NCBI GenBank assembly: GCA_903882935.1
Contig: CAIRZB010000098.1
Coordinates: forward strand, 1 to 64,000
DNA: 64,000 bases
Direction of reading: 5' to 3'
DNA from: an uncultured Parafilimonas sp.
GTDB taxonomy: Bacteria > Bacteroidota > Bacteroidia > Chitinophagales > Chitinophagaceae
The notes under the pieces are model-generated. The model was not told where the DNA came from. It searched no databases and worked only from the letters and a program-made list of their open reading frames with translations. This document shows, in pieces, positions 1 to 64,000 of the stretch (position 1 is the first letter of the stretch; each line of letters opens with the position of its first letter). Both the position numbers and the translations under genes were made by a program.

Positions 1-1
1 C

Positions 2-121
2 CGCTCATTTATCAGTTTCATCGTTAATATGATTGCCGGGCTTGTGGCCTACAACTTCCTCCCTAAAAAACCGGCCATCAGCTATCAAAAAGACTATTCT
101 ATCCAATTACATGCATTTTGA
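2..121 (+). CDS. C-terminal end of a transposase, probably IS982-like (partial)
   Basis: An open frame runs in from the left edge and stops at TGA 119-121. The 39 visible residues include a hydrophobic stretch and then LPKKPAISY. A tail of the form (N)xxxGLxAYxxxxKKP is typical of the C-terminus of IS982-family transposases; this is recalled family knowledge, not a database match. The sequence just after the stop (CGAACTCAGGTT) could be part of the element's right end, but the other end lies outside the window, so the element boundaries cannot be fixed. Another DDE transposase family is possible. Confidence 0.4.
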   Translation, partial: RSFISFIVNMIAGLVAYNFLPKKPAISYQKDYSIQLHAF

Positions 122-244
122 TTAATCGAACTCAGGTTACATGTATAATCTGTAATTATTGGTTTAAAACATTTCCCTTCTTTCTTCTTTGTTAGTTCTG
201 TTATCTTTACCGCGAATTTTAAATGGCTTAACCATCCTTAAAGC

Positions 245-1405
245 ATGTCAATTATCAAACGTATAGCAATATTCGGTTCAACAGGCTCAATAGGCACACA
301 GGCACTAGAAGTAATTGCGGCCAACCCAACGCTATTTTCGGCCGAGGTACTTACCGCCTACAGCAACGACGAATTGCTGGTTGAACAGGCCCTTAAGTTT
401 AACCCCAACATTGTTGTTATTGGCGATGATAAAAAATACCACAAGGTTAAAGAGGCCCTGGCCAAAACTACCATAAAAGTGTTTGCCGGCGAGGATGCGC
501 TGGTAGAAGTGGCAGCCCTTAACTGTTACGATATAATGCTGGCGGCCATTGTTGGCTACGCTGGGCTGCGTAGCACCCTGCAGGCTATAGAATGTGGCAA
601 AACAATAGCACTTGCCAACAAAGAAACCTTGGTAGTGGCCGGTGACATTGTGATGCAAAAAGCATTGGAAAACAAAACCCCGGTAATACCTGTTGACAGC
701 GAGCACTCAGCCATTTTTCAGTGCTTGGTGGGCGAGGGTAGGAACAAGATTGAAAAAATTGTGCTAACTGCAAGCGGCGGCCCTTTTTTAGGCAAAAAGC
801 CCAATTACTTGGTTAATGTAAAACGCGACCACGCCCTGCAGCACCCCAATTGGAGCATGGGGGCGAAAATATCCATCGACTCGGCCACACTTATGAACAA
901 GGGCCTTGAAATGATTGAGGCCAAATGGCTGTTTGACCTTAAGCCTGAACAGATACAAGTGGTAGTACACCCGCAAAGTATTATACATAGCATGGTTATG
1001 TTTGAAGACGGCAGCATTAAAGCCCAAATGGGCCTGCCCGACATGAAGCTGCCCATACAGTATGCCATGGCCTTCCCCCACCGCATACCCAATACATTTC
1101 CCCGGTACGACTTTAGAAAACCCAACACGCTTACGTTTGAGGAGCCAGACTTACGCACCTTCCGTAACCTGGTGCTGGCAACAGAAGCGCTGTTTAAGGG
1201 GGGCAATTTGGCCTGCGTGATGAATGCCGCCAACGAAATTGCCGTTTTTGCGTTTTTGCATAACAGAATAAGCTTTTTAGACATTACCGAAGTAGTGGAG
1301 CGTACGATGAACAAAATAGCGTTTATTGAAGCACCTACCTTGGAAGAGTATTTTGACACAGACGGTGAAGCACGCAGCTTTGCCGCGTCGTTAATAAAAT
1401 TATAA
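245..1405 (+). CDS. dxr: 1-deoxy-D-xylulose-5-phosphate reductoisomerase
   Basis: Cytoplasmic enzyme that converts DXP to 2-C-methyl-D-erythritol 4-phosphate with NADPH, the committed step of the non-mevalonate isoprenoid pathway. The 386 residues match the usual family length. Visible landmarks are the N-terminal NADPH fold FGSTGSIGTQAL (about residues 10-21), ALANKETLVVAG, the metal/substrate segment VDSEHSAIFQCL near residue 150, TASGGPF near 176, and ATLMNKGLEMIEA near 214-226. The ATG at 245 directly precedes the conserved N-terminus. rseP follows on the same strand, an arrangement common in Bacteroidota. A small hairpin follows the stop. Confidence 0.97.
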   Translation: MSIIKRIAIFGSTGSIGTQALEVIAANPTLFSAEVLTAYSNDELLVEQALKFNPNIVVIGDDKKYHKVKEALAKTTIKVFAGEDALVEVAALNCYDIMLAAIVGYAGLRSTLQAIECGKTIALANKETLVVAGDIVMQKALENKTPVIPVDSEHSAIFQCLVGEGRNKIEKIVLTASGGPFLGKKPNYLVNVKRDHALQHPNWSMGAKISIDSATLMNKGLEMIEAKWLFDLKPEQIQVVVHPQSIIHSMVMFEDGSIKAQMGLPDMKLPIQYAMAFPHRIPNTFPRYDFRKPNTLTFEEPDLRTFRNLVLATEALFKGGNLACVMNAANEIAVFAFLHNRISFLDITEVVERTMNKIAFIEAPTLEEYFDTDGEARSFAASLIKL

Positions 1406-1412
1406 GCGTTAA

Positions 1413-1430
1413 AAATGCCGAACGGCATTT
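1413..1430 (+). terminator. Weak hairpin after dxr
   Basis: AAATGCCG and CGGCATTT form a perfect 8-bp stem with a 2-base loop, 8 bases after the dxr stop. It is followed by an AT-rich stretch but no real T-run, so it may be a weak terminator or a processing hairpin. Confidence 0.4.
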
Positions 1431-1451
1431 AATATATCGGCATAACAATGT

Positions 1452-1491
1452 AACATTGCGAGGTTTTCATGCTGCCCGGAATTTATTCCGG
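1452..1491. repeat. Fragment of the 149-bp repeat family plus a 16-bp palindrome
   Basis: ACATTGCGAGGTTTTCATG reads like the reverse complement of a segment of the tandem repeat at 4.65-5.4 kb (which has CATGAAAAAAGCCTCGCAAT), shortened by a few bases. It is followed by CCGGAATTTATTCCGG (1476-1491), a perfect palindrome. This suggests a decayed, inverted copy of that repeat family between dxr and rseP. Confidence 0.4.
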
Positions 1492-1668
1492 CGTTTCAAG
1501 CTTACGCTTAGATGCTTTGCCCGTTCACGGTATGCTTATTGATGGCTTAGCACACGGCAAAGGTTTAGGGTACAGCCAAGGAACATGACCAACGCCCAGG
1601 TTAGTGGCAAACAAGGGGCACATCACATAATCATTCATATTAAAGTTTCCTCGGGAAATAACGGCCTT

Positions 1669-3021
1669 ATGAATTTAATAGCAATTATCTGGAGCAGCGT
1701 TGGCGTTAAAACCCTCCAATTCATTCTTTCGTTTTCAATATTGGTAACGTTACATGAGCTGGGGCATTTTTTAACCGCCCGGTGGTTTAAGTGCCGGGTG
1801 GAGAAATTTTACTTGTTCTTTAACCCCTGGTTTAGCTTGTGGAAGAAAAAAGTGGGCGATACCGAATACGGCATCGGCTGGGTACCTTTTGGCGGCTATG
1901 TAAAAATATCCGGCATGATTGACGAGAGCATGGACAAAGAAGCCATGAACCAACCGCCGCAGCCTTGGGAATTTCGCAGCAAGCCAGCCTGGCAGCGCCT
2001 GATTATTATGACGGCAGGTGTAATAATAAATGTATTATTAGCCATTGTTATATTCATTGGCATTACTTGGAAATGGGGCGAAGAGTACATACCGATTGAA
2101 AACCTGAAATACGGGCTATACACTGACAGCTTGGGTGCCAAAATTGGCCTACAGGACGGCGACAAAATAACTGCCGTGGCGGGTAAACCCATTACCAAAG
2201 TGGGTACGGTGGGCAGCGAAATAATCATGAACGATGCCACGTCAATTACCGTAAACAGAAATGGCAGCACTATGCAGGTGGCCCTACCGGCTGGTTTTGT
2301 AGGCCAACTAAACCGAAACAGGCTTGGCGGCTTTACCTATATACGCTACCCCATGGTAGTGGACACTATTTCGCCCAAGGCCTCCATTTTACGGGGTACC
2401 ATGCAAAAAGGCGATTCGCTGATCGCGTTTAACAACTCACCCGCAAAATTTAGTGGCGAGTTTAGCAGACTAACAAAAGGCTATAAGAAAGATACTGGAA
2501 TGTTTACGCTGTTGCGTAACGGCAAAGACACCGTTACGGCCACATTGGCTTTTGACAAAAACAACCAAATGTTTGTAGGTTTTAAGCTACCAGTTGCCAT
2601 TTTGGGTACCAAAAAAATAACGTTTACTTTCAGTGAGGCAATACCCGCAGGCTTTAAAAAATGCTTTACCACCCTTAGCAACTATATCAATAATTTAAAA
2701 TTGCTGTTTACTTCAAAAGAAGTAAAAGCCCAGGACTCGTTGGGGAGTGTTTTTAGCATAGCCAACGCATTTTCTGACGAGTGGGACTGGCAATCTTTTT
2801 GGACGCTCACCGGCATATTCTCCATCATTCTGGCATTTATGAACATACTGCCCATCCCTGCGCTGGACGGTGGCCATGCACTGTTTACGGTAGCCGAAAT
2901 AGTAACCGGCCGTAAACCCAGTGATAAGTTTATGGAATATGCCCAAATGGCAGGCATGGTGTTGCTGCTTGGCTTAATGGCCTATGCCATGGGGCTTGAT
3001 GTTTGGCGGATGTTTAAATAA
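1669..3021 (+). CDS. rseP: RseP-type intramembrane zinc metalloprotease (site-2 protease)
   Basis: Inner-membrane protease that cuts transmembrane segments of substrates such as anti-sigma factors. Start chosen at ATG 1669 (450 residues) because the first membrane segment and the zinc motif HELGH (residues 29-33) follow directly. The open frame extends 28 codons upstream to 1585, but that extension is polar and unlike the family. A PDZ-type segment (GLQDGDKITAVAGKP) occupies the middle. NILPIPALDGGHALF near the C-terminus carries the conserved LDG that completes the metal site. It lies downstream of dxr; the 263-bp gap holds repeat remnants. Confidence 0.93.
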   Translation: MNLIAIIWSSVGVKTLQFILSFSILVTLHELGHFLTARWFKCRVEKFYLFFNPWFSLWKKKVGDTEYGIGWVPFGGYVKISGMIDESMDKEAMNQPPQPWEFRSKPAWQRLIIMTAGVIINVLLAIVIFIGITWKWGEEYIPIENLKYGLYTDSLGAKIGLQDGDKITAVAGKPITKVGTVGSEIIMNDATSITVNRNGSTMQVALPAGFVGQLNRNRLGGFTYIRYPMVVDTISPKASILRGTMQKGDSLIAFNNSPAKFSGEFSRLTKGYKKDTGMFTLLRNGKDTVTATLAFDKNNQMFVGFKLPVAILGTKKITFTFSEAIPAGFKKCFTTLSNYINNLKLLFTSKEVKAQDSLGSVFSIANAFSDEWDWQSFWTLTGIFSIILAFMNILPIPALDGGHALFTVAEIVTGRKPSDKFMEYAQMAGMVLLLGLMAYAMGLDVWRMFK

Positions 3022-3239
3022 ACGGCGCGGCAGCGCGTGTTGTAAAACACATAGTTAGCCATTTAAAAATATATACGTATAGCGGCCTTTGGTATCAGCA
3101 ATTAACAACTGTTTATATGCCAAAGGCCGTTTACTATTTTACCCCCTGCAATTTGGTAATAATGAGTGGCTATGCCGCTTTGCCCCCTCACAAACATTGC
3201 TTACTTTTAGCCATCTACTCCAACACAAAACACATTACC

Positions 3240-4649
3240 ATGAGAAAATTGCTGTTTTTTTGGGCCCTTTCCTCGCTTATGGCCTGTAACCAAAACAAAA
3301 CCAACGACCCGCTTGCCAAAGCCACCCGGGAAGACAAAAATGGGTGGGTATACGTTCATTTAGAAGGCAGCCCGGCCGATATTGGTTACCAACACGGCTA
3401 CCTATTGGCAAATGAAATTGACACCGCCATACAATCAGTGGCTTATGCATTTGACCACGAGACCCATAAAGACTGGCAATTTTACCGTGCAGCAGCCAAA
3501 AGTTTTTTATGGGATAAATTAGACCCCGAGTACAAAGAAGAAATTAACGGTATCGTGGCCGGTCTGCAGGCCAAAAACAAGCATTACGACAGCCTTGATG
3601 TTACTGCCTATAACGCCATGGAAGAGTTGGGGTTTTATTATGTTCCGTCGTTAATGAACGCTGCCAAGCCCGGCAGTGGCAACAACAAAGCCCCCGGCAA
3701 TTGCAGCGCCTTTATTGCCACCGGCAGTTTTACCAAAGACGGCAAAATAGTGATGGGCCACAACAACTGGACCGAATACATATGGGGGCAGCACTGGAAT
3801 GTGGTGGCTGATATTGTGCCCACCAAAGGCAACCATATTTTAATGGATTGTATGCCGGGCTTTATACACAGCGGCGACGATTTTTTAATTACCAACAACG
3901 GGCTGCTAATAACAGAAACTACCATTACCCAGTTTAATAGGTTTGACTCAACAGGTGTGCCAGAGTTTATGCGTGCACGCAAGGCGGCCCAATATGCTAA
4001 CAGCATTGACGATGTAGTGAAAATTTTCACCACCGGCAACAACGGCGGCTATGCCAACGACTGGCTAATTGGCGACACGAAAACCAACGAAGTGGCCAAA
4101 CTGGAACTGGGGCTGAAGGATTACCGTGTATGGCGCAGCAAAGACACCGCCATGATTGGCAGCAACTTTGCCAGCGATTCAACACTGATAGCACAGGAAA
4201 CCACTTTTAACCCGAAAGACTCTACCACGTCGCCAAATGTGCGCAGAAAACGCATGGAAGAGCTGGTATATATTGAAATGAAAGGGAAACTGGATGCCGA
4301 AAATGGCAAAATAGTGGAAGCCGACCACAAGGATGCACTCGCCGGTAAAAACGCCAACAACCGCTGCGTTATTTGCGGCCATATTGAGGAAGACCCGCTG
4401 GGCTGCAAGGAGTGGGACAACCCACCCTACTACCCTATGGGTGCCGTACAAGGCAAAGTTACCACCGCCGATTTGGCAAAGGACATGAAGTTTTGGGCAC
4501 ACATGGGCCACCCCTGCGGCGAAGACTTTGTGGGTTCTAAATTTTATGTGCTACACCCCCAGTTTGCGTGGATGGGCAAATACCTACAAACCATGAAAGC
4601 CTACCCTTGGACCTTGTTTGAGGCGAAGCCTGCTGCGGTTAAGGGGTAG
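3240..4649 (+). CDS. C45-type autoproteolytic acyltransferase/hydrolase, phospholipase-B-like lipoprotein
   Basis: Probable N-terminal-nucleophile amidohydrolase or acyl hydrolase carried to the envelope. Start taken at ATG 3240 (469 residues), which gives a lipoprotein signal MRKLLFFWALSSLMAC with the lipid-attached Cys at 16. The frame is open 41 codons further upstream, but those residues do not look like a signal. The core has GNCSAFIATGSF (candidate nucleophile Cys after propeptide cleavage), VMGHNNWTE and GLLITETTI, the pattern of C45 and phospholipase-B-like proteins. Substrate unknown. The stop is followed directly by the tandem repeat array. Confidence 0.75.
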   Translation: MRKLLFFWALSSLMACNQNKTNDPLAKATREDKNGWVYVHLEGSPADIGYQHGYLLANEIDTAIQSVAYAFDHETHKDWQFYRAAAKSFLWDKLDPEYKEEINGIVAGLQAKNKHYDSLDVTAYNAMEELGFYYVPSLMNAAKPGSGNNKAPGNCSAFIATGSFTKDGKIVMGHNNWTEYIWGQHWNVVADIVPTKGNHILMDCMPGFIHSGDDFLITNNGLLITETTITQFNRFDSTGVPEFMRARKAAQYANSIDDVVKIFTTGNNGGYANDWLIGDTKTNEVAKLELGLKDYRVWRSKDTAMIGSNFASDSTLIAQETTFNPKDSTTSPNVRRKRMEELVYIEMKGKLDAENGKIVEADHKDALAGKNANNRCVICGHIEEDPLGCKEWDNPPYYPMGAVQGKVTTADLAKDMKFWAHMGHPCGEDFVGSKFYVLHPQFAWMGKYLQTMKAYPWTLFEAKPAAVKG

Positions 4650-4650
4650 T

Positions 4651-5412
4651 GATTAGGTCGTCATAACAAGGCGGAAAGAAGGCTTTTGTATGATGTCATC
4701 CGCACTCGTTATGTGTTTGTACAGTATACGAGACGGGCAGATTGCCACGGCTTTTACCCACCCAGATAGCCATGAAAAAAGCCTCGCAATGACGAAGGAT
4801 GATACCCGTCGTAACGAGGCGGATGAAAGGGTTTTGTGTGATGGTATCCGCCGTGGTTATCTGTTTACGACCCTTACAGTGTTGGGCAGTTTGCCACGGC
4901 TTTTACCCACCCAAATAGCCATGAAAAAAGCCTCGCAATGACGAAGGATGATACTGTCATAACGAGGCGGATGAGAGGGTCTTGTGTGATGGTATCCGCC
5001 GTGGTTATCTGTTTACAACCGTTAGAGTCTTGGGCAGATTGCCACGGCTTTTACCCTCCGCCCAATGCTCTGAAAAAGCCTCGCAATGACGGCGGATGAT
5101 ACCCGTAGTAACGAGGCGGATGAAAGGGTTTTGTGTGATGGTATCCGCCGTGGTTATCTGTTTGTAACCGCAAACGTCATGGGCAGATTGCCACGGCTTT
5201 TACCCTCCGCCCAATGCTCTGAAAAAGCCTCGCAATGACGGCGGATGATACCCGTCATAACGAGGCGGATGGGATGGATTTGGTGTGATGTTATCCGCCG
5301 TGGTTATCTGTTTACGACCTTTAAACATCGTTCGGCAGATTGCCACGGCATTTACCCTACGCCCAAAGCTCTGAAAAATGACTCACAATAACGGAGGGGG
5401 ATACCGTTGCGG
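4651..5412. repeat. Five tandem copies of a ~149-bp repeat
   Basis: Copies begin near 4651, 4801, 4949, 5098 and 5247, with the beginning of a sixth from 5400; periods are 150, 148, 149, 149 and 153 bp. Each copy contains GAGGCGGATGA, then ATGGTATCCGCCGTGG (GGCGGAT/ATCCGCC can pair), GGGCAG-TTGCCACGGC and CCTCGCAATGACG. The last is a core seen in dispersed non-coding repeats of many bacteria (general knowledge). Short open frames in it are not credible genes. The array starts right after the stop of the C45 gene and ends about 50 bp from the GIY-YIG gene. Confidence 0.9.
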
Positions 5413-5461
5413 CAAAGCTAGGTCATCCATATCAATTTCTCGTTCACCAAAGTTTTACATC

Positions 5462-5752
5462 TTACCATAAATCCTTCCAACCGGGATTCAAGCCATTGAC
5501 GAGTTTTTCTTTGTGTGCCCTGCTCCTGTCTTTTAATTTTTTCTCTTGGGTGATGGCCTCCTCAATTGTTGGATAGTGGAGATAATACACCAGCTTTTCG
5601 CAATTATATCTGGCAGTAAAGCTTTCCGGATATTTATGCCCTTTGTTTTCAAGTACCCTGTGATATAATGGGGACGTAACACCAATGTACAACACTGTGT
5701 TATTTTTATACGCCATTATATATACGCAACCACCCTTTTGAATGATACCCAT
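5462..5752 (-). CDS. GIY-YIG (UvrC/Uri-type) nuclease domain protein
   Basis: Single-domain 96-residue protein of the small GIY-YIG family, a fold that cuts DNA with one metal ion. The signature is VYIMAYKNNTVLYIG (residues 11-25), giving the two short strands VYI and YIG. The catalytic Glu is probably in EEAITQEKKLK, and the C-terminal NPGWKDL is typical of stand-alone family members. Cellular role unknown. It lies between the five-copy repeat array and further degenerate copies of the same repeat, with no partner gene. Confidence 0.9.
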   Translation of the reverse strand: MGIIQKGGCVYIMAYKNNTVLYIGVTSPLYHRVLENKGHKYPESFTARYNCEKLVYYLHYPTIEEAITQEKKLKDRSRAHKEKLVNGLNPGWKDLW

Positions 5753-5805
5753 GGTCTAAAACACGTTTGACTTAATTCTTCTTTGTACATTACGTAACAC
5801 AAATC

Positions 5806-6058
5806 TATCGGGCAGATTTCCACGGGTTTTGCCTACCCACAAAGCCCCAAAAAAGACTTGCAATTACGGAGCATGATACCGTCCTAATGACGCGGATGGA
5901 ATGCTTTTATGATATGGCATCCGCCGTGGTTATCAGTTTGTAGTGCTCACTTGCCGAGAAAACGTCAACGCCTGCCCGTACCGGTACGTACAGGGCGTTT
6001 GCCATCGCTCGATCCTCAAAAAAAGAACCGAAATCACGGCGGATGACAACGACACAGA
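5806..6058. repeat. Degenerate copies of the 149-bp repeat
   Basis: Between the GIY-YIG and thioredoxin genes the recognisable pieces return in order: GGGCAGATTTCCACGGG, CTTGCAATTACGGAGC, GATACCGTCCTAATGACGCG and GGCATCCGCCGTGGTTATC. A second partial copy ends in CGGCGGATGAC. The copies are clearly diverged from the main array, so the GIY-YIG gene sits inside a longer repeat tract. Confidence 0.7.
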
Positions 6059-6063
6059 TTAAA

Positions 6064-6534
6064 CTACTGTTTCTTCTTTAGCGCGGCCTCGGCAAATTGC
6101 ATAAGGGTTTTGGGGTCAATATAACCCATGGTGTACAATACGGGGTTGCCGTCACCGTCGGCCACAATTAATGAAGGATAAGCCTGAATTCCAAATTTTT
6201 GAGCCAGTTGGGGGCCTACACCTTTTTCCCCGTCAATGGAAACATTTACAAAAGTTTTATTGAAGAAATCCCCAATCTTAGTATCAGAGAAGGTGTTCTT
6301 CTTCAACATTTTACAAGGGCCGCACCAAGTGGCATAAATATCTAAGAAAACCAGTTTCTTTTCTGTTTTGGCCTGCTTAAGGGCTTTATCCCAGTCCTGC
6401 TCAATAAAAACAATGCCTTTTTCAGCTGTTGCTATTTTCCCAGGGGTGGCACGGCTAGCCGTGAACACGCAAACACTAACCGCCACCGCCAACACGGTTG
6501 CCGCAATTGAATATGTAATAACTCTACGTTGCAT
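6064..6534 (-). CDS. Thioredoxin-family protein, exported
   Basis: 156-residue thioredoxin-like oxidoreductase. An N-terminal hydrophobic segment (residues about 6-27) suggests export to the periplasm or anchoring. The active site is TWCGPCKML (CGPC redox pair), preceded by KLVFLDIYA. The cis-Pro region is IQAYPSLIVAD. The arrangement matches periplasmic thiol-disulfide or thioredoxin-fold proteins of Bacteroidota. It is divergently arranged with the GNAT gene and has no obvious operon partner; its substrate cannot be told from the sequence. Confidence 0.9.
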   Translation of the reverse strand: MQRRVITYSIAATVLAVAVSVCVFTASRATPGKIATAEKGIVFIEQDWDKALKQAKTEKKLVFLDIYATWCGPCKMLKKNTFSDTKIGDFFNKTFVNVSIDGEKGVGPQLAQKFGIQAYPSLIVADGDGNPVLYTMGYIDPKTLMQFAEAALKKKQ

Positions 6535-6713
6535 AACTTTTTATTTATGAAACGAAATAACACCAATTGTCTTACACTAAAATACCAAAAAACATCAATT
6601 TAACAGTTTTGTTTTTTAACCCAACTATGGCATTCGGAAAAAACGTAATAAATTTAACCATATAATATACGTTGATGTAAATACGTTTTGCCATTACCGC
6701 CGACGCTGGAGCA

Positions 6714-7226
6714 ATGCTGAGCATTTACAGCCCATTCATCGTAAACGCAACTGCCAGTTTTGAAACAGAAGTACCCACCATAGAACAATTTGCCAGCCGC
6801 ATAACCGCCACAACCCAACAGTACCCTTGGCTAGTGGCAGATGCTGACGGGCAAGTTGCTGGCTATGCTTATGCGTCCAAGCACCGGGAGAGGGCGGCAT
6901 ACCAATGGTCAGTGGAAACATCAGTATATGTACACCCTTTGTTTTATAGAAAAAATATTGGCACCCGGCTATATACCGTATTGTTAAGCCTGTTAAAACA
7001 GCAGGGTTTTGTAAATGCCTATGCGGGCATTGCACTGCCAAACATTGCCAGCGAAAACCTGCATAAAAGCCTTGGTTTTGAAGTAGTGGGCGTGTACAAA
7101 AACATAGGGTTCAAGTTGGGCAAATGGCATGATTTTAAATGGATGGCAAAAACCCTTAATAACCATAGTCTTAACCAGCCACCACCCAAAGGCATCGGCA
7201 GCATTTTGCATTTGCTGCCACAATAA
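6714..7226 (+). CDS. GNAT acetyltransferase, phosphinothricin acetyltransferase-like
   Basis: Acetyl-CoA-dependent N-acetyltransferase of the Pat/YncA group. Seen: YSPFIVNATASFETEVP near the start, YVHPLFYRKNIGTRLY (acetyl-CoA loop), GIALPNIASENLHKSLGF and GVYKNIGFKLGKWHD. The first ATG is at 6714, but the conserved first strand of the family (usually like IRxAxxxDAxAM) is encoded upstream in the same frame at 6681-6713, reading IRFAITADAGA, with TAA at 6678-6680 just before it. The true start is therefore either an unusual codon around 6681-6693 or the gene has lost its normal start. Confidence is for the family. Confidence 0.85.
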   Translation: MLSIYSPFIVNATASFETEVPTIEQFASRITATTQQYPWLVADADGQVAGYAYASKHRERAAYQWSVETSVYVHPLFYRKNIGTRLYTVLLSLLKQQGFVNAYAGIALPNIASENLHKSLGFEVVGVYKNIGFKLGKWHDFKWMAKTLNNHSLNQPPPKGIGSILHLLPQ

Positions 7227-7266
7227 ATTGCAATAATCATAGTCCCCCTTTCGTGATTGTTGCAAT
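7227..7266. terminator. 13-bp hairpin after the GNAT gene
   Basis: ATTGCAATAATCA and TGATTGTTGCAAT pair over 13 positions with one G-U and a 14-base loop. The stem begins one base after the stop codon. There is no T-run, so this is a possible terminator or 3'-end stabiliser only. Confidence 0.4.
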
Positions 7267-7367
7267 ACTAACCCCTACTGATGTTAACATCATGGCTCCG
7301 TTACATAAAGATAGCTGCCAGAGTATGTGCCATTGCCCGGCTTTTCAACGGTTATCCCTTATTTGCA

Positions 7368-10300
7368 TCAGTTTAACGACCTAAAATCCACCGGCACCAG
7401 TTTGCTAACGCCCGGCTCCTGCATGGTTACGCCGTAAATTACATCCACGGCACTCATCGTCATTTTATTATGGGTAACGATGATGAATTGGGAGTTTTCG
7501 CTAAACTTCTGAATCATTTGCGTAAACTTGCCCACGTTGGCATCGTCAAGAGGCGCATCCACCTCATCCAATATACAGAACGGTGCGGGCTTAATAAGGT
7601 AAATGGCAAACAATAATGCCGTTGCCGTTAATGTTTTCTCTCCCCCACTCAATTGCGAAATGGACGAAGGACGTTTGCCCTTGGGCTTGGCCACAATGTC
7701 TATGCCAGTTTCGGCAAGGTTCTCAGGGTTTTCAAGCACCATATCGGCTGTGTCTTCCTCGGTAAACAATGCCTTAAACACCTGCTGAAAATTCTCCCTA
7801 ACCTTATTAAAGGTTTCCAAAAACTGCTGGTTGGCAGTGGCTTCTACCTCCTGTATGGTTTGCATCAAGCTGTCTTTTGCCGAAACCAAATCGTTCTTTT
7901 GCTCCATAATGAACTCGTAACGCTTCTTCATTTCCGTAAAAGCCTCAATAGCGGTGGGGTTTATCTCGCCCATGTTTTCCAGCCGCTTCTTCATCCGGTC
8001 GGTGCTGGCCTGCAAATCCTGCTGCGTTGCCTCGGTATTCCTGGCTTGGTCAATTATTTCGTCCAACTCAATTTTAAACTCTACACTCAACCGCTCTTTC
8101 ATGCCGGCCAATTGCAATTTCAATTCATTAACCCGGTCCTTTATACCAGCCAAGGCTTGGTCTGCCGCCTCTTTGGCCTTTACTTTAAAACGCAGTTCAG
8201 CTTCTTTCTGCTGCAAGGCATTGCGCAGGTTGTGGTACGCTTGGTCTGCCTCATTCAATTTCTTTTCTTCGGTTTCTTTGCTGTGCAACAAGTCTAGCAT
8301 GTTTTCGTGTGCAAACTGTAAGGCGTCCTCGCTGTCGGCAATTTGTTGGCTGGCGTCGGCCAATTGCTTAGTGTTCTGCTGTACTTGGTTGTGCAGGTCG
8401 CTCAGCTGGTTTTCTTTAAAAACCAGTTCTTGCTTCAAAGCCGTAAGCTTGCTTTGGCGGCGGGTAAACTGCAGGTTGCTTTCATTGTAGTCGGCAGTAG
8501 CGGCGTTATAGGTCTGTTCAGCCAGCTTGTAGTCCTCCTCCACGGCTTTTAGGTTCGCTGCAGTATCTTTTAACTGTTCGTCTAATACCTGTAACTGCTC
8601 CCGTGTGGCAGCAATATTGTCCTGCTCGTCGTCAAGGCGTTGTTCGGCATCTTCAATACGGTGCTGGGCATTTTGCTGTGCAGCCTGTAAGTTTTCTATT
8701 TTATTTTTTGCAGCAAACACGTTGTTTGCCAACTGGTTTATGGCAGTTTCTGTTTGCTTTATGGCTTGTTCCTTTAATAACTCATTGTACCCAAGCACTT
8801 CATTTTGCTTGTGTTTAATCTCGGCTTTTAGCGCATTTACAACTGCATCTTGCAATATTATTTCATCGCGCAGCTTTTCCAGGTTTTTGGCACGCCCAAT
8901 TTTTTTGCCCTCAAACAAGCCTACGCTGCCTCCGGCGAGGGTGTACTTGCCCTTTACGTATTTGCCAGTTTTCTCCAACACTACGGCACCGTTACTGTTT
9001 TCAAGGGCCAATTCGTTTTCGGCTATGTAAACATTACCCAACAAATAGTTGGCAAGCTTGCTGTATTGGTCATCCACCTCAATAACGTCCAGTGCTTTTA
9101 TGGTATGGGGCGGCTGGTGGCTGTTAGCGCTAACTTCATCAAGTTTTTCCAACATAAAAAAGTTGGCTTTGCCTTTTTTATGGGTATCCAGTAGTTGTAT
9201 GGCCTGCAACCCCTCCGCCAAGTTGTTTACCACATAATAGTTCAGGTATTGCTCCAGTACATTTTCCACTGCCGCACGGTATTCGCCCTCCACGTAAATA
9301 ATATCGCTCAAAATGGGCACGTTGGCCTTCCATTTAGGGTTATTGTGTAAAAACTTCACGCTTTCGGGGTAGCCCTCCATGCTGTCTATCAGGCTCTTCA
9401 ACAAATCGTGTTCGTTTTTCCTGGCATCCAGCGTGCGGTTTTCGTTTGCCAGGCTCGCACGCAGGTTTTCAACCCATTGCTGTGTTTCAAATATTTGTTG
9501 CTTGGCGCGTTCATGTTGCTCTTGCAATGTTTGCAACTCATCACGCTTGTCGGCAAGGGCGTCTTCTTTTTCCAACAGTTCAGTGTCCAGCTGCTGTAGC
9601 TGGTACTGCCTGTTATGCTTCTCCTCTGTTAACTGGGTATGTGTGCGCCGTAGGTTTTGAATGGATGTGTCGGCTACAGCCACCTTTTTTTCCGCATCAA
9701 ACTGGCTGCGCTGTATTTGTTGGTATTTGGCGCGCAGCACGTCCACCCCTTTCCGTTTTTCGTCAAATGCCTGCCTGCCGGTTTCAACGGTAAGTTTGGC
9801 ATTGGCCACTCGGTCCTGCACATCAGCCAGGCGGCCACTTTCGTCGTTTACCTGTAATTGGGTGTATTGTATGGAGTCTTCGATGTTTTTTAACTGGCCC
9901 TCCGCTTTTTGCAAAAAATCCTTCAGGCTGGTTTCCTTTTCCCGTAGGTAGTGCAGCTTTTGTGCGGCCAGGTTTTTCTCTGCTTCCTTGGCCCTTAAGT
10001 TTTGCACCAAAGTATTAAATGCCTGCTGCATGGTTTGTAAACCCCGCTCCTTCTCAATAAATTCAAGCTTTTCGCTTTCAATCGCGGCTTCGCCAGTTGC
10101 TATGGCCGCCTCAATAGTAAACTTTCTATCGGTCTCGGCCTCCTGTTGCTCATTTAATTGCCGGTAGGTTATGTTAAAACCTTCCAGTGCTGCTTTTGCC
10201 AACTCTATGGATATTTCTTTATACTCTTTTTTTATCTCAAAGTATTTCTCGGCTTTTTTTGCTTGGTTCTCTAAGCTTTTAAGCTGGTTGTTTATTTCAA

Positions 10301-10886
10301 AAAGTAGGTCTTCAATACGGTTAATGTCTAATTCCGTGGCATCTAATTTGGTCTTGGCCTCTTTTTTACGGTTTTTATAAATGGTGATGCCGGCTGCCTG
10401 TTCCAGCATACGGCGGCGGCTGTTTTCTTTATCCTTAATAATATCGTCTACCATGCCCAATTCAATAATGGCATAGCTGTCTGTGCTTATACCCGTATCC
10501 ATAAACAGGTTATGGATGTCTTTCAGGCGGCAGCTAACATCATTCAGGCGGTATTCGCTGTCGCCATTTTTGTAAAAACGCCTGGTAATGGTAACGGTGG
10601 TAAACTCTGTTGGCAGCAGGTTTTTGGTATTCTCAAAGGTGAGGCTCACTTCGGCCAGGCCGCTTGCACTGCGGGTTTTGGAGCCGTTAAATACCAGTGC
10701 CTCTAAGTTTTCGCTGCGCAGGGCCGATATTTTTTGCTCCCCTATCACCCAGCGTATACTGTCAATAATATTGCTTTTGCCGCAACCGTTGGGGCCTATG
10801 ATACCTGTTATACCCTCATCAAAATTTACGGTTGTTTTATCCGCAAAACTCTTGAAACCCTTTATTTCTAATTGTTTTAAACGCAC
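7368..10886 (-). CDS. smc: Chromosome segregation ATPase SMC
   Basis: Core subunit of the condensin-like complex that organises and segregates the chromosome. 1172 residues, the usual length. Walker A is GIIGPNGCGKSNIID (about 28-42). Two long heptad-rich coiled coils flank a globular hinge (about 510-670, with ILSDIIYVEGEYRAAVENVL and GKYTLAGGSVGLFEGKKIG). The C-terminal head carries the ABC signature LSGGEKTLTA and Walker B ILDEVDAPLDDANV. scpA and scpB are not in the window. The gene stands alone on this strand. Confidence 0.97.
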   Translation of the reverse strand: MRLKQLEIKGFKSFADKTTVNFDEGITGIIGPNGCGKSNIIDSIRWVIGEQKISALRSENLEALVFNGSKTRSASGLAEVSLTFENTKNLLPTEFTTVTITRRFYKNGDSEYRLNDVSCRLKDIHNLFMDTGISTDSYAIIELGMVDDIIKDKENSRRRMLEQAAGITIYKNRKKEAKTKLDATELDINRIEDLLFEINNQLKSLENQAKKAEKYFEIKKEYKEISIELAKAALEGFNITYRQLNEQQEAETDRKFTIEAAIATGEAAIESEKLEFIEKERGLQTMQQAFNTLVQNLRAKEAEKNLAAQKLHYLREKETSLKDFLQKAEGQLKNIEDSIQYTQLQVNDESGRLADVQDRVANAKLTVETGRQAFDEKRKGVDVLRAKYQQIQRSQFDAEKKVAVADTSIQNLRRTHTQLTEEKHNRQYQLQQLDTELLEKEDALADKRDELQTLQEQHERAKQQIFETQQWVENLRASLANENRTLDARKNEHDLLKSLIDSMEGYPESVKFLHNNPKWKANVPILSDIIYVEGEYRAAVENVLEQYLNYYVVNNLAEGLQAIQLLDTHKKGKANFFMLEKLDEVSANSHQPPHTIKALDVIEVDDQYSKLANYLLGNVYIAENELALENSNGAVVLEKTGKYVKGKYTLAGGSVGLFEGKKIGRAKNLEKLRDEIILQDAVVNALKAEIKHKQNEVLGYNELLKEQAIKQTETAINQLANNVFAAKNKIENLQAAQQNAQHRIEDAEQRLDDEQDNIAATREQLQVLDEQLKDTAANLKAVEEDYKLAEQTYNAATADYNESNLQFTRRQSKLTALKQELVFKENQLSDLHNQVQQNTKQLADASQQIADSEDALQFAHENMLDLLHSKETEEKKLNEADQAYHNLRNALQQKEAELRFKVKAKEAADQALAGIKDRVNELKLQLAGMKERLSVEFKIELDEIIDQARNTEATQQDLQASTDRMKKRLENMGEINPTAIEAFTEMKKRYEFIMEQKNDLVSAKDSLMQTIQEVEATANQQFLETFNKVRENFQQVFKALFTEEDTADMVLENPENLAETGIDIVAKPKGKRPSSISQLSGGEKTLTATALLFAIYLIKPAPFCILDEVDAPLDDANVGKFTQMIQKFSENSQFIIVTHNKMTMSAVDVIYGVTMQEPGVSKLVPVDFRSLN

Positions 10887-11058
10887 TATTTACCCATTTA
10901 ATCAACTGCGAACTTAAGAGAAAACAACAAAACGCTAGGCTTAATTTATAAAGCTGTTGATAAGTAGTGCAAATTAGGTTTTGGAGGGTACGGGTAAGGG
11001 CAACTCAGGGTGCAAATGCCACTAACTGGCAAAAAATTAGCAATGGAATCTTTTGGGA

Positions 11059-12969
11059 TTAGCTTTCAACAGTGGGCAGCTCAATGATAAAACTGCTTCC
11101 GGCGCCAACAACTGACTCAATGTGCATGTTGCCATTGTTTAACTCAAGCAACTCTTTGCACAATAACAGCCCTAGGCCGGTACCCTTTTCACCACCGGTG
11201 CCGCGGGTTGTAAAATACAATGTTGGCACAAACAGTTTCGCAAGGTCGGCTTCACTAATGCCTTGGCCTGTATCTTTTACTTGAATAATAATTTTGTTGG
11301 CTAACAAATGTGCTCCTACCGTAATTTGTCCGCCACGTGGCGTAAACTTTATGGCATTGCTTATCAGGTTGCGTAAAACAATTTTCAAGTGGTGCTCATC
11401 ACAGAATACCCGGTAGCTTTGGGGCAACTCGTTAAAAAATTGAATCTGTTTTTGCTCTAATGCAAATTCAAACACCTTACGTATTTCATCAGCCAACTGA
11501 AAAACCGGAAAATTTGTTCTTGTCGGCTGCAGGCCGTTCATTTGCTTAACCGACCAGTTAAGCAGGTTGCTTAACGTAAGGTCAGCACCATCCAACGCGG
11601 GAAGCATACGCTTTAAAAGCAACACTGTTTGCTCTTCGTTTAGCTCGTTTTGCTGAAATAGCCCCATTATTGAACGCAGATTGCCAATAGGGGCCCGCAA
11701 GTCGTGGCTGATGATGGCAAATAATTTTGTTTTAAGGTTGTTGAGTACCTCAAGGTTGCGTGACTGTTCCTCAATTACAGCGTTTTGCTTATTAGTGGCA
11801 TTGTTGCGATCTTCCAATTGGATGGCCAACCTTCTTTTTTCATTGTACAAATAATAAATGGTTAACATTCCGGCCAACAACAGCACTATAAAAATAACCA
11901 GCGCGATGATAATAGTATGCTGAAAACGTAATCGCTCCCAACTCGACATTGAGTTCTGTTCCTGCAACTCAATGTCCTGCAGCCTGTCGTTAACGGTAAT
12001 AAATTGCAACAGGAGTTTAAAGCTTTTATTCGTTTCGTCGCTACGTAGGCTGTCTTGCAAAGCATTGTAAAAACGGCGTGCCGCTAATTCGTTCAACACA
12101 CTGTTTGCATGTTTATATGCATCAACAGTCAATGCGGCCGCCTGCAACTTTACGTCGGTATTGCCGATGGAGTCAGCCAACACCAATGCTGCCTTCGCCA
12201 TGGCAACGGCACTGTCGGTTTGCCCTCTTTCCAAAAAATAATGCGCATAATTTATTAATACATAAGACCTTAGCCTGTTGTTATGCCCCAAATAACTCCA
12301 TAACAAAGAGGAGTCAAAATAATATTTTGCTGCATTTTGCTTACCTGTTTCGTACAAAATATTTCCCAAGCGTGAGTATAAGATGCCCTTTAGCAAGGTA
12401 TCGTTACTTTTTTGGGCCAGGTACATGGCGGCAGTTGCTATTTGCCAGGCTTTGCCATAGTTATGTTGCCGTAATTGCAACAAAGAGGACTCGTTATAAA
12501 CAATCAAAATTTTATTGTTGTCTTTTGAGCGGATGGCGGTGGCCTCAGCCAGCCTCATATACTGTGCAGAAAGGTTATACTCAGCCCTTTCCATATAATT
12601 TCGGGCTATTAGCCTATAACACATAGACAGTTGGTCCAGCTCATTCGTTTTGCTAAGATGCTCAACAGCATTAAGGAGGTTATACAGGCTTAATGAGTTA
12701 TACGATTGCGCCCAGTAGGCATAGCCTATTGCCGCGTAACTCAACCCTTGGCCACGGTTGTATTTCAATTGCTTGGAAAGGATAAGGGCTTCCTCGGCAT
12801 AGGCCCTGGCAGAATCGGGTTCGAAAAGGTAAATATTTACTGATTTTTTGTCCAGGCTGTCAACAAACGCCTCCGTTCTGGTTAGCGCAGGCTTACCAGC
12901 CATATTTACTTGGGCTTGAAGACCAGTAAATAGCAGTACGGAAAATAAAAGTATTAAGACACTTTTCAT
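11059..12969 (-). CDS. TPR-containing sensor histidine kinase
   Basis: 636-residue hybrid of a periplasmic TPR sensor and a kinase. A signal peptide (about 1-19, ending LQAQ) is followed by repeated helical pairs, probably TPRs (about 40-320). A membrane segment lies near residues 355-377. A coiled coil leads to HisKA with the phospho-acceptor His in FAIISHDLRAPIGNLR. The ATPase has the N box NLISNAIKFTPRGG, DTGQGIS and GTGLGLLLCKELL. This architecture is common in Bacteroidota. No receiver or response regulator is next to it, so its partner is elsewhere and its signal is unknown. Confidence 0.92.
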   Translation of the reverse strand: MKSVLILLFSVLLFTGLQAQVNMAGKPALTRTEAFVDSLDKKSVNIYLFEPDSARAYAEEALILSKQLKYNRGQGLSYAAIGYAYWAQSYNSLSLYNLLNAVEHLSKTNELDQLSMCYRLIARNYMERAEYNLSAQYMRLAEATAIRSKDNNKILIVYNESSLLQLRQHNYGKAWQIATAAMYLAQKSNDTLLKGILYSRLGNILYETGKQNAAKYYFDSSLLWSYLGHNNRLRSYVLINYAHYFLERGQTDSAVAMAKAALVLADSIGNTDVKLQAAALTVDAYKHANSVLNELAARRFYNALQDSLRSDETNKSFKLLLQFITVNDRLQDIELQEQNSMSSWERLRFQHTIIIALVIFIVLLLAGMLTIYYLYNEKRRLAIQLEDRNNATNKQNAVIEEQSRNLEVLNNLKTKLFAIISHDLRAPIGNLRSIMGLFQQNELNEEQTVLLLKRMLPALDGADLTLSNLLNWSVKQMNGLQPTRTNFPVFQLADEIRKVFEFALEQKQIQFFNELPQSYRVFCDEHHLKIVLRNLISNAIKFTPRGGQITVGAHLLANKIIIQVKDTGQGISEADLAKLFVPTLYFTTRGTGGEKGTGLGLLLCKELLELNNGNMHIESVVGAGSSFIIELPTVES

Positions 12970-13269
12970 AGAGTTTTCATATGCTGTACAATTGCCCTTG
13001 AACGCCGACCAATAAAAACTATTTTGCTTTGGTTAAAATATTTGATGGTTTATAAATAGGATGACCAGATTTTACCAGAAATGGGGCTAACCAAATTATT
13101 TTTGAAAACGCCCCTAAATTAAATTGCCTTAAGCACTGTACAAATGCATCTTTCACGCTATTTGGTTTCGAAACCTATTTTCCCCCACACTACAAAACAC
13201 ACAATAAAAACAGGCCAAACGTTGAAACGTTGCAATTTTGGCGCATATTAGCTAACGCGTACCAAATAC
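12970..13269. other. 300-bp gene-free stretch
   Basis: AT-rich intergenic DNA between the histidine kinase start and the ThuA stop. I see no credible gene, RNA or long repeat. The part next to 12969 should hold the kinase promoter. Confidence 0.5.
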
Positions 13270-14013
13270 TTACTTACCCATTGCATATTGGATGCCGCCC
13301 AAAAGATGTTGCAAATAAAGCGGCTCTTGGTACGACTCATCCGTGTGGCCCAATTCAGTATAAAACGCGCGGCCCCCGTCGTATGAATGATACCAACTCA
13401 TTGGGTGGAAACTGCCATTTTTACCACCGGTATAACTGGTTTCATCTATCGTAATCAAAATATGAAAATCCTTGTCATTCCATTGGGGCGACTTGAAATT
13501 ATACAATTCGTCAAAACGCTTCCATATATGCGGTAGGTGGCTGGTGGCAATAAACGTGCTGTCAAGCACATTAAAGGTTGCGAGTTGTTGTTTAGGGTGG
13601 CTGTCAAATTGGGCACCTACCAACTTGTTGTACCAAGGCCAGTCGTATTCGGTGTCTGTGGCGGCATGTACGCCTACGTATCCTTTGCCAGAGCGTATGT
13701 ACTGCTCAAATGCAGCCTGTTCCCCATCGCCCAACACATTGCCGGTAGTGCTTAAAAAAACAACCGCATCGTATTGTTTTAGGTTCCTCTTGTTAAATTT
13801 GGTTGAATCGGTGGTGGTGTCAACGGCAAAATTATTTTCCTGCCCAAGCTTTTGTATGGCCACAATGCCTGCGGCTATTGAGTTATGGTGAAAACCCGCT
13901 GTTTTACAAAAAACAAGTATTTTATGGGGGTGGCCTTTGGTGGCAAATACCATACACACAGTAAAGGTAAGAGCAGAAAATAGAATACCTAATGACAAAG
14001 AAATCTTTTTCAT
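13270..14013 (-). CDS. ThuA-domain protein (trehalose-utilisation-like, glutamine-amidotransferase fold)
   Basis: Exported protein of the ThuA/DUF1080-associated family. Start chosen at ATG 14013 (247 residues), giving a signal peptide MKKISLSLGILFSALTF; the frame is open 21 codons upstream without a signal-like sequence. ThuA features are KILVFCKTAGFHHNSI, YDAVVFLSTTGNVL, GYVGVHAATDTEYDWPWY and the C-terminal GGRAFYTELGHTDESY. Known members are linked to sugar or polyol catabolism, but the reaction is not established, and no sugar genes lie beside it. Confidence 0.88.
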   Translation of the reverse strand: MKKISLSLGILFSALTFTVCMVFATKGHPHKILVFCKTAGFHHNSIAAGIVAIQKLGQENNFAVDTTTDSTKFNKRNLKQYDAVVFLSTTGNVLGDGEQAAFEQYIRSGKGYVGVHAATDTEYDWPWYNKLVGAQFDSHPKQQLATFNVLDSTFIATSHLPHIWKRFDELYNFKSPQWNDKDFHILITIDETSYTGGKNGSFHPMSWYHSYDGGRAFYTELGHTDESYQEPLYLQHLLGGIQYAMGK

Positions 14014-14121
14014 ACAGCCATTTTTATTGGGGGATATAAAATAATACGGGTGTAAGATAAATAAATACTTTAACAAGTTTAATTTCGGCGGCCTGCTTTA
14101 TTATCAATAAGCCCGATTATT

Positions 14122-14763
14122 ATGGCGTTTAAGGACTATTACAATATTTTAGGGGTAAAACCGTCGGCAAGTACCGAAGAAATTAAGCGAAATTACCGGC
14201 GGCTGGCGATGAAATACCACCCCGACAAAAACCCTGGCGATACGTTTGCAGAAGCTGTTTTTACTGAGATAGCCGAGGCATACAGCATTCTCTCAAACCC
14301 AAAGGACAGGGAAACATACGACAGTAGGAACAACGGTAGTTTTAATGCCCAGTTTAACAGCGCAACTGTAAACACCGGGCAGGCCGTTGCCAATTTAATT
14401 GGTGATTTACACAGCAAAATAGCTTCATCAAACCATTTTGGCATAAACCAAGATGCGTTGTTGTTTCAAATAAACCAAATTCTTTCACCCCAAAATATCC
14501 AATTGCTCCAACACCTTTCGCAGGTGCAAAGGCTGTTCGTTATTACGCAATTGGTATATTGTTGCAGCCCGCTTTTTTACCCAAGGGCCCAAAAACTAAG
14601 CCCTGAATTATTTGCCATAGCTGGCGACGACGATACCGCCCGCTCAGCCATTAATGTGTTTTTAAAAACCAGCCTGCGTGCCAGCAAATGGCACAAATAC
14701 AAGGCCATACTTGCCATTGTGTTAGCCATTATTTTATGTGCGCTTGTTTTTTTATTTCGCTAA
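14122..14763 (+). CDS. DnaJ-domain membrane protein
   Basis: 213 residues. A J domain occupies about 3-67, with the HPD triad in [10 protein letters not shown] and the usual helix [18 protein letters not shown]. The middle has no recognisable zinc-finger or substrate domain, and the C-terminus is a single membrane segment ([18 protein letters not shown]). It probably recruits DnaK to the inner membrane. The last 12 bp overlap the 3' end of the convergent DoxX-like gene (14752-14763). Confidence 0.88.
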
Positions 14764-15855
14764 CACCGCAGAAGCCTCCTTGTAGCCAAATTTTTTAATT
14801 ATGGTCGCCTGCTGCATCACAAAATAGGTGGGGTTAACCCTGGCGGCTGTTTTAACTACTGTTCCGTCACTTATTAACACATGTACATCGGGGTTATTCC
14901 CAAAAAGCTTGGCGGCGGTTGCCTTGTCGGGCGTTACAATAAAAAATGGCTTGTTTTGTTGCTTTAACGCGGCCACCTTCTCGTCAAACATTTTATCATG
15001 CCATTCATTAAAGGTCGAAAAATCTTTTACAAAAAGCATTACGTAGCCGTTGTTTTGCCCTAACACGGCTGCGGTGGTATCGTTTCCAAAAAGGCTTTCC
15101 AGTGAAAAATCAACAATTTTAGCATCTGTGCCGTTGCCTTTTATCAGCTTTTCCTTACGGTCAACGTAGGTATAAGTGCCAATATCGGCCATGTTGCTCA
15201 ATGTATCTTCGCCAAACTCGTAGTTTTTACCATTTTTGCTGTAAATAAAAGTCAGTTCGTATTTGTCGGGTATGGTACCGGGGTGGGGCTTCATTTGCTC
15301 CAAAATATTATTACCGGGCTTATAAGGCAAGCAATCCAATATAGGCAAGTGGTTTAGCACGTGCCATTGCAAAACAGTTACTGCGCCTACACAAACAATT
15401 AGCAGCAGTTGTGGCAGGGGGCCGCGCAAGGCAGAGGCAATCTTAGCCCTATACACAAACAGCACCAATATAAGGAATAGCAACACTAAGTCTTTAATAA
15501 AAGATTGTAGCGGCGTAAGCGGCAGGCAGTCCCCAAAACAGCCACAGGTTTTAATTTTGCCCGACAACTGGGCATAACCCGTTAAAAAAGTAAAAAATAT
15601 AATCAACAACAACAGCAGCCAGCTAAACAGCTTCATGCGCCAGCCTACAATTACGGCTACGCCGGCCAGTACTTCAAACAAATTCATTAATACCGACAAA
15701 CCAAGAGTATAGCCATTAAACCCATGCAGGTCCCAAGCCTCGAAAAACTCCTGCATTTTATAACTCAAACCCAGCGGGTCGTTGGCCTTAATAAGCCCTG
15801 AAAATATAAACAACAACCCCACCACCCAACGTATGATGATAAACCTTTTTTTCAT
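14752..15855 (-). CDS. DoxX/MauE-type membrane protein with thioredoxin-like C-terminal half (BT_3928-like)
   Basis: 367 residues. The N-terminal ~150 contain four membrane segments of the DoxX/MauE fold, with the cysteine-rich loop [12 protein letters not shown] that marks the MauE-like subgroup. After a linker helix the C-terminal half resembles a thioredoxin fold but has no CxxC, so any redox chemistry would rely on the membrane cysteines. This fusion recurs in Bacteroidota; its function is uncharacterised. The tail overlaps the DnaJ gene by 12 bp. Confidence 0.85.
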
Positions 15856-15888
15856 GGGGTGAAGATAGAAAAAAAACTAAATGCCTCC

Positions 15889-15917
15889 GTCCCCCTTCCG
15901 CACCCTAACGGGGGGAC
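15889..15917. repeat. GTCCCCC/GGGGGAC palindromic element
   Basis: Inverted repeat GTCCCCC (15889-15895) and GGGGGAC (15911-15917) just upstream of the TMEM175-like gene. It resembles the CCCTTTAGGG-type elements at 16009, 17843 and 45960. Confidence 0.5.
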
Positions 15918-15968
15918 TTGGAAGCGTACTTTTTTATAATATACCTATTATCTTTACTTGATTTTAAC

Positions 15969-16673
15969 ATGGACAAAAATTTGAATAAAAATGACGGATC
16001 TTCTGGCTCTCCCTTTAGGGAGCGGGGAGGGTATATTCCCTACAACGAGATAGCCGGACAAAAAACAACCCGCATTGAAGCAATTAGTGACGGGGTGTTT
16101 GCCGTGGCCCTAACCTTGTTAGTGCTTGATATTAAGGTGCCGTTGAGTGAAGCTATAAAAACCGACCATGGCCTTTTTAACGCCTTTTGCGCCCTGACGC
16201 CAAAATTTTTGAGCTATTTTTTAAGCTTTATGACCCTCGGCATTTTTTGGACCGGCCATTCCGCTCAGTACATTTACATGGAAAAAAGCGACCGCCACCT
16301 TAACTGGCTGAGCCTATTTTTTTTGCTATTTGTATCATTATTGCCTTTTACTACGGCGTTTTTAAGCGAATACATAACGTTTAAACTGGCAATAGGGGTT
16401 TATTGGCTGAACATATTTGCGTTGGGTACGATGCTGTATATACATTGGACCTATGCTTTTAACCACGGCTATATAAACCTGCCTAAGGATAAAAAACAGG
16501 CCGTAAGCCTGGCCATTAAACGGCGGATAGTAATAGCCCAAACGCTGTATGCCATCGGGGCGTTGTTATGCTTTGTCAACAACTATGTAAGTGTGGGGGT
16601 TATAATTGTAATTCAATTAAATTATGCCATCGCCTTCGGCTTTCGTAAAAAGAAGAAGTTTACCGCTTACTAA
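15969..16673 (+). CDS. TMEM175-family (DUF1211) potassium-channel-like protein
   Basis: Inner-membrane protein with several membrane segments. Start taken at ATG 15969 (234 residues); the frame is open 17 codons earlier. The family hallmark RIEAISDGVFAVALTLLVLD, the (F)SD motif lining the K+ pore in TMEM175 proteins, is at about 38-57. Residues 1-37 are unusual: the codons for SGSPFRERGG come from a CTCCCTTTAGGGAG palindromic repeat in the coding strand (16009-16022), so the N-terminal extension looks repeat-derived. A shorter paralogue of the family is at 25971-26549. Confidence 0.85.
   Translation: MDKNLNKNDGSSGSPFRERGGYIPYNEIAGQKTTRIEAISDGVFAVALTLLVLDIKVPLSEAIKTDHGLFNAFCALTPKFLSYFLSFMTLGIFWTGHSAQYIYMEKSDRHLNWLSLFFLLFVSLLPFTTAFLSEYITFKLAIGVYWLNIFALGTMLYIHWTYAFNHGYINLPKDKKQAVSLAIKRRIVIAQTLYAIGALLCFVNNYVSVGVIIVIQLNYAIAFGFRKKKKFTAY
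16009..16022. repeat. CCCTTTAGGG palindromic element inside a coding region
   Basis: CTCCCTTTAGGGAG followed by GCGGGGAGGG, read in frame as part of the N-terminus of the TMEM175-like protein. It has the same core and following G-rich tail as the element at 17843. Confidence 0.65.
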
Positions 16674-16734
16674 ACCGCGTCATTATATTTACTATCCCAT
16701 CACTATATCAATGAACGGGTAAAAAACAATACCT

Positions 16735-17712
16735 ATGCCATCGCTTCTTCATAAACTCATCATCAATGCCGTTCGGCGCAAATGGGGTAAGGAATTTCCG
16801 GCGTCGGATGACTATTCTAGTTTTAAAATGGCCAAAGGCTTTATTGAGCTAAAGGTTAGTTTAAAAAGTCTTTCAAAAGATTGTTTTTTTATAGCACTGG
16901 GTGTTTTGTCGGCCTCTTTTAGCCTGCAAAGCTTTTTAATACCGAATAAGTTTATTGACGGGGGCGTTACAGGTATCTCGCTATTAATAGCCGCACGAAC
17001 ACCAATACCCTTGTATATTCCACTTACTATCATTAATATCCCGTTTGTATTGCTGGGTTATAGGGTTGTTGGCAAGCAGTTTGCCATTAAAACTGCCATT
17101 GCCATTGTATGCCTGATGGTTTGCCTGGCAACAGCACATTTTCCACAGATAACCCAAGACAAATCGCTGGCTTCATTTTTTGGCGGATTCTTCCTCGGTT
17201 CGGGCATCGGCCTTTCCATACGGGGCGGTGCGGTAATAGACGGCACAGAAATTATGGCCATTTACCTTAGCCGCCGGTTTGGCATTAGCATCAGCGATAT
17301 TACCGTATTAATTAACATAACAGTTTTTGGGGCAGCTGCCTACCTATTGTCAATGGAAACCGCCCTTTACTCTTTGATAACCTATTTGGCCGCCACCAAA
17401 ACACTTGATTTTGTGGTTGAGGGCATTGAGGAATATATTGGGGTTACCATTATATCAACCCACAATGGTGAAATACGGCTGATGGTTGTTAACGATTTGG
17501 GCAGGGGCGTAACCGTATACCGGGGCAAACACGGGTTTGGCAGCCACGGAGAAACAAACGACATGGATATTGTGTACACCGTAATAACCAGGCTTGAGTT
17601 AAATAGGCTGAACACAGAAATTGAAAAGATTGACCCACATGCATTCGTGATCATGAGCAGCGTAAAAGACACGAAAGGCGGCATGATAAAAAAAAGGCCA
17701 TTGAAGCATTAG
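16735..17712 (+). CDS. YitT-family membrane protein with DUF2179 domain
   Basis: 325 residues. A cytoplasmic N-terminus is followed by five or so membrane segments (about 45-240), with FLIPNKFIDGGVTGISLL and GGAVIDGTEIMAIYLS typical of YitT/DUF161. A C-terminal soluble DUF2179 domain (about 245-320) contains GRGVTVYRGKHGFG and ends near VIMSSVKDTKGG. The molecular role of the family is not settled. Start at ATG 16735, 61 bp after the TMEM175-like gene on the same strand. Confidence 0.93.
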   Translation: MPSLLHKLIINAVRRKWGKEFPASDDYSSFKMAKGFIELKVSLKSLSKDCFFIALGVLSASFSLQSFLIPNKFIDGGVTGISLLIAARTPIPLYIPLTIINIPFVLLGYRVVGKQFAIKTAIAIVCLMVCLATAHFPQITQDKSLASFFGGFFLGSGIGLSIRGGAVIDGTEIMAIYLSRRFGISISDITVLINITVFGAAAYLLSMETALYSLITYLAATKTLDFVVEGIEEYIGVTIISTHNGEIRLMVVNDLGRGVTVYRGKHGFGSHGETNDMDIVYTVITRLELNRLNTEIEKIDPHAFVIMSSVKDTKGGMIKKRPLKH

Positions 17713-17842
17713 GCCAATGTTGGTTAATATTTATTACGCGTAATACACTACCAACGTTAGCGGCTTAGAGCGCAAGGATAACGAAAAACAACACCCTTCC
17801 CCCTTTAAACGTTACATAATTTAAATTAACAGGCTTACGGTT

Positions 17843-17877
17843 CCCCCTTTAGGGGGCGGCGAGGGTGTAGGAGGGGG
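17843..17877. repeat. CCCCCTTTAGGGGG palindromic element supplying a stop codon
   Basis: CCCCCTTTAGGGGG (17843-17856) is followed by CGGCGAGGGTGTAGGAGGGGG. Read on the minus strand it encodes the last residues (PSYTLAAP) and the TAA stop of the LuxE-like gene, so the element has replaced the end of that gene. Confidence 0.7.
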
Positions 17878-18856
17878 TTTCATACATTAACCCGCAGCCC
17901 CTAATATCGCTGTTATCCATCCTACCATATACCTCAAAACTGCCGTCTACAGCAATAACGCCCACATCGTCAACGGCTATAAAACTACAGCTATATACAT
18001 TGGCCAAGTCAATAATGTTCAGCACGCCTTTACCGGCAGCCTTTACCGCTAGGGGGTCTTCTTCGTCCCTCACCAGCACCTTCATCCAAGGGGGGCAAAC
18101 AAACCGCCCATCCCCTTTTGAGTAGGCCTGGCTAAGCAGTTCTGTCATCCCATATTCTGAATGTATTTTGGGTACACCAAAGGCCTGTACCAATTCAGCC
18201 TGCACTTCCTGCCTGGTCATTTCACGCCTGCGCCCTTTCATACCCCCGGTTTCCATAATAACGGTATTGCGCAATGCCATAGGGTATTTGGCTGCAAAAT
18301 CAAGCAACGCGTAGGTAACGCCAATCAATATGGTGGGTTGCGCCGCAGTTTCAAGCCCGGCAAGTGTTTTGGCAAGGCCTTCCTCATCGTACAAGTAAAA
18401 GCCATTTTTCGGATGGCCTGACATTTTTACCAACTCATCTACCATCATTACTAACGAAGACCCCTCCCTTTCCAAATAGGAAGGCAACAAACCCAGTATA
18501 CACCAGTTAGTAACTGGCCCGTAAAATAACTCGAAGGCTTGGGCAAAGCTCTGCCTGTACAATGCAACATCTTTTACCAAATGCCGGCTGCTAACCGTTT
18601 GGGTGGTGCCACTGCTGGTAAAAACAGCTTCTGGTTCAAAGCTGCCGCAAACAACCTCGTGTGTTTTAAAAAGTGAGACAGGCAAAAATGGGATTGACTC
18701 AACCGATTTTATTTTTGCGGCATCAATTTTTAACATACTGCACCAATGCCTGTAAACGTTATTATGCCGGTACTGAAATTGAAAAAGTGCCAAAGCCTTT
18801 TCCTCAAAAGCAACGTCATCAGCGAAAATATTGTTAACATACACCGTTCCGGCCAT
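17849..18856 (-). CDS. LuxE-like acyl-protein synthetase / acyl-activating enzyme
   Basis: 335 residues of the LuxE/PaaK-related adenylating fold, which activates an acyl group as acyl-AMP. Seen: FTSSGTTQTVSSRH (phosphate-binding loop, about 80-93), GLLPSYLEREGSSLVMMVDEL, GGMKGRRREMTRQE, and HSEYGMTELLSQAY (adenylate site). No LuxC reductase or LuxD transferase is nearby, so bioluminescence is not implied. Related stand-alone proteins in Bacteroidota are thought to activate unknown acyl groups. The C-terminus and stop lie in a palindromic repeat. Confidence 0.75.
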   Translation of the reverse strand: MAGTVYVNNIFADDVAFEEKALALFQFQYRHNNVYRHWCSMLKIDAAKIKSVESIPFLPVSLFKTHEVVCGSFEPEAVFTSSGTTQTVSSRHLVKDVALYRQSFAQAFELFYGPVTNWCILGLLPSYLEREGSSLVMMVDELVKMSGHPKNGFYLYDEEGLAKTLAGLETAAQPTILIGVTYALLDFAAKYPMALRNTVIMETGGMKGRRREMTRQEVQAELVQAFGVPKIHSEYGMTELLSQAYSKGDGRFVCPPWMKVLVRDEEDPLAVKAAGKGVLNIIDLANVYSCSFIAVDDVGVIAVDGSFEVYGRMDNSDIRGCGLMYETPSYTLAAP

Positions 18857-18901
18857 CGGGTGATGATTTGTTTTGTTTACATTTGAAAAAGAAATACAAA
18901 G

Positions 18902-19381
18902 ATGAAAGCAAAGTTATTGATAGCAGCGTTAATTATGGTGATTACCTTAAACAACTGCACGAAGAGCGGATTTACGACGGCACCCCAGCTAACTTTTAAA
19001 GATGTGAACGCCACCACCTTTTCGCAAGGCGACGTGATGACTTTTGCCCTTGATTTTACAGACAAGGAAGGCGATGTGCAAAGCCACCTGTACGTGGAAA
19101 AAAAGACCCTAAACTGCACGACAAGCAAATATGCCAAATTAGATTCCATACCCGGCAGCGTGCCAAAAACAAGCTACACAAAGGGCGAAATTAATTTAAC
19201 CTTTGCCTATAACGCCGTTGAATACGATATTAACGGCAACCGTTTGGAAATTATGACCGGCTCCTCCTGCCAGGCAGTAAACCGGCAGAACGACACCTGT
19301 ATTTTCAGGTTTGCCCTAACTGACAAAGCAAACCACACCAGCGACACCGTTTCGTCGCCTATTATCGTGCTTAAAAACTAA
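18902..19381 (+). CDS. Hypothetical lipoprotein
   Basis: 159 residues, family not recognised. A hydrophobic signal ends in a lipobox-like ITLNNC (Cys at about 19). The rest is beta-rich (FSQGDVMTFALDFTDKEGD and FRFALTDKANHTSDTV), suggesting a small immunoglobulin-like domain at the cell surface or in the periplasm. It starts 45 bp from the divergent LuxE-like gene, and the next gene begins 3 bp after its stop, so the two are probably cotranscribed. Confidence 0.7.
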   Translation: MKAKLLIAALIMVITLNNCTKSGFTTAPQLTFKDVNATTFSQGDVMTFALDFTDKEGDVQSHLYVEKKTLNCTTSKYAKLDSIPGSVPKTSYTKGEINLTFAYNAVEYDINGNRLEIMTGSSCQAVNRQNDTCIFRFALTDKANHTSDTVSSPIIVLKN

Positions 19382-19384
19382 ATC

Positions 19385-20296
19385 TTGCTTAAGAAGGTTA
19401 TACCGGCCGTTTTTTTCGCCAATTATTTTTATGGCATTTGCGCGGTTGGCCTTTCCATAGAAGCAAGCTTGCAACAGCGGTACCCACTAAACAGCCTAGC
19501 GTGGTATGTTTTTCTTTTTTCTGCTTTAGTGGTATATTATACGTATGCCTATATCAGCGAAACATCAGTTCACTCACCCAACAAACGCACTAACTGGTAT
19601 AGCAAACACCGCAAAGCCATCAATGGTAGCATGGGTATTTTTGCAACAACAGCGTGCGTGTGTGCCGCATACATAGTGTACAAACATAGCGGCAACATTT
19701 GGCAAATGAAGGCTTGGCAATGGGCTGCTATCTGCGTTTTTCCGGCAGTGGCTATGCTGTATTATGGCTTACCTTATAAGCATTTAGCGTTGTACAACCT
19801 GCGGCGAACAGGGTGGCCAAAGCCTTTTTTAATTGGTTTTGTTTGGGCGGGCTGTGTTACCATTTACCCCTTGGTTGTTAATCAGGTTGAAACTGGGCAA
19901 CATTACACCCTCTCCTACATGGGCCTGTTGCTGTTTACAAAAAACTTCATGTTCATTAGTGTGCTGGGCATTATGTTCGACATAAAAGACTACGCCTCAG
20001 ACTATAACCAACAGTTAAAAACCTTTGTTGTGCGGGTAGGCTTGCGCAAAACCATATTTTACATCATCATACCGCTAAGCACTCTGGGCTTCGTAAGTTT
20101 TTTGGCATTTGCCTTCAGCAACCACTTTAACACTGTGCGGGTTTGTTTTAACGCCATACCTTTTATACTGTTGTTGGTGGTGGCCTACAGTATGCACCGC
20201 CGTAAAAGCATTCTGTATTACCTAATGGTTATTGACGGCCTTATGTTAGTAAAGGCAGTTTGCGGCATTTTGGGTATGTTATTTGCCATGCCCTAA
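19385..20296 (+). CDS. UbiA-like integral membrane protein
   Basis: 303 residues with about eight membrane segments. DIKDYASDYNQQLKTFVVRV, followed by GLRKT, resembles the second Asp-rich loop of UbiA prenyltransferases (DxxDxxxD, then a basic turn). The usual first Asp-rich motif is not visible: the matching loop reads YTYAYISETS. It may be a diverged or inactive UbiA relative. Start is TTG at 19385, 3 bp after the lipoprotein stop; no better start is seen. Confidence 0.7.
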   Translation: MLKKVIPAVFFANYFYGICAVGLSIEASLQQRYPLNSLAWYVFLFSALVVYYTYAYISETSVHSPNKRTNWYSKHRKAINGSMGIFATTACVCAAYIVYKHSGNIWQMKAWQWAAICVFPAVAMLYYGLPYKHLALYNLRRTGWPKPFLIGFVWAGCVTIYPLVVNQVETGQHYTLSYMGLLLFTKNFMFISVLGIMFDIKDYASDYNQQLKTFVVRVGLRKTIFYIIIPLSTLGFVSFLAFAFSNHFNTVRVCFNAIPFILLLVVAYSMHRRKSILYYLMVIDGLMLVKAVCGILGMLFAMP

Positions 20297-20361
20297 GGAT
20301 TATTAAATTCAGTTGTGGGCACAAACAAAGGCGCCCGCATTGGATTTGGCACAAGAACTTC

Positions 20362-20385
20362 AACGGAGTGTTTAAACACTCCGTT
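20362..20385. repeat. Perfect 24-bp palindrome
   Basis: AACGGAGTGTTT followed directly by its exact reverse complement, between the UbiA-like and M42 genes. With no loop it can form a hairpin only with a tight turn. It may be a dispersed palindromic element, a protein site or a weak bidirectional terminator. The rest of the gap 20297-20589 shows nothing else. Confidence 0.6.
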
Positions 20386-20589
20386 AGGTCAATAACATTA
20401 AAAACAGCATGCCAAACCACGTTTTTACATATTGTAACCATTGGCAATTAAGTTATTTCGGCATTTAAGCACTACCCAGCATGTGTTTGAATTAAGGCAA
20501 ACATCATAATATTGCAGAATGATTTTGAGGATCCGCCTTACCTGGCCGACAGGCACTGCAGGACGGGGTTAACTATCAAACTTTATACT

Positions 20590-21708
20590 ATGGCAAAAGA
20601 GAAAAAAGCAAAGCAGAGCGACAAAACGGCTATCAGAGAAGAATCTATGGCGTTTTTAAAAGCATACATCAACAATGCATCGCCCGTGGGGTTTGAAAGC
20701 AGCGGCCAACGGCTATGGTTAGACTACTTGAAACCTTATGTGGACACTAGTTTTACCGACGCATATGGTACCGCTGTGGGTGTTATAAACCCGAACGAAC
20801 CATTTAAGGTGGTAATTGAGGCACATGCCGACGAAATAAGCTGGTTTGTAAATTATATTACTGACCAAGGTTTGATTTATTTAAAAAGAAACGGCGGGGT
20901 TGACCACCAGATAGCACCCGCCAAAAGGGTGTTGATACATGGCAAAAAGGGCGTTGTGAAAGCAGTGTTCGGCTGGCCGGCCATCCATACCCGCTTGGGC
21001 AACACAGACAATAAGGAAACACAGCCCAAGGTGGAAAACCTGTTTTTAGACTGCGGTGCCAGAAGCAAAAAAGAAATTGAGGAACTTGGCGTACATATTG
21101 GCGCAGTGGTAACCTACGAGGAAGGGTTTGAAGAGTTGGCCTATGATTACTACGTTGGCCGTGCTTTTGACAACCGTATTGGCGGCTTTATGATAGCAGA
21201 AGTTGCACGATTATTAAAGGAAAACAAAAAGAAACTGCCTTTTGCATTGTACGTGGTAAACTCGGTGCAGGAAGAAATTGGGCTACGCGGTGCTGAAATG
21301 ATTGCACGCCGCATAAAACCAGATATTGCGATTATTACAGACGTTACCCATGACACGCAAACCCCCATGATTAACAAAATGGTGGAAGGCGACGTAGCCT
21401 GTGGCAAGGGGCCATCGCTGGCATATGGGCCGGCTATACACAACAAATTGTTGCATTTGGTGGAAGAAGTGGCCGAAAAAAATAAAATAGCCGTGCAATG
21501 GCGCGCTTTGAGCCGCAGCACCGGCACCGACACCGACAGTTTTGCGTATGCCAACGATGGCTGCCCGTCGGTATTAATATCAATGCCGGTGCGTTATATG
21601 CACACCACGGTTGAAATGATACACAAAAGCGATATAGAGGCCACCATACAATTGATGTACGAAACTTTGTTGACGCTTACACCAAAAACAAATTTGAGTT
21701 ACTTGTAA
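20590..21708 (+). CDS. M42-family metallopeptidase (glutamyl/tetrahedral aminopeptidase-like)
   Basis: Cytoplasmic dimetal aminopeptidase. Start taken at ATG 20590 (372 residues), where MAKEKKAKQ leads into the peptidase; the 26 upstream codons look like spacer. Metal and catalytic residues are suggested by IEAHADEISWFV (H-x-D), GRAFDNRIGGFM, VNSVQEEIGLRGAE (catalytic/metal E-E), ITDVTHDTQTP, and STGTDTDSFAYAN with the late RYMHTTVEMIH. A strong terminator follows at 21867. Confidence 0.93.
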   Translation: MAKEKKAKQSDKTAIREESMAFLKAYINNASPVGFESSGQRLWLDYLKPYVDTSFTDAYGTAVGVINPNEPFKVVIEAHADEISWFVNYITDQGLIYLKRNGGVDHQIAPAKRVLIHGKKGVVKAVFGWPAIHTRLGNTDNKETQPKVENLFLDCGARSKKEIEELGVHIGAVVTYEEGFEELAYDYYVGRAFDNRIGGFMIAEVARLLKENKKKLPFALYVVNSVQEEIGLRGAEMIARRIKPDIAIITDVTHDTQTPMINKMVEGDVACGKGPSLAYGPAIHNKLLHLVEEVAEKNKIAVQWRALSRSTGTDTDSFAYANDGCPSVLISMPVRYMHTTVEMIHKSDIEATIQLMYETLLTLTPKTNLSYL

Positions 21709-21866
21709 ACCCAGGTTGAACCAGCTAGCATAGGGCGGATTTTATGACGCTGATGCAATGCCATTCACTAAATCCAATATACTCGGTTTTGGAGACGCAA
21801 CTGAAGGCAACGATGCTGGGATTTGCGGCTTCACAAATCATCTAAATTGATGACCTTGAACGTTAC

Positions 21867-21910
21867 GGGGAAATATGCATGGTACAATCCATGGCATATT
21901 TCCCCTTTTT
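21867..21910 (+). terminator. Intrinsic terminator after the M42 peptidase
   Basis: GGGGAAATATGCATGG pairs with CCATGGCATATTTCCCC (one bulged G) around a 6-base loop, followed by TTTTT. The T-run is on the plus strand only, so it ends the M42 transcript, not the convergent TonB receptor gene. Confidence 0.78.
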
Positions 21911-21950
21911 GTATTTTGACGCGCTAGCCAGTTTGCAAAGCAGTATTTAT

Positions 21951-24428
21951 TTAACGGCCGAAAGAATAACCCACATTCAACGTTACGTTGCGGGGTGCGC
22001 CTGGCCATTTATTGATGTAGTTATAGCCGCCCACCCAGTAGGTTGTATTGAAAATGTTATTTACGTTAAGTGCTATTTTCATTCGCTTGTAAGTATAGCC
22101 CGCCCCACCGTTTACCACAAAAAAACTGGGTAGCGTAAGGCCCTCGGTAAGCGTGTTTCTAACACTTTGCTGGCTATGGCCCAACGAAAGGAAGGCCCCC
22201 TTTACCATACCTTTTGCAAATGTGTACTTAACCCAGCTTGTACTGGCGTTTTTAGGCGCGTTTTCCTTTATTTTACCAATATCATCTTTTACCGGGCTGT
22301 CTAACACTTTGGCGATATTGTGCGAAAAAGATACCGAAACGCTAAGCTGCGGCAATATATTGCCATTTACCTCTGTTTCAAAACCCGTTGCCTGTTCGCG
22401 GCCGTTTTGCACGTACAGGTCGGGGTTGGCAGGGTCATTGGCGTTTACAGCCACATTTTTAAGCGTTAGCTGATAAACAGCCAAGGTGGCATATAACTTA
22501 TTTTTAAGCAGTGTGGCTTTGGCTCCTGCCTCATACACCTCACTAAATATTGGTTTAAAAGGCGCATTAAACACTTGTGACACGATGGATGCCTCAAATG
22601 GGTCGAAGCCTTTGTTATAAGTGGCATACAAGCTTAGCCCCTCAATAGGTTTATACAAAAGCCCAATTCGTGGCAACCACACATTTTCATGGCTGGTTGC
22701 TGACGTATCGGTTTCACCAGCCTTTGCGTAAAACTCCTTGCGCAAACCAAGCAACAATTGCCAGTTTTTATAATTTACCTGCTCCTGCACATAGGCACCT
22801 TGTGTTTTGTAGGCCTCTGGTGCATCGGCTGCGTCATCTGCGGCCTCCGTGTCGTAGGTACTTACCGGCCTGGCAAAGTATTGCGGGTTCTTAAGGCTAA
22901 ACGTACCCACAATGCCGCTACCATCGGGAAAATTGTCTGTCTCCCCCGTAGATTGATTTAAGGTGATATGGCTTTTTATATAGTCATACCCAACAATTAA
23001 ATGGTGCGCTAACGAACCTGTGTTAAAATTAAATGCCAAATTGTTGCTAACGGTTGTTGTTACGGTATTAAAAGTTCTGGCATTGTAGGTTAGGTAAACG
23101 CTGTCTGGCGTTATATAGTCTTCAAAACCATGCTCACTCAGTTTTTGCCAAGTAAGGTGGCTTAGCACAGCACTGTTAAATGTTATGTGGCGGTTTAATT
23201 TGTAGGCGAACGAAAGTATAGAGGTTAAATCGGTTTCCTTCAGATAATCCCCCGGCTGGGTTATGCTTAGATTGATGGGGGTGGATAAAAGGCTATTGTC
23301 ATTTAAAAACCCAGGCTGCCCCCTGTCGGCAATGGTATTGGTGTGCGAAAGGGAAAAATCCGCGTTCAACTGTACCCTCTCGTTGGGTATGTAGGAAATG
23401 GACGGTGCCAGCTGGAAGGATTTTGCAAAATACTGGTTGCGGAACGAGCCAGCGTTTTCGTACCCGGCATTAAAACGGTACAACAGTTTTTTGTCTTTGC
23501 TTATCGGCCCGGTAACATCGCCCATGGCCCGGTAAGTACCCCAACTGCCCGTGTAAAAATTTAAACCATATTGGTTGGTGGAGAGTGGCTTTTTGGTTAC
23601 CATGTTAATGGTGCCGCCCGGGTCGCCGTTGCCGTATAATACTGCGGCAGGGCCTTTTAGCACCTCAACACGCTCAATATTGGCCAAAAAGGGACTGGTT
23701 AGGGTGGTATTGTAAGCGCGCAGGCCGTTTATTAAATGTGCATTATCGGCCCTAAAGCCCCTAATAGCATATTCGTCGTAGCCTGAATACATATTTACGC
23801 CCGCTGCATCTTCCACAGCATCCTTTAGCCGTACATCCATTTTGTCTTCTATCAACTCCTTTGTAATGGTAGAAATTGCCTGTGGTATGTCCTTCAATGC
23901 AGTTTGGGTTTTAGTACCCAAAAAACTGTAATCGCTTTTGTAGGCGTGCGCAGTGCTGCCGGTTATTTCCACACCGGGCAAAATGGCTACGCTATAATCC
24001 ATCACCACAACCCCCACATCAATGGTTCCGCCATTTGTGGCTGCCACCGATAATTTTTTGGGAGTTATCCCGCTTGACGTAATAACTAAGGTATCGCTCA
24101 ACGGGGTGGTGGCATGTATTTCAAAGTTGCCGTTACCATCAGCCATGGCTCTTGCCTTAAGCCGTTGTAATAATATTGACACATAGGCTGCCGGCTGGTT
24201 GTCAACCGCAACCACCCTGCCCCTTATTAACACAGTGCCGGCTTTTTGGGCATTAGCCTTGGCAATTGATAAAAGAACAAGAAAAACAATAGGGAGAATG
24301 CTTGTTTTTATACGCACAGCCGCAGTTTTTTTACAAATGAAAAATGACAATGCGGCAAACATATAAATATTTACCATACTGCCATATGAAGCATTTATTA
24401 ATTCACTGGTTATGGTAAAAAATTCCAA
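21951..24428 (-). CDS. TonB-dependent receptor, siderophore type, with carboxypeptidase-like N-terminal domain
   Basis: 825-residue outer-membrane transporter. The signal segment is near residues 40-61 (ending AKANAQ); starts at 24428 or at an internal Met (24377, MVNIYMF) are both possible. A carboxypeptidase-regulatory-like beta domain follows (RGRVVAVDNQPAAYVSILLQ), then the plug (DIPQAISTITKELIED, YAIRGFRADNAHLINGLR, VLKGPAAVLYGNGDPGGTIN), then the barrel, ending NVTLNVGYSFGR. The plug and barrel motifs are those of siderophore receptors; the ligand is not known. No other iron genes are adjacent. Confidence 0.95.
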   Translation of the reverse strand: MEFFTITSELINASYGSMVNIYMFAALSFFICKKTAAVRIKTSILPIVFLVLLSIAKANAQKAGTVLIRGRVVAVDNQPAAYVSILLQRLKARAMADGNGNFEIHATTPLSDTLVITSSGITPKKLSVAATNGGTIDVGVVVMDYSVAILPGVEITGSTAHAYKSDYSFLGTKTQTALKDIPQAISTITKELIEDKMDVRLKDAVEDAAGVNMYSGYDEYAIRGFRADNAHLINGLRAYNTTLTSPFLANIERVEVLKGPAAVLYGNGDPGGTINMVTKKPLSTNQYGLNFYTGSWGTYRAMGDVTGPISKDKKLLYRFNAGYENAGSFRNQYFAKSFQLAPSISYIPNERVQLNADFSLSHTNTIADRGQPGFLNDNSLLSTPINLSITQPGDYLKETDLTSILSFAYKLNRHITFNSAVLSHLTWQKLSEHGFEDYITPDSVYLTYNARTFNTVTTTVSNNLAFNFNTGSLAHHLIVGYDYIKSHITLNQSTGETDNFPDGSGIVGTFSLKNPQYFARPVSTYDTEAADDAADAPEAYKTQGAYVQEQVNYKNWQLLLGLRKEFYAKAGETDTSATSHENVWLPRIGLLYKPIEGLSLYATYNKGFDPFEASIVSQVFNAPFKPIFSEVYEAGAKATLLKNKLYATLAVYQLTLKNVAVNANDPANPDLYVQNGREQATGFETEVNGNILPQLSVSVSFSHNIAKVLDSPVKDDIGKIKENAPKNASTSWVKYTFAKGMVKGAFLSLGHSQQSVRNTLTEGLTLPSFFVVNGGAGYTYKRMKIALNVNNIFNTTYWVGGYNYINKWPGAPRNVTLNVGYSFGR

Positions 24429-24468
24429 CCATCAATGATAGTACAAAACTTGTAAGGCAAAAAAGCAC

Positions 24469-25548
24469 TTAACGGGGATAGTTAACGTCCATCAACCCAT
24501 CACAGGGGATGGTGCATTTTTTCTCACTGCTTTCCAAACCAAGCTCCACAATCCTAATGGTGTTGTAACCGTGTTCAGGCTTTTCTCTAAGTTCTGCACC
24601 TTCCCTTATGGTTTTGTACAGGTTTTCGTAGTAATAGCCATAATTGCCCTTTAGCGTGGGGTATTTCTTTTTAACTACCACACCATCTATCTCCGTATGC
24701 AATAAGCCGTATTGGCTTTCATCCTCCATCCCAAAATTTGGCACTTCTGAGGGCAGTTTACCTGCCCTCAGGTACACTTCCTGCGGGTCTTCCCCCGACT
24801 TTAAAAAGGAGCCTTTCACCCCATGTATCGCATACCTCGGGCCGGGTTCCCGCACCATCATACCCGACTTTAGTGTGACTGTCAAAAAGCCGTAGCCCAG
24901 CCGAACATCAAAATAGTCGGTTGCGCGGGCATGCGGCCTTTGCATCCTAATATCCGCTGTTATCGTTTGGGGCATACCAAAAAGGTACAATGCCTGGTCA
25001 ATCAAGTGGGCTCCCAAATCGTACCAAATACCACTGCCTGGCAATGGCTCCTCGCGCCAGGCGTTGGGCTTAGCTTCCACCCGGTAACGGTCATAGTGGG
25101 CTTCGTAATCATGCACTTCTCCCAGCAATTGCTGCCCGAGTATTTCCTTAATGGTTAAAAAATCGGTCACATACCGCCGGTTTTGGTAAACGCTCAATAT
25201 CCTGCTTTGCTGCCGGGCAATGTCAATCAAGTCTGCGGCATCCTTAGTATCAATGGTAAAAGGTTTTTCCAACACCACATGCTTGCCTGCCAACAACGCC
25301 TGCTTTGCATAGGGAAAATGCGTGTCGTTAGGCGTGGTGATCACCAACAGTTCAGCATCCCCGGCCACTAATTCGTCAAATGTGCGCACAATAGTGGCAT
25401 CAGGAAAAAGGTCCTTAGAGGCGGATGCATGCCGCTCCTGAACACTCACTACGTCGAATAAATCGGGCAATGTTTTCAAATAGGGCGCATGCATAAATTT
25501 ACCCGATACGCCAAAAGCCGCAATACCTGTTTTTATAGCCATACCCAT
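24469..25548 (-). CDS. Gfo/Idh/MocA-family oxidoreductase
   Basis: 359-residue NAD(P)-dependent dehydrogenase of sugars or related polyols. The Rossmann start is GIAAFGVSGKFMHAPYLKTL, the catalytic EKP is in HVVLEKPFTIDTKDA (about residue 95), and GIWYDLGAHLIDQALYLFG carries the second-domain D-x-x-x-H. Start at 25548 or at 25542 (MAIKTG) cannot be separated. Substrate unknown. 40 bp separate it from the TonB receptor on the same strand, so the two could be cotranscribed. Confidence 0.93.
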   Translation of the reverse strand: MGMAIKTGIAAFGVSGKFMHAPYLKTLPDLFDVVSVQERHASASKDLFPDATIVRTFDELVAGDAELLVITTPNDTHFPYAKQALLAGKHVVLEKPFTIDTKDAADLIDIARQQSRILSVYQNRRYVTDFLTIKEILGQQLLGEVHDYEAHYDRYRVEAKPNAWREEPLPGSGIWYDLGAHLIDQALYLFGMPQTITADIRMQRPHARATDYFDVRLGYGFLTVTLKSGMMVREPGPRYAIHGVKGSFLKSGEDPQEVYLRAGKLPSEVPNFGMEDESQYGLLHTEIDGVVVKKKYPTLKGNYGYYYENLYKTIREGAELREKPEHGYNTIRIVELGLESSEKKCTIPCDGLMDVNYPR

Positions 25549-25665
25549 GGGTGCTTTTTTTGCAAATGAACGCCTTTTTACACTTTTACCGCCAACGGAA
25601 AGGTAAATTATTGCACAGGGGAGCTACAATATACATAAAAAGCCCGCAAGGCAAACGACATTACT

Positions 25666-25959
25666 TTAATGGGTATATTTTTTATCCAACAACACATTGT
25701 ATTCAGGGTGCTTTTTTAAAAATGCACCCACAAACGGGCAATACACCATTACAGGCAGGCTATGGGCTTTTGCATGTTCCAACGCAAATTTGGCCAAGGC
25801 ACTGGCCACCCCTTTGCCACCCAGTTTTTCAGGCACAAAAGTGTGCATCATGGCCATATCGGTTTTGTAAAAGCGGTATTCCAAAAAAGCCAATTCCCCG
25901 TCAATCAGGGTTTCAAAACGTTGTTCTTTTTCGTTGTTGGTTATGGTATAGGTTTCCAT
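25666..25959 (-). CDS. Short GNAT acetyltransferase (NATD1/YjdJ-like)
   Basis: 97 residues with the compact acetyl-CoA site LGGKGVASALAKFALEHAKA and the ending VMVYCPFVGAFLKKHPEY that defines the NATD1/PF14542 group. The N-terminal part (ETYTITNNEKEQRFE) forms the first strands. Substrate unknown. It lies 11 bp downstream of the TMEM175-like gene on the same strand and is probably cotranscribed with it. Confidence 0.87.
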   Translation of the reverse strand: METYTITNNEKEQRFETLIDGELAFLEYRFYKTDMAMMHTFVPEKLGGKGVASALAKFALEHAKAHSLPVMVYCPFVGAFLKKHPEYNVLLDKKYTH

Positions 25960-25970
25960 GGTTAATATGT

Positions 25971-26549
25971 TTATTCTTTCAACGCCTTCTCTATATTCTT
26001 ATCGGGCACCAGCCAAATAACGCCCACTGCCAAAAAAAGCAACCCCGAAACCGTGGTGTTCACAAACGCCAAGGGAATGGCAATCATATAACATGCAGTG
26101 GAAACAAGACCTTTTACGCGTAAACCGGCAAAAGCCGCAGCCAGTTTTTCGTTCATCGGGTTGGTTTTTTGAATGGTTAATTGCAATATTGTAAATGAAA
26201 CACCGCAGGCCAGCAACAGCACCGCATACACTATTACGGTGTTTTTTGCAAAATGGGTTTCCCCCATCCAGCCAGTGGCAATAGGTAACAGCGATAGCCA
26301 AAACAGCAGGTTCATATTTGCCCAAATAATGCCCGAATTAACCGTTTTTACGGTGTGCAACAAGTGGTGGTGGTTACCCCAATAAATGCCTACAAAAACA
26401 AAGCTTAAAAAATAACTGTACAGCACCGGCAAAAGTGGCATAAGTGCGGCCCACTCCGCCTCGTGCGGCATTTTTATTTCCAATACCATTATAGTAATAA
26501 TAATGGCTATTACACCATCGCTAAATGCTTCCAACCGCGATTTGTTCAT
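25971..26549 (-). CDS. TMEM175-family (DUF1211) potassium-channel-like protein
   Basis: 192 residues. The (F)SD motif is at the very start (RLEAFSDGVIAIIITIMVLE, residues 4-23), followed by five more hydrophobic segments, the usual layout of bacterial TMEM175 K+ channels. Unlike the homologue at 15969, it has no N-terminal extension. The NATD1-like gene follows 11 bp downstream. A strong intrinsic terminator of minus-strand polarity lies about 100 bp upstream of its start. Confidence 0.87.
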   Translation of the reverse strand: MNKSRLEAFSDGVIAIIITIMVLEIKMPHEAEWAALMPLLPVLYSYFLSFVFVGIYWGNHHHLLHTVKTVNSGIIWANMNLLFWLSLLPIATGWMGETHFAKNTVIVYAVLLLACGVSFTILQLTIQKTNPMNEKLAAAFAGLRVKGLVSTACYMIAIPLAFVNTTVSGLLFLAVGVIWLVPDKNIEKALKE

Positions 26550-27036
26550 GCTGCTATTTTATACCATGAATGTAGGGCAAAAGAAGTAGGTGGCAAAAAA
26601 GCGCTGTAAAACCAAGCTTTAAAATACCCAAGGATGTTTTGGACGCAAAAAAAGGCCCCGTAGAAACGAGGCCCGGGGTGCAAATAAGTTTCTTTAACCA
26701 ACTTACTGCACATGAGTATTGCAAAACTAAAATTGTGTTTATAAAAGGTGCTAACAATTTGTACAAACTGGTACGCATTTATTTAAACGGCAAAACGTAC
26801 GTATACTATTAACCCAAGCTAACAATGCAGCACAAAATTGAGCAAACGTTTACCCACCTGCCAATTTTGGCATTGCCGTAATTTATTGCGGCCAGAATTG
26901 TAATAAAATGTTAAGGATGTGCTTTTTTTGAAAGCAAATAGTTGTTACAACGTAACTAAGTATGAACTTGGCGGCACGGATGCTAAAAAATGTTAATTAA
27001 CTTGTTTACCCAACCAAATATTTGCTATTTGCATAC
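26550..27036. other. 487-bp gene-free stretch upstream of msrA and the TMEM175 gene
   Basis: AT-rich divergent intergenic region with no credible protein gene. It contains the minus-strand terminator at 26646-26673, GTTACAACGTAAC (a small palindrome near 26943) and, next to 27037, the msrA leader. The 26674-27000 part on the minus strand could encode a short RNA ended by that terminator. Confidence 0.5.
26646..26673 (-). terminator. Orphan intrinsic terminator on the minus strand
   Basis: Read on the minus strand: GGCCTCGT, loop TTCT, ACGGGGCC (8-bp GC-rich stem with one G-U pair), then T7. No gene on this strand lies upstream of it before msrA, so it should end a short non-coding transcript or act as a leader attenuator for the TMEM175 gene. 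Confidence 0.65.
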
Positions 27037-27714
27037 ATGAAAAAGAAGGAAAAGAACATACTAACCTTGTTCTGTGGAGTTGTGATGGGTATTTTTTCTT
27101 TCACCTCCTGTGCAGAACACAAAAGTCAGGATAAAATGATGAGTGATGAAAGGGTGATACCTGCCATAAAAACAGACACCGCAACTTTTGCAACGGGCTG
27201 TTTTTGGTGTACCGAGGCCATTTTTCAACGGTTAAAGGGCGTGATAAAAGTAATTAGCGGCTATAGCGGAGGCAACGTAACCAACCCCACTTACGAGGAA
27301 GTTTGCACCGGTACCACCGGCCACGCGGAAGCCTGCCAGATTATTTATGACCCCAGCAAAGTGGGCTTTGAAGAGCTATTGAAAGTGTTTTGGAAAACCC
27401 ACGACCCCACCACCCTTAACAGGCAGGGCAACGACGTGGGTACACAATACCGCAGTGCCATTTTTTACCATAACGATTACCAACGCGAGCGCGCCGAACA
27501 TTATAAAACTGCCCTTGATTCTGGCGGTATTTATAATAGCCCCATAGTTACCGCTATTGAGCCTTACAAAAACTTTTATTCAGCAGAAGATTACCACCAA
27601 GACTACTTTAATACAAACCCTAACCAAATGTATTGCCGCTTGGTAATACAGCCTAAGGTTGAAAAGTTTGAAAAAGTATTTAAGGATGAATTAAAAGATG
27701 CTGCTGGCAAATAA
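27037..27714 (+). CDS. msrA: Peptide-methionine (S)-S-oxide reductase MsrA, lipoprotein form
   Basis: Repairs oxidised methionine in proteins. Start chosen at ATG 27037 (225 residues), giving MKKKEKN and a lipoprotein signal ending FSFTSC, so the enzyme is probably membrane-anchored outside the cytoplasm. The catalytic centre is ATGCFWCTEAIFQRLKGV. Further family motifs are GYSGGNVTNPTYEEVCTGTT, GHAEACQIIYDP and DVGTQYRSAIFYH. The open frame extends five codons upstream from a TTG. A strong terminator follows. Confidence 0.95.
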   Translation: MKKKEKNILTLFCGVVMGIFSFTSCAEHKSQDKMMSDERVIPAIKTDTATFATGCFWCTEAIFQRLKGVIKVISGYSGGNVTNPTYEEVCTGTTGHAEACQIIYDPSKVGFEELLKVFWKTHDPTTLNRQGNDVGTQYRSAIFYHNDYQRERAEHYKTALDSGGIYNSPIVTAIEPYKNFYSAEDYHQDYFNTNPNQMYCRLVIQPKVEKFEKVFKDELKDAAGK

Positions 27715-27738
27715 TACCGGTTGATACCGCAACGCTTT

Positions 27739-27766
27739 GGGGGAAATTAAATTTCCCCTTTTTTTT
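27739..27766 (+). terminator. Intrinsic terminator after msrA
   Basis: GGGGAAAT, short loop, ATTTCCCC, followed by eight T residues, 25 bp after the msrA stop. Confidence 0.82.
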
Positions 27767-27880
27767 GCCCTTTCGGGACGGTTTGTTGTATGTCTGCACG
27801 TTACATATCGTCAATTTTTTATACCAGTATTTTAAGGAAAATTATGCGCCTGCCAACGTGTTTCTGCCTATTTTTACCGC

Positions 27881-28165
27881 ATGGCTCAGGAACTTAAAAT
27901 GGGGGATGCCCTAAAGCAATTTATTACCAAGAGTAACTTAAAAAACGGTGTACGCAAAGTACAGATAGAAGGGATTTGGGAAGAGATAATGGGTAAAACA
28001 ATAGCACGGTACACTGATAAGATTCAAATAATACAACAAACCCTATTTATATACACCTCTGTAGGGCCATTGAAACAGGAGTTGCAATACCAAAAACCCA
28101 AAATTATTGAACGTGTTAACGAGGCCATGCAAGAAAGGGTGATAACAGAAGTAGTGATTCAATAA
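27881..28165 (+). CDS. DUF721 (DciA-like) protein
   Basis: 94 residues with the DUF721 layout: LKQFITKSNLKNGVRKVQIE, the core IEGIWEEIMGKTIARYTDKI, then SVGPLKQELQYQKPKIIERVN. The domain is shared with the helicase-loading protein DciA, but the short Bacteroidota form has not been shown to load DnaB, so only the domain is certain. ATG at 27881. Monocistronic between the msrA terminator and the tRNA-Cys gene. Confidence 0.85.
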   Translation: MAQELKMGDALKQFITKSNLKNGVRKVQIEGIWEEIMGKTIARYTDKIQIIQQTLFIYTSVGPLKQELQYQKPKIIERVNEAMQERVITEVVIQ

Positions 28166-28460
28166 TAAACAGGCTTGATGCTAATTGTTTTATCCCAATA
28201 CTAATAACCACCCTCTTTGCCATTGAGTAAATGGCATGGCCGAAATAAAAATAATTTATTACCCTACTAATTTGATAGGATATATAATTCCCCCTATTTT
28301 TGCTGCATGATAACAACAAAAGCACGCTTATTTAACGTTGCCCCTGCAACCACCCGCCGATGTTGATTTTTCATTCGCATCCTTATCCATATTACTTTAT
28401 TGCACTTTAACTAAACACTTGGAACGCCCATGTGTAAAGGCAATACTATTATAAAAATAT
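28166..28460. other. 295-bp spacer before tRNA-Cys
   Basis: AT-rich spacer with no credible gene. It should hold the tRNA promoter; I cannot assign it with confidence. Confidence 0.4.
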
Positions 28461-28531
28461 GGCCATGTGGCCGAGTGGTTAGGTACAGGTCTGCAAAACC
28501 TTTTACGGCGGTTCCACTCCGTTCATGGCTT
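28461..28531 (+). tRNA. tRNA-Cys (GCA)
   Basis: Cloverleaf fits: acceptor GGCCATG with CATGGCT (first pair G-U), D arm GCC-GAGTGGTTA-GGT, anticodon loop CTGCAAA (anticodon GCA, Cys), T arm GGCGG-TTCCACT-CCGTT. The discriminator is U, as expected for tRNA-Cys. CCA is not encoded. The T loop has C at the position usually R57, a mild oddity. Confidence 0.88.
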
Positions 28532-28662
28532 CTTTTATTTTTGGCACCCTGGCTTTTTGCGTTAGTGTTTGGTTTATATATTCAAGGCTGCTTTTCTAAG
28601 CGGCTTTTTTGCTTGGCAGAGGGTTTTCACGGCCCACAACCCTGCAATTTATTACACCACAA

Positions 28663-29340
28663 TTAAATAGGCAGCTTATATACCCCGTCTCTTACCTTGT
28701 CTATTAAACCGCCCGTATAACCACAAACGCCGCAGCGTGGGCTGTTTACCACGGGCATTTTGGCATAATCGGCAAAATCGCTGCACTCTTTTTTGTGCTT
28801 GGGTGCACAAACCTTGCAATACCAGCCACTATCATCATCGCAATGTACTATGCACATACAAGTGGCAGGTAGTTTTTGGCACGTGCTGCACATTATGGGT
28901 AAGGGCTGGTTGCGGCTTACCAGCATTATTTGTTTTGTGGGTATGTTATATATGCCCTTATTTGCAATGCCCAATTCGGTAGTGCTGCCAAAATCGTACG
29001 CATAAAAAAGGCTATCGATGCGTTCAAACGCTATGCCAATGGGGGTATCCTTGTCAATATCATCCCCATACCTTACGTGGCTAAATGCACTTATGTGCCC
29101 GCAGCACTCTAGCCAAATATCTCGTAAAAAATAATCCAGGTCAGCTAAGTCGCAAATTGCCGGTACCAGCAAATGCAAAAAATATGGGCCTGTTGAAACC
29201 ACCAAGTGTAAGGCATTTTGAGGCTTTTTTGTCTCCAGCTCAATTTGCTTTAAGTGTGTGGCAATATGGCGCGAAAGACCCTGCTTTTTTACTGTTTTGT
29301 TACAGTAAACGCATACTCCTTCACTTTGCACTTTATTCAT
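28663..29340 (-). CDS. Zinc-finger protein with pRiA4b ORF-3-like domain
   Basis: 225 residues, role unknown. The N-terminus has a C2H2-type finger, CVYCNKTVKKQGLSRHIATH. The middle (about 45-150) reads PAICDLADLDYFLRDIWLE, GHISAF and YDFGSTTELGI, the pattern of the plasmid pRiA4b ORF-3-like domain, found often near mobile elements. The C-terminal third carries Cys pairs CSTCQKLPATCMC, WYCKVCAP and CGVCGYTG, probably one or two more zinc sites. No transposase is adjacent. The domain assignment is from pattern recall. Confidence 0.65.
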   Translation of the reverse strand: MNKVQSEGVCVYCNKTVKKQGLSRHIATHLKQIELETKKPQNALHLVVSTGPYFLHLLVPAICDLADLDYFLRDIWLECCGHISAFSHVRYGDDIDKDTPIGIAFERIDSLFYAYDFGSTTELGIANKGIYNIPTKQIMLVSRNQPLPIMCSTCQKLPATCMCIVHCDDDSGWYCKVCAPKHKKECSDFADYAKMPVVNSPRCGVCGYTGGLIDKVRDGVYKLPI

Positions 29341-29592
29341 TTTCTTCCTTTTTGTTATAAACCTACATCCCCCTTTTTATAAGTATTTAGGCGCATAAAA
29401 TTAAAGCTAGAAATAATATGAGCCACTATATTGCAATTTAAAAAAATCTTCTTTTCCGCTTTTGGGGGGATTTGCTTAATAAGGCAAACCAAATGGTGTT
29501 TATGGGCATTTATGGTGCTTTTACAAATTATAAACGTAACAACAGGCACTTCTGCCGGTTTAACTACTTTTACGCAATAATAAACCTTGGGT

Positions 29593-30234
29593 ATGGATAA
29601 AATGATAGAGGAAAAATTTCCCCAATTTCAACAAGCATTAAAAGATGAACTGGAAGAAAAAGCACAGGTAAAAACTATTAGGGAGGGCGAGTTACTGATG
29701 AAAACGGGGCAGTACTTTAGGAGCGTTTTATTGATTGTAAGCGGGTTGATAAAAGTGTATAGGGAAGACGAGGAAGGCAACGAGTTTTTTATTTACTACT
29801 TGCAACCGGGCCAAGCCTGCGCCCTTAGCATGATCTGCGCCACCCGGCAGCAGGCAAGTGAGTTGATGGCCAAAGCTGTTACAGAAACAGAAGTGGTGAT
29901 GGTGCCGCTTGAATTAATGGACGAATGGATGACCAAATACAAAAGCTGGTATTATTACGTGCTTGAAAGCTACCGCAGCCGTTTTAACGAACTGCTTACC
30001 ACCATTGACCATATTGCCTTTAGGAACATGGACGACCGCTTGGTTTTTTATTTGAAAAGACAGCAAGAAACGTTAAAAACAGATGTGCTTACGATAAACA
30101 ATACCGAGGTGGCACAGGAACTCAACTCCTCGCGGGAGGTTATTTCGCGCCTGATGAAGAAATTGGCCGATAAGGGGATGGTGCGCCTGCTAAAAACCCA
30201 GCAAGTACAAATTTTGCGGCTCGATATAGATTGA
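29593..30234 (+). CDS. Crp/Fnr-family transcriptional regulator
   Basis: 213 residues from ATG 29593 (a TTG two codons earlier is possible). The N-terminal cyclic-nucleotide-like beta barrel (about 25-120) contains LLMKTGQYFRSVLLIVSGLI and YYLQPGQACALSMICATR. It lacks the N-terminal Cys cluster of Fnr, though two Cys lie in the barrel. The long dimer helix leads to a C-terminal winged helix with recognition helix NSSREVISRLMKKL. This aligns with CRP's SRETVGRIL, keeping R, E and R that read GTGA in CRP. Four GTGA-N6-TCAC palindromes follow within 10 kb, so it is the likely regulator of the island. Its ligand is unknown and it has no evident site of its own. Confidence 0.93.
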   Translation: MDKMIEEKFPQFQQALKDELEEKAQVKTIREGELLMKTGQYFRSVLLIVSGLIKVYREDEEGNEFFIYYLQPGQACALSMICATRQQASELMAKAVTETEVVMVPLELMDEWMTKYKSWYYYVLESYRSRFNELLTTIDHIAFRNMDDRLVFYLKRQQETLKTDVLTINNTEVAQELNSSREVISRLMKKLADKGMVRLLKTQQVQILRLDID

Positions 30235-30370
30235 CGATTGCCCTGTTAAATGAACATTTACAACAGCTAGCATACTAAGTTACAAATGCCCTTAACGATA
30301 CCCAAGCCAGACATTGCGCTACCATGCCGCATTTGTTAAAACAATTGCTATTTCTAAAGCAATACGAACC

Positions 30371-30417
30371 AACGTGATTTCGGTCACGTTGCATCCCGTC
30401 GCGTATCCTCAATTTTG
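30371..30417 (+). promoter_or_regulatory. Predicted Crp-type operator and promoter of the rhodanese operon
   Basis: AACGTGATTTCGGTCACGTT (30371-30390) is a perfect 7-bp inverted repeat with a 6-bp spacer. Its centre is 29.5 bp upstream of CAATTTTG (30410-30417), one base off the Bacteroidota -7 element TAnnTTTG. That spacing puts the site near -41, the class II activator position. The rhodanese ATG is 38 bp downstream of the -7 element. Confidence 0.75.
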
Positions 30418-30454
30418 CAGTGTAAATATGTTTATCACACTGTAAAAAAGCATT

Positions 30455-30763
30455 ATGGAATTTTTTAAAAAATTATTTGGCGGCGACTCCACCAATTATA
30501 AAGGCTTGGTTAACAAGGGTGCAATAATTGTTGATGTCCGATCGGCCGGCGAATACTCAGGCGGGCATATAAATGGCTCAATAAACATTCCAGTTGAAAC
30601 GATCCAAAGTAAAATGCCGGAGTTGAAAAAGAAAGGCAAACCTGTTATTACCGTTTGCCGAAGCGGTGCTAGGAGTGCCATGGCACAGAATGCGTTAGTT
30701 GCCGCTGGAGTGGAAGCCTACAATGGCGGCCCTTGGTTTTCACTTGAAAAAAAATTAGCATGA
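30455..30763 (+). CDS. Rhodanese-domain sulfurtransferase
   Basis: 102-residue single-domain rhodanese that moves sulfane sulfur through a persulfide on Cys. The active-site loop is VCRSGARSAMA (Cys at about 71), preceded by the family pattern VDVRSAGEYSGGHINGSINI. No signal peptide, so cytoplasmic. Its stop overlaps the start of the DUF2892 gene (ATGA), and OsmC follows, indicating one operon for sulfur or peroxide chemistry. A predicted Crp-type promoter lies 65 bp upstream. Confidence 0.93.
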   Translation: MEFFKKLFGGDSTNYKGLVNKGAIIVDVRSAGEYSGGHINGSINIPVETIQSKMPELKKKGKPVITVCRSGARSAMAQNALVAAGVEAYNGGPWFSLEKKLA

Positions 30764-31014
30764 AAAGAATAATAACCGGATGGCATTTTATGCGCGTATT
30801 ACGCCTCGTTTTGGGGGTAGCCATTATATGGCAGTCTGCCCACAATGGGGATTGGGCGATGGCTAGCGCCGGAGGTTTGTTCGCTTTGCTAGCGGTTGCC
30901 AATATTGGCTGTTGCGGCCCAACCGCATGTGCAACCACCAATACATTTAACCCAAATGCACTACAAAAAAAGCAGCACCAACCATTTATTGAAAAAACAA
31001 ATCAACCTGGATAG
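30760..31014 (+). CDS. DUF2892-like small membrane protein (YgaP transmembrane-domain type)
   Basis: 84 residues. Two hydrophobic segments (about 8-24 and 33-50) are followed by NIGCCGPTAC, with a Cys pair and a third Cys, then a polar tail. In YgaP a rhodanese is fused to a DUF2892 membrane domain; here the two are separate genes overlapping by 4 bp, so the product probably works with the rhodanese at the membrane. The match to DUF2892 is weaker than for the two other copies at 38.5 and 39.0 kb. Confidence 0.75.
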   Translation: MKRIITGWHFMRVLRLVLGVAIIWQSAHNGDWAMASAGGLFALLAVANIGCCGPTACATTNTFNPNALQKKQHQPFIEKTNQPG

Positions 31015-31046
31015 GAGCATATTTTTTAAAGCAAAAATAATTCAAT

Positions 31047-31484
31047 ATGGAAAGCGAACACATTTACGATGTATCGGTACAATGGGAAAGAGATAGGATG
31101 GGCACCATGGCCTCGCCCGTGCTTACCCACAGTTTTGAAGTAGCCACACCACCCGACTTTTATAAAGGCATGCCCGGCATATGGTCGCCAGAGCATTTGT
31201 TGGTGGCGGCGGTAAACAGTTGCCTAATGGCAACCTTTTTGGGCATTGCCGAAAACTTTAAACTCAATTTTAGTTCTTTTTCGTCCAACGCATCGGGCAA
31301 GGTGGAAAAAGTGGACGGAAAATATATGATGACAGAAATAACACTTTGCCCCACTGTTACCGTAGCTAATGAGATGGATGCAGACAAGGCTGGGAAGGTT
31401 TTGCAAAAGGCGGAAGCGGCCTGCCTAATTTCCAATTCAATAAAATCAACCATAGTCTTCAAACCAACGGTTGTATGCCAATAA
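31047..31484 (+). CDS. OsmC-family peroxiredoxin-like protein
   Basis: 145 residues of the OsmC/Ohr fold, thiol peroxidases acting on organic hydroperoxides and, in some members, persulfides. The two expected cysteines are in VAAVNSCLMATFLG and EAACLISNSIK, and GIWSPEHLLVAAVNSC is the usual motif around the first. Third gene of the rhodanese operon, 32 bp after the DUF2892 gene, and closed by a terminator at 31492. Confidence 0.92.
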   Translation: MESEHIYDVSVQWERDRMGTMASPVLTHSFEVATPPDFYKGMPGIWSPEHLLVAAVNSCLMATFLGIAENFKLNFSSFSSNASGKVEKVDGKYMMTEITLCPTVTVANEMDADKAGKVLQKAEAACLISNSIKSTIVFKPTVVCQ

Positions 31485-31491
31485 TAAAAAC

Positions 31492-31526
31492 AGCCCGCCC
31501 CTGCTTTCGCATCGGCGGGCTTTATT
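31492..31526 (+). terminator. Intrinsic terminator after osmC
   Basis: AGCCCGCC pairs with GGCGGGCT around a 14-base loop, followed by TTATT. It begins 7 bp after the OsmC stop and separates the operon from the convergent methyltransferase gene. Confidence 0.77.
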
Positions 31527-31550
31527 AGCAGGCAACCGTACGTACAATAT

Positions 31551-32144
31551 TTAAAATTGCTGGCCTATAAAATGCACCACGTTTGCATGGCCATAATGCT
31601 CCTCCCCTTCCTGCAACACTATTTCCTTTTCTTCGCATTGCAGTATCCGCAATGCGCTAAAATCCCTGCTTATCTCCTGGGCATTGTACAACAGCGAAAC
31701 ATCCTCTGGCCCGCCGCTTACATTGTTTACTTGTTCTTTAGAAAAAGCTTCCATAATTATGTAGCCCCCGGGTTTAAGCGACTTAACCAATTCTCCGTGA
31801 AACGCCACCCGCAGCGGTTCCGGCAGGTGTATGTATACCAGCGCAATTAAGTCGTATAATTTTGTGGCCTTATAATCGGCAATATCCTTCAACTCATAAT
31901 GCAACAACACACCGGCTATCTCCGCTGCTTCCGCGGCATGCGCCCTTGCCGTTGCGCTAAAATCAAACGCCTCCACCCCCCAACCGTTTTTTGCCGCATA
32001 AACAGCATTCCGGCCTTCGCCTTCGCCAGGCAACAACAACCGCCCCGTGGGCAGCCTGTCAATAAATTGTTTAAAAAAATGGTTTGGCGCGTCCCCGTAA
32101 AAAGATTCGCAGCCGGCATATCGTTTATCCCAAAAATCTTTCAT
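31551..32144 (-). CDS. SAM-dependent methyltransferase (TehB/thiopurine-methyltransferase-like)
   Basis: 197 residues with a class I SAM fold: LLLPGEGEGRNAVYAAKNGW (SAM-binding motif I, with E-G-E-G-R-N as in TehB-like enzymes), VEAFDFSATARAHA, and YDLIALVYIHLPEPLR. The N-terminal FWDKRYAG is typical of the group acting on chalcogen or toxic small molecules (TehB, thiopurine methyltransferase). The substrate is not proven. It is divergent from the efflux operon, and both face a shared 172-bp region with one Crp-type site each. Confidence 0.88.
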   Translation of the reverse strand: MKDFWDKRYAGCESFYGDAPNHFFKQFIDRLPTGRLLLPGEGEGRNAVYAAKNGWGVEAFDFSATARAHAAEAAEIAGVLLHYELKDIADYKATKLYDLIALVYIHLPEPLRVAFHGELVKSLKPGGYIIMEAFSKEQVNNVSGGPEDVSLLYNAQEISRDFSALRILQCEEKEIVLQEGEEHYGHANVVHFIGQQF

Positions 32145-32164
32145 GGCAAAATTGCTTTAATAAG

Positions 32165-32210
32165 CAAATGTATAATGCTAATCATACACCATGGCATGAC
32201 AAAAGTCACG
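32165..32210 (-). promoter_or_regulatory. Predicted Crp-type operator and promoter of the methyltransferase gene
   Basis: The palindrome CATGACAAAAGTCACG (32195-32210) has TGA-N6-TCA at the core and one outer mismatch to the CGTGA half-site. On the minus strand a perfect TAnnTTTG element (TACATTTG, 32172 to 32165) begins 30.5 bp from the palindrome centre, close to the class II position. The methyltransferase ATG is 21 bp further. Confidence 0.68.
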
Positions 32211-32254
32211 CTACGGTATGTAAAAGATCATTGGCGTTTCCATTGCCTGCCCGT

Positions 32255-32299
32255 TGTGATATATGTCACGGATAACGTTTAGCAAAACAAATATTTTTG
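32255..32299 (+). promoter_or_regulatory. Predicted Crp-type operator and promoter of the efflux operon
   Basis: TGTGATATATGTCACG (32255-32270) has perfect GTGA-N6-TCAC. Its centre is 29.5 bp upstream of TATTTTTG (32292-32299), a perfect TAnnTTTG -7 element. No -33 TTTG is seen in the expected place, as usual for an activator-dependent promoter. The TolC-family ATG is 18 bp downstream of the -7 element. Confidence 0.78.
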
Positions 32300-32316
32300 T
32301 TTAAATTATCAAACAA

Positions 32317-33654
32317 ATGACGCAGAAGAAATACAACAGTTACAAGCGATGGGTTTACCTATTGGCACTGCTGGCGTTGCAAAACAGCTTTGCCCATGCC
32401 CAAGAAAGCACAAGGCCGCTAACCATTGACGAGGCAGTTGCCACCGCCATACAACAGAATAAAACTGTTACGCTGGCAAAAATGGATGAGAAGATTGCTG
32501 CGGCCAATTATAAACAAACAGATGCCATTTTTTTGCCGCAGGTAAATTTGGGTTACACTGCTTATTCAACCAACAACCCACTAAACACATTTGGCTTTAA
32601 ACTGGAACAGCAAGATGTTAAGCAACAGGACTTTGCACCCTCCGTGTTAAACCATCCCGGCGGCACGCCTGATTTTATGGCACAGCTAATGGTGCAGCAA
32701 CCGTTGGTTAATTTAGACATGCTGTATATGCGTAAAAGTGCCCTTAGGCAAACAGCAGTGCAACATTATAAAACACTGCGCACTGCCGAATACATAACCT
32801 GGCAGGTAAAGCAGGCTTACCTGCAACTGCAGCTTGCCTATGACGCGGAAAAAGTATTGCTAGGCACCTTAAAAACCGCCCAGGCAACTTATAAGTTTAT
32901 AAACGACAGGTATCAACAAGGGCTGCTACAAAAATACGACCTGCTGAATGCACAGGTGCAGGTAAAAACCATTGAAACAAATATTGCCTTAACTGACAGC
33001 AACATAAAAAATGCCAGTGACTATTTAAGCCTGCTGATGAACACCGCGCAGGGGGTTGTTTATTTAACCACTGCTTTATCATCAACTGGCCAGCAGGCTG
33101 TAACAGATAGCCTGCCTGCGGCCCGTGCCGACTTTATGGCGATGGAAGCTGGCCTGCAATCGTACGACCTGATGATAAAGGGCAACAAAATGAGTTACCT
33201 GCCAAAGCTTAATGCTTTTGCCAATTACCAGCTGCATGACAAAAGTATGCTTGGTTTTGGCGGCGGCGGTTACTTGGCAGGCGTACAATTGAGCTGGGAT
33301 ATTTTCAAAGGCTTCCAAACAAAAAACACCATCGGCACACAAACGTTGCAGCGCAGTAAACTGGCACAGCAGTTAGAGGAGCAGAAAGATGAAAGCCGAA
33401 CGGAAATAAACAAAACCAACCGTATGGTTGCCGATGCGGAATATTCCATAACACAGGCGCGGCAGGCTGTTGAACAGGCCGAAGAAGCCCTCCGCATTCT
33501 GCAAAACAGGTTCAGCCAAGGGCTGGTGAATACCACGGATGTTTTAATGGCGCAATCACAGCTATCGCAACAGCAGCTTGCATATACCCAAGCCGTGTTC
33601 AACAAAAACAGTGCATTAATTTATATGCAGTTTTTAACAACCGTTAATCAATAA
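32317..33654 (+). CDS. TolC-family outer-membrane efflux protein
   Basis: 445 residues. A signal peptide ends near FAHAQ (about 24-28). Two repeats of the long helical-hairpin OEP fold follow: LTIDEAVATAIQQNKTV near the start, coiled stretches and small beta insertions, and the ending GLVNTTDVLMAQSQLSQQ. It forms the outer-membrane exit duct for the RND pump. First gene of a three-gene set with adaptor and permease (21-bp gap to the adaptor), under the predicted Crp-type promoter at 32255. Confidence 0.93.
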   Translation: MTQKKYNSYKRWVYLLALLALQNSFAHAQESTRPLTIDEAVATAIQQNKTVTLAKMDEKIAAANYKQTDAIFLPQVNLGYTAYSTNNPLNTFGFKLEQQDVKQQDFAPSVLNHPGGTPDFMAQLMVQQPLVNLDMLYMRKSALRQTAVQHYKTLRTAEYITWQVKQAYLQLQLAYDAEKVLLGTLKTAQATYKFINDRYQQGLLQKYDLLNAQVQVKTIETNIALTDSNIKNASDYLSLLMNTAQGVVYLTTALSSTGQQAVTDSLPAARADFMAMEAGLQSYDLMIKGNKMSYLPKLNAFANYQLHDKSMLGFGGGGYLAGVQLSWDIFKGFQTKNTIGTQTLQRSKLAQQLEEQKDESRTEINKTNRMVADAEYSITQARQAVEQAEEALRILQNRFSQGLVNTTDVLMAQSQLSQQQLAYTQAVFNKNSALIYMQFLTTVNQ

Positions 33655-33675
33655 CCCCAATTAAATAAACATAAT

Positions 33676-34782
33676 ATGCTATATAAAAAATCAATTAGTG
33701 CAGTTGCCTTATTTGCCGCAGCTGTTTTTGTAAGCGGGTGCGGTAGCAAGCCTGGGGGCGAACAGCCTCAGTCAACCGAAAGTGCCATAAAAGTTACCGT
33801 GGCAACGGCAGGCAACACCAGTATAACCAGCGCAATAACTGCGGCCGGGCAGGTAGAAGCGGTGCAAACTGCCAATATAAGCACACGCGTTATGGGTTAC
33901 ATTACAAAAGTGTACGTAAACGTTGGCGATGCCGTAAAACAGGGCCAGCTGCTTTTTACAGTAAACAGTACAGACATACAGGCAAAACGGGCACAGGCAG
34001 ACGCAGCCATTGCGCAGGCAGAAGCAGCATTAACAAATGCACAAAAAGATTATGACAGGTTTACCGCGTTATACAAACAGCAAAGTGCCACGGCAAAGGA
34101 ACTGGATAATGTTACGCAACAATACAACAGTACAAAAGCGGCGGTTGAAGCGGCAAAGCAACAGCGCAACGAAGTAACAGCACAGCTGCAATACACAGAT
34201 GTAACAGCACCCTTCAGCGGTTTGGTAACCCAAAAAATAATGGACGCCGGCAACATGGCCACCCCGGGTATGCCCGTTTTGGCACTGGAGCAATCCGGTA
34301 ATTTACAGGTGAGCGCTTCCATACCCGAAACACAAATTGCAGGCATTAAACAGGGTGGCGATGCGCTGGTAACCATTAAATCAGCCAATAAAACATTTAT
34401 GGGTAAAATAACCCAAATAAGCCCTTCGTCGCAGTTTACCGGCGGGCAATATATTGTAAAAATAAGCCTGCCGGGCGAAGCCGAAAATGGGCTGTACGCA
34501 GGCATGTATGTTAATGTATCCGTGCCGTCAGCAAAGCCTTCCATAAATACAGATGCAACCAATAACAACATTTTGGTACCCGGGGGCTGTATCTTTTATA
34601 AGGATGAACTGGCAGGGCTGTATACCATCGGCCAAAACAAACAGGCCATGTTAAGATGGGTAAGGCTAGGCAAAACCTATGGCGGCAAGATTGAAGTGCT
34701 GTCAGGCCTGGATAAAGACGAGCCGTTTATTGTTAGTGCGGACGGAAGGTTGTACAACGGCGCACCGGTGCAGGTAAAATAA
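33676..34782 (+). CDS. RND efflux periplasmic adaptor (membrane-fusion protein)
   Basis: 368-residue lipoprotein (lipobox FVSGCG, Cys at about 22). In order: lipoyl/barrel-sandwich half VEAVQTANISTRVMGYITKV, a helical hairpin (about 95-155, rich in Q and A), the other lipoyl half VTAPFSGLVTQKIMDAGNMA, a beta barrel, and a membrane-proximal domain ending GKIEVLSGLDKDEPFIVSA. It links the RND permease to the TolC-like duct. A 151-bp gap with short repeats separates it from the permease. Confidence 0.93.
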   Translation: MLYKKSISAVALFAAAVFVSGCGSKPGGEQPQSTESAIKVTVATAGNTSITSAITAAGQVEAVQTANISTRVMGYITKVYVNVGDAVKQGQLLFTVNSTDIQAKRAQADAAIAQAEAALTNAQKDYDRFTALYKQQSATAKELDNVTQQYNSTKAAVEAAKQQRNEVTAQLQYTDVTAPFSGLVTQKIMDAGNMATPGMPVLALEQSGNLQVSASIPETQIAGIKQGGDALVTIKSANKTFMGKITQISPSSQFTGGQYIVKISLPGEAENGLYAGMYVNVSVPSAKPSINTDATNNNILVPGGCIFYKDELAGLYTIGQNKQAMLRWVRLGKTYGGKIEVLSGLDKDEPFIVSADGRLYNGAPVQVK

Positions 34783-34933
34783 TAAGGCAGTGTTCTGGGT
34801 TCCGGGTTACTTGAATCTTAATATTAAAACAATCCCGTAAACGTTAACCAGGCTGGTCAAACACAGAACATTAAACATAGAACGCAGAACCCAAAACCCA
34901 GAACCCTCTGAACATCTATAAAACACAATTGAT
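34783..34933. repeat. Repeat-rich spacer inside the efflux operon
   Basis: GTTCTGGGTT (34792-34801) is the exact reverse complement of AACCCAGAAC (34895-34904). The region before the permease is made of short variants of (C)AGAACC/AAACCC. It could form a hairpin between the adaptor and permease genes. It has no coding features. Confidence 0.5.
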
Positions 34934-37900
34934 ATGGAAAAAGGATTTTCAGGCAATATAGCAAAAGCGTTTCTTCAGAGTAAGTTAACCATACTGCTGA
35001 TGTTAGCCTTTTTACTGGTGGGCGTGTACAGCACCATGCTGATACCCCGGGAAGAAGAACCGCAGATACAGGTGCCCATGGCCGATGTATACTTAGGGTA
35101 CCCCGGTGCAGAACCCAAGGATGTGGAAACGAAGGTGGCAGCACCCATGGAAAAAATCATATCAAACATAAAAGGTGTTGAATATGTGTACTCCACCTCC
35201 ATGAAAGGGCAAACAATGCTCATCGTTCAGTTTTATGTGGGCGAAGACGTGGAACGCTCGCTGGTAAAACTGTATAGCGAGCTGATGAAGAACATGGACA
35301 AGATGCCCGCGGGCGTTACGATGCCCCTTATAAAAACCAGGGCCATAGATGATGTGCCGGTGCTAGGCCTCACATTGTGGAGCGAACATTATGATGATTA
35401 CCGGATAAAACAAATAGGGCAGCAGCTTACCAATGAAATAAAAAAAATAACGGATGTATCCGACATCAACATCCTCGGCGGCCGCAACCGTCAACTGAAA
35501 GTGGTTGTTGACAAAGACAAGATGGCCCAAAACCATGTTGACCTGCTGGCCATCAACCGTGCTTTACAGGGCGGCAACAGCCAGGCGCAGTCTGGCACAT
35601 TGTACCAGCGCGATACTGCTTTTTCAGTTGAAACAGGCAATTTTTTAACAAGTGCGGATGATGTGGCGGGCATTGTGGTAGGCGTAAATGGGCAGCAGCC
35701 CGTTTACCTTAAACAGGTGGCCACGGTAACAGACGGCCCGCAAACACCCAGCCAGTATGTGCTGTTTGGTTATGGCAGTGCCGATAGTTCGGCAGCAAAA
35801 GCATACAGGAGCAGTTACCCGGCTGTTACCCTAGCCATCAATAAGAAGAAAGGTGCCGATGCCATGGCATTGAGCGAAAAAATACTGGCAAAAGTGGGGC
35901 GCCTGAAGAAAGACCTCATCCCGTCGGATGTGCAGGTAACCGTTACCCGCAATTATGGCGAAACAGCGTCGGCCAAGGTATCGGAATTGCTGTTCCACCT
36001 TTTTATTGCCATTGTGGTGGTAACGCTGTTTGTAATGCTGGCCATGGGCTGGCGCGGCGGGCTGGTGGTATTTTTATCCGTGCCGGTAACCTTTGCATTA
36101 ACGCTGTTCAGCTACTACTTCATGCACTATACGCTTAACCGCATCACCCTGTTCGCGCTTGTATTTATCACGGGTATTGTGGTGGATGATTCCATCATCA
36201 TAGCGGAGAACATGCACCGCCATTTTAAAATGAAACGTATGCCGCCGCTACAGGCTGCGATTTACGCGATAAACGAGGTGGGCAACCCAACCATATTGGC
36301 CACCTTTACGGTGATAGCGGCGGTACTGCCCATGGCCTTCGTATCGGGCATGATGGGGCCTTACATGAGCCCCATGCCCATAGGTGCATCCATAGCCATG
36401 ATGTTCTCGTTGATCGTGGCATTGACGCTCACGCCGTATTTAGGGTACATTTTTTTACGGGAGAAAGAAAAGAAAGGCATCCAACATGAGGAAAGCAAGC
36501 CGCATACGCTGGAGCAAACCGGCATCTACAAAATATACCGCTCCTTCATACACCCCATGCTGGAGAAAAGGAGGAAACGCTGGGCATTTATTGTAAGCAT
36601 TGTAGTTGTTTTATTGGGCACGCTAACCCTGTTTTATACCAAAGCTGTACCGGTAAAAATGTTGCCGTTTGATAACAAAAATGAGTTTCAGGTAGTGATT
36701 GATATGCCAGAGGGTACCCCATTGGAAAAAACACAAGCGGCGGCCAACGATATAGCCCTGTATATTGCCAAACAGCCACTGGTTAAAAACTACCAGGAGT
36801 ACATCGGCACATCTGCCCCCATAAGCTTTAACGGGCTGGTAAGGCATTACGACTTGCGCGGCGGCGACAACATGGCCGACATACAGGTGAACATTGTGGA
36901 TAAGGAAGAGCGCAAAATGCAAAGCCACGATGTTGCCAAAGCCATGCGGCCCGCCATACAGGCGATTGCCGCAAGATATAATGCCAACGTAAAACTGGTG
37001 GAAGTGCCACCCGGCCCGCCGGTATTGTCCACCCTGGTGGCAGAGGTGTACGGCCCTGATTACAGCAAACAAATAGATATTGCGGCGCAGCTTAAACAAA
37101 GGCTTGCCCAAACTGCAGATGTGGTGGATGTTGACTGGATGGTGGAAGACAGCCAGCCCGAATACAATATTGAAGTAGACAAGGAAAAAGCCATGCGTTA
37201 CGGCATTGCCCCGGCGCAGATCACCGCCACGGTTAACGCGGCATTAACGGGCATGAACGCAGGCTTCCTGTACCAACCATCCTCATACCACCAAACCGGT
37301 ATTGAACTGCAATTGAAAGATGCCGATAAAACAAGCATGGATGATATACTTGCCGTGAATATTACAGGTTTGCAAGGCAACTCTGTTCCGCTGCGGGACC
37401 TTGTGACGGTGACCAGACAAACGAGGCAAAAAAGCATTTACCGCAAAAACCAGAAAGAAGTGGTGTATGTGCTGGCAGATATGGCCGGCAAGTTGGAAAG
37501 CCCTTTCTATGCCATATCCAAAGTGTCGGACAGTTTAAAGAACATAAAAGTGCCTGCGGGTTACAGCCTTGGCGAAGAATATACCAAACAGCCCGAAGAA
37601 GAAAATAACTACACTGTAAAATGGGACGGTGAATGGCAGATAACCTTCGAGGTGTTCCGCGACCTGGGTATAGCGTTTGCGGCCGTTATCGTCATCATCT
37701 ACATACTTATAGTGGGCTGGTTTCAAAACTTTACCGTGCCGTTGGTTATGCTTGCCGCCATCCCCTTGTCGCTCATCGGCATCGTGCTTGGCCACTGGAT
37801 GCTGGGTGCTTATTTCACGGCCACCTCCATGATTGGGTTTATTGCACTGGCCGGGGTGATGGTGCGCAACTCCGTGTTGCTGATAGATTTTATAAACATC

Positions 37901-38137
37901 CGCATCCGCGAAGGCATACCCCTTAAACAGGCCATCATCGAAGCGGGTGCTGTAAGAACAACCCCCATCCTGCTAACGGCTGGTGCGGTGGCACTGGGCG
38001 CGGTGATTATACTGTTCGACCCCATCTTCCAGGGGCTTGCCATATCGCTTATGGGCGGTACCATCACATCAACCTTCCTTACCCTGCTTGTGGTGCCGTT
38101 GCTGTATTATAAAATGATGCGTAAAAAAGTTAAATAG
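34934..38137 (+). CDS. RND-superfamily efflux permease
   Basis: 1067-residue inner-membrane proton-driven pump with 12 membrane segments and two large periplasmic domains. The first segment is LTILLMLAFLLVGVY. The TM4 proton-relay region is FITGIVVDDSIIIAEN with the two Asp of drug/solvent-type (HAE-like) pumps. The second-half counterpart is IALAGVMVRNSVLLIDF. Metal-pump signatures are not evident, so the substrate is probably organic. Third gene of the TolC-adaptor-RND set, closed by the terminator at 38147. Confidence 0.95.
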   Translation: MEKGFSGNIAKAFLQSKLTILLMLAFLLVGVYSTMLIPREEEPQIQVPMADVYLGYPGAEPKDVETKVAAPMEKIISNIKGVEYVYSTSMKGQTMLIVQFYVGEDVERSLVKLYSELMKNMDKMPAGVTMPLIKTRAIDDVPVLGLTLWSEHYDDYRIKQIGQQLTNEIKKITDVSDINILGGRNRQLKVVVDKDKMAQNHVDLLAINRALQGGNSQAQSGTLYQRDTAFSVETGNFLTSADDVAGIVVGVNGQQPVYLKQVATVTDGPQTPSQYVLFGYGSADSSAAKAYRSSYPAVTLAINKKKGADAMALSEKILAKVGRLKKDLIPSDVQVTVTRNYGETASAKVSELLFHLFIAIVVVTLFVMLAMGWRGGLVVFLSVPVTFALTLFSYYFMHYTLNRITLFALVFITGIVVDDSIIIAENMHRHFKMKRMPPLQAAIYAINEVGNPTILATFTVIAAVLPMAFVSGMMGPYMSPMPIGASIAMMFSLIVALTLTPYLGYIFLREKEKKGIQHEESKPHTLEQTGIYKIYRSFIHPMLEKRRKRWAFIVSIVVVLLGTLTLFYTKAVPVKMLPFDNKNEFQVVIDMPEGTPLEKTQAAANDIALYIAKQPLVKNYQEYIGTSAPISFNGLVRHYDLRGGDNMADIQVNIVDKEERKMQSHDVAKAMRPAIQAIAARYNANVKLVEVPPGPPVLSTLVAEVYGPDYSKQIDIAAQLKQRLAQTADVVDVDWMVEDSQPEYNIEVDKEKAMRYGIAPAQITATVNAALTGMNAGFLYQPSSYHQTGIELQLKDADKTSMDDILAVNITGLQGNSVPLRDLVTVTRQTRQKSIYRKNQKEVVYVLADMAGKLESPFYAISKVSDSLKNIKVPAGYSLGEEYTKQPEEENNYTVKWDGEWQITFEVFRDLGIAFAAVIVIIYILIVGWFQNFTVPLVMLAAIPLSLIGIVLGHWMLGAYFTATSMIGFIALAGVMVRNSVLLIDFINIRIREGIPLKQAIIEAGAVRTTPILLTAGAVALGAVIILFDPIFQGLAISLMGGTITSTFLTLLVVPLLYYKMMRKKVK

Positions 38138-38146
38138 AAAAACCGG

Positions 38147-38180
38147 GCCGGGCAGCGGCCAATGCAGCACCCGGCTTTTT
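38147..38180 (+). terminator. Intrinsic terminator after the RND permease
   Basis: GCCGGG (38147-38152) pairs with CCCGGC (38170-38175), followed by TTTTT. Any expression of the two small genes downstream from the efflux promoter would need read-through. Confidence 0.77.
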
Positions 38181-38202
38181 AACCATTTTAAAACATTTAT
38201 GT

Positions 38203-38517
38203 ATGAAACTATTGATAGCGCTTTGCCTGGAAGAAGACCGACAAACGGTGGCGGCCATTTTTAAAAGAGCGGAAATAGGCATTTACAGTGCGGTGGAAAC
38301 TACCGGCTTTAAAGGCTTTGCACCTGCCAACCTGTTAGATGACTGGTTCAGCAGCGGCGGAGACGCGTTCAGCTCCGCTGCAATGTTCAGCTTTACAACG
38401 GTAGAACTCGCGGCCAAAGCTTTGTTATTGGTAAAACAATATAACACTGATAACCCCACCAACTTCCCGGTTAGGGCATTTATTATGCCTGTGGATGCCT
38501 CTTCTCACGAGAATTAA
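38203..38517 (+). CDS. PII-like / DUF3240-like small protein
   Basis: 104 residues, family uncertain. The start MKLLIALCLEEDRQTVAAIF and the ending NFPVRAFIMPVDA fit the beta-alpha-beta, beta-alpha-beta order of PII-like proteins, several of which sit beside RND or ion transporters and may sense a small ligand. No T-loop can be matched with confidence. It follows the RND terminator by 22 bp and precedes a DUF2892 gene by 11 bp, on the same strand. Confidence 0.6.
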   Translation: MKLLIALCLEEDRQTVAAIFKRAEIGIYSAVETTGFKGFAPANLLDDWFSSGGDAFSSAAMFSFTTVELAAKALLLVKQYNTDNPTNFPVRAFIMPVDASSHEN

Positions 38518-38528
38518 AAATTGACACT

Positions 38529-38732
38529 ATGAAAGAAAGAATTGTTCGCGCCGTAGCAGGCAGCTTGGTACTAATAGCCCTGGTGCTTGCAGTAGCTGTA
38601 AATATCCACTGGTTATGGCTCGCTGTTTTTGTTGGTGTAAACCTGCTGCAGTCATCAGTTAGCAGATTTTGCCCGCTGGAAAAAATATTGCAAGCCGCCG
38701 GGATGGATAAGACCTCCAAACGCATTAATTAA
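38529..38732 (+). CDS. DUF2892 membrane protein (YgaP-like)
   Basis: 67 residues. Two membrane segments (about 10-27 and 30-46) are followed by SRFCPLEKIL, the Cys-containing signature of DUF2892 proteins, which is also in the membrane part of the rhodanese YgaP. 11 bp after the PII-like gene. One of three members of the group in this island; the role is unknown but the rhodanese link points to sulfur. Confidence 0.82.
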   Translation: MKERIVRAVAGSLVLIALVLAVAVNIHWLWLAVFVGVNLLQSSVSRFCPLEKILQAAGMDKTSKRIN

Positions 38733-38910
38733 AACGGGTTGAAAAACACTAGGCAGCGCACAAAGCCGCATCATTCATGTTCGCAGCTTTGCGCTTTTGG
38801 GGAAACATTTTTTTCAGCCAGCCCCCGGTGGGCATCGGGTTGCGCGCAAAAAACGCAAAGCCACTAAGCAAGCAGGCTCCCCATAGCTTAGCCAAAAGCC
38901 CGCAATGCAA

Positions 38911-38942
38911 AAGGCAGCAATGCGTTACTGCGTTGCTGCCTT
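38911..38942. terminator. 10-bp hairpin between convergent DUF2892 genes
   Basis: AAGGCAGCAA and TTGCTGCCTT form a perfect stem with a 12-base loop. On the minus strand it is followed by TTTTGC, so it may end the DUF2892 transcript that stops at 38970. Confidence 0.45.
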
Positions 38943-38969
38943 CCATCCAACCCCTACAAAACCAATCCC

Positions 38970-39179
38970 CTACGCTTTTTTTACTTTGCAAGTGTTAATG
39001 CCAACAATAGTGTACAGTGGGCAAAAACTAACCAAGCTTGTTAATAGAAACACACCACCCACGGCGGCCAAAACTATGCCCCATGTACCTTCCACCGTTT
39101 TAAGGGCATACAGTAGTATAAACGCAACCCCAAGTATAATGCGGATAATGCGGTCAGCAGAGCCCATATTTTTTTTCAT
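38970..39179 (-). CDS. DUF2892 membrane protein (YgaP-like)
   Basis: 69 residues from ATG 39179; the frame is open for 25 more codons, but MKKNMGSADRIIRIILGVAF is the usual start of the family. Two membrane segments are followed by FCPLYTIVGINTC with the conserved Cys-Pro and a second Cys. Convergent with the copy at 38529. A near-perfect Crp-type promoter lies upstream (39218-39263), which ties this gene to the rest of the island. Confidence 0.85.
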   Translation of the reverse strand: MKKNMGSADRIIRIILGVAFILLYALKTVEGTWGIVLAAVGGVFLLTSLVSFCPLYTIVGINTCKVKKA

Positions 39180-39217
39180 GGCAAAGTTTTTTGATAAAGA
39201 ATGTTTGTTTATAAAGG

Positions 39218-39263
39218 CAAAGCTAAAACGCAGCGGCATTACCAACCGTGACATGAGTCACGG
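39218..39263 (-). promoter_or_regulatory. Predicted Crp-type operator and promoter of the minus-strand DUF2892 gene
   Basis: CCGTGACATGAGTCACGG (39246-39263) is a perfect 6-bp inverted repeat with a 6-bp spacer. On the minus strand a perfect TAnnTTTG (TAGCTTTG, 39225 to 39218) begins exactly 29.5 bp from its centre, the same spacing as at 30371 and 32255. The ATG at 39179 is 38 bp beyond. Confidence 0.8.
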
Positions 39264-39665
39264 CGAGGGCTGACTAACATCAACGCGCAAACAAAGCGTT
39301 TCATGTGACTAATGCAGCATAAGCACCACATAAAAATTCCACTAAAATAAATGAATTTATGCAACCAGCACATCTAAAAAAGCAATATGCCCCTACGCAG
39401 GATTTGGAATATGTAAAAGTTACTGCATACAATATAAGCTTATTGCAACAGCAATTTTCACAACCCTTTTTTTAGTAATTGTGGCTTAACGGCAGTGCAG
39501 TTTGTTCTGTTGATTTCAACCCTTTGAACGGGGTATGCGTTTGTATAGATTGATTGGAGCAAACTAATGGATTGTAAGACATTTGCGGCCCAATGTGGTG
39601 GCAATAAAGTTAGTGGCCATTGGCAACACTTAGCAAGAAATTGGAGAGTGAGAATATAAAAAACT
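39264..39665. other. 402-bp gene-free stretch
   Basis: AT-rich spacer between the DUF2892 promoter and the RRM terminator. I see no credible gene, RNA or repeat in it. Confidence 0.5.
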
Positions 39666-39702
39666 AAAAGAAAACAGCAGCTACAACCGCCGTTTTCTTT
39701 TA
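39666..39702 (-). terminator. Hairpin ending the RRM gene
   Basis: AAAAGAAAAC (39666-39675) pairs with GTTTTCTTTT (39693-39702) around a partly paired core containing CAGC and GC-rich bases. Read on the minus strand it ends in CTTTT followed by AGTTTTTT, 8 bp after the RRM stop. Confidence 0.62.
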
Positions 39703-39709
39703 TACAATA

Positions 39710-40000
39710 TTACCACTTACGGCTGCCGCTTTTGTCGCTGTAGTCGGTACGCCTAGGTTCTTTGGGCCTTGCTTGTGCAACAAATAACGGGCGCCCTTCA
39801 ATCTCTTTATTGTTAAGCCCTACAATAGCTTCGTTAGCTTCTGCGTCACTGGGCATATCAACAAAAGCAAACCCGCGCGATTTTTGGGTTAGCACATCCA
39901 TAACCAGCCTAGCTGATTTTACTGCGCCGTACTTGCCGAATAAATTTTTTAAATCTTCTTCACTAGTGTGATAGCTAACATTAGAAACGTACATGTTCAT
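39710..40000 (-). CDS. RNA-binding protein with one RRM domain
   Basis: 96 residues from ATG 40000 (an ATG two codons later is also possible; TTG 40009 is less likely). A single RRM: RNP2 is MYVSNVSYHTSEEDL and RNP1 is SRGFAFVDMP. The C-terminal tail PRRTDYSDKSGSRKW is basic and short. Proteins of this kind are small cytoplasmic RNA binders, often cold-induced in cyanobacteria and Bacteroidota; the targets are unknown. Single gene with its own terminator. Confidence 0.93.
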   Translation of the reverse strand: MNMYVSNVSYHTSEEDLKNLFGKYGAVKSARLVMDVLTQKSRGFAFVDMPSDAEANEAIVGLNNKEIEGRPLFVAQARPKEPRRTDYSDKSGSRKW

Positions 40001-40182
40001 AATAAACAAAAATTTTGATAGAATGTATTAGGTTAGATTAGCACCGTAAAAACCAAAAATGCACAGGTGATACTTTAGCAGAAAGCAAAAAAACTGTTCA
40101 GGCGTGGAGTATAAACAAATACTAATATAGGTGAAGGTATGCACATTGCATTACCCCACCAATTATAATATATAAATTACTG

Positions 40183-41262
40183 CTACTTTAACTGAAACTG
40201 CTTTGAACCCAGCTGCTTCATTAACCGCACATGCGATGCAAGGGCCCCTGCCATTGTTTTGTATGAGTGGTAGGGTATGTTGAATGAGTTACATGTTTCC
40301 TTCACAATTTTACTTAGTGCTGGATAATGCACATGGCTGATGCGGGGAAAAAGATGGTGTTCCACCTGAAAATTTAAACCGCCCACAAACCACGAGATCA
40401 TTTTGTTTCTTTCGGCAAAATTTGCGGTGGTCATCAACTCGTGCACTGCCCATTCGCTCTGTATTACTTTAGGTGCTTCCCCAGCTTCTTCAAAAGAAGT
40501 TTTTTCCACCACATGCGCCAGTTGAAAAACAACTGACAAGGTAAGCCCCATGGCTATGTTAACCAACAAATAACCCACCAACCAAGCACCCCAGCCAACG
40601 CAGTAAATGGGTACAATTATGTAAAAAACTGCATACAACAATTTGCTAACCCAAAAAATAATGTGCTCCCTAACAGGTATCTTCATATCTGTAACCACAA
40701 TTTTTCTGGAAAAGTATTTAAGCATATCCGTTAAATACACCCACAATATGGTGCTTAGCGAATAGAGCAGAAACATATAAATAAACTGATACCGGTGTGC
40801 GGGCTTCCATTGCTGTGTGGGGCAATGCCTTAATAAGGGCGACTTTACAATATCATCGTCCACACCATCCACATTCGTATACGTATGGTGTATTATATTG
40901 TGCTTTATTTTCCAAATAAAGGCGTTGCTACCCAATGCATTCATTGTTAAGCTCATGGTATCGTTAACCCATTTCTTGCCGGAAAAACTGCCGTGGCAGG
41001 CATCGTGCATAATATTAAACGCAATGGATACAAGCGTTAAGCCAAGCCCAATTGACAAAACAATACCTACAAAGGCATGGTAACTGCCAAACAATAGAAA
41101 AGCGTATAAAAAAAGGGCCAAGGGAAATAATATCAACGCCTTAATATATAGTTTATAATTGCCTGTCTTCTTTATTTGATTTTTTGCAAAATAATCATCC
41201 ACCGATTTTTTCAGCGACTTGAAAAACACCTGCTCTTTGTTGTTAAATGAAACTTTAGCCAT
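40183..41262 (-). CDS. Membrane fatty-acid desaturase (acyl-CoA or acyl-lipid, front-end type)
   Basis: 359-residue di-iron desaturase with four main membrane segments. The three His boxes are HDACHGS (about 106-112), HNIIHHTYTN (about 142-151) and QVEHHLFPRISH (about 300-311). The glutamine in the third box (Q-x-x-H-H) is typical of front-end or linoleoyl-CoA-type enzymes, but no cytochrome b5 domain is present. It likely introduces a double bond into membrane acyl chains; position unknown. Monocistronic. Confidence 0.92.
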   Translation of the reverse strand: MAKVSFNNKEQVFFKSLKKSVDDYFAKNQIKKTGNYKLYIKALILFPLALFLYAFLLFGSYHAFVGIVLSIGLGLTLVSIAFNIMHDACHGSFSGKKWVNDTMSLTMNALGSNAFIWKIKHNIIHHTYTNVDGVDDDIVKSPLLRHCPTQQWKPAHRYQFIYMFLLYSLSTILWVYLTDMLKYFSRKIVVTDMKIPVREHIIFWVSKLLYAVFYIIVPIYCVGWGAWLVGYLLVNIAMGLTLSVVFQLAHVVEKTSFEEAGEAPKVIQSEWAVHELMTTANFAERNKMISWFVGGLNFQVEHHLFPRISHVHYPALSKIVKETCNSFNIPYHSYKTMAGALASHVRLMKQLGSKQFQLK

Positions 41263-41699
41263 GGTATGTGGTTGGGCACATGCTGAATTGCAGTGCTGCC
41301 AACGCGTTAAAAGTAGGCTAATTACCCCAATATGGTTTGGTAATTTTTTGTTGCAATGCCATTGCTGCGTTTGGCAAATACCCTTACTGTAATAAAATAA
41401 TTGAAAAACTGTGGATTATTTATAATACCTTTATAAGCAAGACATCGCCTTTTTGACAAACTTGACGGTTTCCCTCTATTAATTGTACGCCCTGTAATAC
41501 GCTTAACAGCTATCGCGCTACCTGTTACCTGCATAAACAATCCGGCATTTAATAATGGCTAATAAAATAGCAACCATTAATTTTTAAGGGGCGTAATACC
41601 TAATGGATTAAAAGAAGCTTGTTTAACAACACAGCACCCTTATGGCAGTAATTGATTAACAAAAATAACCATTGCAACCTAATATTAAAATACTTTACA
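41263..41699. other. 437-bp gene-free stretch
   Basis: AT-rich region between the desaturase and the small gene at 41700. The short open frames in it show no coding character, and I see no RNA gene or repeat. Confidence 0.45.
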
Positions 41700-41960
41700 A
41701 TGAATATTGAGCAAATAGAAAAATTTCTTGGCAAGCAAAAATCGCACAAAGGCGAACAGGTGAAAATAAGCTTTAAAAAACGGGAAACCATGTACGGGCT
41801 ATTTGTGGAAGGCAAAGACTACAACGACCTAAAGGCAAAAAACTTTTGGCGTGTTGTTTCCGTGCCCAACATGCAGGCTTGGAATGAGTCGAAGGATGCC
41901 AACTTGGCTAAAATATTCGACGGCTCAGGTTTTTCGAGGCTTGGCGTAAACGACATTTAG
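41700..41960 (+). CDS. Small hypothetical protein
   Basis: 86 residues from ATG 41700 (frame open 16 codons earlier). Family not recognised. It is soluble, basic and charged, with no signal or membrane segment. MNIEQIEKFLGKQKSHKGEQ suggests a helix, then KISFKKRETMYGLFVEG and KNFWRVVSV look like strands. Its stop is 60 bp before the transglutaminase-like gene on the same strand, so cotranscription is possible. Confidence 0.6.
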   Translation: MNIEQIEKFLGKQKSHKGEQVKISFKKRETMYGLFVEGKDYNDLKAKNFWRVVSVPNMQAWNESKDANLAKIFDGSGFSRLGVNDI

Positions 41961-42019
41961 CCAAAATATTGTGTGGGCCGCCCGGGCCTAACGCTTTGTA
42001 TAACACCTACAAAAACACC

Positions 42020-42892
42020 ATGGCCGTAAAAATATTAATACAACACAGCACCGTTTACAGCTATAGCCAGCCAGTATTGCTTTCAACGCATAAAATAAGG
42101 CTTAAGCCCACTGCCGACTGTGCAACTGCCATTGAAAACTATTCGCTAACCATTTACCCGAGCAACCATGTTGTGCATTGGTTGCAGGACCCATTTGGCA
42201 ATTTTGAAGCCAGGGTTGACTTTCAGGGTAGTGTGCAGCAACTGGTAATTGACGTAGAAATAACCGCTGTAATGCAGCCCGTGAACCCGTTTGATTTTTT
42301 TGTGGATGATTATGCGCAGGATTTTCCTTTTGAATACACCGGCAAACTAAAACGGGAACTTTACCTGTACCTTGAAACAAACTACAGCGACATTGCTATA
42401 AACACTTGGCTACAAAAGGTTAACCGTAGCAAAACGGAGACAATCTCCTTTCTATCAACGCTAACCAGCATAGTGTATAACGATATTGCCTACAAGGTAC
42501 GTATGCAACCAGGGGTACAAACGCCAGGGGAATCGTTGCAATTGGGCTCGGGCTCATGCAGGGATTCTGCTTGGCTGCTGGTGCAAATATTACGCAACTT
42601 ACAACTAGCTGCCCGTTTCGTGTCGGGCTATATCGTGCAATTTGCCAACGGTTTTGCCAACACCAGTAACAACGAACCGGGTACCACAGGGCTGCATGCG
42701 TGGGTGGAGGTGTACATACCCGGTGCCGGGTGGATAGGGCTTGACCCATCGAACGGCCTTTTTGCGGCAGAGGGGTATATGCCGCTTGCCCGTACACCTG
42801 ACTATGAGGACGCCGCAGCCGTTACGGGTACAGCAAGCATTAGCGACACCCTACTAACTTTTAGCAACAAGGTTATGAGGCTTTATAATTAG
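42020..42892 (+). CDS. Transglutaminase-like (papain-fold) protein
   Basis: 290 residues from ATG 42020. The N-terminal beta domain starts STVYSYSQPVLLSTHKIRLK (bacterial transglutaminase N-terminal region). The catalytic triad is suggested by GSGSCRDSAWLLV (Cys), GLHAWVEVYIPGAGWIGLD (His) and DPSNGL (Asp). No signal peptide. Proteins of this kind are peptidases or amidases in peptide processing; the substrate is unknown. Small unknown genes lie on both sides. Confidence 0.9.
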   Translation: MAVKILIQHSTVYSYSQPVLLSTHKIRLKPTADCATAIENYSLTIYPSNHVVHWLQDPFGNFEARVDFQGSVQQLVIDVEITAVMQPVNPFDFFVDDYAQDFPFEYTGKLKRELYLYLETNYSDIAINTWLQKVNRSKTETISFLSTLTSIVYNDIAYKVRMQPGVQTPGESLQLGSGSCRDSAWLLVQILRNLQLAARFVSGYIVQFANGFANTSNNEPGTTGLHAWVEVYIPGAGWIGLDPSNGLFAAEGYMPLARTPDYEDAAAVTGTASISDTLLTFSNKVMRLYN

Positions 42893-42947
42893 CAACAGGT
42901 AGCCATTAGCCATAACAATATTAATAAACAAGCAATTTTAAGAGTAT

Positions 42948-43145
42948 ATGTACACAAAGCAAATTGACAGTTCGTTTTCAACAGAACAGGCCGCAAGGGA
43001 ATATGCAAGCAAGGAATCAAGCGCAAACCGTAGCCGTTTGTATATAATATTAACAGCAGACGAATACTTTGTAACTGCCACTAAAGACGTACAGCCTTAT
43101 GAAAAACTGATAGCCAGTTATATAGGTGGCCTTACCGGTAAATAG
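42948..43145 (+). CDS. Small hypothetical protein
   Basis: 65 residues, soluble, family not recognised. Alternating charge with TEQAAREYASKESSANRS (helix) and LYIILTADEYFVTAT (strands) gives a believable small fold, and the gene follows the transglutaminase-like gene by 55 bp on the same strand. The absence of a family makes the call tentative. Confidence 0.5.
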   Translation: MYTKQIDSSFSTEQAAREYASKESSANRSRLYIILTADEYFVTATKDVQPYEKLIASYIGGLTGK

Positions 43146-43512
43146 ACAAATGGCAAAGCCAAGTGTGTTTAATTAAATTAATTTGTGGCTATATAAGCCA
43201 CGGGGCGGGTGCCTTAGAGTTGCCCGCCCGGCCCACCCTTCTAACAGGTGTAACCACAATCCCAATATATAGGCCAATGTCATTTAATTTAGAGATTTGT
43301 GAAGAAACTCCAAGAGTCCTTGGTACAAATCTGGGCGGGCAATTTCGGTTGTGCCTGCACTCCATCGGAGTCCTATGGAAAAACGAAAATAAGGGCTCAA
43401 GTAAACGACATTGAAATATAGGCTGAGCCTTACCACTTTGCCACCAACCCAATATTTTTTAAGGCCAGTAACTTTTACAAGCATGCACCGTTGCACGGTA
43501 TAAAACCAAGCC
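43146..43512. repeat. 367-bp intergenic stretch rich in nested inverted repeats
   Basis: GGGCGGG (43203-43209) pairs with CCCGCCC (43223-43229); AGATTTGT (43293-43300) with ACAAATCT (43325-43332); ACTCC with GGAGT (43359-43371). The pieces look like parts of a dispersed palindromic repeat family rather than a gene. No protein gene is credible here. Confidence 0.55.
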
Positions 43513-45933
43513 ATGCTAAAAAACTACCTTAAAACAGCCATCCGTAACCTGTGGAAAAACAAAGGGTTTTCCGCTATTAATATATTTGGCCTGGCAATTG
43601 GCGTAGCAACCTGCCTGGTTATATTGCTGTATGTGGTGGATGAGCTGAGTTATGATAAATACAACCTGAAAGCCGAAAACATTTACCGGATTGACGAAGA
43701 GATTAAGTTTGGCGACAACCACTACGACGGCACTGATGCCCCCGCCCTTTTGGGGCCCGTATTTGCCAAAACATTTGCGCAAATTGTACAATTTACAAGG
43801 TTTAGGCAACGCGGCGGGCTAACCATAAAAAGGGGAGGCGAAAAGTTTAGGGAAGAAAAAGCTGTTTATGCCGACTCCACCTTGTTTGACGTATTTACCC
43901 TGCCATTTATTGACGGAGACCCAAAAACGGCACTAAAAAACCCGCATTCGCTGGTAATAACGGCCTCCACCGCCCTTAAGTACTTTAGCACCACCCACGC
44001 CGTTGGCAAAATACTACTGGTTAACGACAACACCTGTAAAATAACCGGCGTTATAAACGACATACCAACCCAATCGCACTTCAACTTCGACTTTTTTGTA
44101 CCGCTTTGCGAAGATGGCAACAGCAAAGGCGATAACTGGCTTAGCAACAATTACCAAACATACATTGTACTACGCCCAAGTACAAACACTGCCAGTATTG
44201 CCGCCACTTTTAATATTGAATTGGAGAAATATGTGGCACCTATTTTAAAAAGCGTTATAAACCTCGACATTAACGACTTTAAAAAAGGCGGCGGTTTTGT
44301 AAAGGTTAGCCTTATGCCCCTTACCAAAATACACCTGTACAGCAACAAAAAAGACGAGTTGGGCGTAAATGGCAATATTGAATACGTGTATATTTTTTCC
44401 GCCATCGCCATATTTATACTGCTGATAGCCTGCGTAAACTTTATGAACCTATCTACCGCCCGCTCCGCCAACCGCGCGAAAGAAGTTGGGGTACGCAAGG
44501 TATTAGGGTCGTTGCGCAAAAACCTAATCGGCCAGTTTTTAACTGAGTCGCTACTGATAAGCCTTATATCATTCGTATTGGCTATTGGCCTTTCATTCTT
44601 CATGTTGCGGCTATTTAACCAATTGGCGCAAAAGCAAATAAGCTGGCTGGCATTGTTTACCCCAGGCATGTTGTTTGCTATTTTGGCATTAATGGTGGTG
44701 GTAGGTTTTTTGGCAGGCAGCTACCCAGCGTTTTTCCTTTCCTCCTTCCAGCCGATTGAAGTATTGAAAGGCAGGCTGTCAAGGGGCTTCAAAGGCTCTA
44801 TCCTACGCAATGCCCTGGTGGTGTTCCAATTTGCCATCTCCATCATGCTTATGGTAGGCACCGCAGTTATCTATAACCAATTAAATTACATACGCAATAA
44901 AGATATTGGCTTTAGTAAAGACCAAATATTGGTTATACAAAATACCTACGCGCTAAACAACCAGCAAACAGCCTTTAGGAATGATATTTTGCAAATGACC
45001 GGCGTAAAAAATGCCACCTACACCGGCTATTTGCCTGTAACCGGCTGGCGTAACAACGATGCTATTTTCCCCACTACGGACCTAGACATAAAAAAAGCCA
45101 TTTCTGCCCAACAATGGGAGGTGGACGAGGATTATATAACTACCCTGCAAATGACCATGAAGCTGGGGCGGAACTTTTCAAAACAGTTCCTCTCTGACTC
45201 CAGCGCAGTTATTATCAACGAAGCGGCGGCCAAATTTTTAGGCACCCAAAACCCAGTTAACAAAACACTTTACCGCATCGACAACATAAAAACCAAAAAG
45301 CTAATCAAGTATAATATAATAGGCGTGGTAAAAAATTTCAATTTTACTACGCTTAAGGAGGAGGTTACCCCCTTGGCACTTTACTTGCACCAGAACTATG
45401 GCAGCATGGCCGTACGAATAAAAACGCAGGACATACCCAGCCTGTTAAGCCAAATTAAGGCCAAATGGCACGCCTTGGTGCCATCGCAGGCAGTTAGCTA
45501 TTCTTTTATGGATGAAGATTTTAACAAGCAGTACGAGGCCGAGCAGCGCACTGGCAACATCTCCATCACGTTTTCGGTGCTGGCTATCCTCATCGCCTGC
45601 CTGGGGCTATTTGGGTTGGTGACCTATGCGGCAGAACAGCGCATAAAGGAGATAGGCATACGCAAAGTACTTGGTGCCAACATTGCCAATATCATCAACA
45701 TGCTTTCCAAAGACTTTATAAAACTAGTGTTGGCGGCCATTATCATTGCCACCCCCATTGCTTGGTGGGTTATGCACCAATGGCTGCAAGACTTTGCCTA
45801 CCGTGTACAAATTTCGTGGTGGATATTCGCCATCGCCGGTTCCATGGCCCTACTAATTGCTTTGGCAACCGTTAGCCTACAGGCTGTTAAGGCAGCATTG
45901 AAAAACCCCGTAAAGAGTTTAAGAACGGAGTGA
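43513..45933 (+). CDS. FtsX-like ABC transporter permease, paralogue 1
   Basis: 806 residues. Layout of the long Bacteroidota FtsX/MacB-like permeases: an N-terminal membrane anchor after NYLKTAIRNLWKNKGFSAIN, a periplasmic MacB-like core domain, three FtsX membrane segments from about residue 290 (IFILLIACVNFMNLSTA), a second anchor and core domain from about 430, and a final FtsX set (GLFGLVTYAAEQRIKEIGIR), ending PVKSLRTE. The cognate ATPase is not in the window. It is the first of four relatives at 43.5, 46.4, 49.0 and 52.9 kb. Confidence 0.93.
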   Translation: MLKNYLKTAIRNLWKNKGFSAINIFGLAIGVATCLVILLYVVDELSYDKYNLKAENIYRIDEEIKFGDNHYDGTDAPALLGPVFAKTFAQIVQFTRFRQRGGLTIKRGGEKFREEKAVYADSTLFDVFTLPFIDGDPKTALKNPHSLVITASTALKYFSTTHAVGKILLVNDNTCKITGVINDIPTQSHFNFDFFVPLCEDGNSKGDNWLSNNYQTYIVLRPSTNTASIAATFNIELEKYVAPILKSVINLDINDFKKGGGFVKVSLMPLTKIHLYSNKKDELGVNGNIEYVYIFSAIAIFILLIACVNFMNLSTARSANRAKEVGVRKVLGSLRKNLIGQFLTESLLISLISFVLAIGLSFFMLRLFNQLAQKQISWLALFTPGMLFAILALMVVVGFLAGSYPAFFLSSFQPIEVLKGRLSRGFKGSILRNALVVFQFAISIMLMVGTAVIYNQLNYIRNKDIGFSKDQILVIQNTYALNNQQTAFRNDILQMTGVKNATYTGYLPVTGWRNNDAIFPTTDLDIKKAISAQQWEVDEDYITTLQMTMKLGRNFSKQFLSDSSAVIINEAAAKFLGTQNPVNKTLYRIDNIKTKKLIKYNIIGVVKNFNFTTLKEEVTPLALYLHQNYGSMAVRIKTQDIPSLLSQIKAKWHALVPSQAVSYSFMDEDFNKQYEAEQRTGNISITFSVLAILIACLGLFGLVTYAAEQRIKEIGIRKVLGANIANIINMLSKDFIKLVLAAIIIATPIAWWVMHQWLQDFAYRVQISWWIFAIAGSMALLIALATVSLQAVKAALKNPVKSLRTE

Positions 45934-46148
45934 GGCATACCCTTTCCCTTAATCCCTCCCCCTTTAAGGGCAAAGAGGTGGAGGAAAAGGACATTTATGT
46001 ATTAGGAACAGAGGTTTTGTGAAATGGCCCTGTTTATTGCTGAATTCCGGATTTAGCAATAAACAGTTGGCGCTGGCGCACCATGCACCCTTACATCCGC
46101 ACAACCATGAAACCTGAAACCATAACCTTGCAATCGGATTTCATATAC
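45934..46148. repeat. Repeats and hairpin after permease 1
   Basis: CCCTTTAAGGG (45960-45970) has the same core as the CCCTTTAGGG elements at 16009 and 17843. TGTTTATTGCT (46031-46041) and AGCAATAAACA (46055-46065) form a perfect 11-bp stem, possibly a transcription end for permease 1, though without a T-run. Confidence 0.55.
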
Positions 46149-46185
46149 GTACGATTTCGTACACGAAGTGTACGTTTTCGTACAC
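46149..46185 (+). promoter_or_regulatory. Two phased palindromic operators upstream of permease 2
   Basis: GTACGATTTCGTAC (46149-46162) and GTGTACGTTTTCGTACAC (46168-46185) are both perfect inverted repeats sharing GTACG and CGTAC. Their centres are 21 bp apart, two helical turns, as for tandem dimer sites. They lie 52-88 bp upstream of the sigma-54-like sequence at 46237. Confidence 0.6.
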
Positions 46186-46236
46186 CTCAATTAAGTGCTT
46201 TTACCTAACCCCTTTATTCACAATGCCTTCTGTGGT

Positions 46237-46252
46237 TGGCATACCCGTTGAA
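46237..46252 (+). promoter_or_regulatory. Possible sigma-54 promoter of permease 2
   Basis: TGGCATACCCGTTGAA matches the consensus TGGCACG-N4-TTGCW at TGGCA and TTG with correct spacing, but lacks the C of the -12 GC. The upstream paired palindromes would be in the position of an enhancer-binding site. Weak by itself. Confidence 0.35.
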
Positions 46253-46410
46253 AGGTTAATTGGGCATATTATGCCTGATACAAAACAACTGTGCCCAAGA
46301 AGCTATCGGTATTTGGGCGCAGGGAAAGTATCAACAGCAGAATTACCGCCTTGGCAGTAACCTTTAATAGCAAAAACAAGTATTGGGTTTGATAAACCAA
46401 AAAAACTTTT

Positions 46411-48783
46411 ATGATAAAAAATTACTTACTGGTTGCATTTAGAAATCTACGCAAAAACAAAACATTCTCGTTCATTAATATTTCCGGGCTGTCACTCGGT
46501 ATAGCCTGTAGCTTACTAATCATGTTGTGGGTAACGGATGAACGCAATATGGATAAATTTAATAAGGACGGCGACAGGATATACAGTATTTACGAGCGGC
46601 AGTATTACGATAATAAAATTGATGCATTCCACTCAACCCCTGGTGTGCTGCCCGAGGAAATTAAAAGGGTGATGCCCCAAGTGCAATACTCCAGCGGCTT
46701 TGCGTGGAACGAGGACAATACCTTTCAGGTTGGCAACAAGATAATGAAGGAAAAAGGTAACCACGCCAGTGCTGATTTTTTCAAAATATTCAGTTATACG
46801 CTGTTGCAGGGCAACGCCGCCACAGCACTCAACACACCGGCTACGATAGCCATTTCCCGTAAAATGGCCAACGATTTTTTTGGCAGCCCCCAGGCGGCCA
46901 TCAGCAAAACAGTACGGTTCGACAACCGGAAAAACTTTACCGTTAGCGCTGTTTTTGAAAACCCCGGCGAAAACATGTCGGCCAAGTTTGACTACATTAT
47001 CAATTGGCAGGCGTTTTTTGAAGACAATGAGTGGGCAAAGGAATGGGGTAACAATGGCCCCCAAACACTAATAACATTGAAAGCAGGCACCAACCCTGTT
47101 GACTTTGAAAAAAGCATCACCAAATTTTTGGATAAATACAATAAAGAACAAGGCAAAGGCTTTCATATTGAGCTTGGCATGCAGCGCTTTGACGACCAGT
47201 ACCTACACTCGCATTTTGATGCCCAGGGTAAGTTAGACGGCGGCCGAATTGAATATGTAAACCTGTTTAGCTTGGTGGCAGTATTTATACTGTTGATTGC
47301 CTGTATTAATTTTATGAACCTAACTACTGCCCGCTCGGTTAAGCGGGGTAAGGAAATTGGCATACGTAAAGTGGTTGGTGCTGTGCGCTTTGCTTTAATA
47401 CGCCAGTTTATTGGCGAAGCAATACTGCTAACGTTTTTGTCTGTTTTAGTGGCACTGCTGTTGGTAATTATACTATTGCCCTTGTTTAACGGGCTAACAC
47501 AAAAACAAATTTCTTTTCCTTTTGGTAACCCCATTTTTTGGGCCGCCATAGTGGGGTTAACCTTTTTAACAGGGCTGCTTGCAGGCAGCTACCCAGCCCT
47601 GTTTCTATCGTCATTCAACCCCATTGTAGTGCTAAAAGGGCTGCCCAAATTTAGTTCGGGCGTGGTGTGGTTCCGTAAGGGCTTGGTTATATTTCAATTT
47701 GTGCTGTCTATTGTACTTATCATCAGCACAATAGTGGTATCCAAACAAATAAATTATATACAAACAAAAAACTTGGGCTACGACAGGGAGAACCTTATTT
47801 ATGTTCCCTTGGAAGGCGACCTGCCAAAGCAATACACACTATTAAAACAACAGGCACTCAATAGCCCCGGTATAAAAAGCATCACCCGCATTTCGCAAAC
47901 GCCCACCCAAATACAAAACGGCACCTATGGCGTTGACTGGGATGGCAAGGATGCCAATTCAAAGCCGATGTTTACCAATGCTTCCGTTGGATACGATTTT
48001 ATTAAAACAATGAATATACAGCTGCTGCAGGGGCGCGATTTTTCGAAGGACTTCCCCACCGATTCTGTTGGTTACATTTTAAACGAGCAGGCGTTGGCCA
48101 AAGTGGGGTACAAAAACCCTTTGGGCAGGCGCATAAAATTTTGGGGCAAAAACGGCACCATCGTGGGTACCGTGAAGGACTTCCATTTTAACTCCCTAAA
48201 GGTGCCTGTTAATGCATTAATTATGCGCCTCGGGGAGACCGACGGGTATGGTAGCATGCTTATAAAAACACAGCCCGGCAAAACAAAGGAAGCGCTGGCA
48301 AGTATTGAGGCTTTGTGCCACCGCTTAAACCCAAAATTCCCTTTTACTTACCAGTTTTCTGATGAGGAATATAAGAAGCTGTATACCGATGAACAAATGG
48401 TGGGTACGCTGGCAAACTGTTTCGCATTCCTTGCCATATTTATATCCTGCTTAGGTTTATTGGGGCTGGCTATGTTTACGGCTGAGCAACGCAAGAAAGA
48501 AATCGGTATCCGCAAGGTACTTGGTGCCAGCACAGGGTCGCTGTTTAACCTTTTGTCAAAAGAATTTTTAACGCTGGTGATAACCGGTTTTGTAATAGCA
48601 TCGCCGCTGGCGTGGTACAGTATGAGCAAATGGCTGCAGGAATACACCTACCGTACTAGTTTAAGTTGGTGGATGTTTGTGGTAGCGGGGCTTACGGCTG
48701 TGTTAATAACGCTGCTTACCGTAAGCTTCCAAGCAGGCAAGGCGGCGTTAATGAACCCAGTGAAGAGCTTGAGGACGGAATAG
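46411..48783 (+). CDS. FtsX-like ABC transporter permease, paralogue 2
   Basis: 790 residues, same layout as paralogue 1: the start YLLVAFRNLRKNKTFSFINI, first FtsX unit VFILLIACINFMNLTTARSV near residue 290, second unit AIFISCLGLLGLAMFTAEQR near residue 675, and end NPVKSLRTE. Unlike the others it has a clear upstream regulatory region (paired palindromes and a sigma-54-like sequence), so it may be separately controlled. It is followed by a four-unit heptamer repeat and an inverted repeat. Confidence 0.93.
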   Translation: MIKNYLLVAFRNLRKNKTFSFINISGLSLGIACSLLIMLWVTDERNMDKFNKDGDRIYSIYERQYYDNKIDAFHSTPGVLPEEIKRVMPQVQYSSGFAWNEDNTFQVGNKIMKEKGNHASADFFKIFSYTLLQGNAATALNTPATIAISRKMANDFFGSPQAAISKTVRFDNRKNFTVSAVFENPGENMSAKFDYIINWQAFFEDNEWAKEWGNNGPQTLITLKAGTNPVDFEKSITKFLDKYNKEQGKGFHIELGMQRFDDQYLHSHFDAQGKLDGGRIEYVNLFSLVAVFILLIACINFMNLTTARSVKRGKEIGIRKVVGAVRFALIRQFIGEAILLTFLSVLVALLLVIILLPLFNGLTQKQISFPFGNPIFWAAIVGLTFLTGLLAGSYPALFLSSFNPIVVLKGLPKFSSGVVWFRKGLVIFQFVLSIVLIISTIVVSKQINYIQTKNLGYDRENLIYVPLEGDLPKQYTLLKQQALNSPGIKSITRISQTPTQIQNGTYGVDWDGKDANSKPMFTNASVGYDFIKTMNIQLLQGRDFSKDFPTDSVGYILNEQALAKVGYKNPLGRRIKFWGKNGTIVGTVKDFHFNSLKVPVNALIMRLGETDGYGSMLIKTQPGKTKEALASIEALCHRLNPKFPFTYQFSDEEYKKLYTDEQMVGTLANCFAFLAIFISCLGLLGLAMFTAEQRKKEIGIRKVLGASTGSLFNLLSKEFLTLVITGFVIASPLAWYSMSKWLQEYTYRTSLSWWMFVVAGLTAVLITLLTVSFQAGKAALMNPVKSLRTE

Positions 48784-48787
48784 GGGA

Positions 48788-48815
48788 GGTGAATCGTGAA
48801 TCGGCAAACGTGAAT
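48788..48815 (+). repeat. Four-unit CGTGAAW heptamer stub after permease 2
   Basis: GGTGAAT, CGTGAAT, CGGCAAA, CGTGAAT, starting 4 bases after the stop codon. Same unit as the long arrays at 56.6-57.8 kb, including the CGGCAAN variant. Confidence 0.75.
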
Positions 48816-48830
48816 GATGTTTTATGGATG

Positions 48831-48941
48831 GAACGCAGATTTTCAGGATTGAAAGGGATGCAAGCGATTTATTGTACAATTTCAATTACGCCCTCGCACC
48901 CTTATCTGCGGTAATCCCTAAAATCCATTCAATCTGCGTTC
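48831..48941. repeat. GAACGCAGATT inverted-repeat element
   Basis: GAACGCAGATT (48831-48841) and AATCTGCGTTC (48931-48941) are perfect 11-bp arms about 89 bp apart. The element at 52816-52900 has the same arms and a similar interior (TTATCTGC). A dispersed non-coding family. Confidence 0.7.
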
Positions 48942-49000
48942 AACAATTGGCGTACACATCGGCACAACTATAATCTATCCCGAAGGTATCCCTTTGGGCA

Positions 49001-49018
49001 AACTGAAAACTATAAACT
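49001..49018 (+). repeat. Leader AACTGAAAACTATAAACT before permease 3
   Basis: An identical 18-base copy at 52921-52938 precedes permease 4. Both end 6 bases before the ATG. This is either a shared 5' leader or a residue of duplication. Confidence 0.6.
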
Positions 49019-49024
49019 GAGGAT

Positions 49025-51388
49025 ATGTTAAAAAACTATTTTAAAGTTGCCTTGCGCAGTATGATGCGCCGCAAAGGATTTTCACTGCTGAACATAAGTG
49101 GGCTTGCTATTGGCATGGCCAGTGCCATGCTTATTTTGTTATGGGTGCAGAATGAAGTAGGCTACGACCGCTTTTACCCTAATGCCAACAGGCTGTACGT
49201 GGCATGGAACCGCGATAAATGGGGCGATGTATTAACTTGCTGGAGTACCACCCCAAAAGTGTTTGGCCCAGCCTTAAAGCATGAGTTTCCAGAAGTGGAA
49301 AAGGAAACGCGCGTTAATTGGAACCAAAACTTATTGTTTACCGTGGGTGAAAAACGCATTACCGTGCAGGGTACCATGGTTGACCCCGACTTTCTCACCA
49401 TGTTTAGCTTACCCATGGCAAACGGAGACGTAAATACGGCGCTAAATGGCCCAAGTTCTGTGGTACTTTCGCAAAAAATGGCGATTAGGCTGTTTGGCAG
49501 CGAAAACAATGCCCCCGGCAAAGTGGTAAAAATTGACAACAAGTATAATTTTACCGTAAGCGCCGTAATGAAGGATTTGCCTAACAACACCAATTTTCGT
49601 TTTGATTTTTTGCTGCCCTGGTCATACATGCGCTTAACAAATAATGATGACAGCACTTGGGGCAACAACAGCACCCGCAACTATATACTGCTAAAACAAA
49701 ATACAAACATTGACAATGTAAATGCCAAAATACAAAACTTCTCTATAAAGCACCAAGGGCAAGGTGCCACAACCCAAAATTTCCTATACCCTTTAAGCAA
49801 GATGCGTTTATACTCCGAATTTAAAAATGGCATACCCGTTGGCGGCCGCATTAATATTGTGCGGGTGTTTACTATTATCGCTATTTTTATTTTACTGATT
49901 GCCTGTATAAACTTTATGAACCTATCCACCGCGCGCAGTGAAAAACGCGCCAAGGAAGTTGGCATACGCAAAGTGGCGGGTGCGCTTAAACAAGGCCTTA
50001 TAGGCCAGTTTTTGGCAGAATCCATCCTTATTTCGTTTATTGCCGGGCTGGTGGCATTGGGTGTGGTGCAGCTTAGCCTGCATGGCTTCAACAACCTAAC
50101 AAGAAAGGAGCTTTTTATTAATTATGGCTCGGTGTATTTCTGGCTAGCATTCGTCGCCTTTATAACATTCACGGGCGTTCTGGCGGGCAGTTACCCAGCG
50201 TTTTTTCTATCATCCTTTAAGCCCGTAGCTGTGCTTAAAGGCACATTTAAAAAAGCACACGCCTTGGTTACGCCGCGCAAAATTTTAGTGGTATTGCAAT
50301 TTACGTTTGCCATTGCACTTATCATTTGTACCATCATCATTGAACAGCAATTAAAATATGGGCAAGACAGGGAAAACGGATACGACAAAAACAACCTGGT
50401 ATATGTGTTTATGACGGGTGATGTGGAAAAAAAATATACAACGATAAAAGAAGAACTTTTGCAAAAAGGCATTGCCACATCCATTAGCAAAACAAGCTCG
50501 CCCATTACAGAATCGTGGAGCAACACCTGGGGCATCGGCTGGCAGGGTAAGGCCGCCAACGACAAAACAATCATCAACCTGTTTTGCAGCGATGGCAATT
50601 TAGTACCCACCGCAGGCATGAAAATAATTGACGGCCGTGACATTGACCTAAAAAAATATCCCGGCGATTCTTTGTCGGCCGTAATTAACGAAACAACAGC
50701 AAAAATTATGAAATTTAAGCACCCCATAGGCCAGGTGCTTAACAACGACACCAATTATACGGTAGTGGGCGTGGTGAAGGATTTTATCATGGAATCGCCA
50801 TACGAGCCCATCAGGCCCATCGTTATTTTTGGCCCGCACATACAGTTTTTCAACACCATCCATATTAAGTTAAACAACCAAAAGACCACCGCACAAAACC
50901 TTGCGGATATGGAAAAAATATTTAAACAATATAACCCTCAGTACCCTTTTGACTACCATTTTGCCGATGACGAATATGCCCACAAATTTGAGGAAGAAAA
51001 ACTTACCGGCACCTTGGCAGCCTTGTTTGGGGGCCTCACAGTTTTTATCGCCTGTTTGGGCCTGTTTGGCCTGGCTTCGTATATGGCCGAGAACCGGATA
51101 AAAGAAATAGGTGTACGCAAAGTGTTAGGGGCCTCCGTGGGCAGCATTGCCACCCTACTATCCAAAGACTTTATAAAACTGGTTACCATAGCCATTGTGC
51201 TGGCAACGCCGGTGGCTTGGTGGCTTATGGACAAATGGCTGAAAGGCTACGAGTACCATACCGGCATTAGTTGGGTGGTGTTTGCCGCATCCGGCATATT
51301 GGCCGTTGCCATTGCTATTTGCACGGTTAGCTTCCAGGCCATTAAAGCGGCTGTGGCTAACCCAGTGACGAGTTTGCGGACGGAATGA
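49025..51388 (+). CDS. FtsX-like ABC transporter permease, paralogue 3
   Basis: 787 residues, same two-unit FtsX layout: YFKVALRSMMRRKGFSLLNI, IFILLIACINFMNLSTARSE near residue 290, VFIACLGLFGLASYMAENR near residue 675, end NPVTSLRTE. It lies 241 bp after paralogue 2; the spacer holds the heptamer stub, the GAACGCAGATT element and the leader shared with paralogue 4. No ATPase gene is adjacent. Confidence 0.93.
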   Translation: MLKNYFKVALRSMMRRKGFSLLNISGLAIGMASAMLILLWVQNEVGYDRFYPNANRLYVAWNRDKWGDVLTCWSTTPKVFGPALKHEFPEVEKETRVNWNQNLLFTVGEKRITVQGTMVDPDFLTMFSLPMANGDVNTALNGPSSVVLSQKMAIRLFGSENNAPGKVVKIDNKYNFTVSAVMKDLPNNTNFRFDFLLPWSYMRLTNNDDSTWGNNSTRNYILLKQNTNIDNVNAKIQNFSIKHQGQGATTQNFLYPLSKMRLYSEFKNGIPVGGRINIVRVFTIIAIFILLIACINFMNLSTARSEKRAKEVGIRKVAGALKQGLIGQFLAESILISFIAGLVALGVVQLSLHGFNNLTRKELFINYGSVYFWLAFVAFITFTGVLAGSYPAFFLSSFKPVAVLKGTFKKAHALVTPRKILVVLQFTFAIALIICTIIIEQQLKYGQDRENGYDKNNLVYVFMTGDVEKKYTTIKEELLQKGIATSISKTSSPITESWSNTWGIGWQGKAANDKTIINLFCSDGNLVPTAGMKIIDGRDIDLKKYPGDSLSAVINETTAKIMKFKHPIGQVLNNDTNYTVVGVVKDFIMESPYEPIRPIVIFGPHIQFFNTIHIKLNNQKTTAQNLADMEKIFKQYNPQYPFDYHFADDEYAHKFEEEKLTGTLAALFGGLTVFIACLGLFGLASYMAENRIKEIGVRKVLGASVGSIATLLSKDFIKLVTIAIVLATPVAWWLMDKWLKGYEYHTGISWVVFAASGILAVAIAICTVSFQAIKAAVANPVTSLRTE

Positions 51389-51392
51389 CCTA

Positions 51393-51420
51393 CGTGAATC
51401 GTGAAACGTCAATCGTGAAT
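51393..51420 (+). repeat. Four-unit CGTGAAW heptamer stub after permease 3
   Basis: CGTGAAT, CGTGAAA, CGTCAAT, CGTGAAT, starting 4 bases after the stop codon. The IS3 target duplication CTT follows at once (51421-51423), so the IS inserted against the end of a heptamer array. Confidence 0.8.
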
Positions 51421-51453
51421 CTTTGTGTGTGCCTAAAATAGGTTGACAAAAAA

Positions 51454-51881
51454 ATGTCACTTATGAGGCATGAAAGTAAGAAAAAGTTCGAAGTCCGTGA
51501 GCGCCGTGTATTCTCTGAGGAGTTGAAGAAAAAGGTGGTGAAAGACTTGGTGGGCAAGCGTACGACTGTGACGAAGTTGATGGCCGAACACCAAGTCAGC
51601 GCGCAGACAGTCTACCGTTGGCTGTACAAGTATTCCCCGTATCATGAGCAAAAGTGTACTTTAGTAGTACAGATGAAAAGCGAGGAAGCCAAGAACCAAG
51701 ATTTGCAGGCCGGATAGCTGAACTTGAGCGGGCCGTGGGCAAAAAGCAGCTTGAGATAGATTTTTTGAACAGGCTTTTAGAGGTGGGTAGCTCGGAGTTG
51801 GGGTTTGACCTAAAAAAAAATTTCAGCACGCCACCGTCGAATGGTACAGGTTCCACAAGCAAAAACACGGGTACAAAATGA
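51454..51881 (+). pseudogene. IS3 orfA, helix-turn-helix protein, split by a frameshift
   Basis: The N-terminal part (51454-51717) has the helix-turn-helix LMAEHQVSAQTVYRWLYKY. Its frame ends at TAG just after KNQDLQAG. The normal coiled-coil end of IS3 OrfA (RIAELERAVGKKQLEIDFLN) is in the -1 frame and runs to 51881. Joining at GCC|CGG restores DLQARIAELER, so one C appears missing at about 51710-51714. No A-rich slippery heptamer is at that point, so a disabling deletion (or assembly error) is more likely than programmed frameshifting. Confidence 0.7.
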
Positions 51882-52774
51882 ACGATGTTTTTGCGTTGTG
51901 CGGCATAAGCCGGCAGGCGCACCACCAATCTGTGCAGAGGCATGTAGAGGAAGGGCAGAATGCGGAGTTGTATGTGCGGATGATGGAACAGGTAAGGGAG
52001 ATACACCCGGGCATGGGCATACGCACTATGTACGAGATGCTCAGGCCGGAAGGCATAGGCAGGGATGCATTTGTGGCACTGGGCCTGCAGGAGGGCTTCA
52101 GGCTGAAGAGTATTGAGAAGAGCACGAGGACTACCTACAGCATCAAGTCCAGCCGTTACGGCAACTTGCTGGGCGGCATGGGGTTTACAGGTATAAACCA
52201 GGTGTGGAGCAGCGACATCACTTACCTGTACTGCCTGGACCAGTTCTTTTACATAGTATTGATAATGGATGTTTACTCAAGGAGGGTCGTGGGTTACAGC
52301 CTTGCCGGTAATATGAGGGCAGAAAACAACCTTTCTGCCCTCAGGATGGCATTGGCATTGAGGGGTGTGGGCAATTACAACGGAAGCCTCATACACCACT
52401 CTGACAAAGGCACCCAGTATGCAGCCAATGACTACACAGACCTGCTTGGGGACTATGGGATACGCATAAGCATGTGCGACGAAGTGTATGAGAACACACA
52501 CATAGAAAGGCTTAACGACACTATCAAAAACCAATATCTCAACAGGATGGAGATCAACAACAGGCAGCAGCTTGAAAAAAAGCTGCATGCAGCCATAAAG
52601 GCTTATAACGAGGAGAGGCCGCCCCAGAGCATAAACAAGAATACGCCTGTTGAATATGAAAAACACTTGTTGGGGATCGAAACAGACAAACGCAACAAAA
52701 TGACAATATACACCATCAAAAATGATGAAAGGATATCGCAGCCAACGCAGTTAAATTTGTTTGATATTAATTAA
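51878..52774 (+). CDS. IS3 orfB, DDE transposase
   Basis: 298 residues. The integrase-type catalytic core has D in NQVWSSDITYLYCLDQFFY, D in LIHHSDKGTQYAANDY and E in EVYENTHIERLNDTIK, and a C-terminal NKNTPVEYEKHL. ATG at 51878 overlaps the orfA stop (ATGA). In IS3 elements OrfA and OrfB are normally joined by -1 frameshifting to make the active transposase; orfB looks intact, but orfA is broken. Confidence 0.92.
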   Translation: MNDVFALCGISRQAHHQSVQRHVEEGQNAELYVRMMEQVREIHPGMGIRTMYEMLRPEGIGRDAFVALGLQEGFRLKSIEKSTRTTYSIKSSRYGNLLGGMGFTGINQVWSSDITYLYCLDQFFYIVLIMDVYSRRVVGYSLAGNMRAENNLSALRMALALRGVGNYNGSLIHHSDKGTQYAANDYTDLLGDYGIRISMCDEVYENTHIERLNDTIKNQYLNRMEINNRQQLEKKLHAAIKAYNEERPPQSINKNTPVEYEKHLLGIETDKRNKMTIYTIKNDERISQPTQLNLFDIN

Positions 52775-52815
52775 AAAACATGTCAACCTATTTTAGGCAC
52801 ACACACTTGTTGATG

Positions 52816-52900
52816 GAACGCAGATTGTTAGGATGGCCTGGATGAATGAGATTTTCTTATTTATCTGCAATTATCTTGAAAACCCTAACAATCTGCGTTC
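52816..52900. repeat. GAACGCAGATTGTTAGG inverted-repeat element
   Basis: GAACGCAGATTGTTAGG (52816-52832) and CCTAACAATCTGCGTTC (52884-52900) are perfect 17-bp arms with a 51-bp interior containing TTATCTGC. Same family as 48831-48941. A copy of the 18-base leader AACTGAAAACTATAAACT follows at 52921-52938. Confidence 0.75.
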
Positions 52901-52944
52901 TATCATCCGCACAAACTGAAAACTGAAAACTATAAACTATTAAT

Positions 52945-55398
52945 ATGTTTAAAAACTATCTTATCGTAGCACTCAGAAACTTTTGGCGCAACAAAGTGTT
53001 TTCGCTGATTAACATTATTGGCCTCGCCATCGGCATTAGCGCATCATTGGTTATCTTTCTATTGGTGTCGTACGATTTTAATTTTGATAAGTTTCATAAA
53101 GACGGGGAAAGGATTTACCGTGTTGTTTCCGACTTTACATTTGGTGGTGAAGCATACCATAACTCCGGGGTATGTGCACCGTTGGCGGCAGCGGTAAAAA
53201 AAGAAGTAACAGGTGTTGACATTGTTGCCCCTTTTTATGAATGGGATGACAACCTAAAAGTAACCGTGCCTTACCCCGATGCAGGCAAGCCGGTTGTCAT
53301 AAAAAAACAAAAGGATGCCATTTTTGCCGACGAAAATTATTTTAACCTGGTTGGGTATACGTGGGTAGCAGGCTCGCCAAAAACAGCCCTCAACCAACCA
53401 TACCAGTTGGTGCTTACAGAGAGCAGGGCAAAATTGTACTTTCCCAACCTTGCCCCGGCACAGGCAGTTGGTAAACAGGTAAGGTTTAATGATACCGTGC
53501 AAACAACTGTAACAGGTATCGTAAAAGACATTCAAGAAAATACCGACTTTACGTTCAAGGCGTTTGTATCATTCGCCACACTTAAATCAAAAAGGTTTGG
53601 CTTGATGGATTGGGATGAATGGGGCAACACCAACGGCGCTTCGCAGTTGTTTGTAAAAACGTCCATCGGCACAACACCTGCGCAGTTAACGCGCAAACTC
53701 AACAAACTATTTGAGGTTCACCATACGCCCGACCCCGAAGACCACAGCACTACAAGCTTTGCATTACAGCCACTGGCTGATTTGCACTTTAATGAAGTGT
53801 ATGAAGGTTATGAGGGTGGGCATTTAGCTCATAAGCCTACCTTATACGGCTTGTTGGCCGTCGCAGCATTTCTGTTGCTGTTGGCATGCATTAACTTTAT
53901 AAATCTTACCACCGCACAGGCATCGCAGCGCGCCAAGGAAATTGGCATACGCAAAACCATGGGCAGCACCAAACAACAACTTGCCTCGCAATTTTTAAGC
54001 GAAACATTTTTGTTAACCCTCATTGCTGGTTTACTATCCATTGCATTAACACCTTTACTGCTAAAAGTATTTGCCGATTTTGTTCCAGAAGGGCTGCATT
54101 TTAACTTGGCAAAACAGCCTGGCATTATATTGTTCCTGATTGGGCTAATTGTAACGGTAACTTTATTATCAGGTTTTTACCCGGCACTCATGCTTTCATC
54201 ATACAACCCAGTATTGGTGTTAAAAAACCATACATTCAGCAATGCAGGTAAAACCCGCTCGGCTTGGCTGCGCAAATCATTAACCGTATCGCAGTTTGTA
54301 ATAGCACAGGTGTTTATTATTGCAACCATATTGGTGGGCAAGCAAATAAGTTTTTCGCTCAATAAAGACCTCGGTTTTAGAAAAGATGCCGTACTCTATT
54401 TTAGCACCAATTATTACGATACCCTAAAAACCCACCAATCGGTATTGCTGCAACAATTAAGAACCATACCAGAAGTTGCCATGGTAAGCGTGGCAAACAA
54501 CCCACCATCCAGCAACAGCACTTGGAGCAGCACCATGAAATATAAAGACGGCAAAAAAAACATTGAAACAGATGTGCAGGTAAAAATTGCTGACAGCAAT
54601 TATATTGGTTTGTATAAAATAAAATTACTGGCTGGCACCAACCTTAGCAATTGCGACACCACCAATTCCGTAATCATCAACGAAACATATTTGCATATTT
54701 TAGGCTTTAAAAACCCACAGCAGGCCTTAAACAAACAAATAGATTGGGATAAGAAAAAAACCATTGTTGGTGTGGTGGCCGACTTTCACCAAAAATCGTT
54801 GCACGAATTGATAAAACCATTGGTAATTGCCAATGGCAACAAAAGGTCTAGGTCAATTAACATAGCCCTGCAACCGCAAAATGCAGAAGGCACCGTATGG
54901 AAAACAGGCATCAGCAAAATTGAAAAAACGTTTAAAAGCATTTACCCGGAAGATGATTTTGATTACCACTTTATAGACGATGCCATAGCAAAGTATTACA
55001 CTGCCGAAAAAAACATCTCCAGCCTGTTAATGTGGGCCACGGGGCTTGCCATATTCATCAGCTGCCTTGGTTTGCTGGGGCTAGTGATTTATGTTACCAA
55101 CCAACGCACTAAGGAAATTGGCATACGCAAAGTAGTGGGTGCAACTGTTACACAGATAGTTACCTTGCTGAGCAAAGATTTTTTGGCACTCATTGCCTTG
55201 GCTTTTGTAATTGCAGTACCCATTGCCTGGCTGGGCGCCAACAAATGGCTGGAAGGTTTTGCCTATAAAACAGCACTGGCTTGGTGGGTATTTGCATCTG
55301 GCGGCGCAACCATGCTAGTGCTTGCATTTGTGGTAATGTTGATAAGAACTTTCCGCGCGGCCACGGCCAACCCGGTGGAGAGTTTGCGGACGGAGTAG
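52945..55398 (+). CDS. FtsX-like ABC transporter permease, paralogue 4
   Basis: 817 residues. Same family and layout: YLIVALRNFWRNKVFSLINI at the start, LLLLACINFINLTTAQASQR near residue 310, IFISCLGLLGLVIYVTNQR near residue 700, end NPVESLRTE. It lies downstream of the IS3 element, which separates it from paralogue 3, so it relies on its own promoter or on read-through from the IS. Confidence 0.93.
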   Translation: MFKNYLIVALRNFWRNKVFSLINIIGLAIGISASLVIFLLVSYDFNFDKFHKDGERIYRVVSDFTFGGEAYHNSGVCAPLAAAVKKEVTGVDIVAPFYEWDDNLKVTVPYPDAGKPVVIKKQKDAIFADENYFNLVGYTWVAGSPKTALNQPYQLVLTESRAKLYFPNLAPAQAVGKQVRFNDTVQTTVTGIVKDIQENTDFTFKAFVSFATLKSKRFGLMDWDEWGNTNGASQLFVKTSIGTTPAQLTRKLNKLFEVHHTPDPEDHSTTSFALQPLADLHFNEVYEGYEGGHLAHKPTLYGLLAVAAFLLLLACINFINLTTAQASQRAKEIGIRKTMGSTKQQLASQFLSETFLLTLIAGLLSIALTPLLLKVFADFVPEGLHFNLAKQPGIILFLIGLIVTVTLLSGFYPALMLSSYNPVLVLKNHTFSNAGKTRSAWLRKSLTVSQFVIAQVFIIATILVGKQISFSLNKDLGFRKDAVLYFSTNYYDTLKTHQSVLLQQLRTIPEVAMVSVANNPPSSNSTWSSTMKYKDGKKNIETDVQVKIADSNYIGLYKIKLLAGTNLSNCDTTNSVIINETYLHILGFKNPQQALNKQIDWDKKKTIVGVVADFHQKSLHELIKPLVIANGNKRSRSINIALQPQNAEGTVWKTGISKIEKTFKSIYPEDDFDYHFIDDAIAKYYTAEKNISSLLMWATGLAIFISCLGLLGLVIYVTNQRTKEIGIRKVVGATVTQIVTLLSKDFLALIALAFVIAVPIAWLGANKWLEGFAYKTALAWWVFASGGATMLVLAFVVMLIRTFRAATANPVESLRTE

Positions 55399-55768
55399 GA
55401 TTGAAAAAAGTACAGCGGCGGTAATAAATTACGAGTTTGCCACACAGCATACTTAACTGGCATCAGTTGTGCTGTATGGCAAACTTGCTTTGTTAGGCTG
55501 TGGCAAACAACATTCTAGTAGATAATTTAAACCTCCCTGTTAAAAAATTGCGGTAGCCGTAACATTAAAAAAAAGTAAAACTTTTTATGTTTCGACCAAG
55601 TGTAATGCGTTAACCCTACATTTAGTAAGTTTATTAGCCAAAAAGCATGCATGGGCCTTATACCCTTTTGCCTATTAGCGCGCAATAACGCTTTTGGGAC
55701 TTTATAAGAACCATTAATAAACTGTTACACTGAAAAACACATAAACCAAAAACCTTCCTCCAATTATT
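55399..55768. other. 370-bp spacer with a long hairpin (55434-55485)
   Basis: The left arm begins AGTTTGCCA and reaches ACAGCA and AACTG; the right arm is CAGTTGTGCTGTATGGCAAACT. They pair over about 22 bp with a few bulges around a GCAT loop. A third TGGCAAAC follows at 55500. No T-run. The rest of the spacer should hold the SDR promoter; no gene is seen. Confidence 0.6.
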
Positions 55769-56578
55769 ATGGAAAAAAAACTTCAAAACCAAGTAGCTAT
55801 TATTACAGGTGCCAGCAGCGGTATTGGCGCAGGTGTGGCAAAAAGCCTTGCAGCATCGGGTGCCACTGTGGTAATTAACCACCCCGTGGCCGCAACAAAA
55901 GCACCCGCTGATGAGGTGCTGAATGAAGTTATTGCCGCGGGTGGCCAAGGCATAACCTACCAGTGCGATGTAAGCAAAGAAAGCGAGGTAGTGACCATGT
56001 TTGCCGATGTGGTAAAACAATTTGGCACCGTGGATATTTTGGTAAACAACGCAGGCCTGCAAAGAGATGCACCGTTTGACCAAATGACCTTGGAGCAATG
56101 GAATTTTGTAATTGGCGTAAACCTTACCGGGCAGTTTTTATGTGCCCGCGAAGCCATAAAAGAATACTTGCGGCGTGGCGTTGACCTAACCAGAAGCAAA
56201 GCCGCCGGCAAAATAATACACATGAGCAGCGTACACGAAGTAATACCCTGGGCCGGCCACGCCAACTACGCAGCCAGCAAAGGCGGTATTATGCTGATGA
56301 TGAAAAGCATTGCGCAGGAGTATGCACACAAAAAAATACGCATCAACAGCATTTGCCCCGGGGCTATACAAACCCCCATTAACAGGCAGGCATGGGACAC
56401 GCCCGAAGCCATGGACGCATTACTTACCCTTATACCCTACAAACGGATAGGCCAGCCCGAAGATATTGGCAACGCGGCAGTTTGGCTTGCCAGCGACGAC
56501 AGTGACTATGTGAACGGCATCTCCCTATTTGTTGACGGCGGCATGACGCTGTACCCTGGGTTTACGACGAATGGATGA
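55769..56578 (+). CDS. SDR-family NAD(P)-dependent oxidoreductase (glucose 1-dehydrogenase-like)
   Basis: 269-residue classical short-chain dehydrogenase. The cofactor loop is ITGASSGIGAGVA (TGxxxGxG, about 13-25), the NNAG motif is in DILVNNAGLQRDA, catalytic Ser is in HMSSVHEV, and Tyr and Lys are in NYAASKGG. The end SLFVDGGMTLYPGF is typical of glucose 1-dehydrogenase-like members. Substrate unproven. It ends 4 bp before the 42-unit heptamer array; the SDR, four-helix-bundle and glucosidase genes share one strand. Confidence 0.93.
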   Translation: MEKKLQNQVAIITGASSGIGAGVAKSLAASGATVVINHPVAATKAPADEVLNEVIAAGGQGITYQCDVSKESEVVTMFADVVKQFGTVDILVNNAGLQRDAPFDQMTLEQWNFVIGVNLTGQFLCAREAIKEYLRRGVDLTRSKAAGKIIHMSSVHEVIPWAGHANYAASKGGIMLMMKSIAQEYAHKKIRINSICPGAIQTPINRQAWDTPEAMDALLTLIPYKRIGQPEDIGNAAVWLASDDSDYVNGISLFVDGGMTLYPGFTTNG

Positions 56579-56582
56579 TGGA

Positions 56583-56876
56583 CGTGAAACGTGAATCGTG
56601 AAACGGCAATCGTGAAACGTGAATCGTGAAACGTGAAACGTGAATCGTGAAACGGCAATCGTGAATCGTGAATCGTGAATCGTGAATCGTGAAACGTGAA
56701 ACGTGAAACGTGAAACGTGAATCGTGAATCGTGAATCGTGAATCGTGAAACGTGAAACGTGAAACGTGAAACGTGAATCGTGAATCGTGAAACGTGAATC
56801 GTGAATCGTGAATCGTGAAACGTGAATCGTGAATCGTGAAACGTGAATCGTGAATCGTGAAACGTGAAACGTGAAT
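56583..56876 (+). repeat. Array of exactly 42 heptamers, CGTGAA(A/T)
   Basis: Unbroken run of 294 bp made of CGTGAAA and CGTGAAT in irregular order, with CGGCAAT at a few places. It begins 4 bp after the SDR stop. Since 7 is not a multiple of 3, the opposite strand has a long stop-free frame whose translation repeats FTIHVSR-like units; this is not a gene. Paired with the inverted array at 56939. Confidence 0.95.
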
Positions 56877-56938
56877 AAATACATGCGAGTTTTATGTTTT
56901 ACTAATTACGTTGTCGCTAATAATTGACGTTTGACGAC

Positions 56939-57026
56939 ATTCACGATTCACGTTTCACGATTCACGACATTCACGTTTCACGTTTCACGATATTCACGTT
57001 TCACGACAATCACCCTATTCACGTTT
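56939..57026 (-). repeat. Inverted heptamer array upstream of the four-helix-bundle gene
   Basis: ATTCACG and TTTCACG units (reverse complement of CGTGAAW), with some 9-base variants such as ACATTCACG and ATATTCACG. It can pair with part of the 42-unit array across a 62-bp AT-rich spacer (56877-56938). It ends 12 bp before the ATG at 57038. Confidence 0.9.
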
Positions 57027-57037
57027 AAAACAAGCCT

Positions 57038-57391
57038 ATGTTTTTGCAGTTAAATCACCAGCAACTAGATGTGTATAAAATTTCTCGGGCTTTTGTAAAA
57101 GACTGTTATTCAGCCAGTAAGTTATTGCCACCAGATGAACGGTTTAATTTAATCCAGCAAATTAGGCGTGCAGCATTATCGGTACATCTTAATATTGCGG
57201 AAGGTTCATCAAGGAAGTCAGAACAAGAGAGAAAAAGATACTACGAAATAGCAAGGGGCTCTATTATTGAAATTGACGCAGCTTTTGACGTTTCAGCCGA
57301 TCTTGAATATGTACAAAAGGAACAATTAACAAGCACGGGTGAAAATATGCAAAGATGCTTCTCCAAGCTTTCAAAAATGATAAACCTTTAA
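57038..57391 (+). CDS. Four-helix-bundle protein (S23 / 23S-rRNA-intervening-sequence family)
   Basis: 117 residues. Family signature: LDVYKISRAFVKDCYSASKL, then NLIQQIRRAALSVHLNIAEG (the conserved helix with N-I-A-E-G) and RKRYYEIARGSIIEIDA. The family includes proteins encoded in 23S rRNA insertions and the Avd accessory protein of diversity-generating retroelements; the function of stand-alone copies is unknown. No reverse transcriptase or rRNA is nearby. The gene is framed on both sides by pairs of inverted heptamer arrays, and the array after it begins on the base next to its TAA. Confidence 0.92.
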   Translation: MFLQLNHQQLDVYKISRAFVKDCYSASKLLPPDERFNLIQQIRRAALSVHLNIAEGSSRKSEQERKRYYEIARGSIIEIDAAFDVSADLEYVQKEQLTSTGENMQRCFSKLSKMINL

Positions 57392-57568
57392 CGGGAGACG
57401 GGAATCGTGAAACGAGAATCGTGAATCGTGAATCGTGAAACGAGAATCGTGAAACGAGAATCGGGGAACGAGAATCGTGAATCGTGAATCGTGAAACGTG
57501 AAACGTGAATATCGGGAAACGGCAATCGTGAAACGAGAATCGGGAAACGAGAATCGGGAATCGTGAAT
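57392..57568 (+). repeat. Second heptamer array, 25 units plus AT
   Basis: 17 heptamers (57392-57510), AT, then 8 heptamers to 57568. Units are CGTGAAW, CGAGAAT, CGGGAAW and CGGCAAT, more varied than the first array. It begins immediately after the stop codon of the four-helix-bundle gene. It is opposed by the inverted array at 57619 across a 50-bp AT-rich spacer. Confidence 0.93.
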
Positions 57569-57618
57569 AAAATAAACAAGAATTTTTTCGTTCATATTTA
57601 GCAAAAGACCTAGGGCGG

Positions 57619-57783
57619 TTTCACGATATTTACGACATTCACGTTTCAGGTTATTCACGTTTCACGATATTCACGTTTCACGTTTCACGATATTCACGTT
57701 TCACGATTCACGATTCTCGTTTCACGATATTCACGTTTCACGTTTCACGCTTCACGATATTCACGAAATTCACGTTTCACGAT
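57619..57783 (-). repeat. Inverted heptamer array ending at the glucosidase start codon
   Basis: TTTCACG, ATTCACG and ATTCTCG units alternate with 9-base units ATATTCACG and ACATTCACG. The last unit is TTTCACG followed by AT and then the ATG at 57784, so it occupies the whole place of promoter and ribosome-binding site. Confidence 0.93.
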
Positions 57784-60393
57784 ATGAACGAACAACAACG
57801 CTTACAAAACCCGGCCTGGAAAAAATGGGGCCCTTACGTGTCAGACAGGCAGTGGGGCACGGTTAGGGAAGATTATAGCCCCGGTGGCAACGCATGGGGA
57901 AGCACCACCCACGACATGGCACGCAGCAAGGCCTGGCGCTGGGGCGAGGAAGGTATTGCCGGCATTTGCGATGAAAAGCAACTGCTGTGCTTTGCCATTG
58001 CCCTGTGGAACAAAAAAGACCCGATTATTAAAGAACGGTATTTTGGCCTAACTGGCGCGGAGGGCAACCATGGGGAAGATGTAAAGGAGCTGTACTACTA
58101 TTTAGACAGCACGCCAACCCACAGCTACATGAAGATGCTGTACAAATACCCGCAGGCGGCTTACCCGTACCAATGGCTGATTGAGGAAAACAAGCGGCGC
58201 AACAGGCTACAGCCTGAATTTGAAATAATTGACACCGGCATATTTAACGATAACAGCTATTTTGACGTATTTACAGAATATGCAAAAGCCGCCGACGATG
58301 ACCTATTGATAAAAATAACAGTGCACAACCGTGGCTTTGAGGATGCATCCGTTCATGTGCTGCCCACCGTTTGGTTCCGCAACACCTGGGCTTGGGGATA
58401 TGATGATTACAAGCCCTCTATCATGTCGTCAAACAATGGAAACGTCGTTATCAACCACCGTGACCTTGGCAGCTATACAATACACCTTGACACGGCCGCC
58501 CCAACACTGTTTTGCGACAACGAAACCAATAACGAAAGGTTATACGGCACAAAAAATGTGTCAGCCCATCCAAAAGATGCAATAAACGACTACCTAGTTA
58601 ACCACAACACAAAAGCGGTTAATATTTACGCGGCAGGCACAAAGGCGGCCATAAACTATGATGTTACCGTAAAAGCCGGGCAGAGCGTAACCATACGGCT
58701 AAGGATGGAAAAAACAAATTTGCAGCACCCTTTTGAGGATTTTGATGCCATCTTCAACAGCCGGTTGCAAGAGGCGGACGAGTTTTATAATGCCCTGCAA
58801 AAAGACATAAAAACCGACGATGAAAAACTAGTACAACGCCAAGCCTATGCGGGTATGCTTTGGAGCAAGCAGTTTTATTATTACGATATTCAGCAATGGC
58901 TCGACGGCGATCCCGCCCAACCTAAGCCGTCCGCCCAACGCAAAGATGCCCGCAACGGCAAATGGATGCACCTCAACAACGCCGATGTTATATCCATGCC
59001 CGATAAATGGGAATACCCTTGGTACGCCGCTTGGGACTTAGCATTTCATTGTATTTCTTTTGCCACCATTGACCCAGCCTTTGCAAAAAACCAGCTATGC
59101 CTGTTAACTAAGGAATGGTACATGCACCCCAACGGCCAACTACCCGCTTACGAATGGTCGTTCAGCGACGTAAACCCACCCGTGCATGCGTGGTCTACCT
59201 GGCGTGTGTATGAGATGGAAAAAAAATCAACCGGCGGTGGTGGCGATATTGCTTTTCTTGAATCAGTGTTCCACAAATTGCTAATAAACTTTACCTGGTG
59301 GGTAAACCGTAAAGACGCAGAGGGCAATAATATTTTTGAAGGAGGCTTTTTGGGCTTGGATAATATCGGCGTGTTCGACCGCAGTGCACCACTGCCCACA
59401 GGCGGCCACCTAGAGCAGGCCGACGGTACCAGTTGGATGGCTATGTACAGCTTGCACATGATGAAAATAGCCTTGGAACTGGCCTGCTACAATCCGGTTT
59501 ACCAAGACCTAGCGACTAAATTTTTTGAGCACTTCCTGTACATTGCAGGTGCCATGGCCAATATGGGTACGGATGATAACGGGCTTTGGGATGAAACGGA
59601 CCAGTTTTTTTACGATGCCCTACGTATGCCCGATGGCAGGGGCCAAAAACTGCGCGTACGCAGTATGGTTGGACTAATACCCTTGTTTGCGGTGGAAGTA
59701 TTGGAACATGACTTACTGACCAAACTACCCGAATTTGCAGAACGCCTTACCTGGTTTTTAAACAACCGCCCAGACCTGGCAAGCATGGTGAGCCGTTGGC
59801 AAGAAAAAGGTGGTGGAGAAACCCATTTGCTAAGCCTGCTGCGCGGCCACCGCATGAAAAAGCTGCTGTTGCGCATGTTAGACGAAAAAGAGTTTTTAAG
59901 TGAATACGGCATAAGAGCCTTATCGAAATTCCATCACGACCATCCATTTGAAATGTGGGTAAATGGCACAAAATTTTCCGTTAACTATACACCCGGGGAA
60001 AGCGACACTGGCCTTTTTGGCGGCAACAGTAACTGGCGCGGCCCCATTTGGATGCCGGTAAATTACCTATTAGTCGAAAGCCTGCAACGCTTCCATTACT
60101 ATTATGGCGAAGAATTTAAAGTGGAATGCCCCACGGGTAGCGGCCAATACCTTACCCTTAACGCCATTGCCGACTTTATCTCAACCCGTTTAAAGAATCT
60201 TTTTTTAGTCAACAATAATGGGGAGCGGCCAGTGTTAAACGGCTATGGTAAAATGCAGCATGATGAACATTTTAAAAATTATGTATTGTTTTACGAATAC
60301 TTTCATGGCGATACTGGGGCGGGCGTTGGCGCATCCCACCAAACTGGGTGGACGGGGTTGATTGCCAAATTATTGTTGCCTAGGGAAGTGTAG
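57784..60393 (+). CDS. GH63/MGH1-like glycoside hydrolase (glucosidase)
   Basis: 869-residue (alpha/alpha)6-barrel glycosidase of the mannosylglycerate-hydrolase/GH63 type, without signal peptide. Seen: WGTVREDYSPGGNAWG near the start, KWEYPWYAAWDLAFHCIS, GQLPAYEWSFSDVNPPVHAW (acid/base region), EQADGTSWMAMYSLHMMKIA, and SNWRGPIWMPVNYLLVE. It probably hydrolyses a glucoside or a compatible-solute ester in the cytoplasm. The start ATG abuts a heptamer array and no Shine-Dalgarno is visible; an internal start is unlikely because the first 20 residues fit the family. Confidence 0.92.
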   Translation: MNEQQRLQNPAWKKWGPYVSDRQWGTVREDYSPGGNAWGSTTHDMARSKAWRWGEEGIAGICDEKQLLCFAIALWNKKDPIIKERYFGLTGAEGNHGEDVKELYYYLDSTPTHSYMKMLYKYPQAAYPYQWLIEENKRRNRLQPEFEIIDTGIFNDNSYFDVFTEYAKAADDDLLIKITVHNRGFEDASVHVLPTVWFRNTWAWGYDDYKPSIMSSNNGNVVINHRDLGSYTIHLDTAAPTLFCDNETNNERLYGTKNVSAHPKDAINDYLVNHNTKAVNIYAAGTKAAINYDVTVKAGQSVTIRLRMEKTNLQHPFEDFDAIFNSRLQEADEFYNALQKDIKTDDEKLVQRQAYAGMLWSKQFYYYDIQQWLDGDPAQPKPSAQRKDARNGKWMHLNNADVISMPDKWEYPWYAAWDLAFHCISFATIDPAFAKNQLCLLTKEWYMHPNGQLPAYEWSFSDVNPPVHAWSTWRVYEMEKKSTGGGGDIAFLESVFHKLLINFTWWVNRKDAEGNNIFEGGFLGLDNIGVFDRSAPLPTGGHLEQADGTSWMAMYSLHMMKIALELACYNPVYQDLATKFFEHFLYIAGAMANMGTDDNGLWDETDQFFYDALRMPDGRGQKLRVRSMVGLIPLFAVEVLEHDLLTKLPEFAERLTWFLNNRPDLASMVSRWQEKGGGETHLLSLLRGHRMKKLLLRMLDEKEFLSEYGIRALSKFHHDHPFEMWVNGTKFSVNYTPGESDTGLFGGNSNWRGPIWMPVNYLLVESLQRFHYYYGEEFKVECPTGSGQYLTLNAIADFISTRLKNLFLVNNNGERPVLNGYGKMQHDEHFKNYVLFYEYFHGDTGAGVGASHQTGWTGLIAKLLLPREV

Positions 60394-60514
60394 GCTTGGC
60401 TTGTTAGTTTTAGGCAAATGGGATGCACATCAAGTGGGACGGAGGCCCCAAAAAACGAACTCACTTGGTTGTAAGGCAAACACCTAGTTTGCGTCATACA
60501 CCAAAAACAAATTT

Positions 60515-60958
60515 ATGAAAAAGATGTTCGTGTTGGCAGCATTTGCAGCTTTAGCATTTGGCGCAGTACATGCCCAAAAGGCCGAGATATTTAACGACAA
60601 GGGTGTGGCCGTGCATGGCTACGATGTGGTGGCGTATTTTACCAAAGGCAAGCCGGTAAAAGGCGATAGTAAGTTATCTTTTAGTTGGAACAACGCGACA
60701 TGGTATTTTGCCGACCAGCAGGACTTAGACCTTTTTAAAGCCAACCCAGCAAAGTATGCGCCACAGTACGGCGGCTATTGTGCATACGGCGTGTCAGAAA
60801 ACCACAAAGCACCTACCAAACCAGAAGCCTGGAGCATTGTAAACGGCAAGTTGTACCTAAACTACAACACTGATGTACAGGCAGATTGGAAAAAGGAACA
60901 AGACAAAAGAATATTGACTGCAGACAAGTTATGGACCGCGATAAAAGACAAAGAATAA
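60515..60958 (+). CDS. YHS-domain protein, exported
   Basis: 147 residues. Signal peptide MKKMFVLAAFAALAFGAVHA. YHS-like core: GVAVHGYDVVAYFTKGKPVK, SFSWNNATWYFADQQDLDLF and KYAPQYGGYCAYGVSENHK. The domain is associated with metal-related proteins; the role is unknown. Separated from the glucosidase by 121 bp; a bidirectional terminator follows. Confidence 0.92.
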   Translation: MKKMFVLAAFAALAFGAVHAQKAEIFNDKGVAVHGYDVVAYFTKGKPVKGDSKLSFSWNNATWYFADQQDLDLFKANPAKYAPQYGGYCAYGVSENHKAPTKPEAWSIVNGKLYLNYNTDVQADWKKEQDKRILTADKLWTAIKDKE

Positions 60959-60981
60959 AACACAAATTTGAACCCAAAATA

Positions 60982-61010
60982 AAAAAGCCTCCAAAATATG
61001 GAGGCTTTTT
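60982..61010. terminator. Bidirectional intrinsic terminator
   Basis: AAAAAGCCTCC and GGAGGCTTTTT form an 11-bp stem with a 7-base loop and a T-tract on each strand. It ends both the YHS gene (plus) and gldN (minus). Confidence 0.85.
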
Positions 61011-61028
61011 AATAACAATTAGTTTTGG

Positions 61029-62099
61029 TTAGTATGACCACAAGGACTGCTCATAGTCAAATATCTTCTCTTTAATCTTCTCTCCTTCCAACAGCCTGAA
61101 CAGCGTATTGTTGGGATATTTTTGGGCAATGGTTTGATCGTATGAATTGTCTAAAGACGATTTCAAAATGTAGCTGCTAAACATACGGGCTTCAAACAAA
61201 TCTTCCCAAGTGGTATGCGCACCTTTGTTTTTGGGATTGTACACATCATACTTAGCCAATGTAGGACGAATATCTGGATAATAAACCCACCAAACAGGCC
61301 TTTCGCTATTTGCTACAACATCACCTGTTGAAAGCTTGTAAGGGATAACTGGTGCTACTCCCAATATTCTAACATACATACGGCTTGTTTGCTTATCAAA
61401 TATCCACTCTTCTTTAATCCTAAATTTATATATTGAATCAGGATCAACCGATTTAGGCCTAACCTGCAAACCAATTTTATTTTGATCACGGTCAAATATA
61501 GGCACGGTATCAGAACCACCACCAAAGGCTGAGAAGGCAGCATCAGGCGTAATCGGCGTAGTAAACCTATCATCATCGCTGCTAAAAGCAGTAACCTGAC
61601 CGCTTTTAATTGCATTCAACAAAATTGAAATAAAGCGTTGGCTACCATTATCTTCTACCGCAGCATAACGGAAAGGCAGGTTAACTTTCTCCCTTGCGTC
61701 TATCTCTCTCCAAACCCTAACCCTGTACACAGCGTCATCCTCACGAATATTTTCATATTCCAAGGGTGTTCTTTCCTTGATAAGGTTCAACTCAATGGCG
61801 GCATCATTTCTCAAAGATGGCTTAGAACTATCCAACAGCCCGTTTGACCCTGCGACAACAGTAATTGGCAAATTTGATGCTGCTGGTGTGGCTGGCGGCG
61901 TTGTGCCATAATTATTGCCAGTTGCCTTTTTTGTGGTGTCTGCGGTACCATAATTAGTACCCCCATAATTTGAGTTCTGTTGGGTTGGGGTATTGGTCCT
62001 AACCGGGTTCTTAGTTTTTTTGCGTTGTGCCTCAGTAACATTTACCAGACACAAAATGGCAGACGCAAAAAGTAACCATTTAATATTTTTAATTATCAT
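61029..62099 (-). CDS. gldN: Gliding motility / type IX secretion protein GldN
   Basis: 356 residues from ATG 62099; the frame is open 19 codons upstream, but MIIKNIKWLLFASAILCL gives the signal peptide. A low-complexity linker of N, T, G, P and Q (about 30-80) is followed by the conserved domain with YENIREDDAVYRVRVWREID, RIKEEWIFDKQTSRMYVRIL and ARMFSSYILKSSLDNS. GldN with GldK forms the periplasmic ring of the type IX secretion machine. It starts 13 bp after the gldM stop. A terminator follows. Confidence 0.95.
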   Translation of the reverse strand: MIIKNIKWLLFASAILCLVNVTEAQRKKTKNPVRTNTPTQQNSNYGGTNYGTADTTKKATGNNYGTTPPATPAASNLPITVVAGSNGLLDSSKPSLRNDAAIELNLIKERTPLEYENIREDDAVYRVRVWREIDAREKVNLPFRYAAVEDNGSQRFISILLNAIKSGQVTAFSSDDDRFTTPITPDAAFSAFGGGSDTVPIFDRDQNKIGLQVRPKSVDPDSIYKFRIKEEWIFDKQTSRMYVRILGVAPVIPYKLSTGDVVANSERPVWWVYYPDIRPTLAKYDVYNPKNKGAHTTWEDLFEARMFSSYILKSSLDNSYDQTIAQKYPNNTLFRLLEGEKIKEKIFDYEQSLWSY

Positions 62100-62112
62100 A
62101 TATGTATCAAAT

Positions 62113-63642
62113 TTAAAAAAGGTTAAACGCAATCGGAGGCAATGTACGCGTACCACCGGGGCCAGATGCTTTTATATTGTCAATTACTACGGTAGTGCCT
62201 GGTCTTGTTTGTTCAATAATGGTTCCCCTAACTGGGTCAAAAGAATCGCCAGCAACATCTGCAAATTTCAATTGAGGAAAGCCGTTACCTGTACAAACAA
62301 TGGTGAAACCGACAACCTTGAATTTAACGCCTTCAAAAACGAAATTTTCAAGCAATGCACCAACACCAAACTGGGCTTTAAACTCATTAACGCGCATCCT
62401 GCCACCTTTATTGTTACCAACTATACCAACAGGGTCGGGTACGCTTTTAACTTTAAAAGTAAATTTCTGCGGTTGTTGCCCAGCAATGTCAAGGGTTATA
62501 TTAGCTTCACCGGGTTTAGCAGGGTGAGCCACATATTTACCATTGCCTAAATTATCCAGCGTTCCGTTGTCAAGCGACGCTTGAACTTTCTCAGAACCCA
62601 CATTGCCACCATTGATGGAAAGATGGTTATTCAAATCAACATAAAGAACTTTTACATCGTCTGCACTCACACTTGCACCAGTAGGCGACCCTACCGCATA
62701 CTTTACATCTACATCTTTAGATTCCTGAAGACCAGTCGCCTGATTTACATAAACGATGTGAACCTTTTTTACGACATTGGGATTGGGCCCGCCTACAGTA
62801 GACTTGTATTCAGCTACACCATTTGCATTTAAAGGTACCGATTGCCCGTCAACGGTAACTACTGGCTTTGAATTACTGTTAAATGCTCCGATACCAGCAG
62901 TAATAAGCAATTCACCACCAGGCATCAAGTAATTCGAATTTTGTCCCACCAATGCTTGGTATTGGTCGATAACAAAAGCTACGGCGCCCACTTGTTGGTG
63001 ACAAAAATCTACTACCATTGCTTCGCTATTCTTAACGTCATTTTCAAACTTGCTAAGGATGGTAACGGCAGCAATGGCCGGCGTCATGTTGAAATAGGCC
63101 GAAGACCAACTCTTATTGCTCGCTTCATTTTTACTAACTGGTATTTTAAGATCAATGGGCAGCTGATCTTTAAATTGCAAATTAACTGAATCGTCAATCG
63201 CTAATAAATTAGCTTTAAAATCAGATAATTTTTTTAATAATTCCTCCCCTTTTGTGCCAGGCGAAGTCATTATACGGGTAGCCGCCTCTAAATCATCTTC
63301 CTTATATTCGCCTTTAGGGTTAAGTTCTGCAGCTTTCTTTATCTCCAATTTAAGGCCTTCGAGGTACGTAATCAGTGTACTAGAATACTCTTTCGCATGA
63401 TTCGCCCTTTCGCCCCAAAGTTGTGCGCGCTCTCTAGTTTTAGGGTCATTTTTCAAGGCATCAAATGAAGAGAATAGCTGTTGGTTTTTCTTATCAATTG
63501 TTGTATTTGCGTTGCCAAGGCTATTGTCTACTGTTCTAAAAGCATTTAATATTTCCGCAGATACATTCAGAGCCAACAATGCTGTTAGCACCAAATACAT
63601 CAGGTTAATCATTTTTTGCCGTGGCTCTTTGGGTAGTGCCAT
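62113..63642 (-). CDS. gldM: Gliding motility / type IX secretion motor protein GldM
   Basis: 509 residues. A single N-terminal membrane helix (MINLMYLVLTALLALNVSA, about 11-29) is followed by a long periplasmic part of four domains; YFNMTPAIAAVTILSKFEND and AFVIDQYQALVGQNSNYLMP mark the D1-D2 region and KFTFKVKSVPDPV a later strand-rich domain. GldM with GldL forms the proton-driven motor of gliding and type IX secretion. Lies between gldL and gldN in the usual order. Confidence 0.95.
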   Translation of the reverse strand: MALPKEPRQKMINLMYLVLTALLALNVSAEILNAFRTVDNSLGNANTTIDKKNQQLFSSFDALKNDPKTRERAQLWGERANHAKEYSSTLITYLEGLKLEIKKAAELNPKGEYKEDDLEAATRIMTSPGTKGEELLKKLSDFKANLLAIDDSVNLQFKDQLPIDLKIPVSKNEASNKSWSSAYFNMTPAIAAVTILSKFENDVKNSEAMVVDFCHQQVGAVAFVIDQYQALVGQNSNYLMPGGELLITAGIGAFNSNSKPVVTVDGQSVPLNANGVAEYKSTVGGPNPNVVKKVHIVYVNQATGLQESKDVDVKYAVGSPTGASVSADDVKVLYVDLNNHLSINGGNVGSEKVQASLDNGTLDNLGNGKYVAHPAKPGEANITLDIAGQQPQKFTFKVKSVPDPVGIVGNNKGGRMRVNEFKAQFGVGALLENFVFEGVKFKVVGFTIVCTGNGFPQLKFADVAGDSFDPVRGTIIEQTRPGTTVVIDNIKASGPGGTRTLPPIAFNLF

Positions 63643-63707
63643 GTTGTACTTATCGTTTAATTATTATAAGTTGTTGGGTTTCGTAACGCTACATGTTGTC
63701 ATTAACA

Positions 63708-64000
63708 CTACCTGCCTTGCATGGCGGTTATCATGCCACCATAAATTTGGTTCAACTTGGTTAAATTGTTGGCCAGGCTAACAATTTGCTCTTTGGCTTT
63801 TGTAGCATCGGCCGCAGTACCCGTCATCGCCGCAGAAGCTTCATTCAACTTGCTGTAGAATGAATTCAATGCTTTCAGGTGGTTGTTGCTTTCCTGCAAT
63901 TCCAACTCATAAATAGTATTCAAAGAAGATAAGTTGTTGGTAAGCACTTGTATTTGCGCATGGAAAATTTTTGCCCCAGAAGTAGCATCGTTAAAGGCAC
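63708..64000 (-). CDS. gldL: Gliding motility motor protein GldL (C-terminal part)
   Basis: Runs out of the window at the right edge. 97 residues are visible: NLTKLNQIYGGMITAMQGR at the end, preceded by NNLSSLNTIYELELQESNNH and a helical stretch AAMTGTAADATKAKEQIVSL. This is the coiled cytoplasmic tail of GldL. The membrane helices lie beyond the window, and its frame is open to base 64000. First gene in transcription order of the visible gldL-M-N unit. Confidence 0.9.
   Translation of the reverse strand, partial: AFNDATSGAKIFHAQIQVLTNNLSSLNTIYELELQESNNHLKALNSFYSKLNEASAAMTGTAADATKAKEQIVSLANNLTKLNQIYGGMITAMQGR

Follow-up and report, generated by a model that had tools for sequence, protein, structure and literature searches.

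S23 four-helix-bundle genes lie between inverted heptamer arrays whose word is matched to the protein: a probable repeat-binding system in bacteria

Why should a small four-helix-bundle gene sit exactly between long inverted arrays of a 7-base repeat? The question is raised by positions 56583-57783 of the DNA analysed here, a stretch of 64,000 nucleotides that we call the window. To our knowledge, there is no common view of how the heptameric repeats described in cyanobacteria, Xanthomonas, Beggiatoaceae and Bacteroidota arose, and the S23/IVS proteins, to which the product of this gene belongs, have hitherto had no assigned function. The pairing of S23 genes with heptamers makes both problems testable, as a predicted target is written beside each S23 gene.

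The coordinates and the layout of the block (array, inverted array, gene, array, inverted array), as given by the first-pass annotation, were borne out by the sequence and by TRF. Four base pairs after the stop codon of an SDR oxidoreductase gene (55769-56578, plus strand, PF13561), a forward array on the plus strand (56583-56876; TRF, 42.0 copies) spans 294 bp, which is exactly 42 units, 40 of them CGTGAAW and two CGGCAAT. An AT-rich spacer (56877-56938) leads to an inverted array on the minus strand (56939-57026), in which 10 exact units stand at irregular spacings of 7, 16 and 23 bp. The S23/23S_rRNA_IVP gene itself (57038-57391, plus strand; PF05635, E=3.4e-28; TIGR02436) encodes 117 amino acids. 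Its stop codon TAA occupies 57389-57391 and the next array (57392-57568, plus strand) starts on the very next base. This third array had been annotated as about 25 CGTGAAW units; the position held but the identity of the units did not, since the array is a mixture with just 12 exact CGTGAAW and a remainder of mostly CGAGAAW or CGGGAAW. After a second AT-rich spacer (57569-57618), an inverted array with 17 exact units (57619-57783, minus strand) reaches the ATG at 57784 of an MGH1-like glycoside hydrolase gene (57784-60393, plus strand, PF22422). Both neighbouring genes lie outside the unit and served as site markers. Outside the block, the window has just 12 CGTGAAW and a single tandem pair, and the block arrays are thus far from chance. 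At the same site in the closest relative (L066/L277), a protein 83% identical to that of the window is flanked by about four units per side in the order array, gene, inverted array. The doubled layout, though present in the window, is a local elaboration, and the general unit is array-gene-inverted array. Elsewhere in the window, a tandem repeat of about 149 bp in 4.5 copies (4735-5405) is unrelated to the heptamers, and four successive plus-strand ORFs of about 790-820 amino acids (43513-55398) end with an FtsX/MacB-type ADOP permease (52945-55398).

The window protein scored 98.4 bits against PF05635 over residues 8-111, compared with a curated cut-off of 33.8 bits. Its AF2 model (pLDDT 97.2) is a four-helix bundle, which Foldseek aligned with 2gsc (XCC0516 of Xanthomonas) at a TM of 0.87-0.92 and with 2rld (BT_0352) at 0.80-0.84; Avd (4dwl) was a more distant match at 0.75. 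PF05635 was the sole family matched when the gene between the arrays was searched with profiles, with no HUH/TnpA_REP transposase, and no nuclease or transposase was identified for the element. The homologue XCC0516 forms a toroidal homopentamer (PMC4990558).

The window block exemplifies a general rule, by which S23 (PF05635) genes are flanked on either side by mutually inverted arrays whose unit has 7, sometimes 8, bases. Among 79 relatives from Chitinophagaceae and other Bacteroidota, self-similarity at lag 7 was scored over 300 bp on each side of the gene with a threshold of at least 22/42. The signal was found upstream in 82% and downstream in 88%, as compared with 7% of 1774 more distant tiles; other lags mostly gave 0-9%, and the lag-7 signal ended at 300 bp from the gene. 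A larger set of 184 loci from many genera, scored by the same criterion, had lag 7 in 84% and on both sides in 51%, whereas the other non-harmonic lags reached 5-18% and 0-8%, respectively (lag 14 is a harmonic). The best lag was 7 in 132 loci, 14 in 22 and 8 in 18, and about 16% of the 184 loci had no array at this threshold. Where arrays stood on both sides they were inverted in 115 of 121 loci, with a motif similarity of 0.86 against 0.36 in direct orientation and 0.50 for an other-locus null. In this set, arrays most often had four units per side; those upstream of the gene stopped at a median distance of 54 bp from the start codon, and those downstream set in at a median of 9 nt from the stop codon's first base. 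Of 30 loci sampled across Bacteroidota, 13 had period 7 and 8 had period 8, with other lags near zero. The same anatomy was found in 17 of 24 S23 loci on viral contigs, and on plasmids of cyanobacteria (Nostoc, Calothrix and Stanieria among them), Azospirillum, Gemmatirosa and others. The phage records searched gave no match. Arrays are thus not placed at random with respect to S23 genes; random placement was one of two outcomes that the first-pass annotation had named as counting against its proposal. The lag-7 excess recurs in the 79- and 184-locus sets, the Bacteroidota-wide sample and the viral contigs.

Several loci in these sets deserve mention in their own right. Three cyanobacterial plasmid S23 genes (L297, L303, L296) lie in CRISPR operons, in the cmr2/cmr3 gap or the cas6/cas4 gap, or between ribonucleotide reductase genes. 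The S23 proteins of viral-contig loci L353-L355 and L394-L396, the closest to XCC0516 among the loci compared, are 58% identical to it and have the upstream array ATTGGGN (GGGNATT), one base off the GGGNATC reported in Xanthomonas (PMC4692102). Internal stops mark several S23 copies (G026:C109, G007:C1:3832733, G031 and others) that look like decaying genes, and at least one of these, G007:C1:3832733 (L333), still has its arrays.

Is the block a separable unit? The SDR and MGH1-like neighbours allowed the site to be compared among genera, at a divergence of the flanks too great for target-site duplications to be read. In a genome of the same genus (G002), the S23 block is present at this site and its arrays are short. 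G005 has a gene-less GTGAAT array, G012 a mini-element of a different family (AAAAGTA...TTTTACT), and G007 neither. The S23-free genomes G020 and G016 have plain gaps of 154 and 75 bp, so that a site lacking the block exists between the same gene neighbours, at the level of the genus and not of the strain. The second outcome that the first-pass annotation had named against its proposal, a failure to find any such empty site, did not occur at that level. Some S23 genes recur at one site: an argC-argD site was found in L033, L037, L039, L051, L065 and L385, and a hemB-hemL site in L068, L070, L073 and L076, the neighbour names being read off translated flanks without a database search. Occupation of the same sites across genera suggests that the gene itself seldom jumps. 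RAYT genes, too, persist at certain sites over long times.

Arrays are found away from S23 genes as well. The genome of the window has CGTGAAW arrays at about 18 more places that lack an S23 gene, most of them immediately behind a stop codon or ahead of a start codon; one at C3:57008 (L001), of the CGTGAAW family, lies by eye in an apparent coding context, unlike the others. None of the other S23 genes of this genome adjoins CGTGAAW. At least two of them have visibly distinct 7-base words, ATGGACY on C42 and an AGCNNTR-like word on C89, and ATGGACY occurs elsewhere too (C43, C114). These differing words suggested a rule of one word per S23 gene. We searched 61 genomes with GTSAATNGTSAATNGTSAAT for GTSAAT arrays, defining a window-type protein by at least 45% identity. 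All 13 genomes with such a protein had the arrays, compared with 10 of the 48 others (p=1.7e-7; two of these ten just 63-72% complete), and they were missing from all 12 genomes that lack S23 genes altogether (p=0.002). The maximum was 607+700 exact matches in G006, and a reversed-pattern control gave zero except in G005 (1) and G030 (9 and 25).

Several families can share a genome. Within 300 kb of G006 we found four period-7 families, GTSAATN, TAAGTNN, TAAGGNN and AAAAGTC, and by eye an 8-mer family. The four S23 genes of G006 carry GTSAATN, TAAGTNN, AAAAGTC and the 8-mer AAATGTGN, and all four of these families are dispersed on one contig. TAAGGNN is dispersed without an S23 gene of that motif and has possibly lost its partner. 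The units vary only at defined positions, some fixed and some free, and array clusters follow a forward-then-reverse order in 20 of 22 cases. Facing intergenic arrays on contig C6 (L309-L323) are usually of different families, for example GTSAATN against TAAGTNN; GTSAATN never faces itself on this contig outside the S23 locus, and no gene-less forward-reverse pair of a single family was found in the 300 kb. On the same contig, GGCTGTTT/AAACAGCC was seen 43 times in 300 kb, where about 9 would be expected, and 20 of these copies lie no more than 40 bp from a heptamer array. At a strict threshold, 400 kb of G007, which has 14 S23 matches, gave 17 period-7 and 8 period-8 arrays, while 400 kb of the S23-free G020 gave zero. 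The dispersed arrays of G007 are closer to its own S23 motifs than to those of other genomes (0.747 versus 0.560, 0/100).

Similar proteins have similar words. Over 96 loci, protein identity was correlated with motif similarity (Mantel r=0.722, 0/2000 permutations). We rejected common descent at a single site as the sole cause, since dropping 372 pairs with common neighbour genes lowered r only from 0.72 to 0.69. The length of the unit also tracks the protein: in 11 of 16 cases a period-8 protein has another period-8 protein as its nearest relative, with 10% expected. The window clade has the word RTSARTN, and within it individual residues go with individual positions of the motif. We quantified this on a tree built without the tested columns, with 199 column tests each and p-values uncorrected. 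Lys113 (window numbering) goes with C at position 7, with both present in 12 loci, 2 and 0 discordant and neither in 42; residue and base change together four times, each time on a shared branch, with p=1.3e-5, which stays significant after correction for 199 tests (about 0.003). Gln110 goes with A at position 1 (5/0/0/51, p=0.00017) and is borderline after correction (about 0.03). Thr instead of Gln at residue 8 goes with G instead of A at position 5 (18/1/0/37, p=0.0005) and fails the strict correction (about 0.1). The window protein combines Gln8 and Lys113 with the word CGTGAAW, in agreement with this pattern, and is predicted to read CGTGAAW through its C-terminal helix (Lys113) and its N-terminus (Gln8). 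To judge from these sequence comparisons, each S23 subfamily has its own word, which for the window subfamily is CGTGAAW, and the S23 protein probably reads the word that flanks it.

Inverted arrays around a gene invite an explanation by pairing. S23p ORFs are known from intervening sequences (IVSs) of 23S rRNA in Coxiella, Leptospira and Brucella. By analogy with these homologues, the inverted arrays could pair in the transcript and loop out the S23 gene for cutting by RNase III, much as in the Coxiella IVS, where GACAGAT heptamers precede the S23p ORF and RNase III excises the element (PMC4990558). The right-hand array pair of the window does fold very stably as RNA (z=-14), but the hairpin proposed in the first-pass annotation does not hold as a general feature. 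The order of variants is unmatched between the left and right arrays (p=0.09), the mixed-family facing arrays of G006 cannot pair, and many arrays are one-sided. Moreover, the 64-kb window contains no rRNA match, and the block, between the SDR and MGH1-like genes, is outside any 23S rRNA gene. We rejected hairpin pairing as the conserved function on the variant order and the G006 arrays, and an IVS-like RNA element is improbable. Conservation applies to the single unit, in which some positions are fixed and others free, and to the fit between unit and protein, not to the pairing of one side with the other. The Avd-like fold (TM 0.75) would allow a different RNA route, in which the protein is an accessory to a retroelement, reverse transcriptase acts in trans and the arrays spread through RNA. 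RVT_1 (PF00078) was found neither in the genome of the window, which is 99.4% complete, nor in the array-rich G006, G023, G028, G029 and G030; a reverse-transcriptase partner is thereby largely refuted in these genomes and was rejected, leaving this route very improbable indeed. Neither hairpin pairing nor a reverse transcriptase seems to be required.

A role in host regulation is harder to set aside. The S23 protein could regulate by binding RNA, at arrays in untranslated regions that are purine-rich behind stop codons and pyrimidine-rich ahead of start codons, with dispersal reflecting recruitment of targets rather than selfish spread. The arrays do hug stop and start codons, and in 107 of 120 loci the array upstream of the gene is purine-rich and the downstream one pyrimidine-rich; translational regulation has been proposed for TAACTGA repeats near start codons (MacGregor 2015, PMC4679880). 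However, the forward-left, reverse-right rule is symmetric and follows equally from the geometry of an element, the array family at a given site changes from genus to genus, and the functions of the neighbours look unrelated. We consider regulation unlikely. The arrays might also be ordinary slippage microsatellites, or quadruplex repeats lying by chance near a gene. Array length does vary, from 42 units in the window to 4 in L066, and quadruplex formation was offered for four-unit GGGAATC arrays (Rehm 2015, PMC4692102). Yet the same four-unit preference is seen in words without G-tracts, for which the quadruplex explanation is insufficient. Variation limited to defined positions of the unit, and a single gene family in several phyla with a word per protein and residue-motif covariation, likewise argue against both. 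The lag-7 statistics of the 79 and 184 loci and the Mantel correlation led us to reject chance or simple slippage, to which we give almost no credence.

The explanation that we favour, and consider likely, is a repeat-binding S23 pentamer with dispersed sites, a widespread protein-plus-repeat class with a logic like that of RAYT/REPIN and unrelated to it. The S23 protein would recognise its own 7-nt unit. Since XCC0516 is a toroidal pentamer (PMC4990558), the simplest model has one unit per subunit, and about 4-5 tandem units would then form one binding site of the predicted pentamer. Tolerance of 7 or 8 nt would fit a single-stranded target more easily than one face of duplex DNA. The gene would be kept between two inverted copies of the predicted site, with gene-less copies of the same array scattered at gene boundaries of the same genome. 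S23 genes would persist at certain sites while the arrays spread, with the protein as the putative driver of their spread or maintenance, and gene and arrays together would behave like a system of dispersed repeats, selfish or domesticated, that has a protein partner; the system may be selfish, domesticated or regulatory in nature. The claim of the first-pass annotation, which saw in gene and arrays either a single unit or a repeat-binding protein among its sites, gains support from the association of S23 genes with arrays and from the genera without the block.

A more far-reaching proposal, on which we are evenly divided, is that S23 proteins are sequence-specific nucleic-acid readers in which each subunit of a pentamer takes one 7- or 8-nt word by a residue-to-base code, and that with their dispersed arrays they make up an unrecognised cross-phylum class of elements that explains most bacterial heptameric repeats, the rRNA IVSs being a special case. 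If the covariation between residues and bases reflects binding, S23 would be a new module for the recognition of specific sequences, and the elements would be a new dispersed class that shapes intergenic DNA in many phyla. The long-puzzling 7-base repeats of bacteria would probably gain a protein partner if S23 reads the word, and the pairing with S23 offers an alternative to the quadruplex account of the four-unit preference.

How does the system compare with those already known? With REPIN-RAYT it shares a protein gene flanked by a repeat that is dispersed gene-less in the genome, persistent gene sites and an intergenic location. It differs in its S23 four-helix bundle without HUH nuclease, in tandem words of 7-8 nt in place of palindromic REPs, and in having several families per genome. 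Avd of diversity-generating retroelements has the same fold (4dwl, TM 0.75), whereas the genome of the window lacks RVT_1. Unlike in a DNA-transposon MITE, the sides of the block share the motif and not the variant order (p=0.09), with no near-exact terminal inverted repeats. Parallels also come from published heptamers. GGGNATC arrays in Xanthomonas and GGGGAYT arrays in Nostoc show a four-unit preference, inverted pairs and a position near stop or start codons, and quadruplexes were proposed for them (Rehm et al. 2015, PMC4692102); TAACTGA arrays were described with 'no mechanism evident' (MacGregor 2015, PMC4679880). These and the cyanobacterial STRR resemble the present arrays in the 7-nt unit, about four units, paired inverted copies and proximity to stop or start codons, and differ in that the descriptions in those two papers name no S23 partner, where here each word has a cognate gene. 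In the Coxiella 23S IVS, which was called a selfish element, the S23p ORF is preceded by tandem GACAGAT heptamers that vary between strains (Warrier et al. 2016, PMC4990558). This IVS has both an S23 homologue and heptamers beside the ORF, whereas the present elements are intergenic and outside rRNA genes, include many gene-less arrays and do not conserve the pairing of their sides. By this comparison, the repeats of Xanthomonas, Nostoc, Beggiatoaceae and the Coxiella IVS all fit a protein-plus-repeat reading. The open-access literature yielded no paper tying S23 genes to heptamer arrays in general, and against that literature we rate the protein-repeat system as categorically new, built of known parts, with the rRNA IVSs looking like a special case of it.
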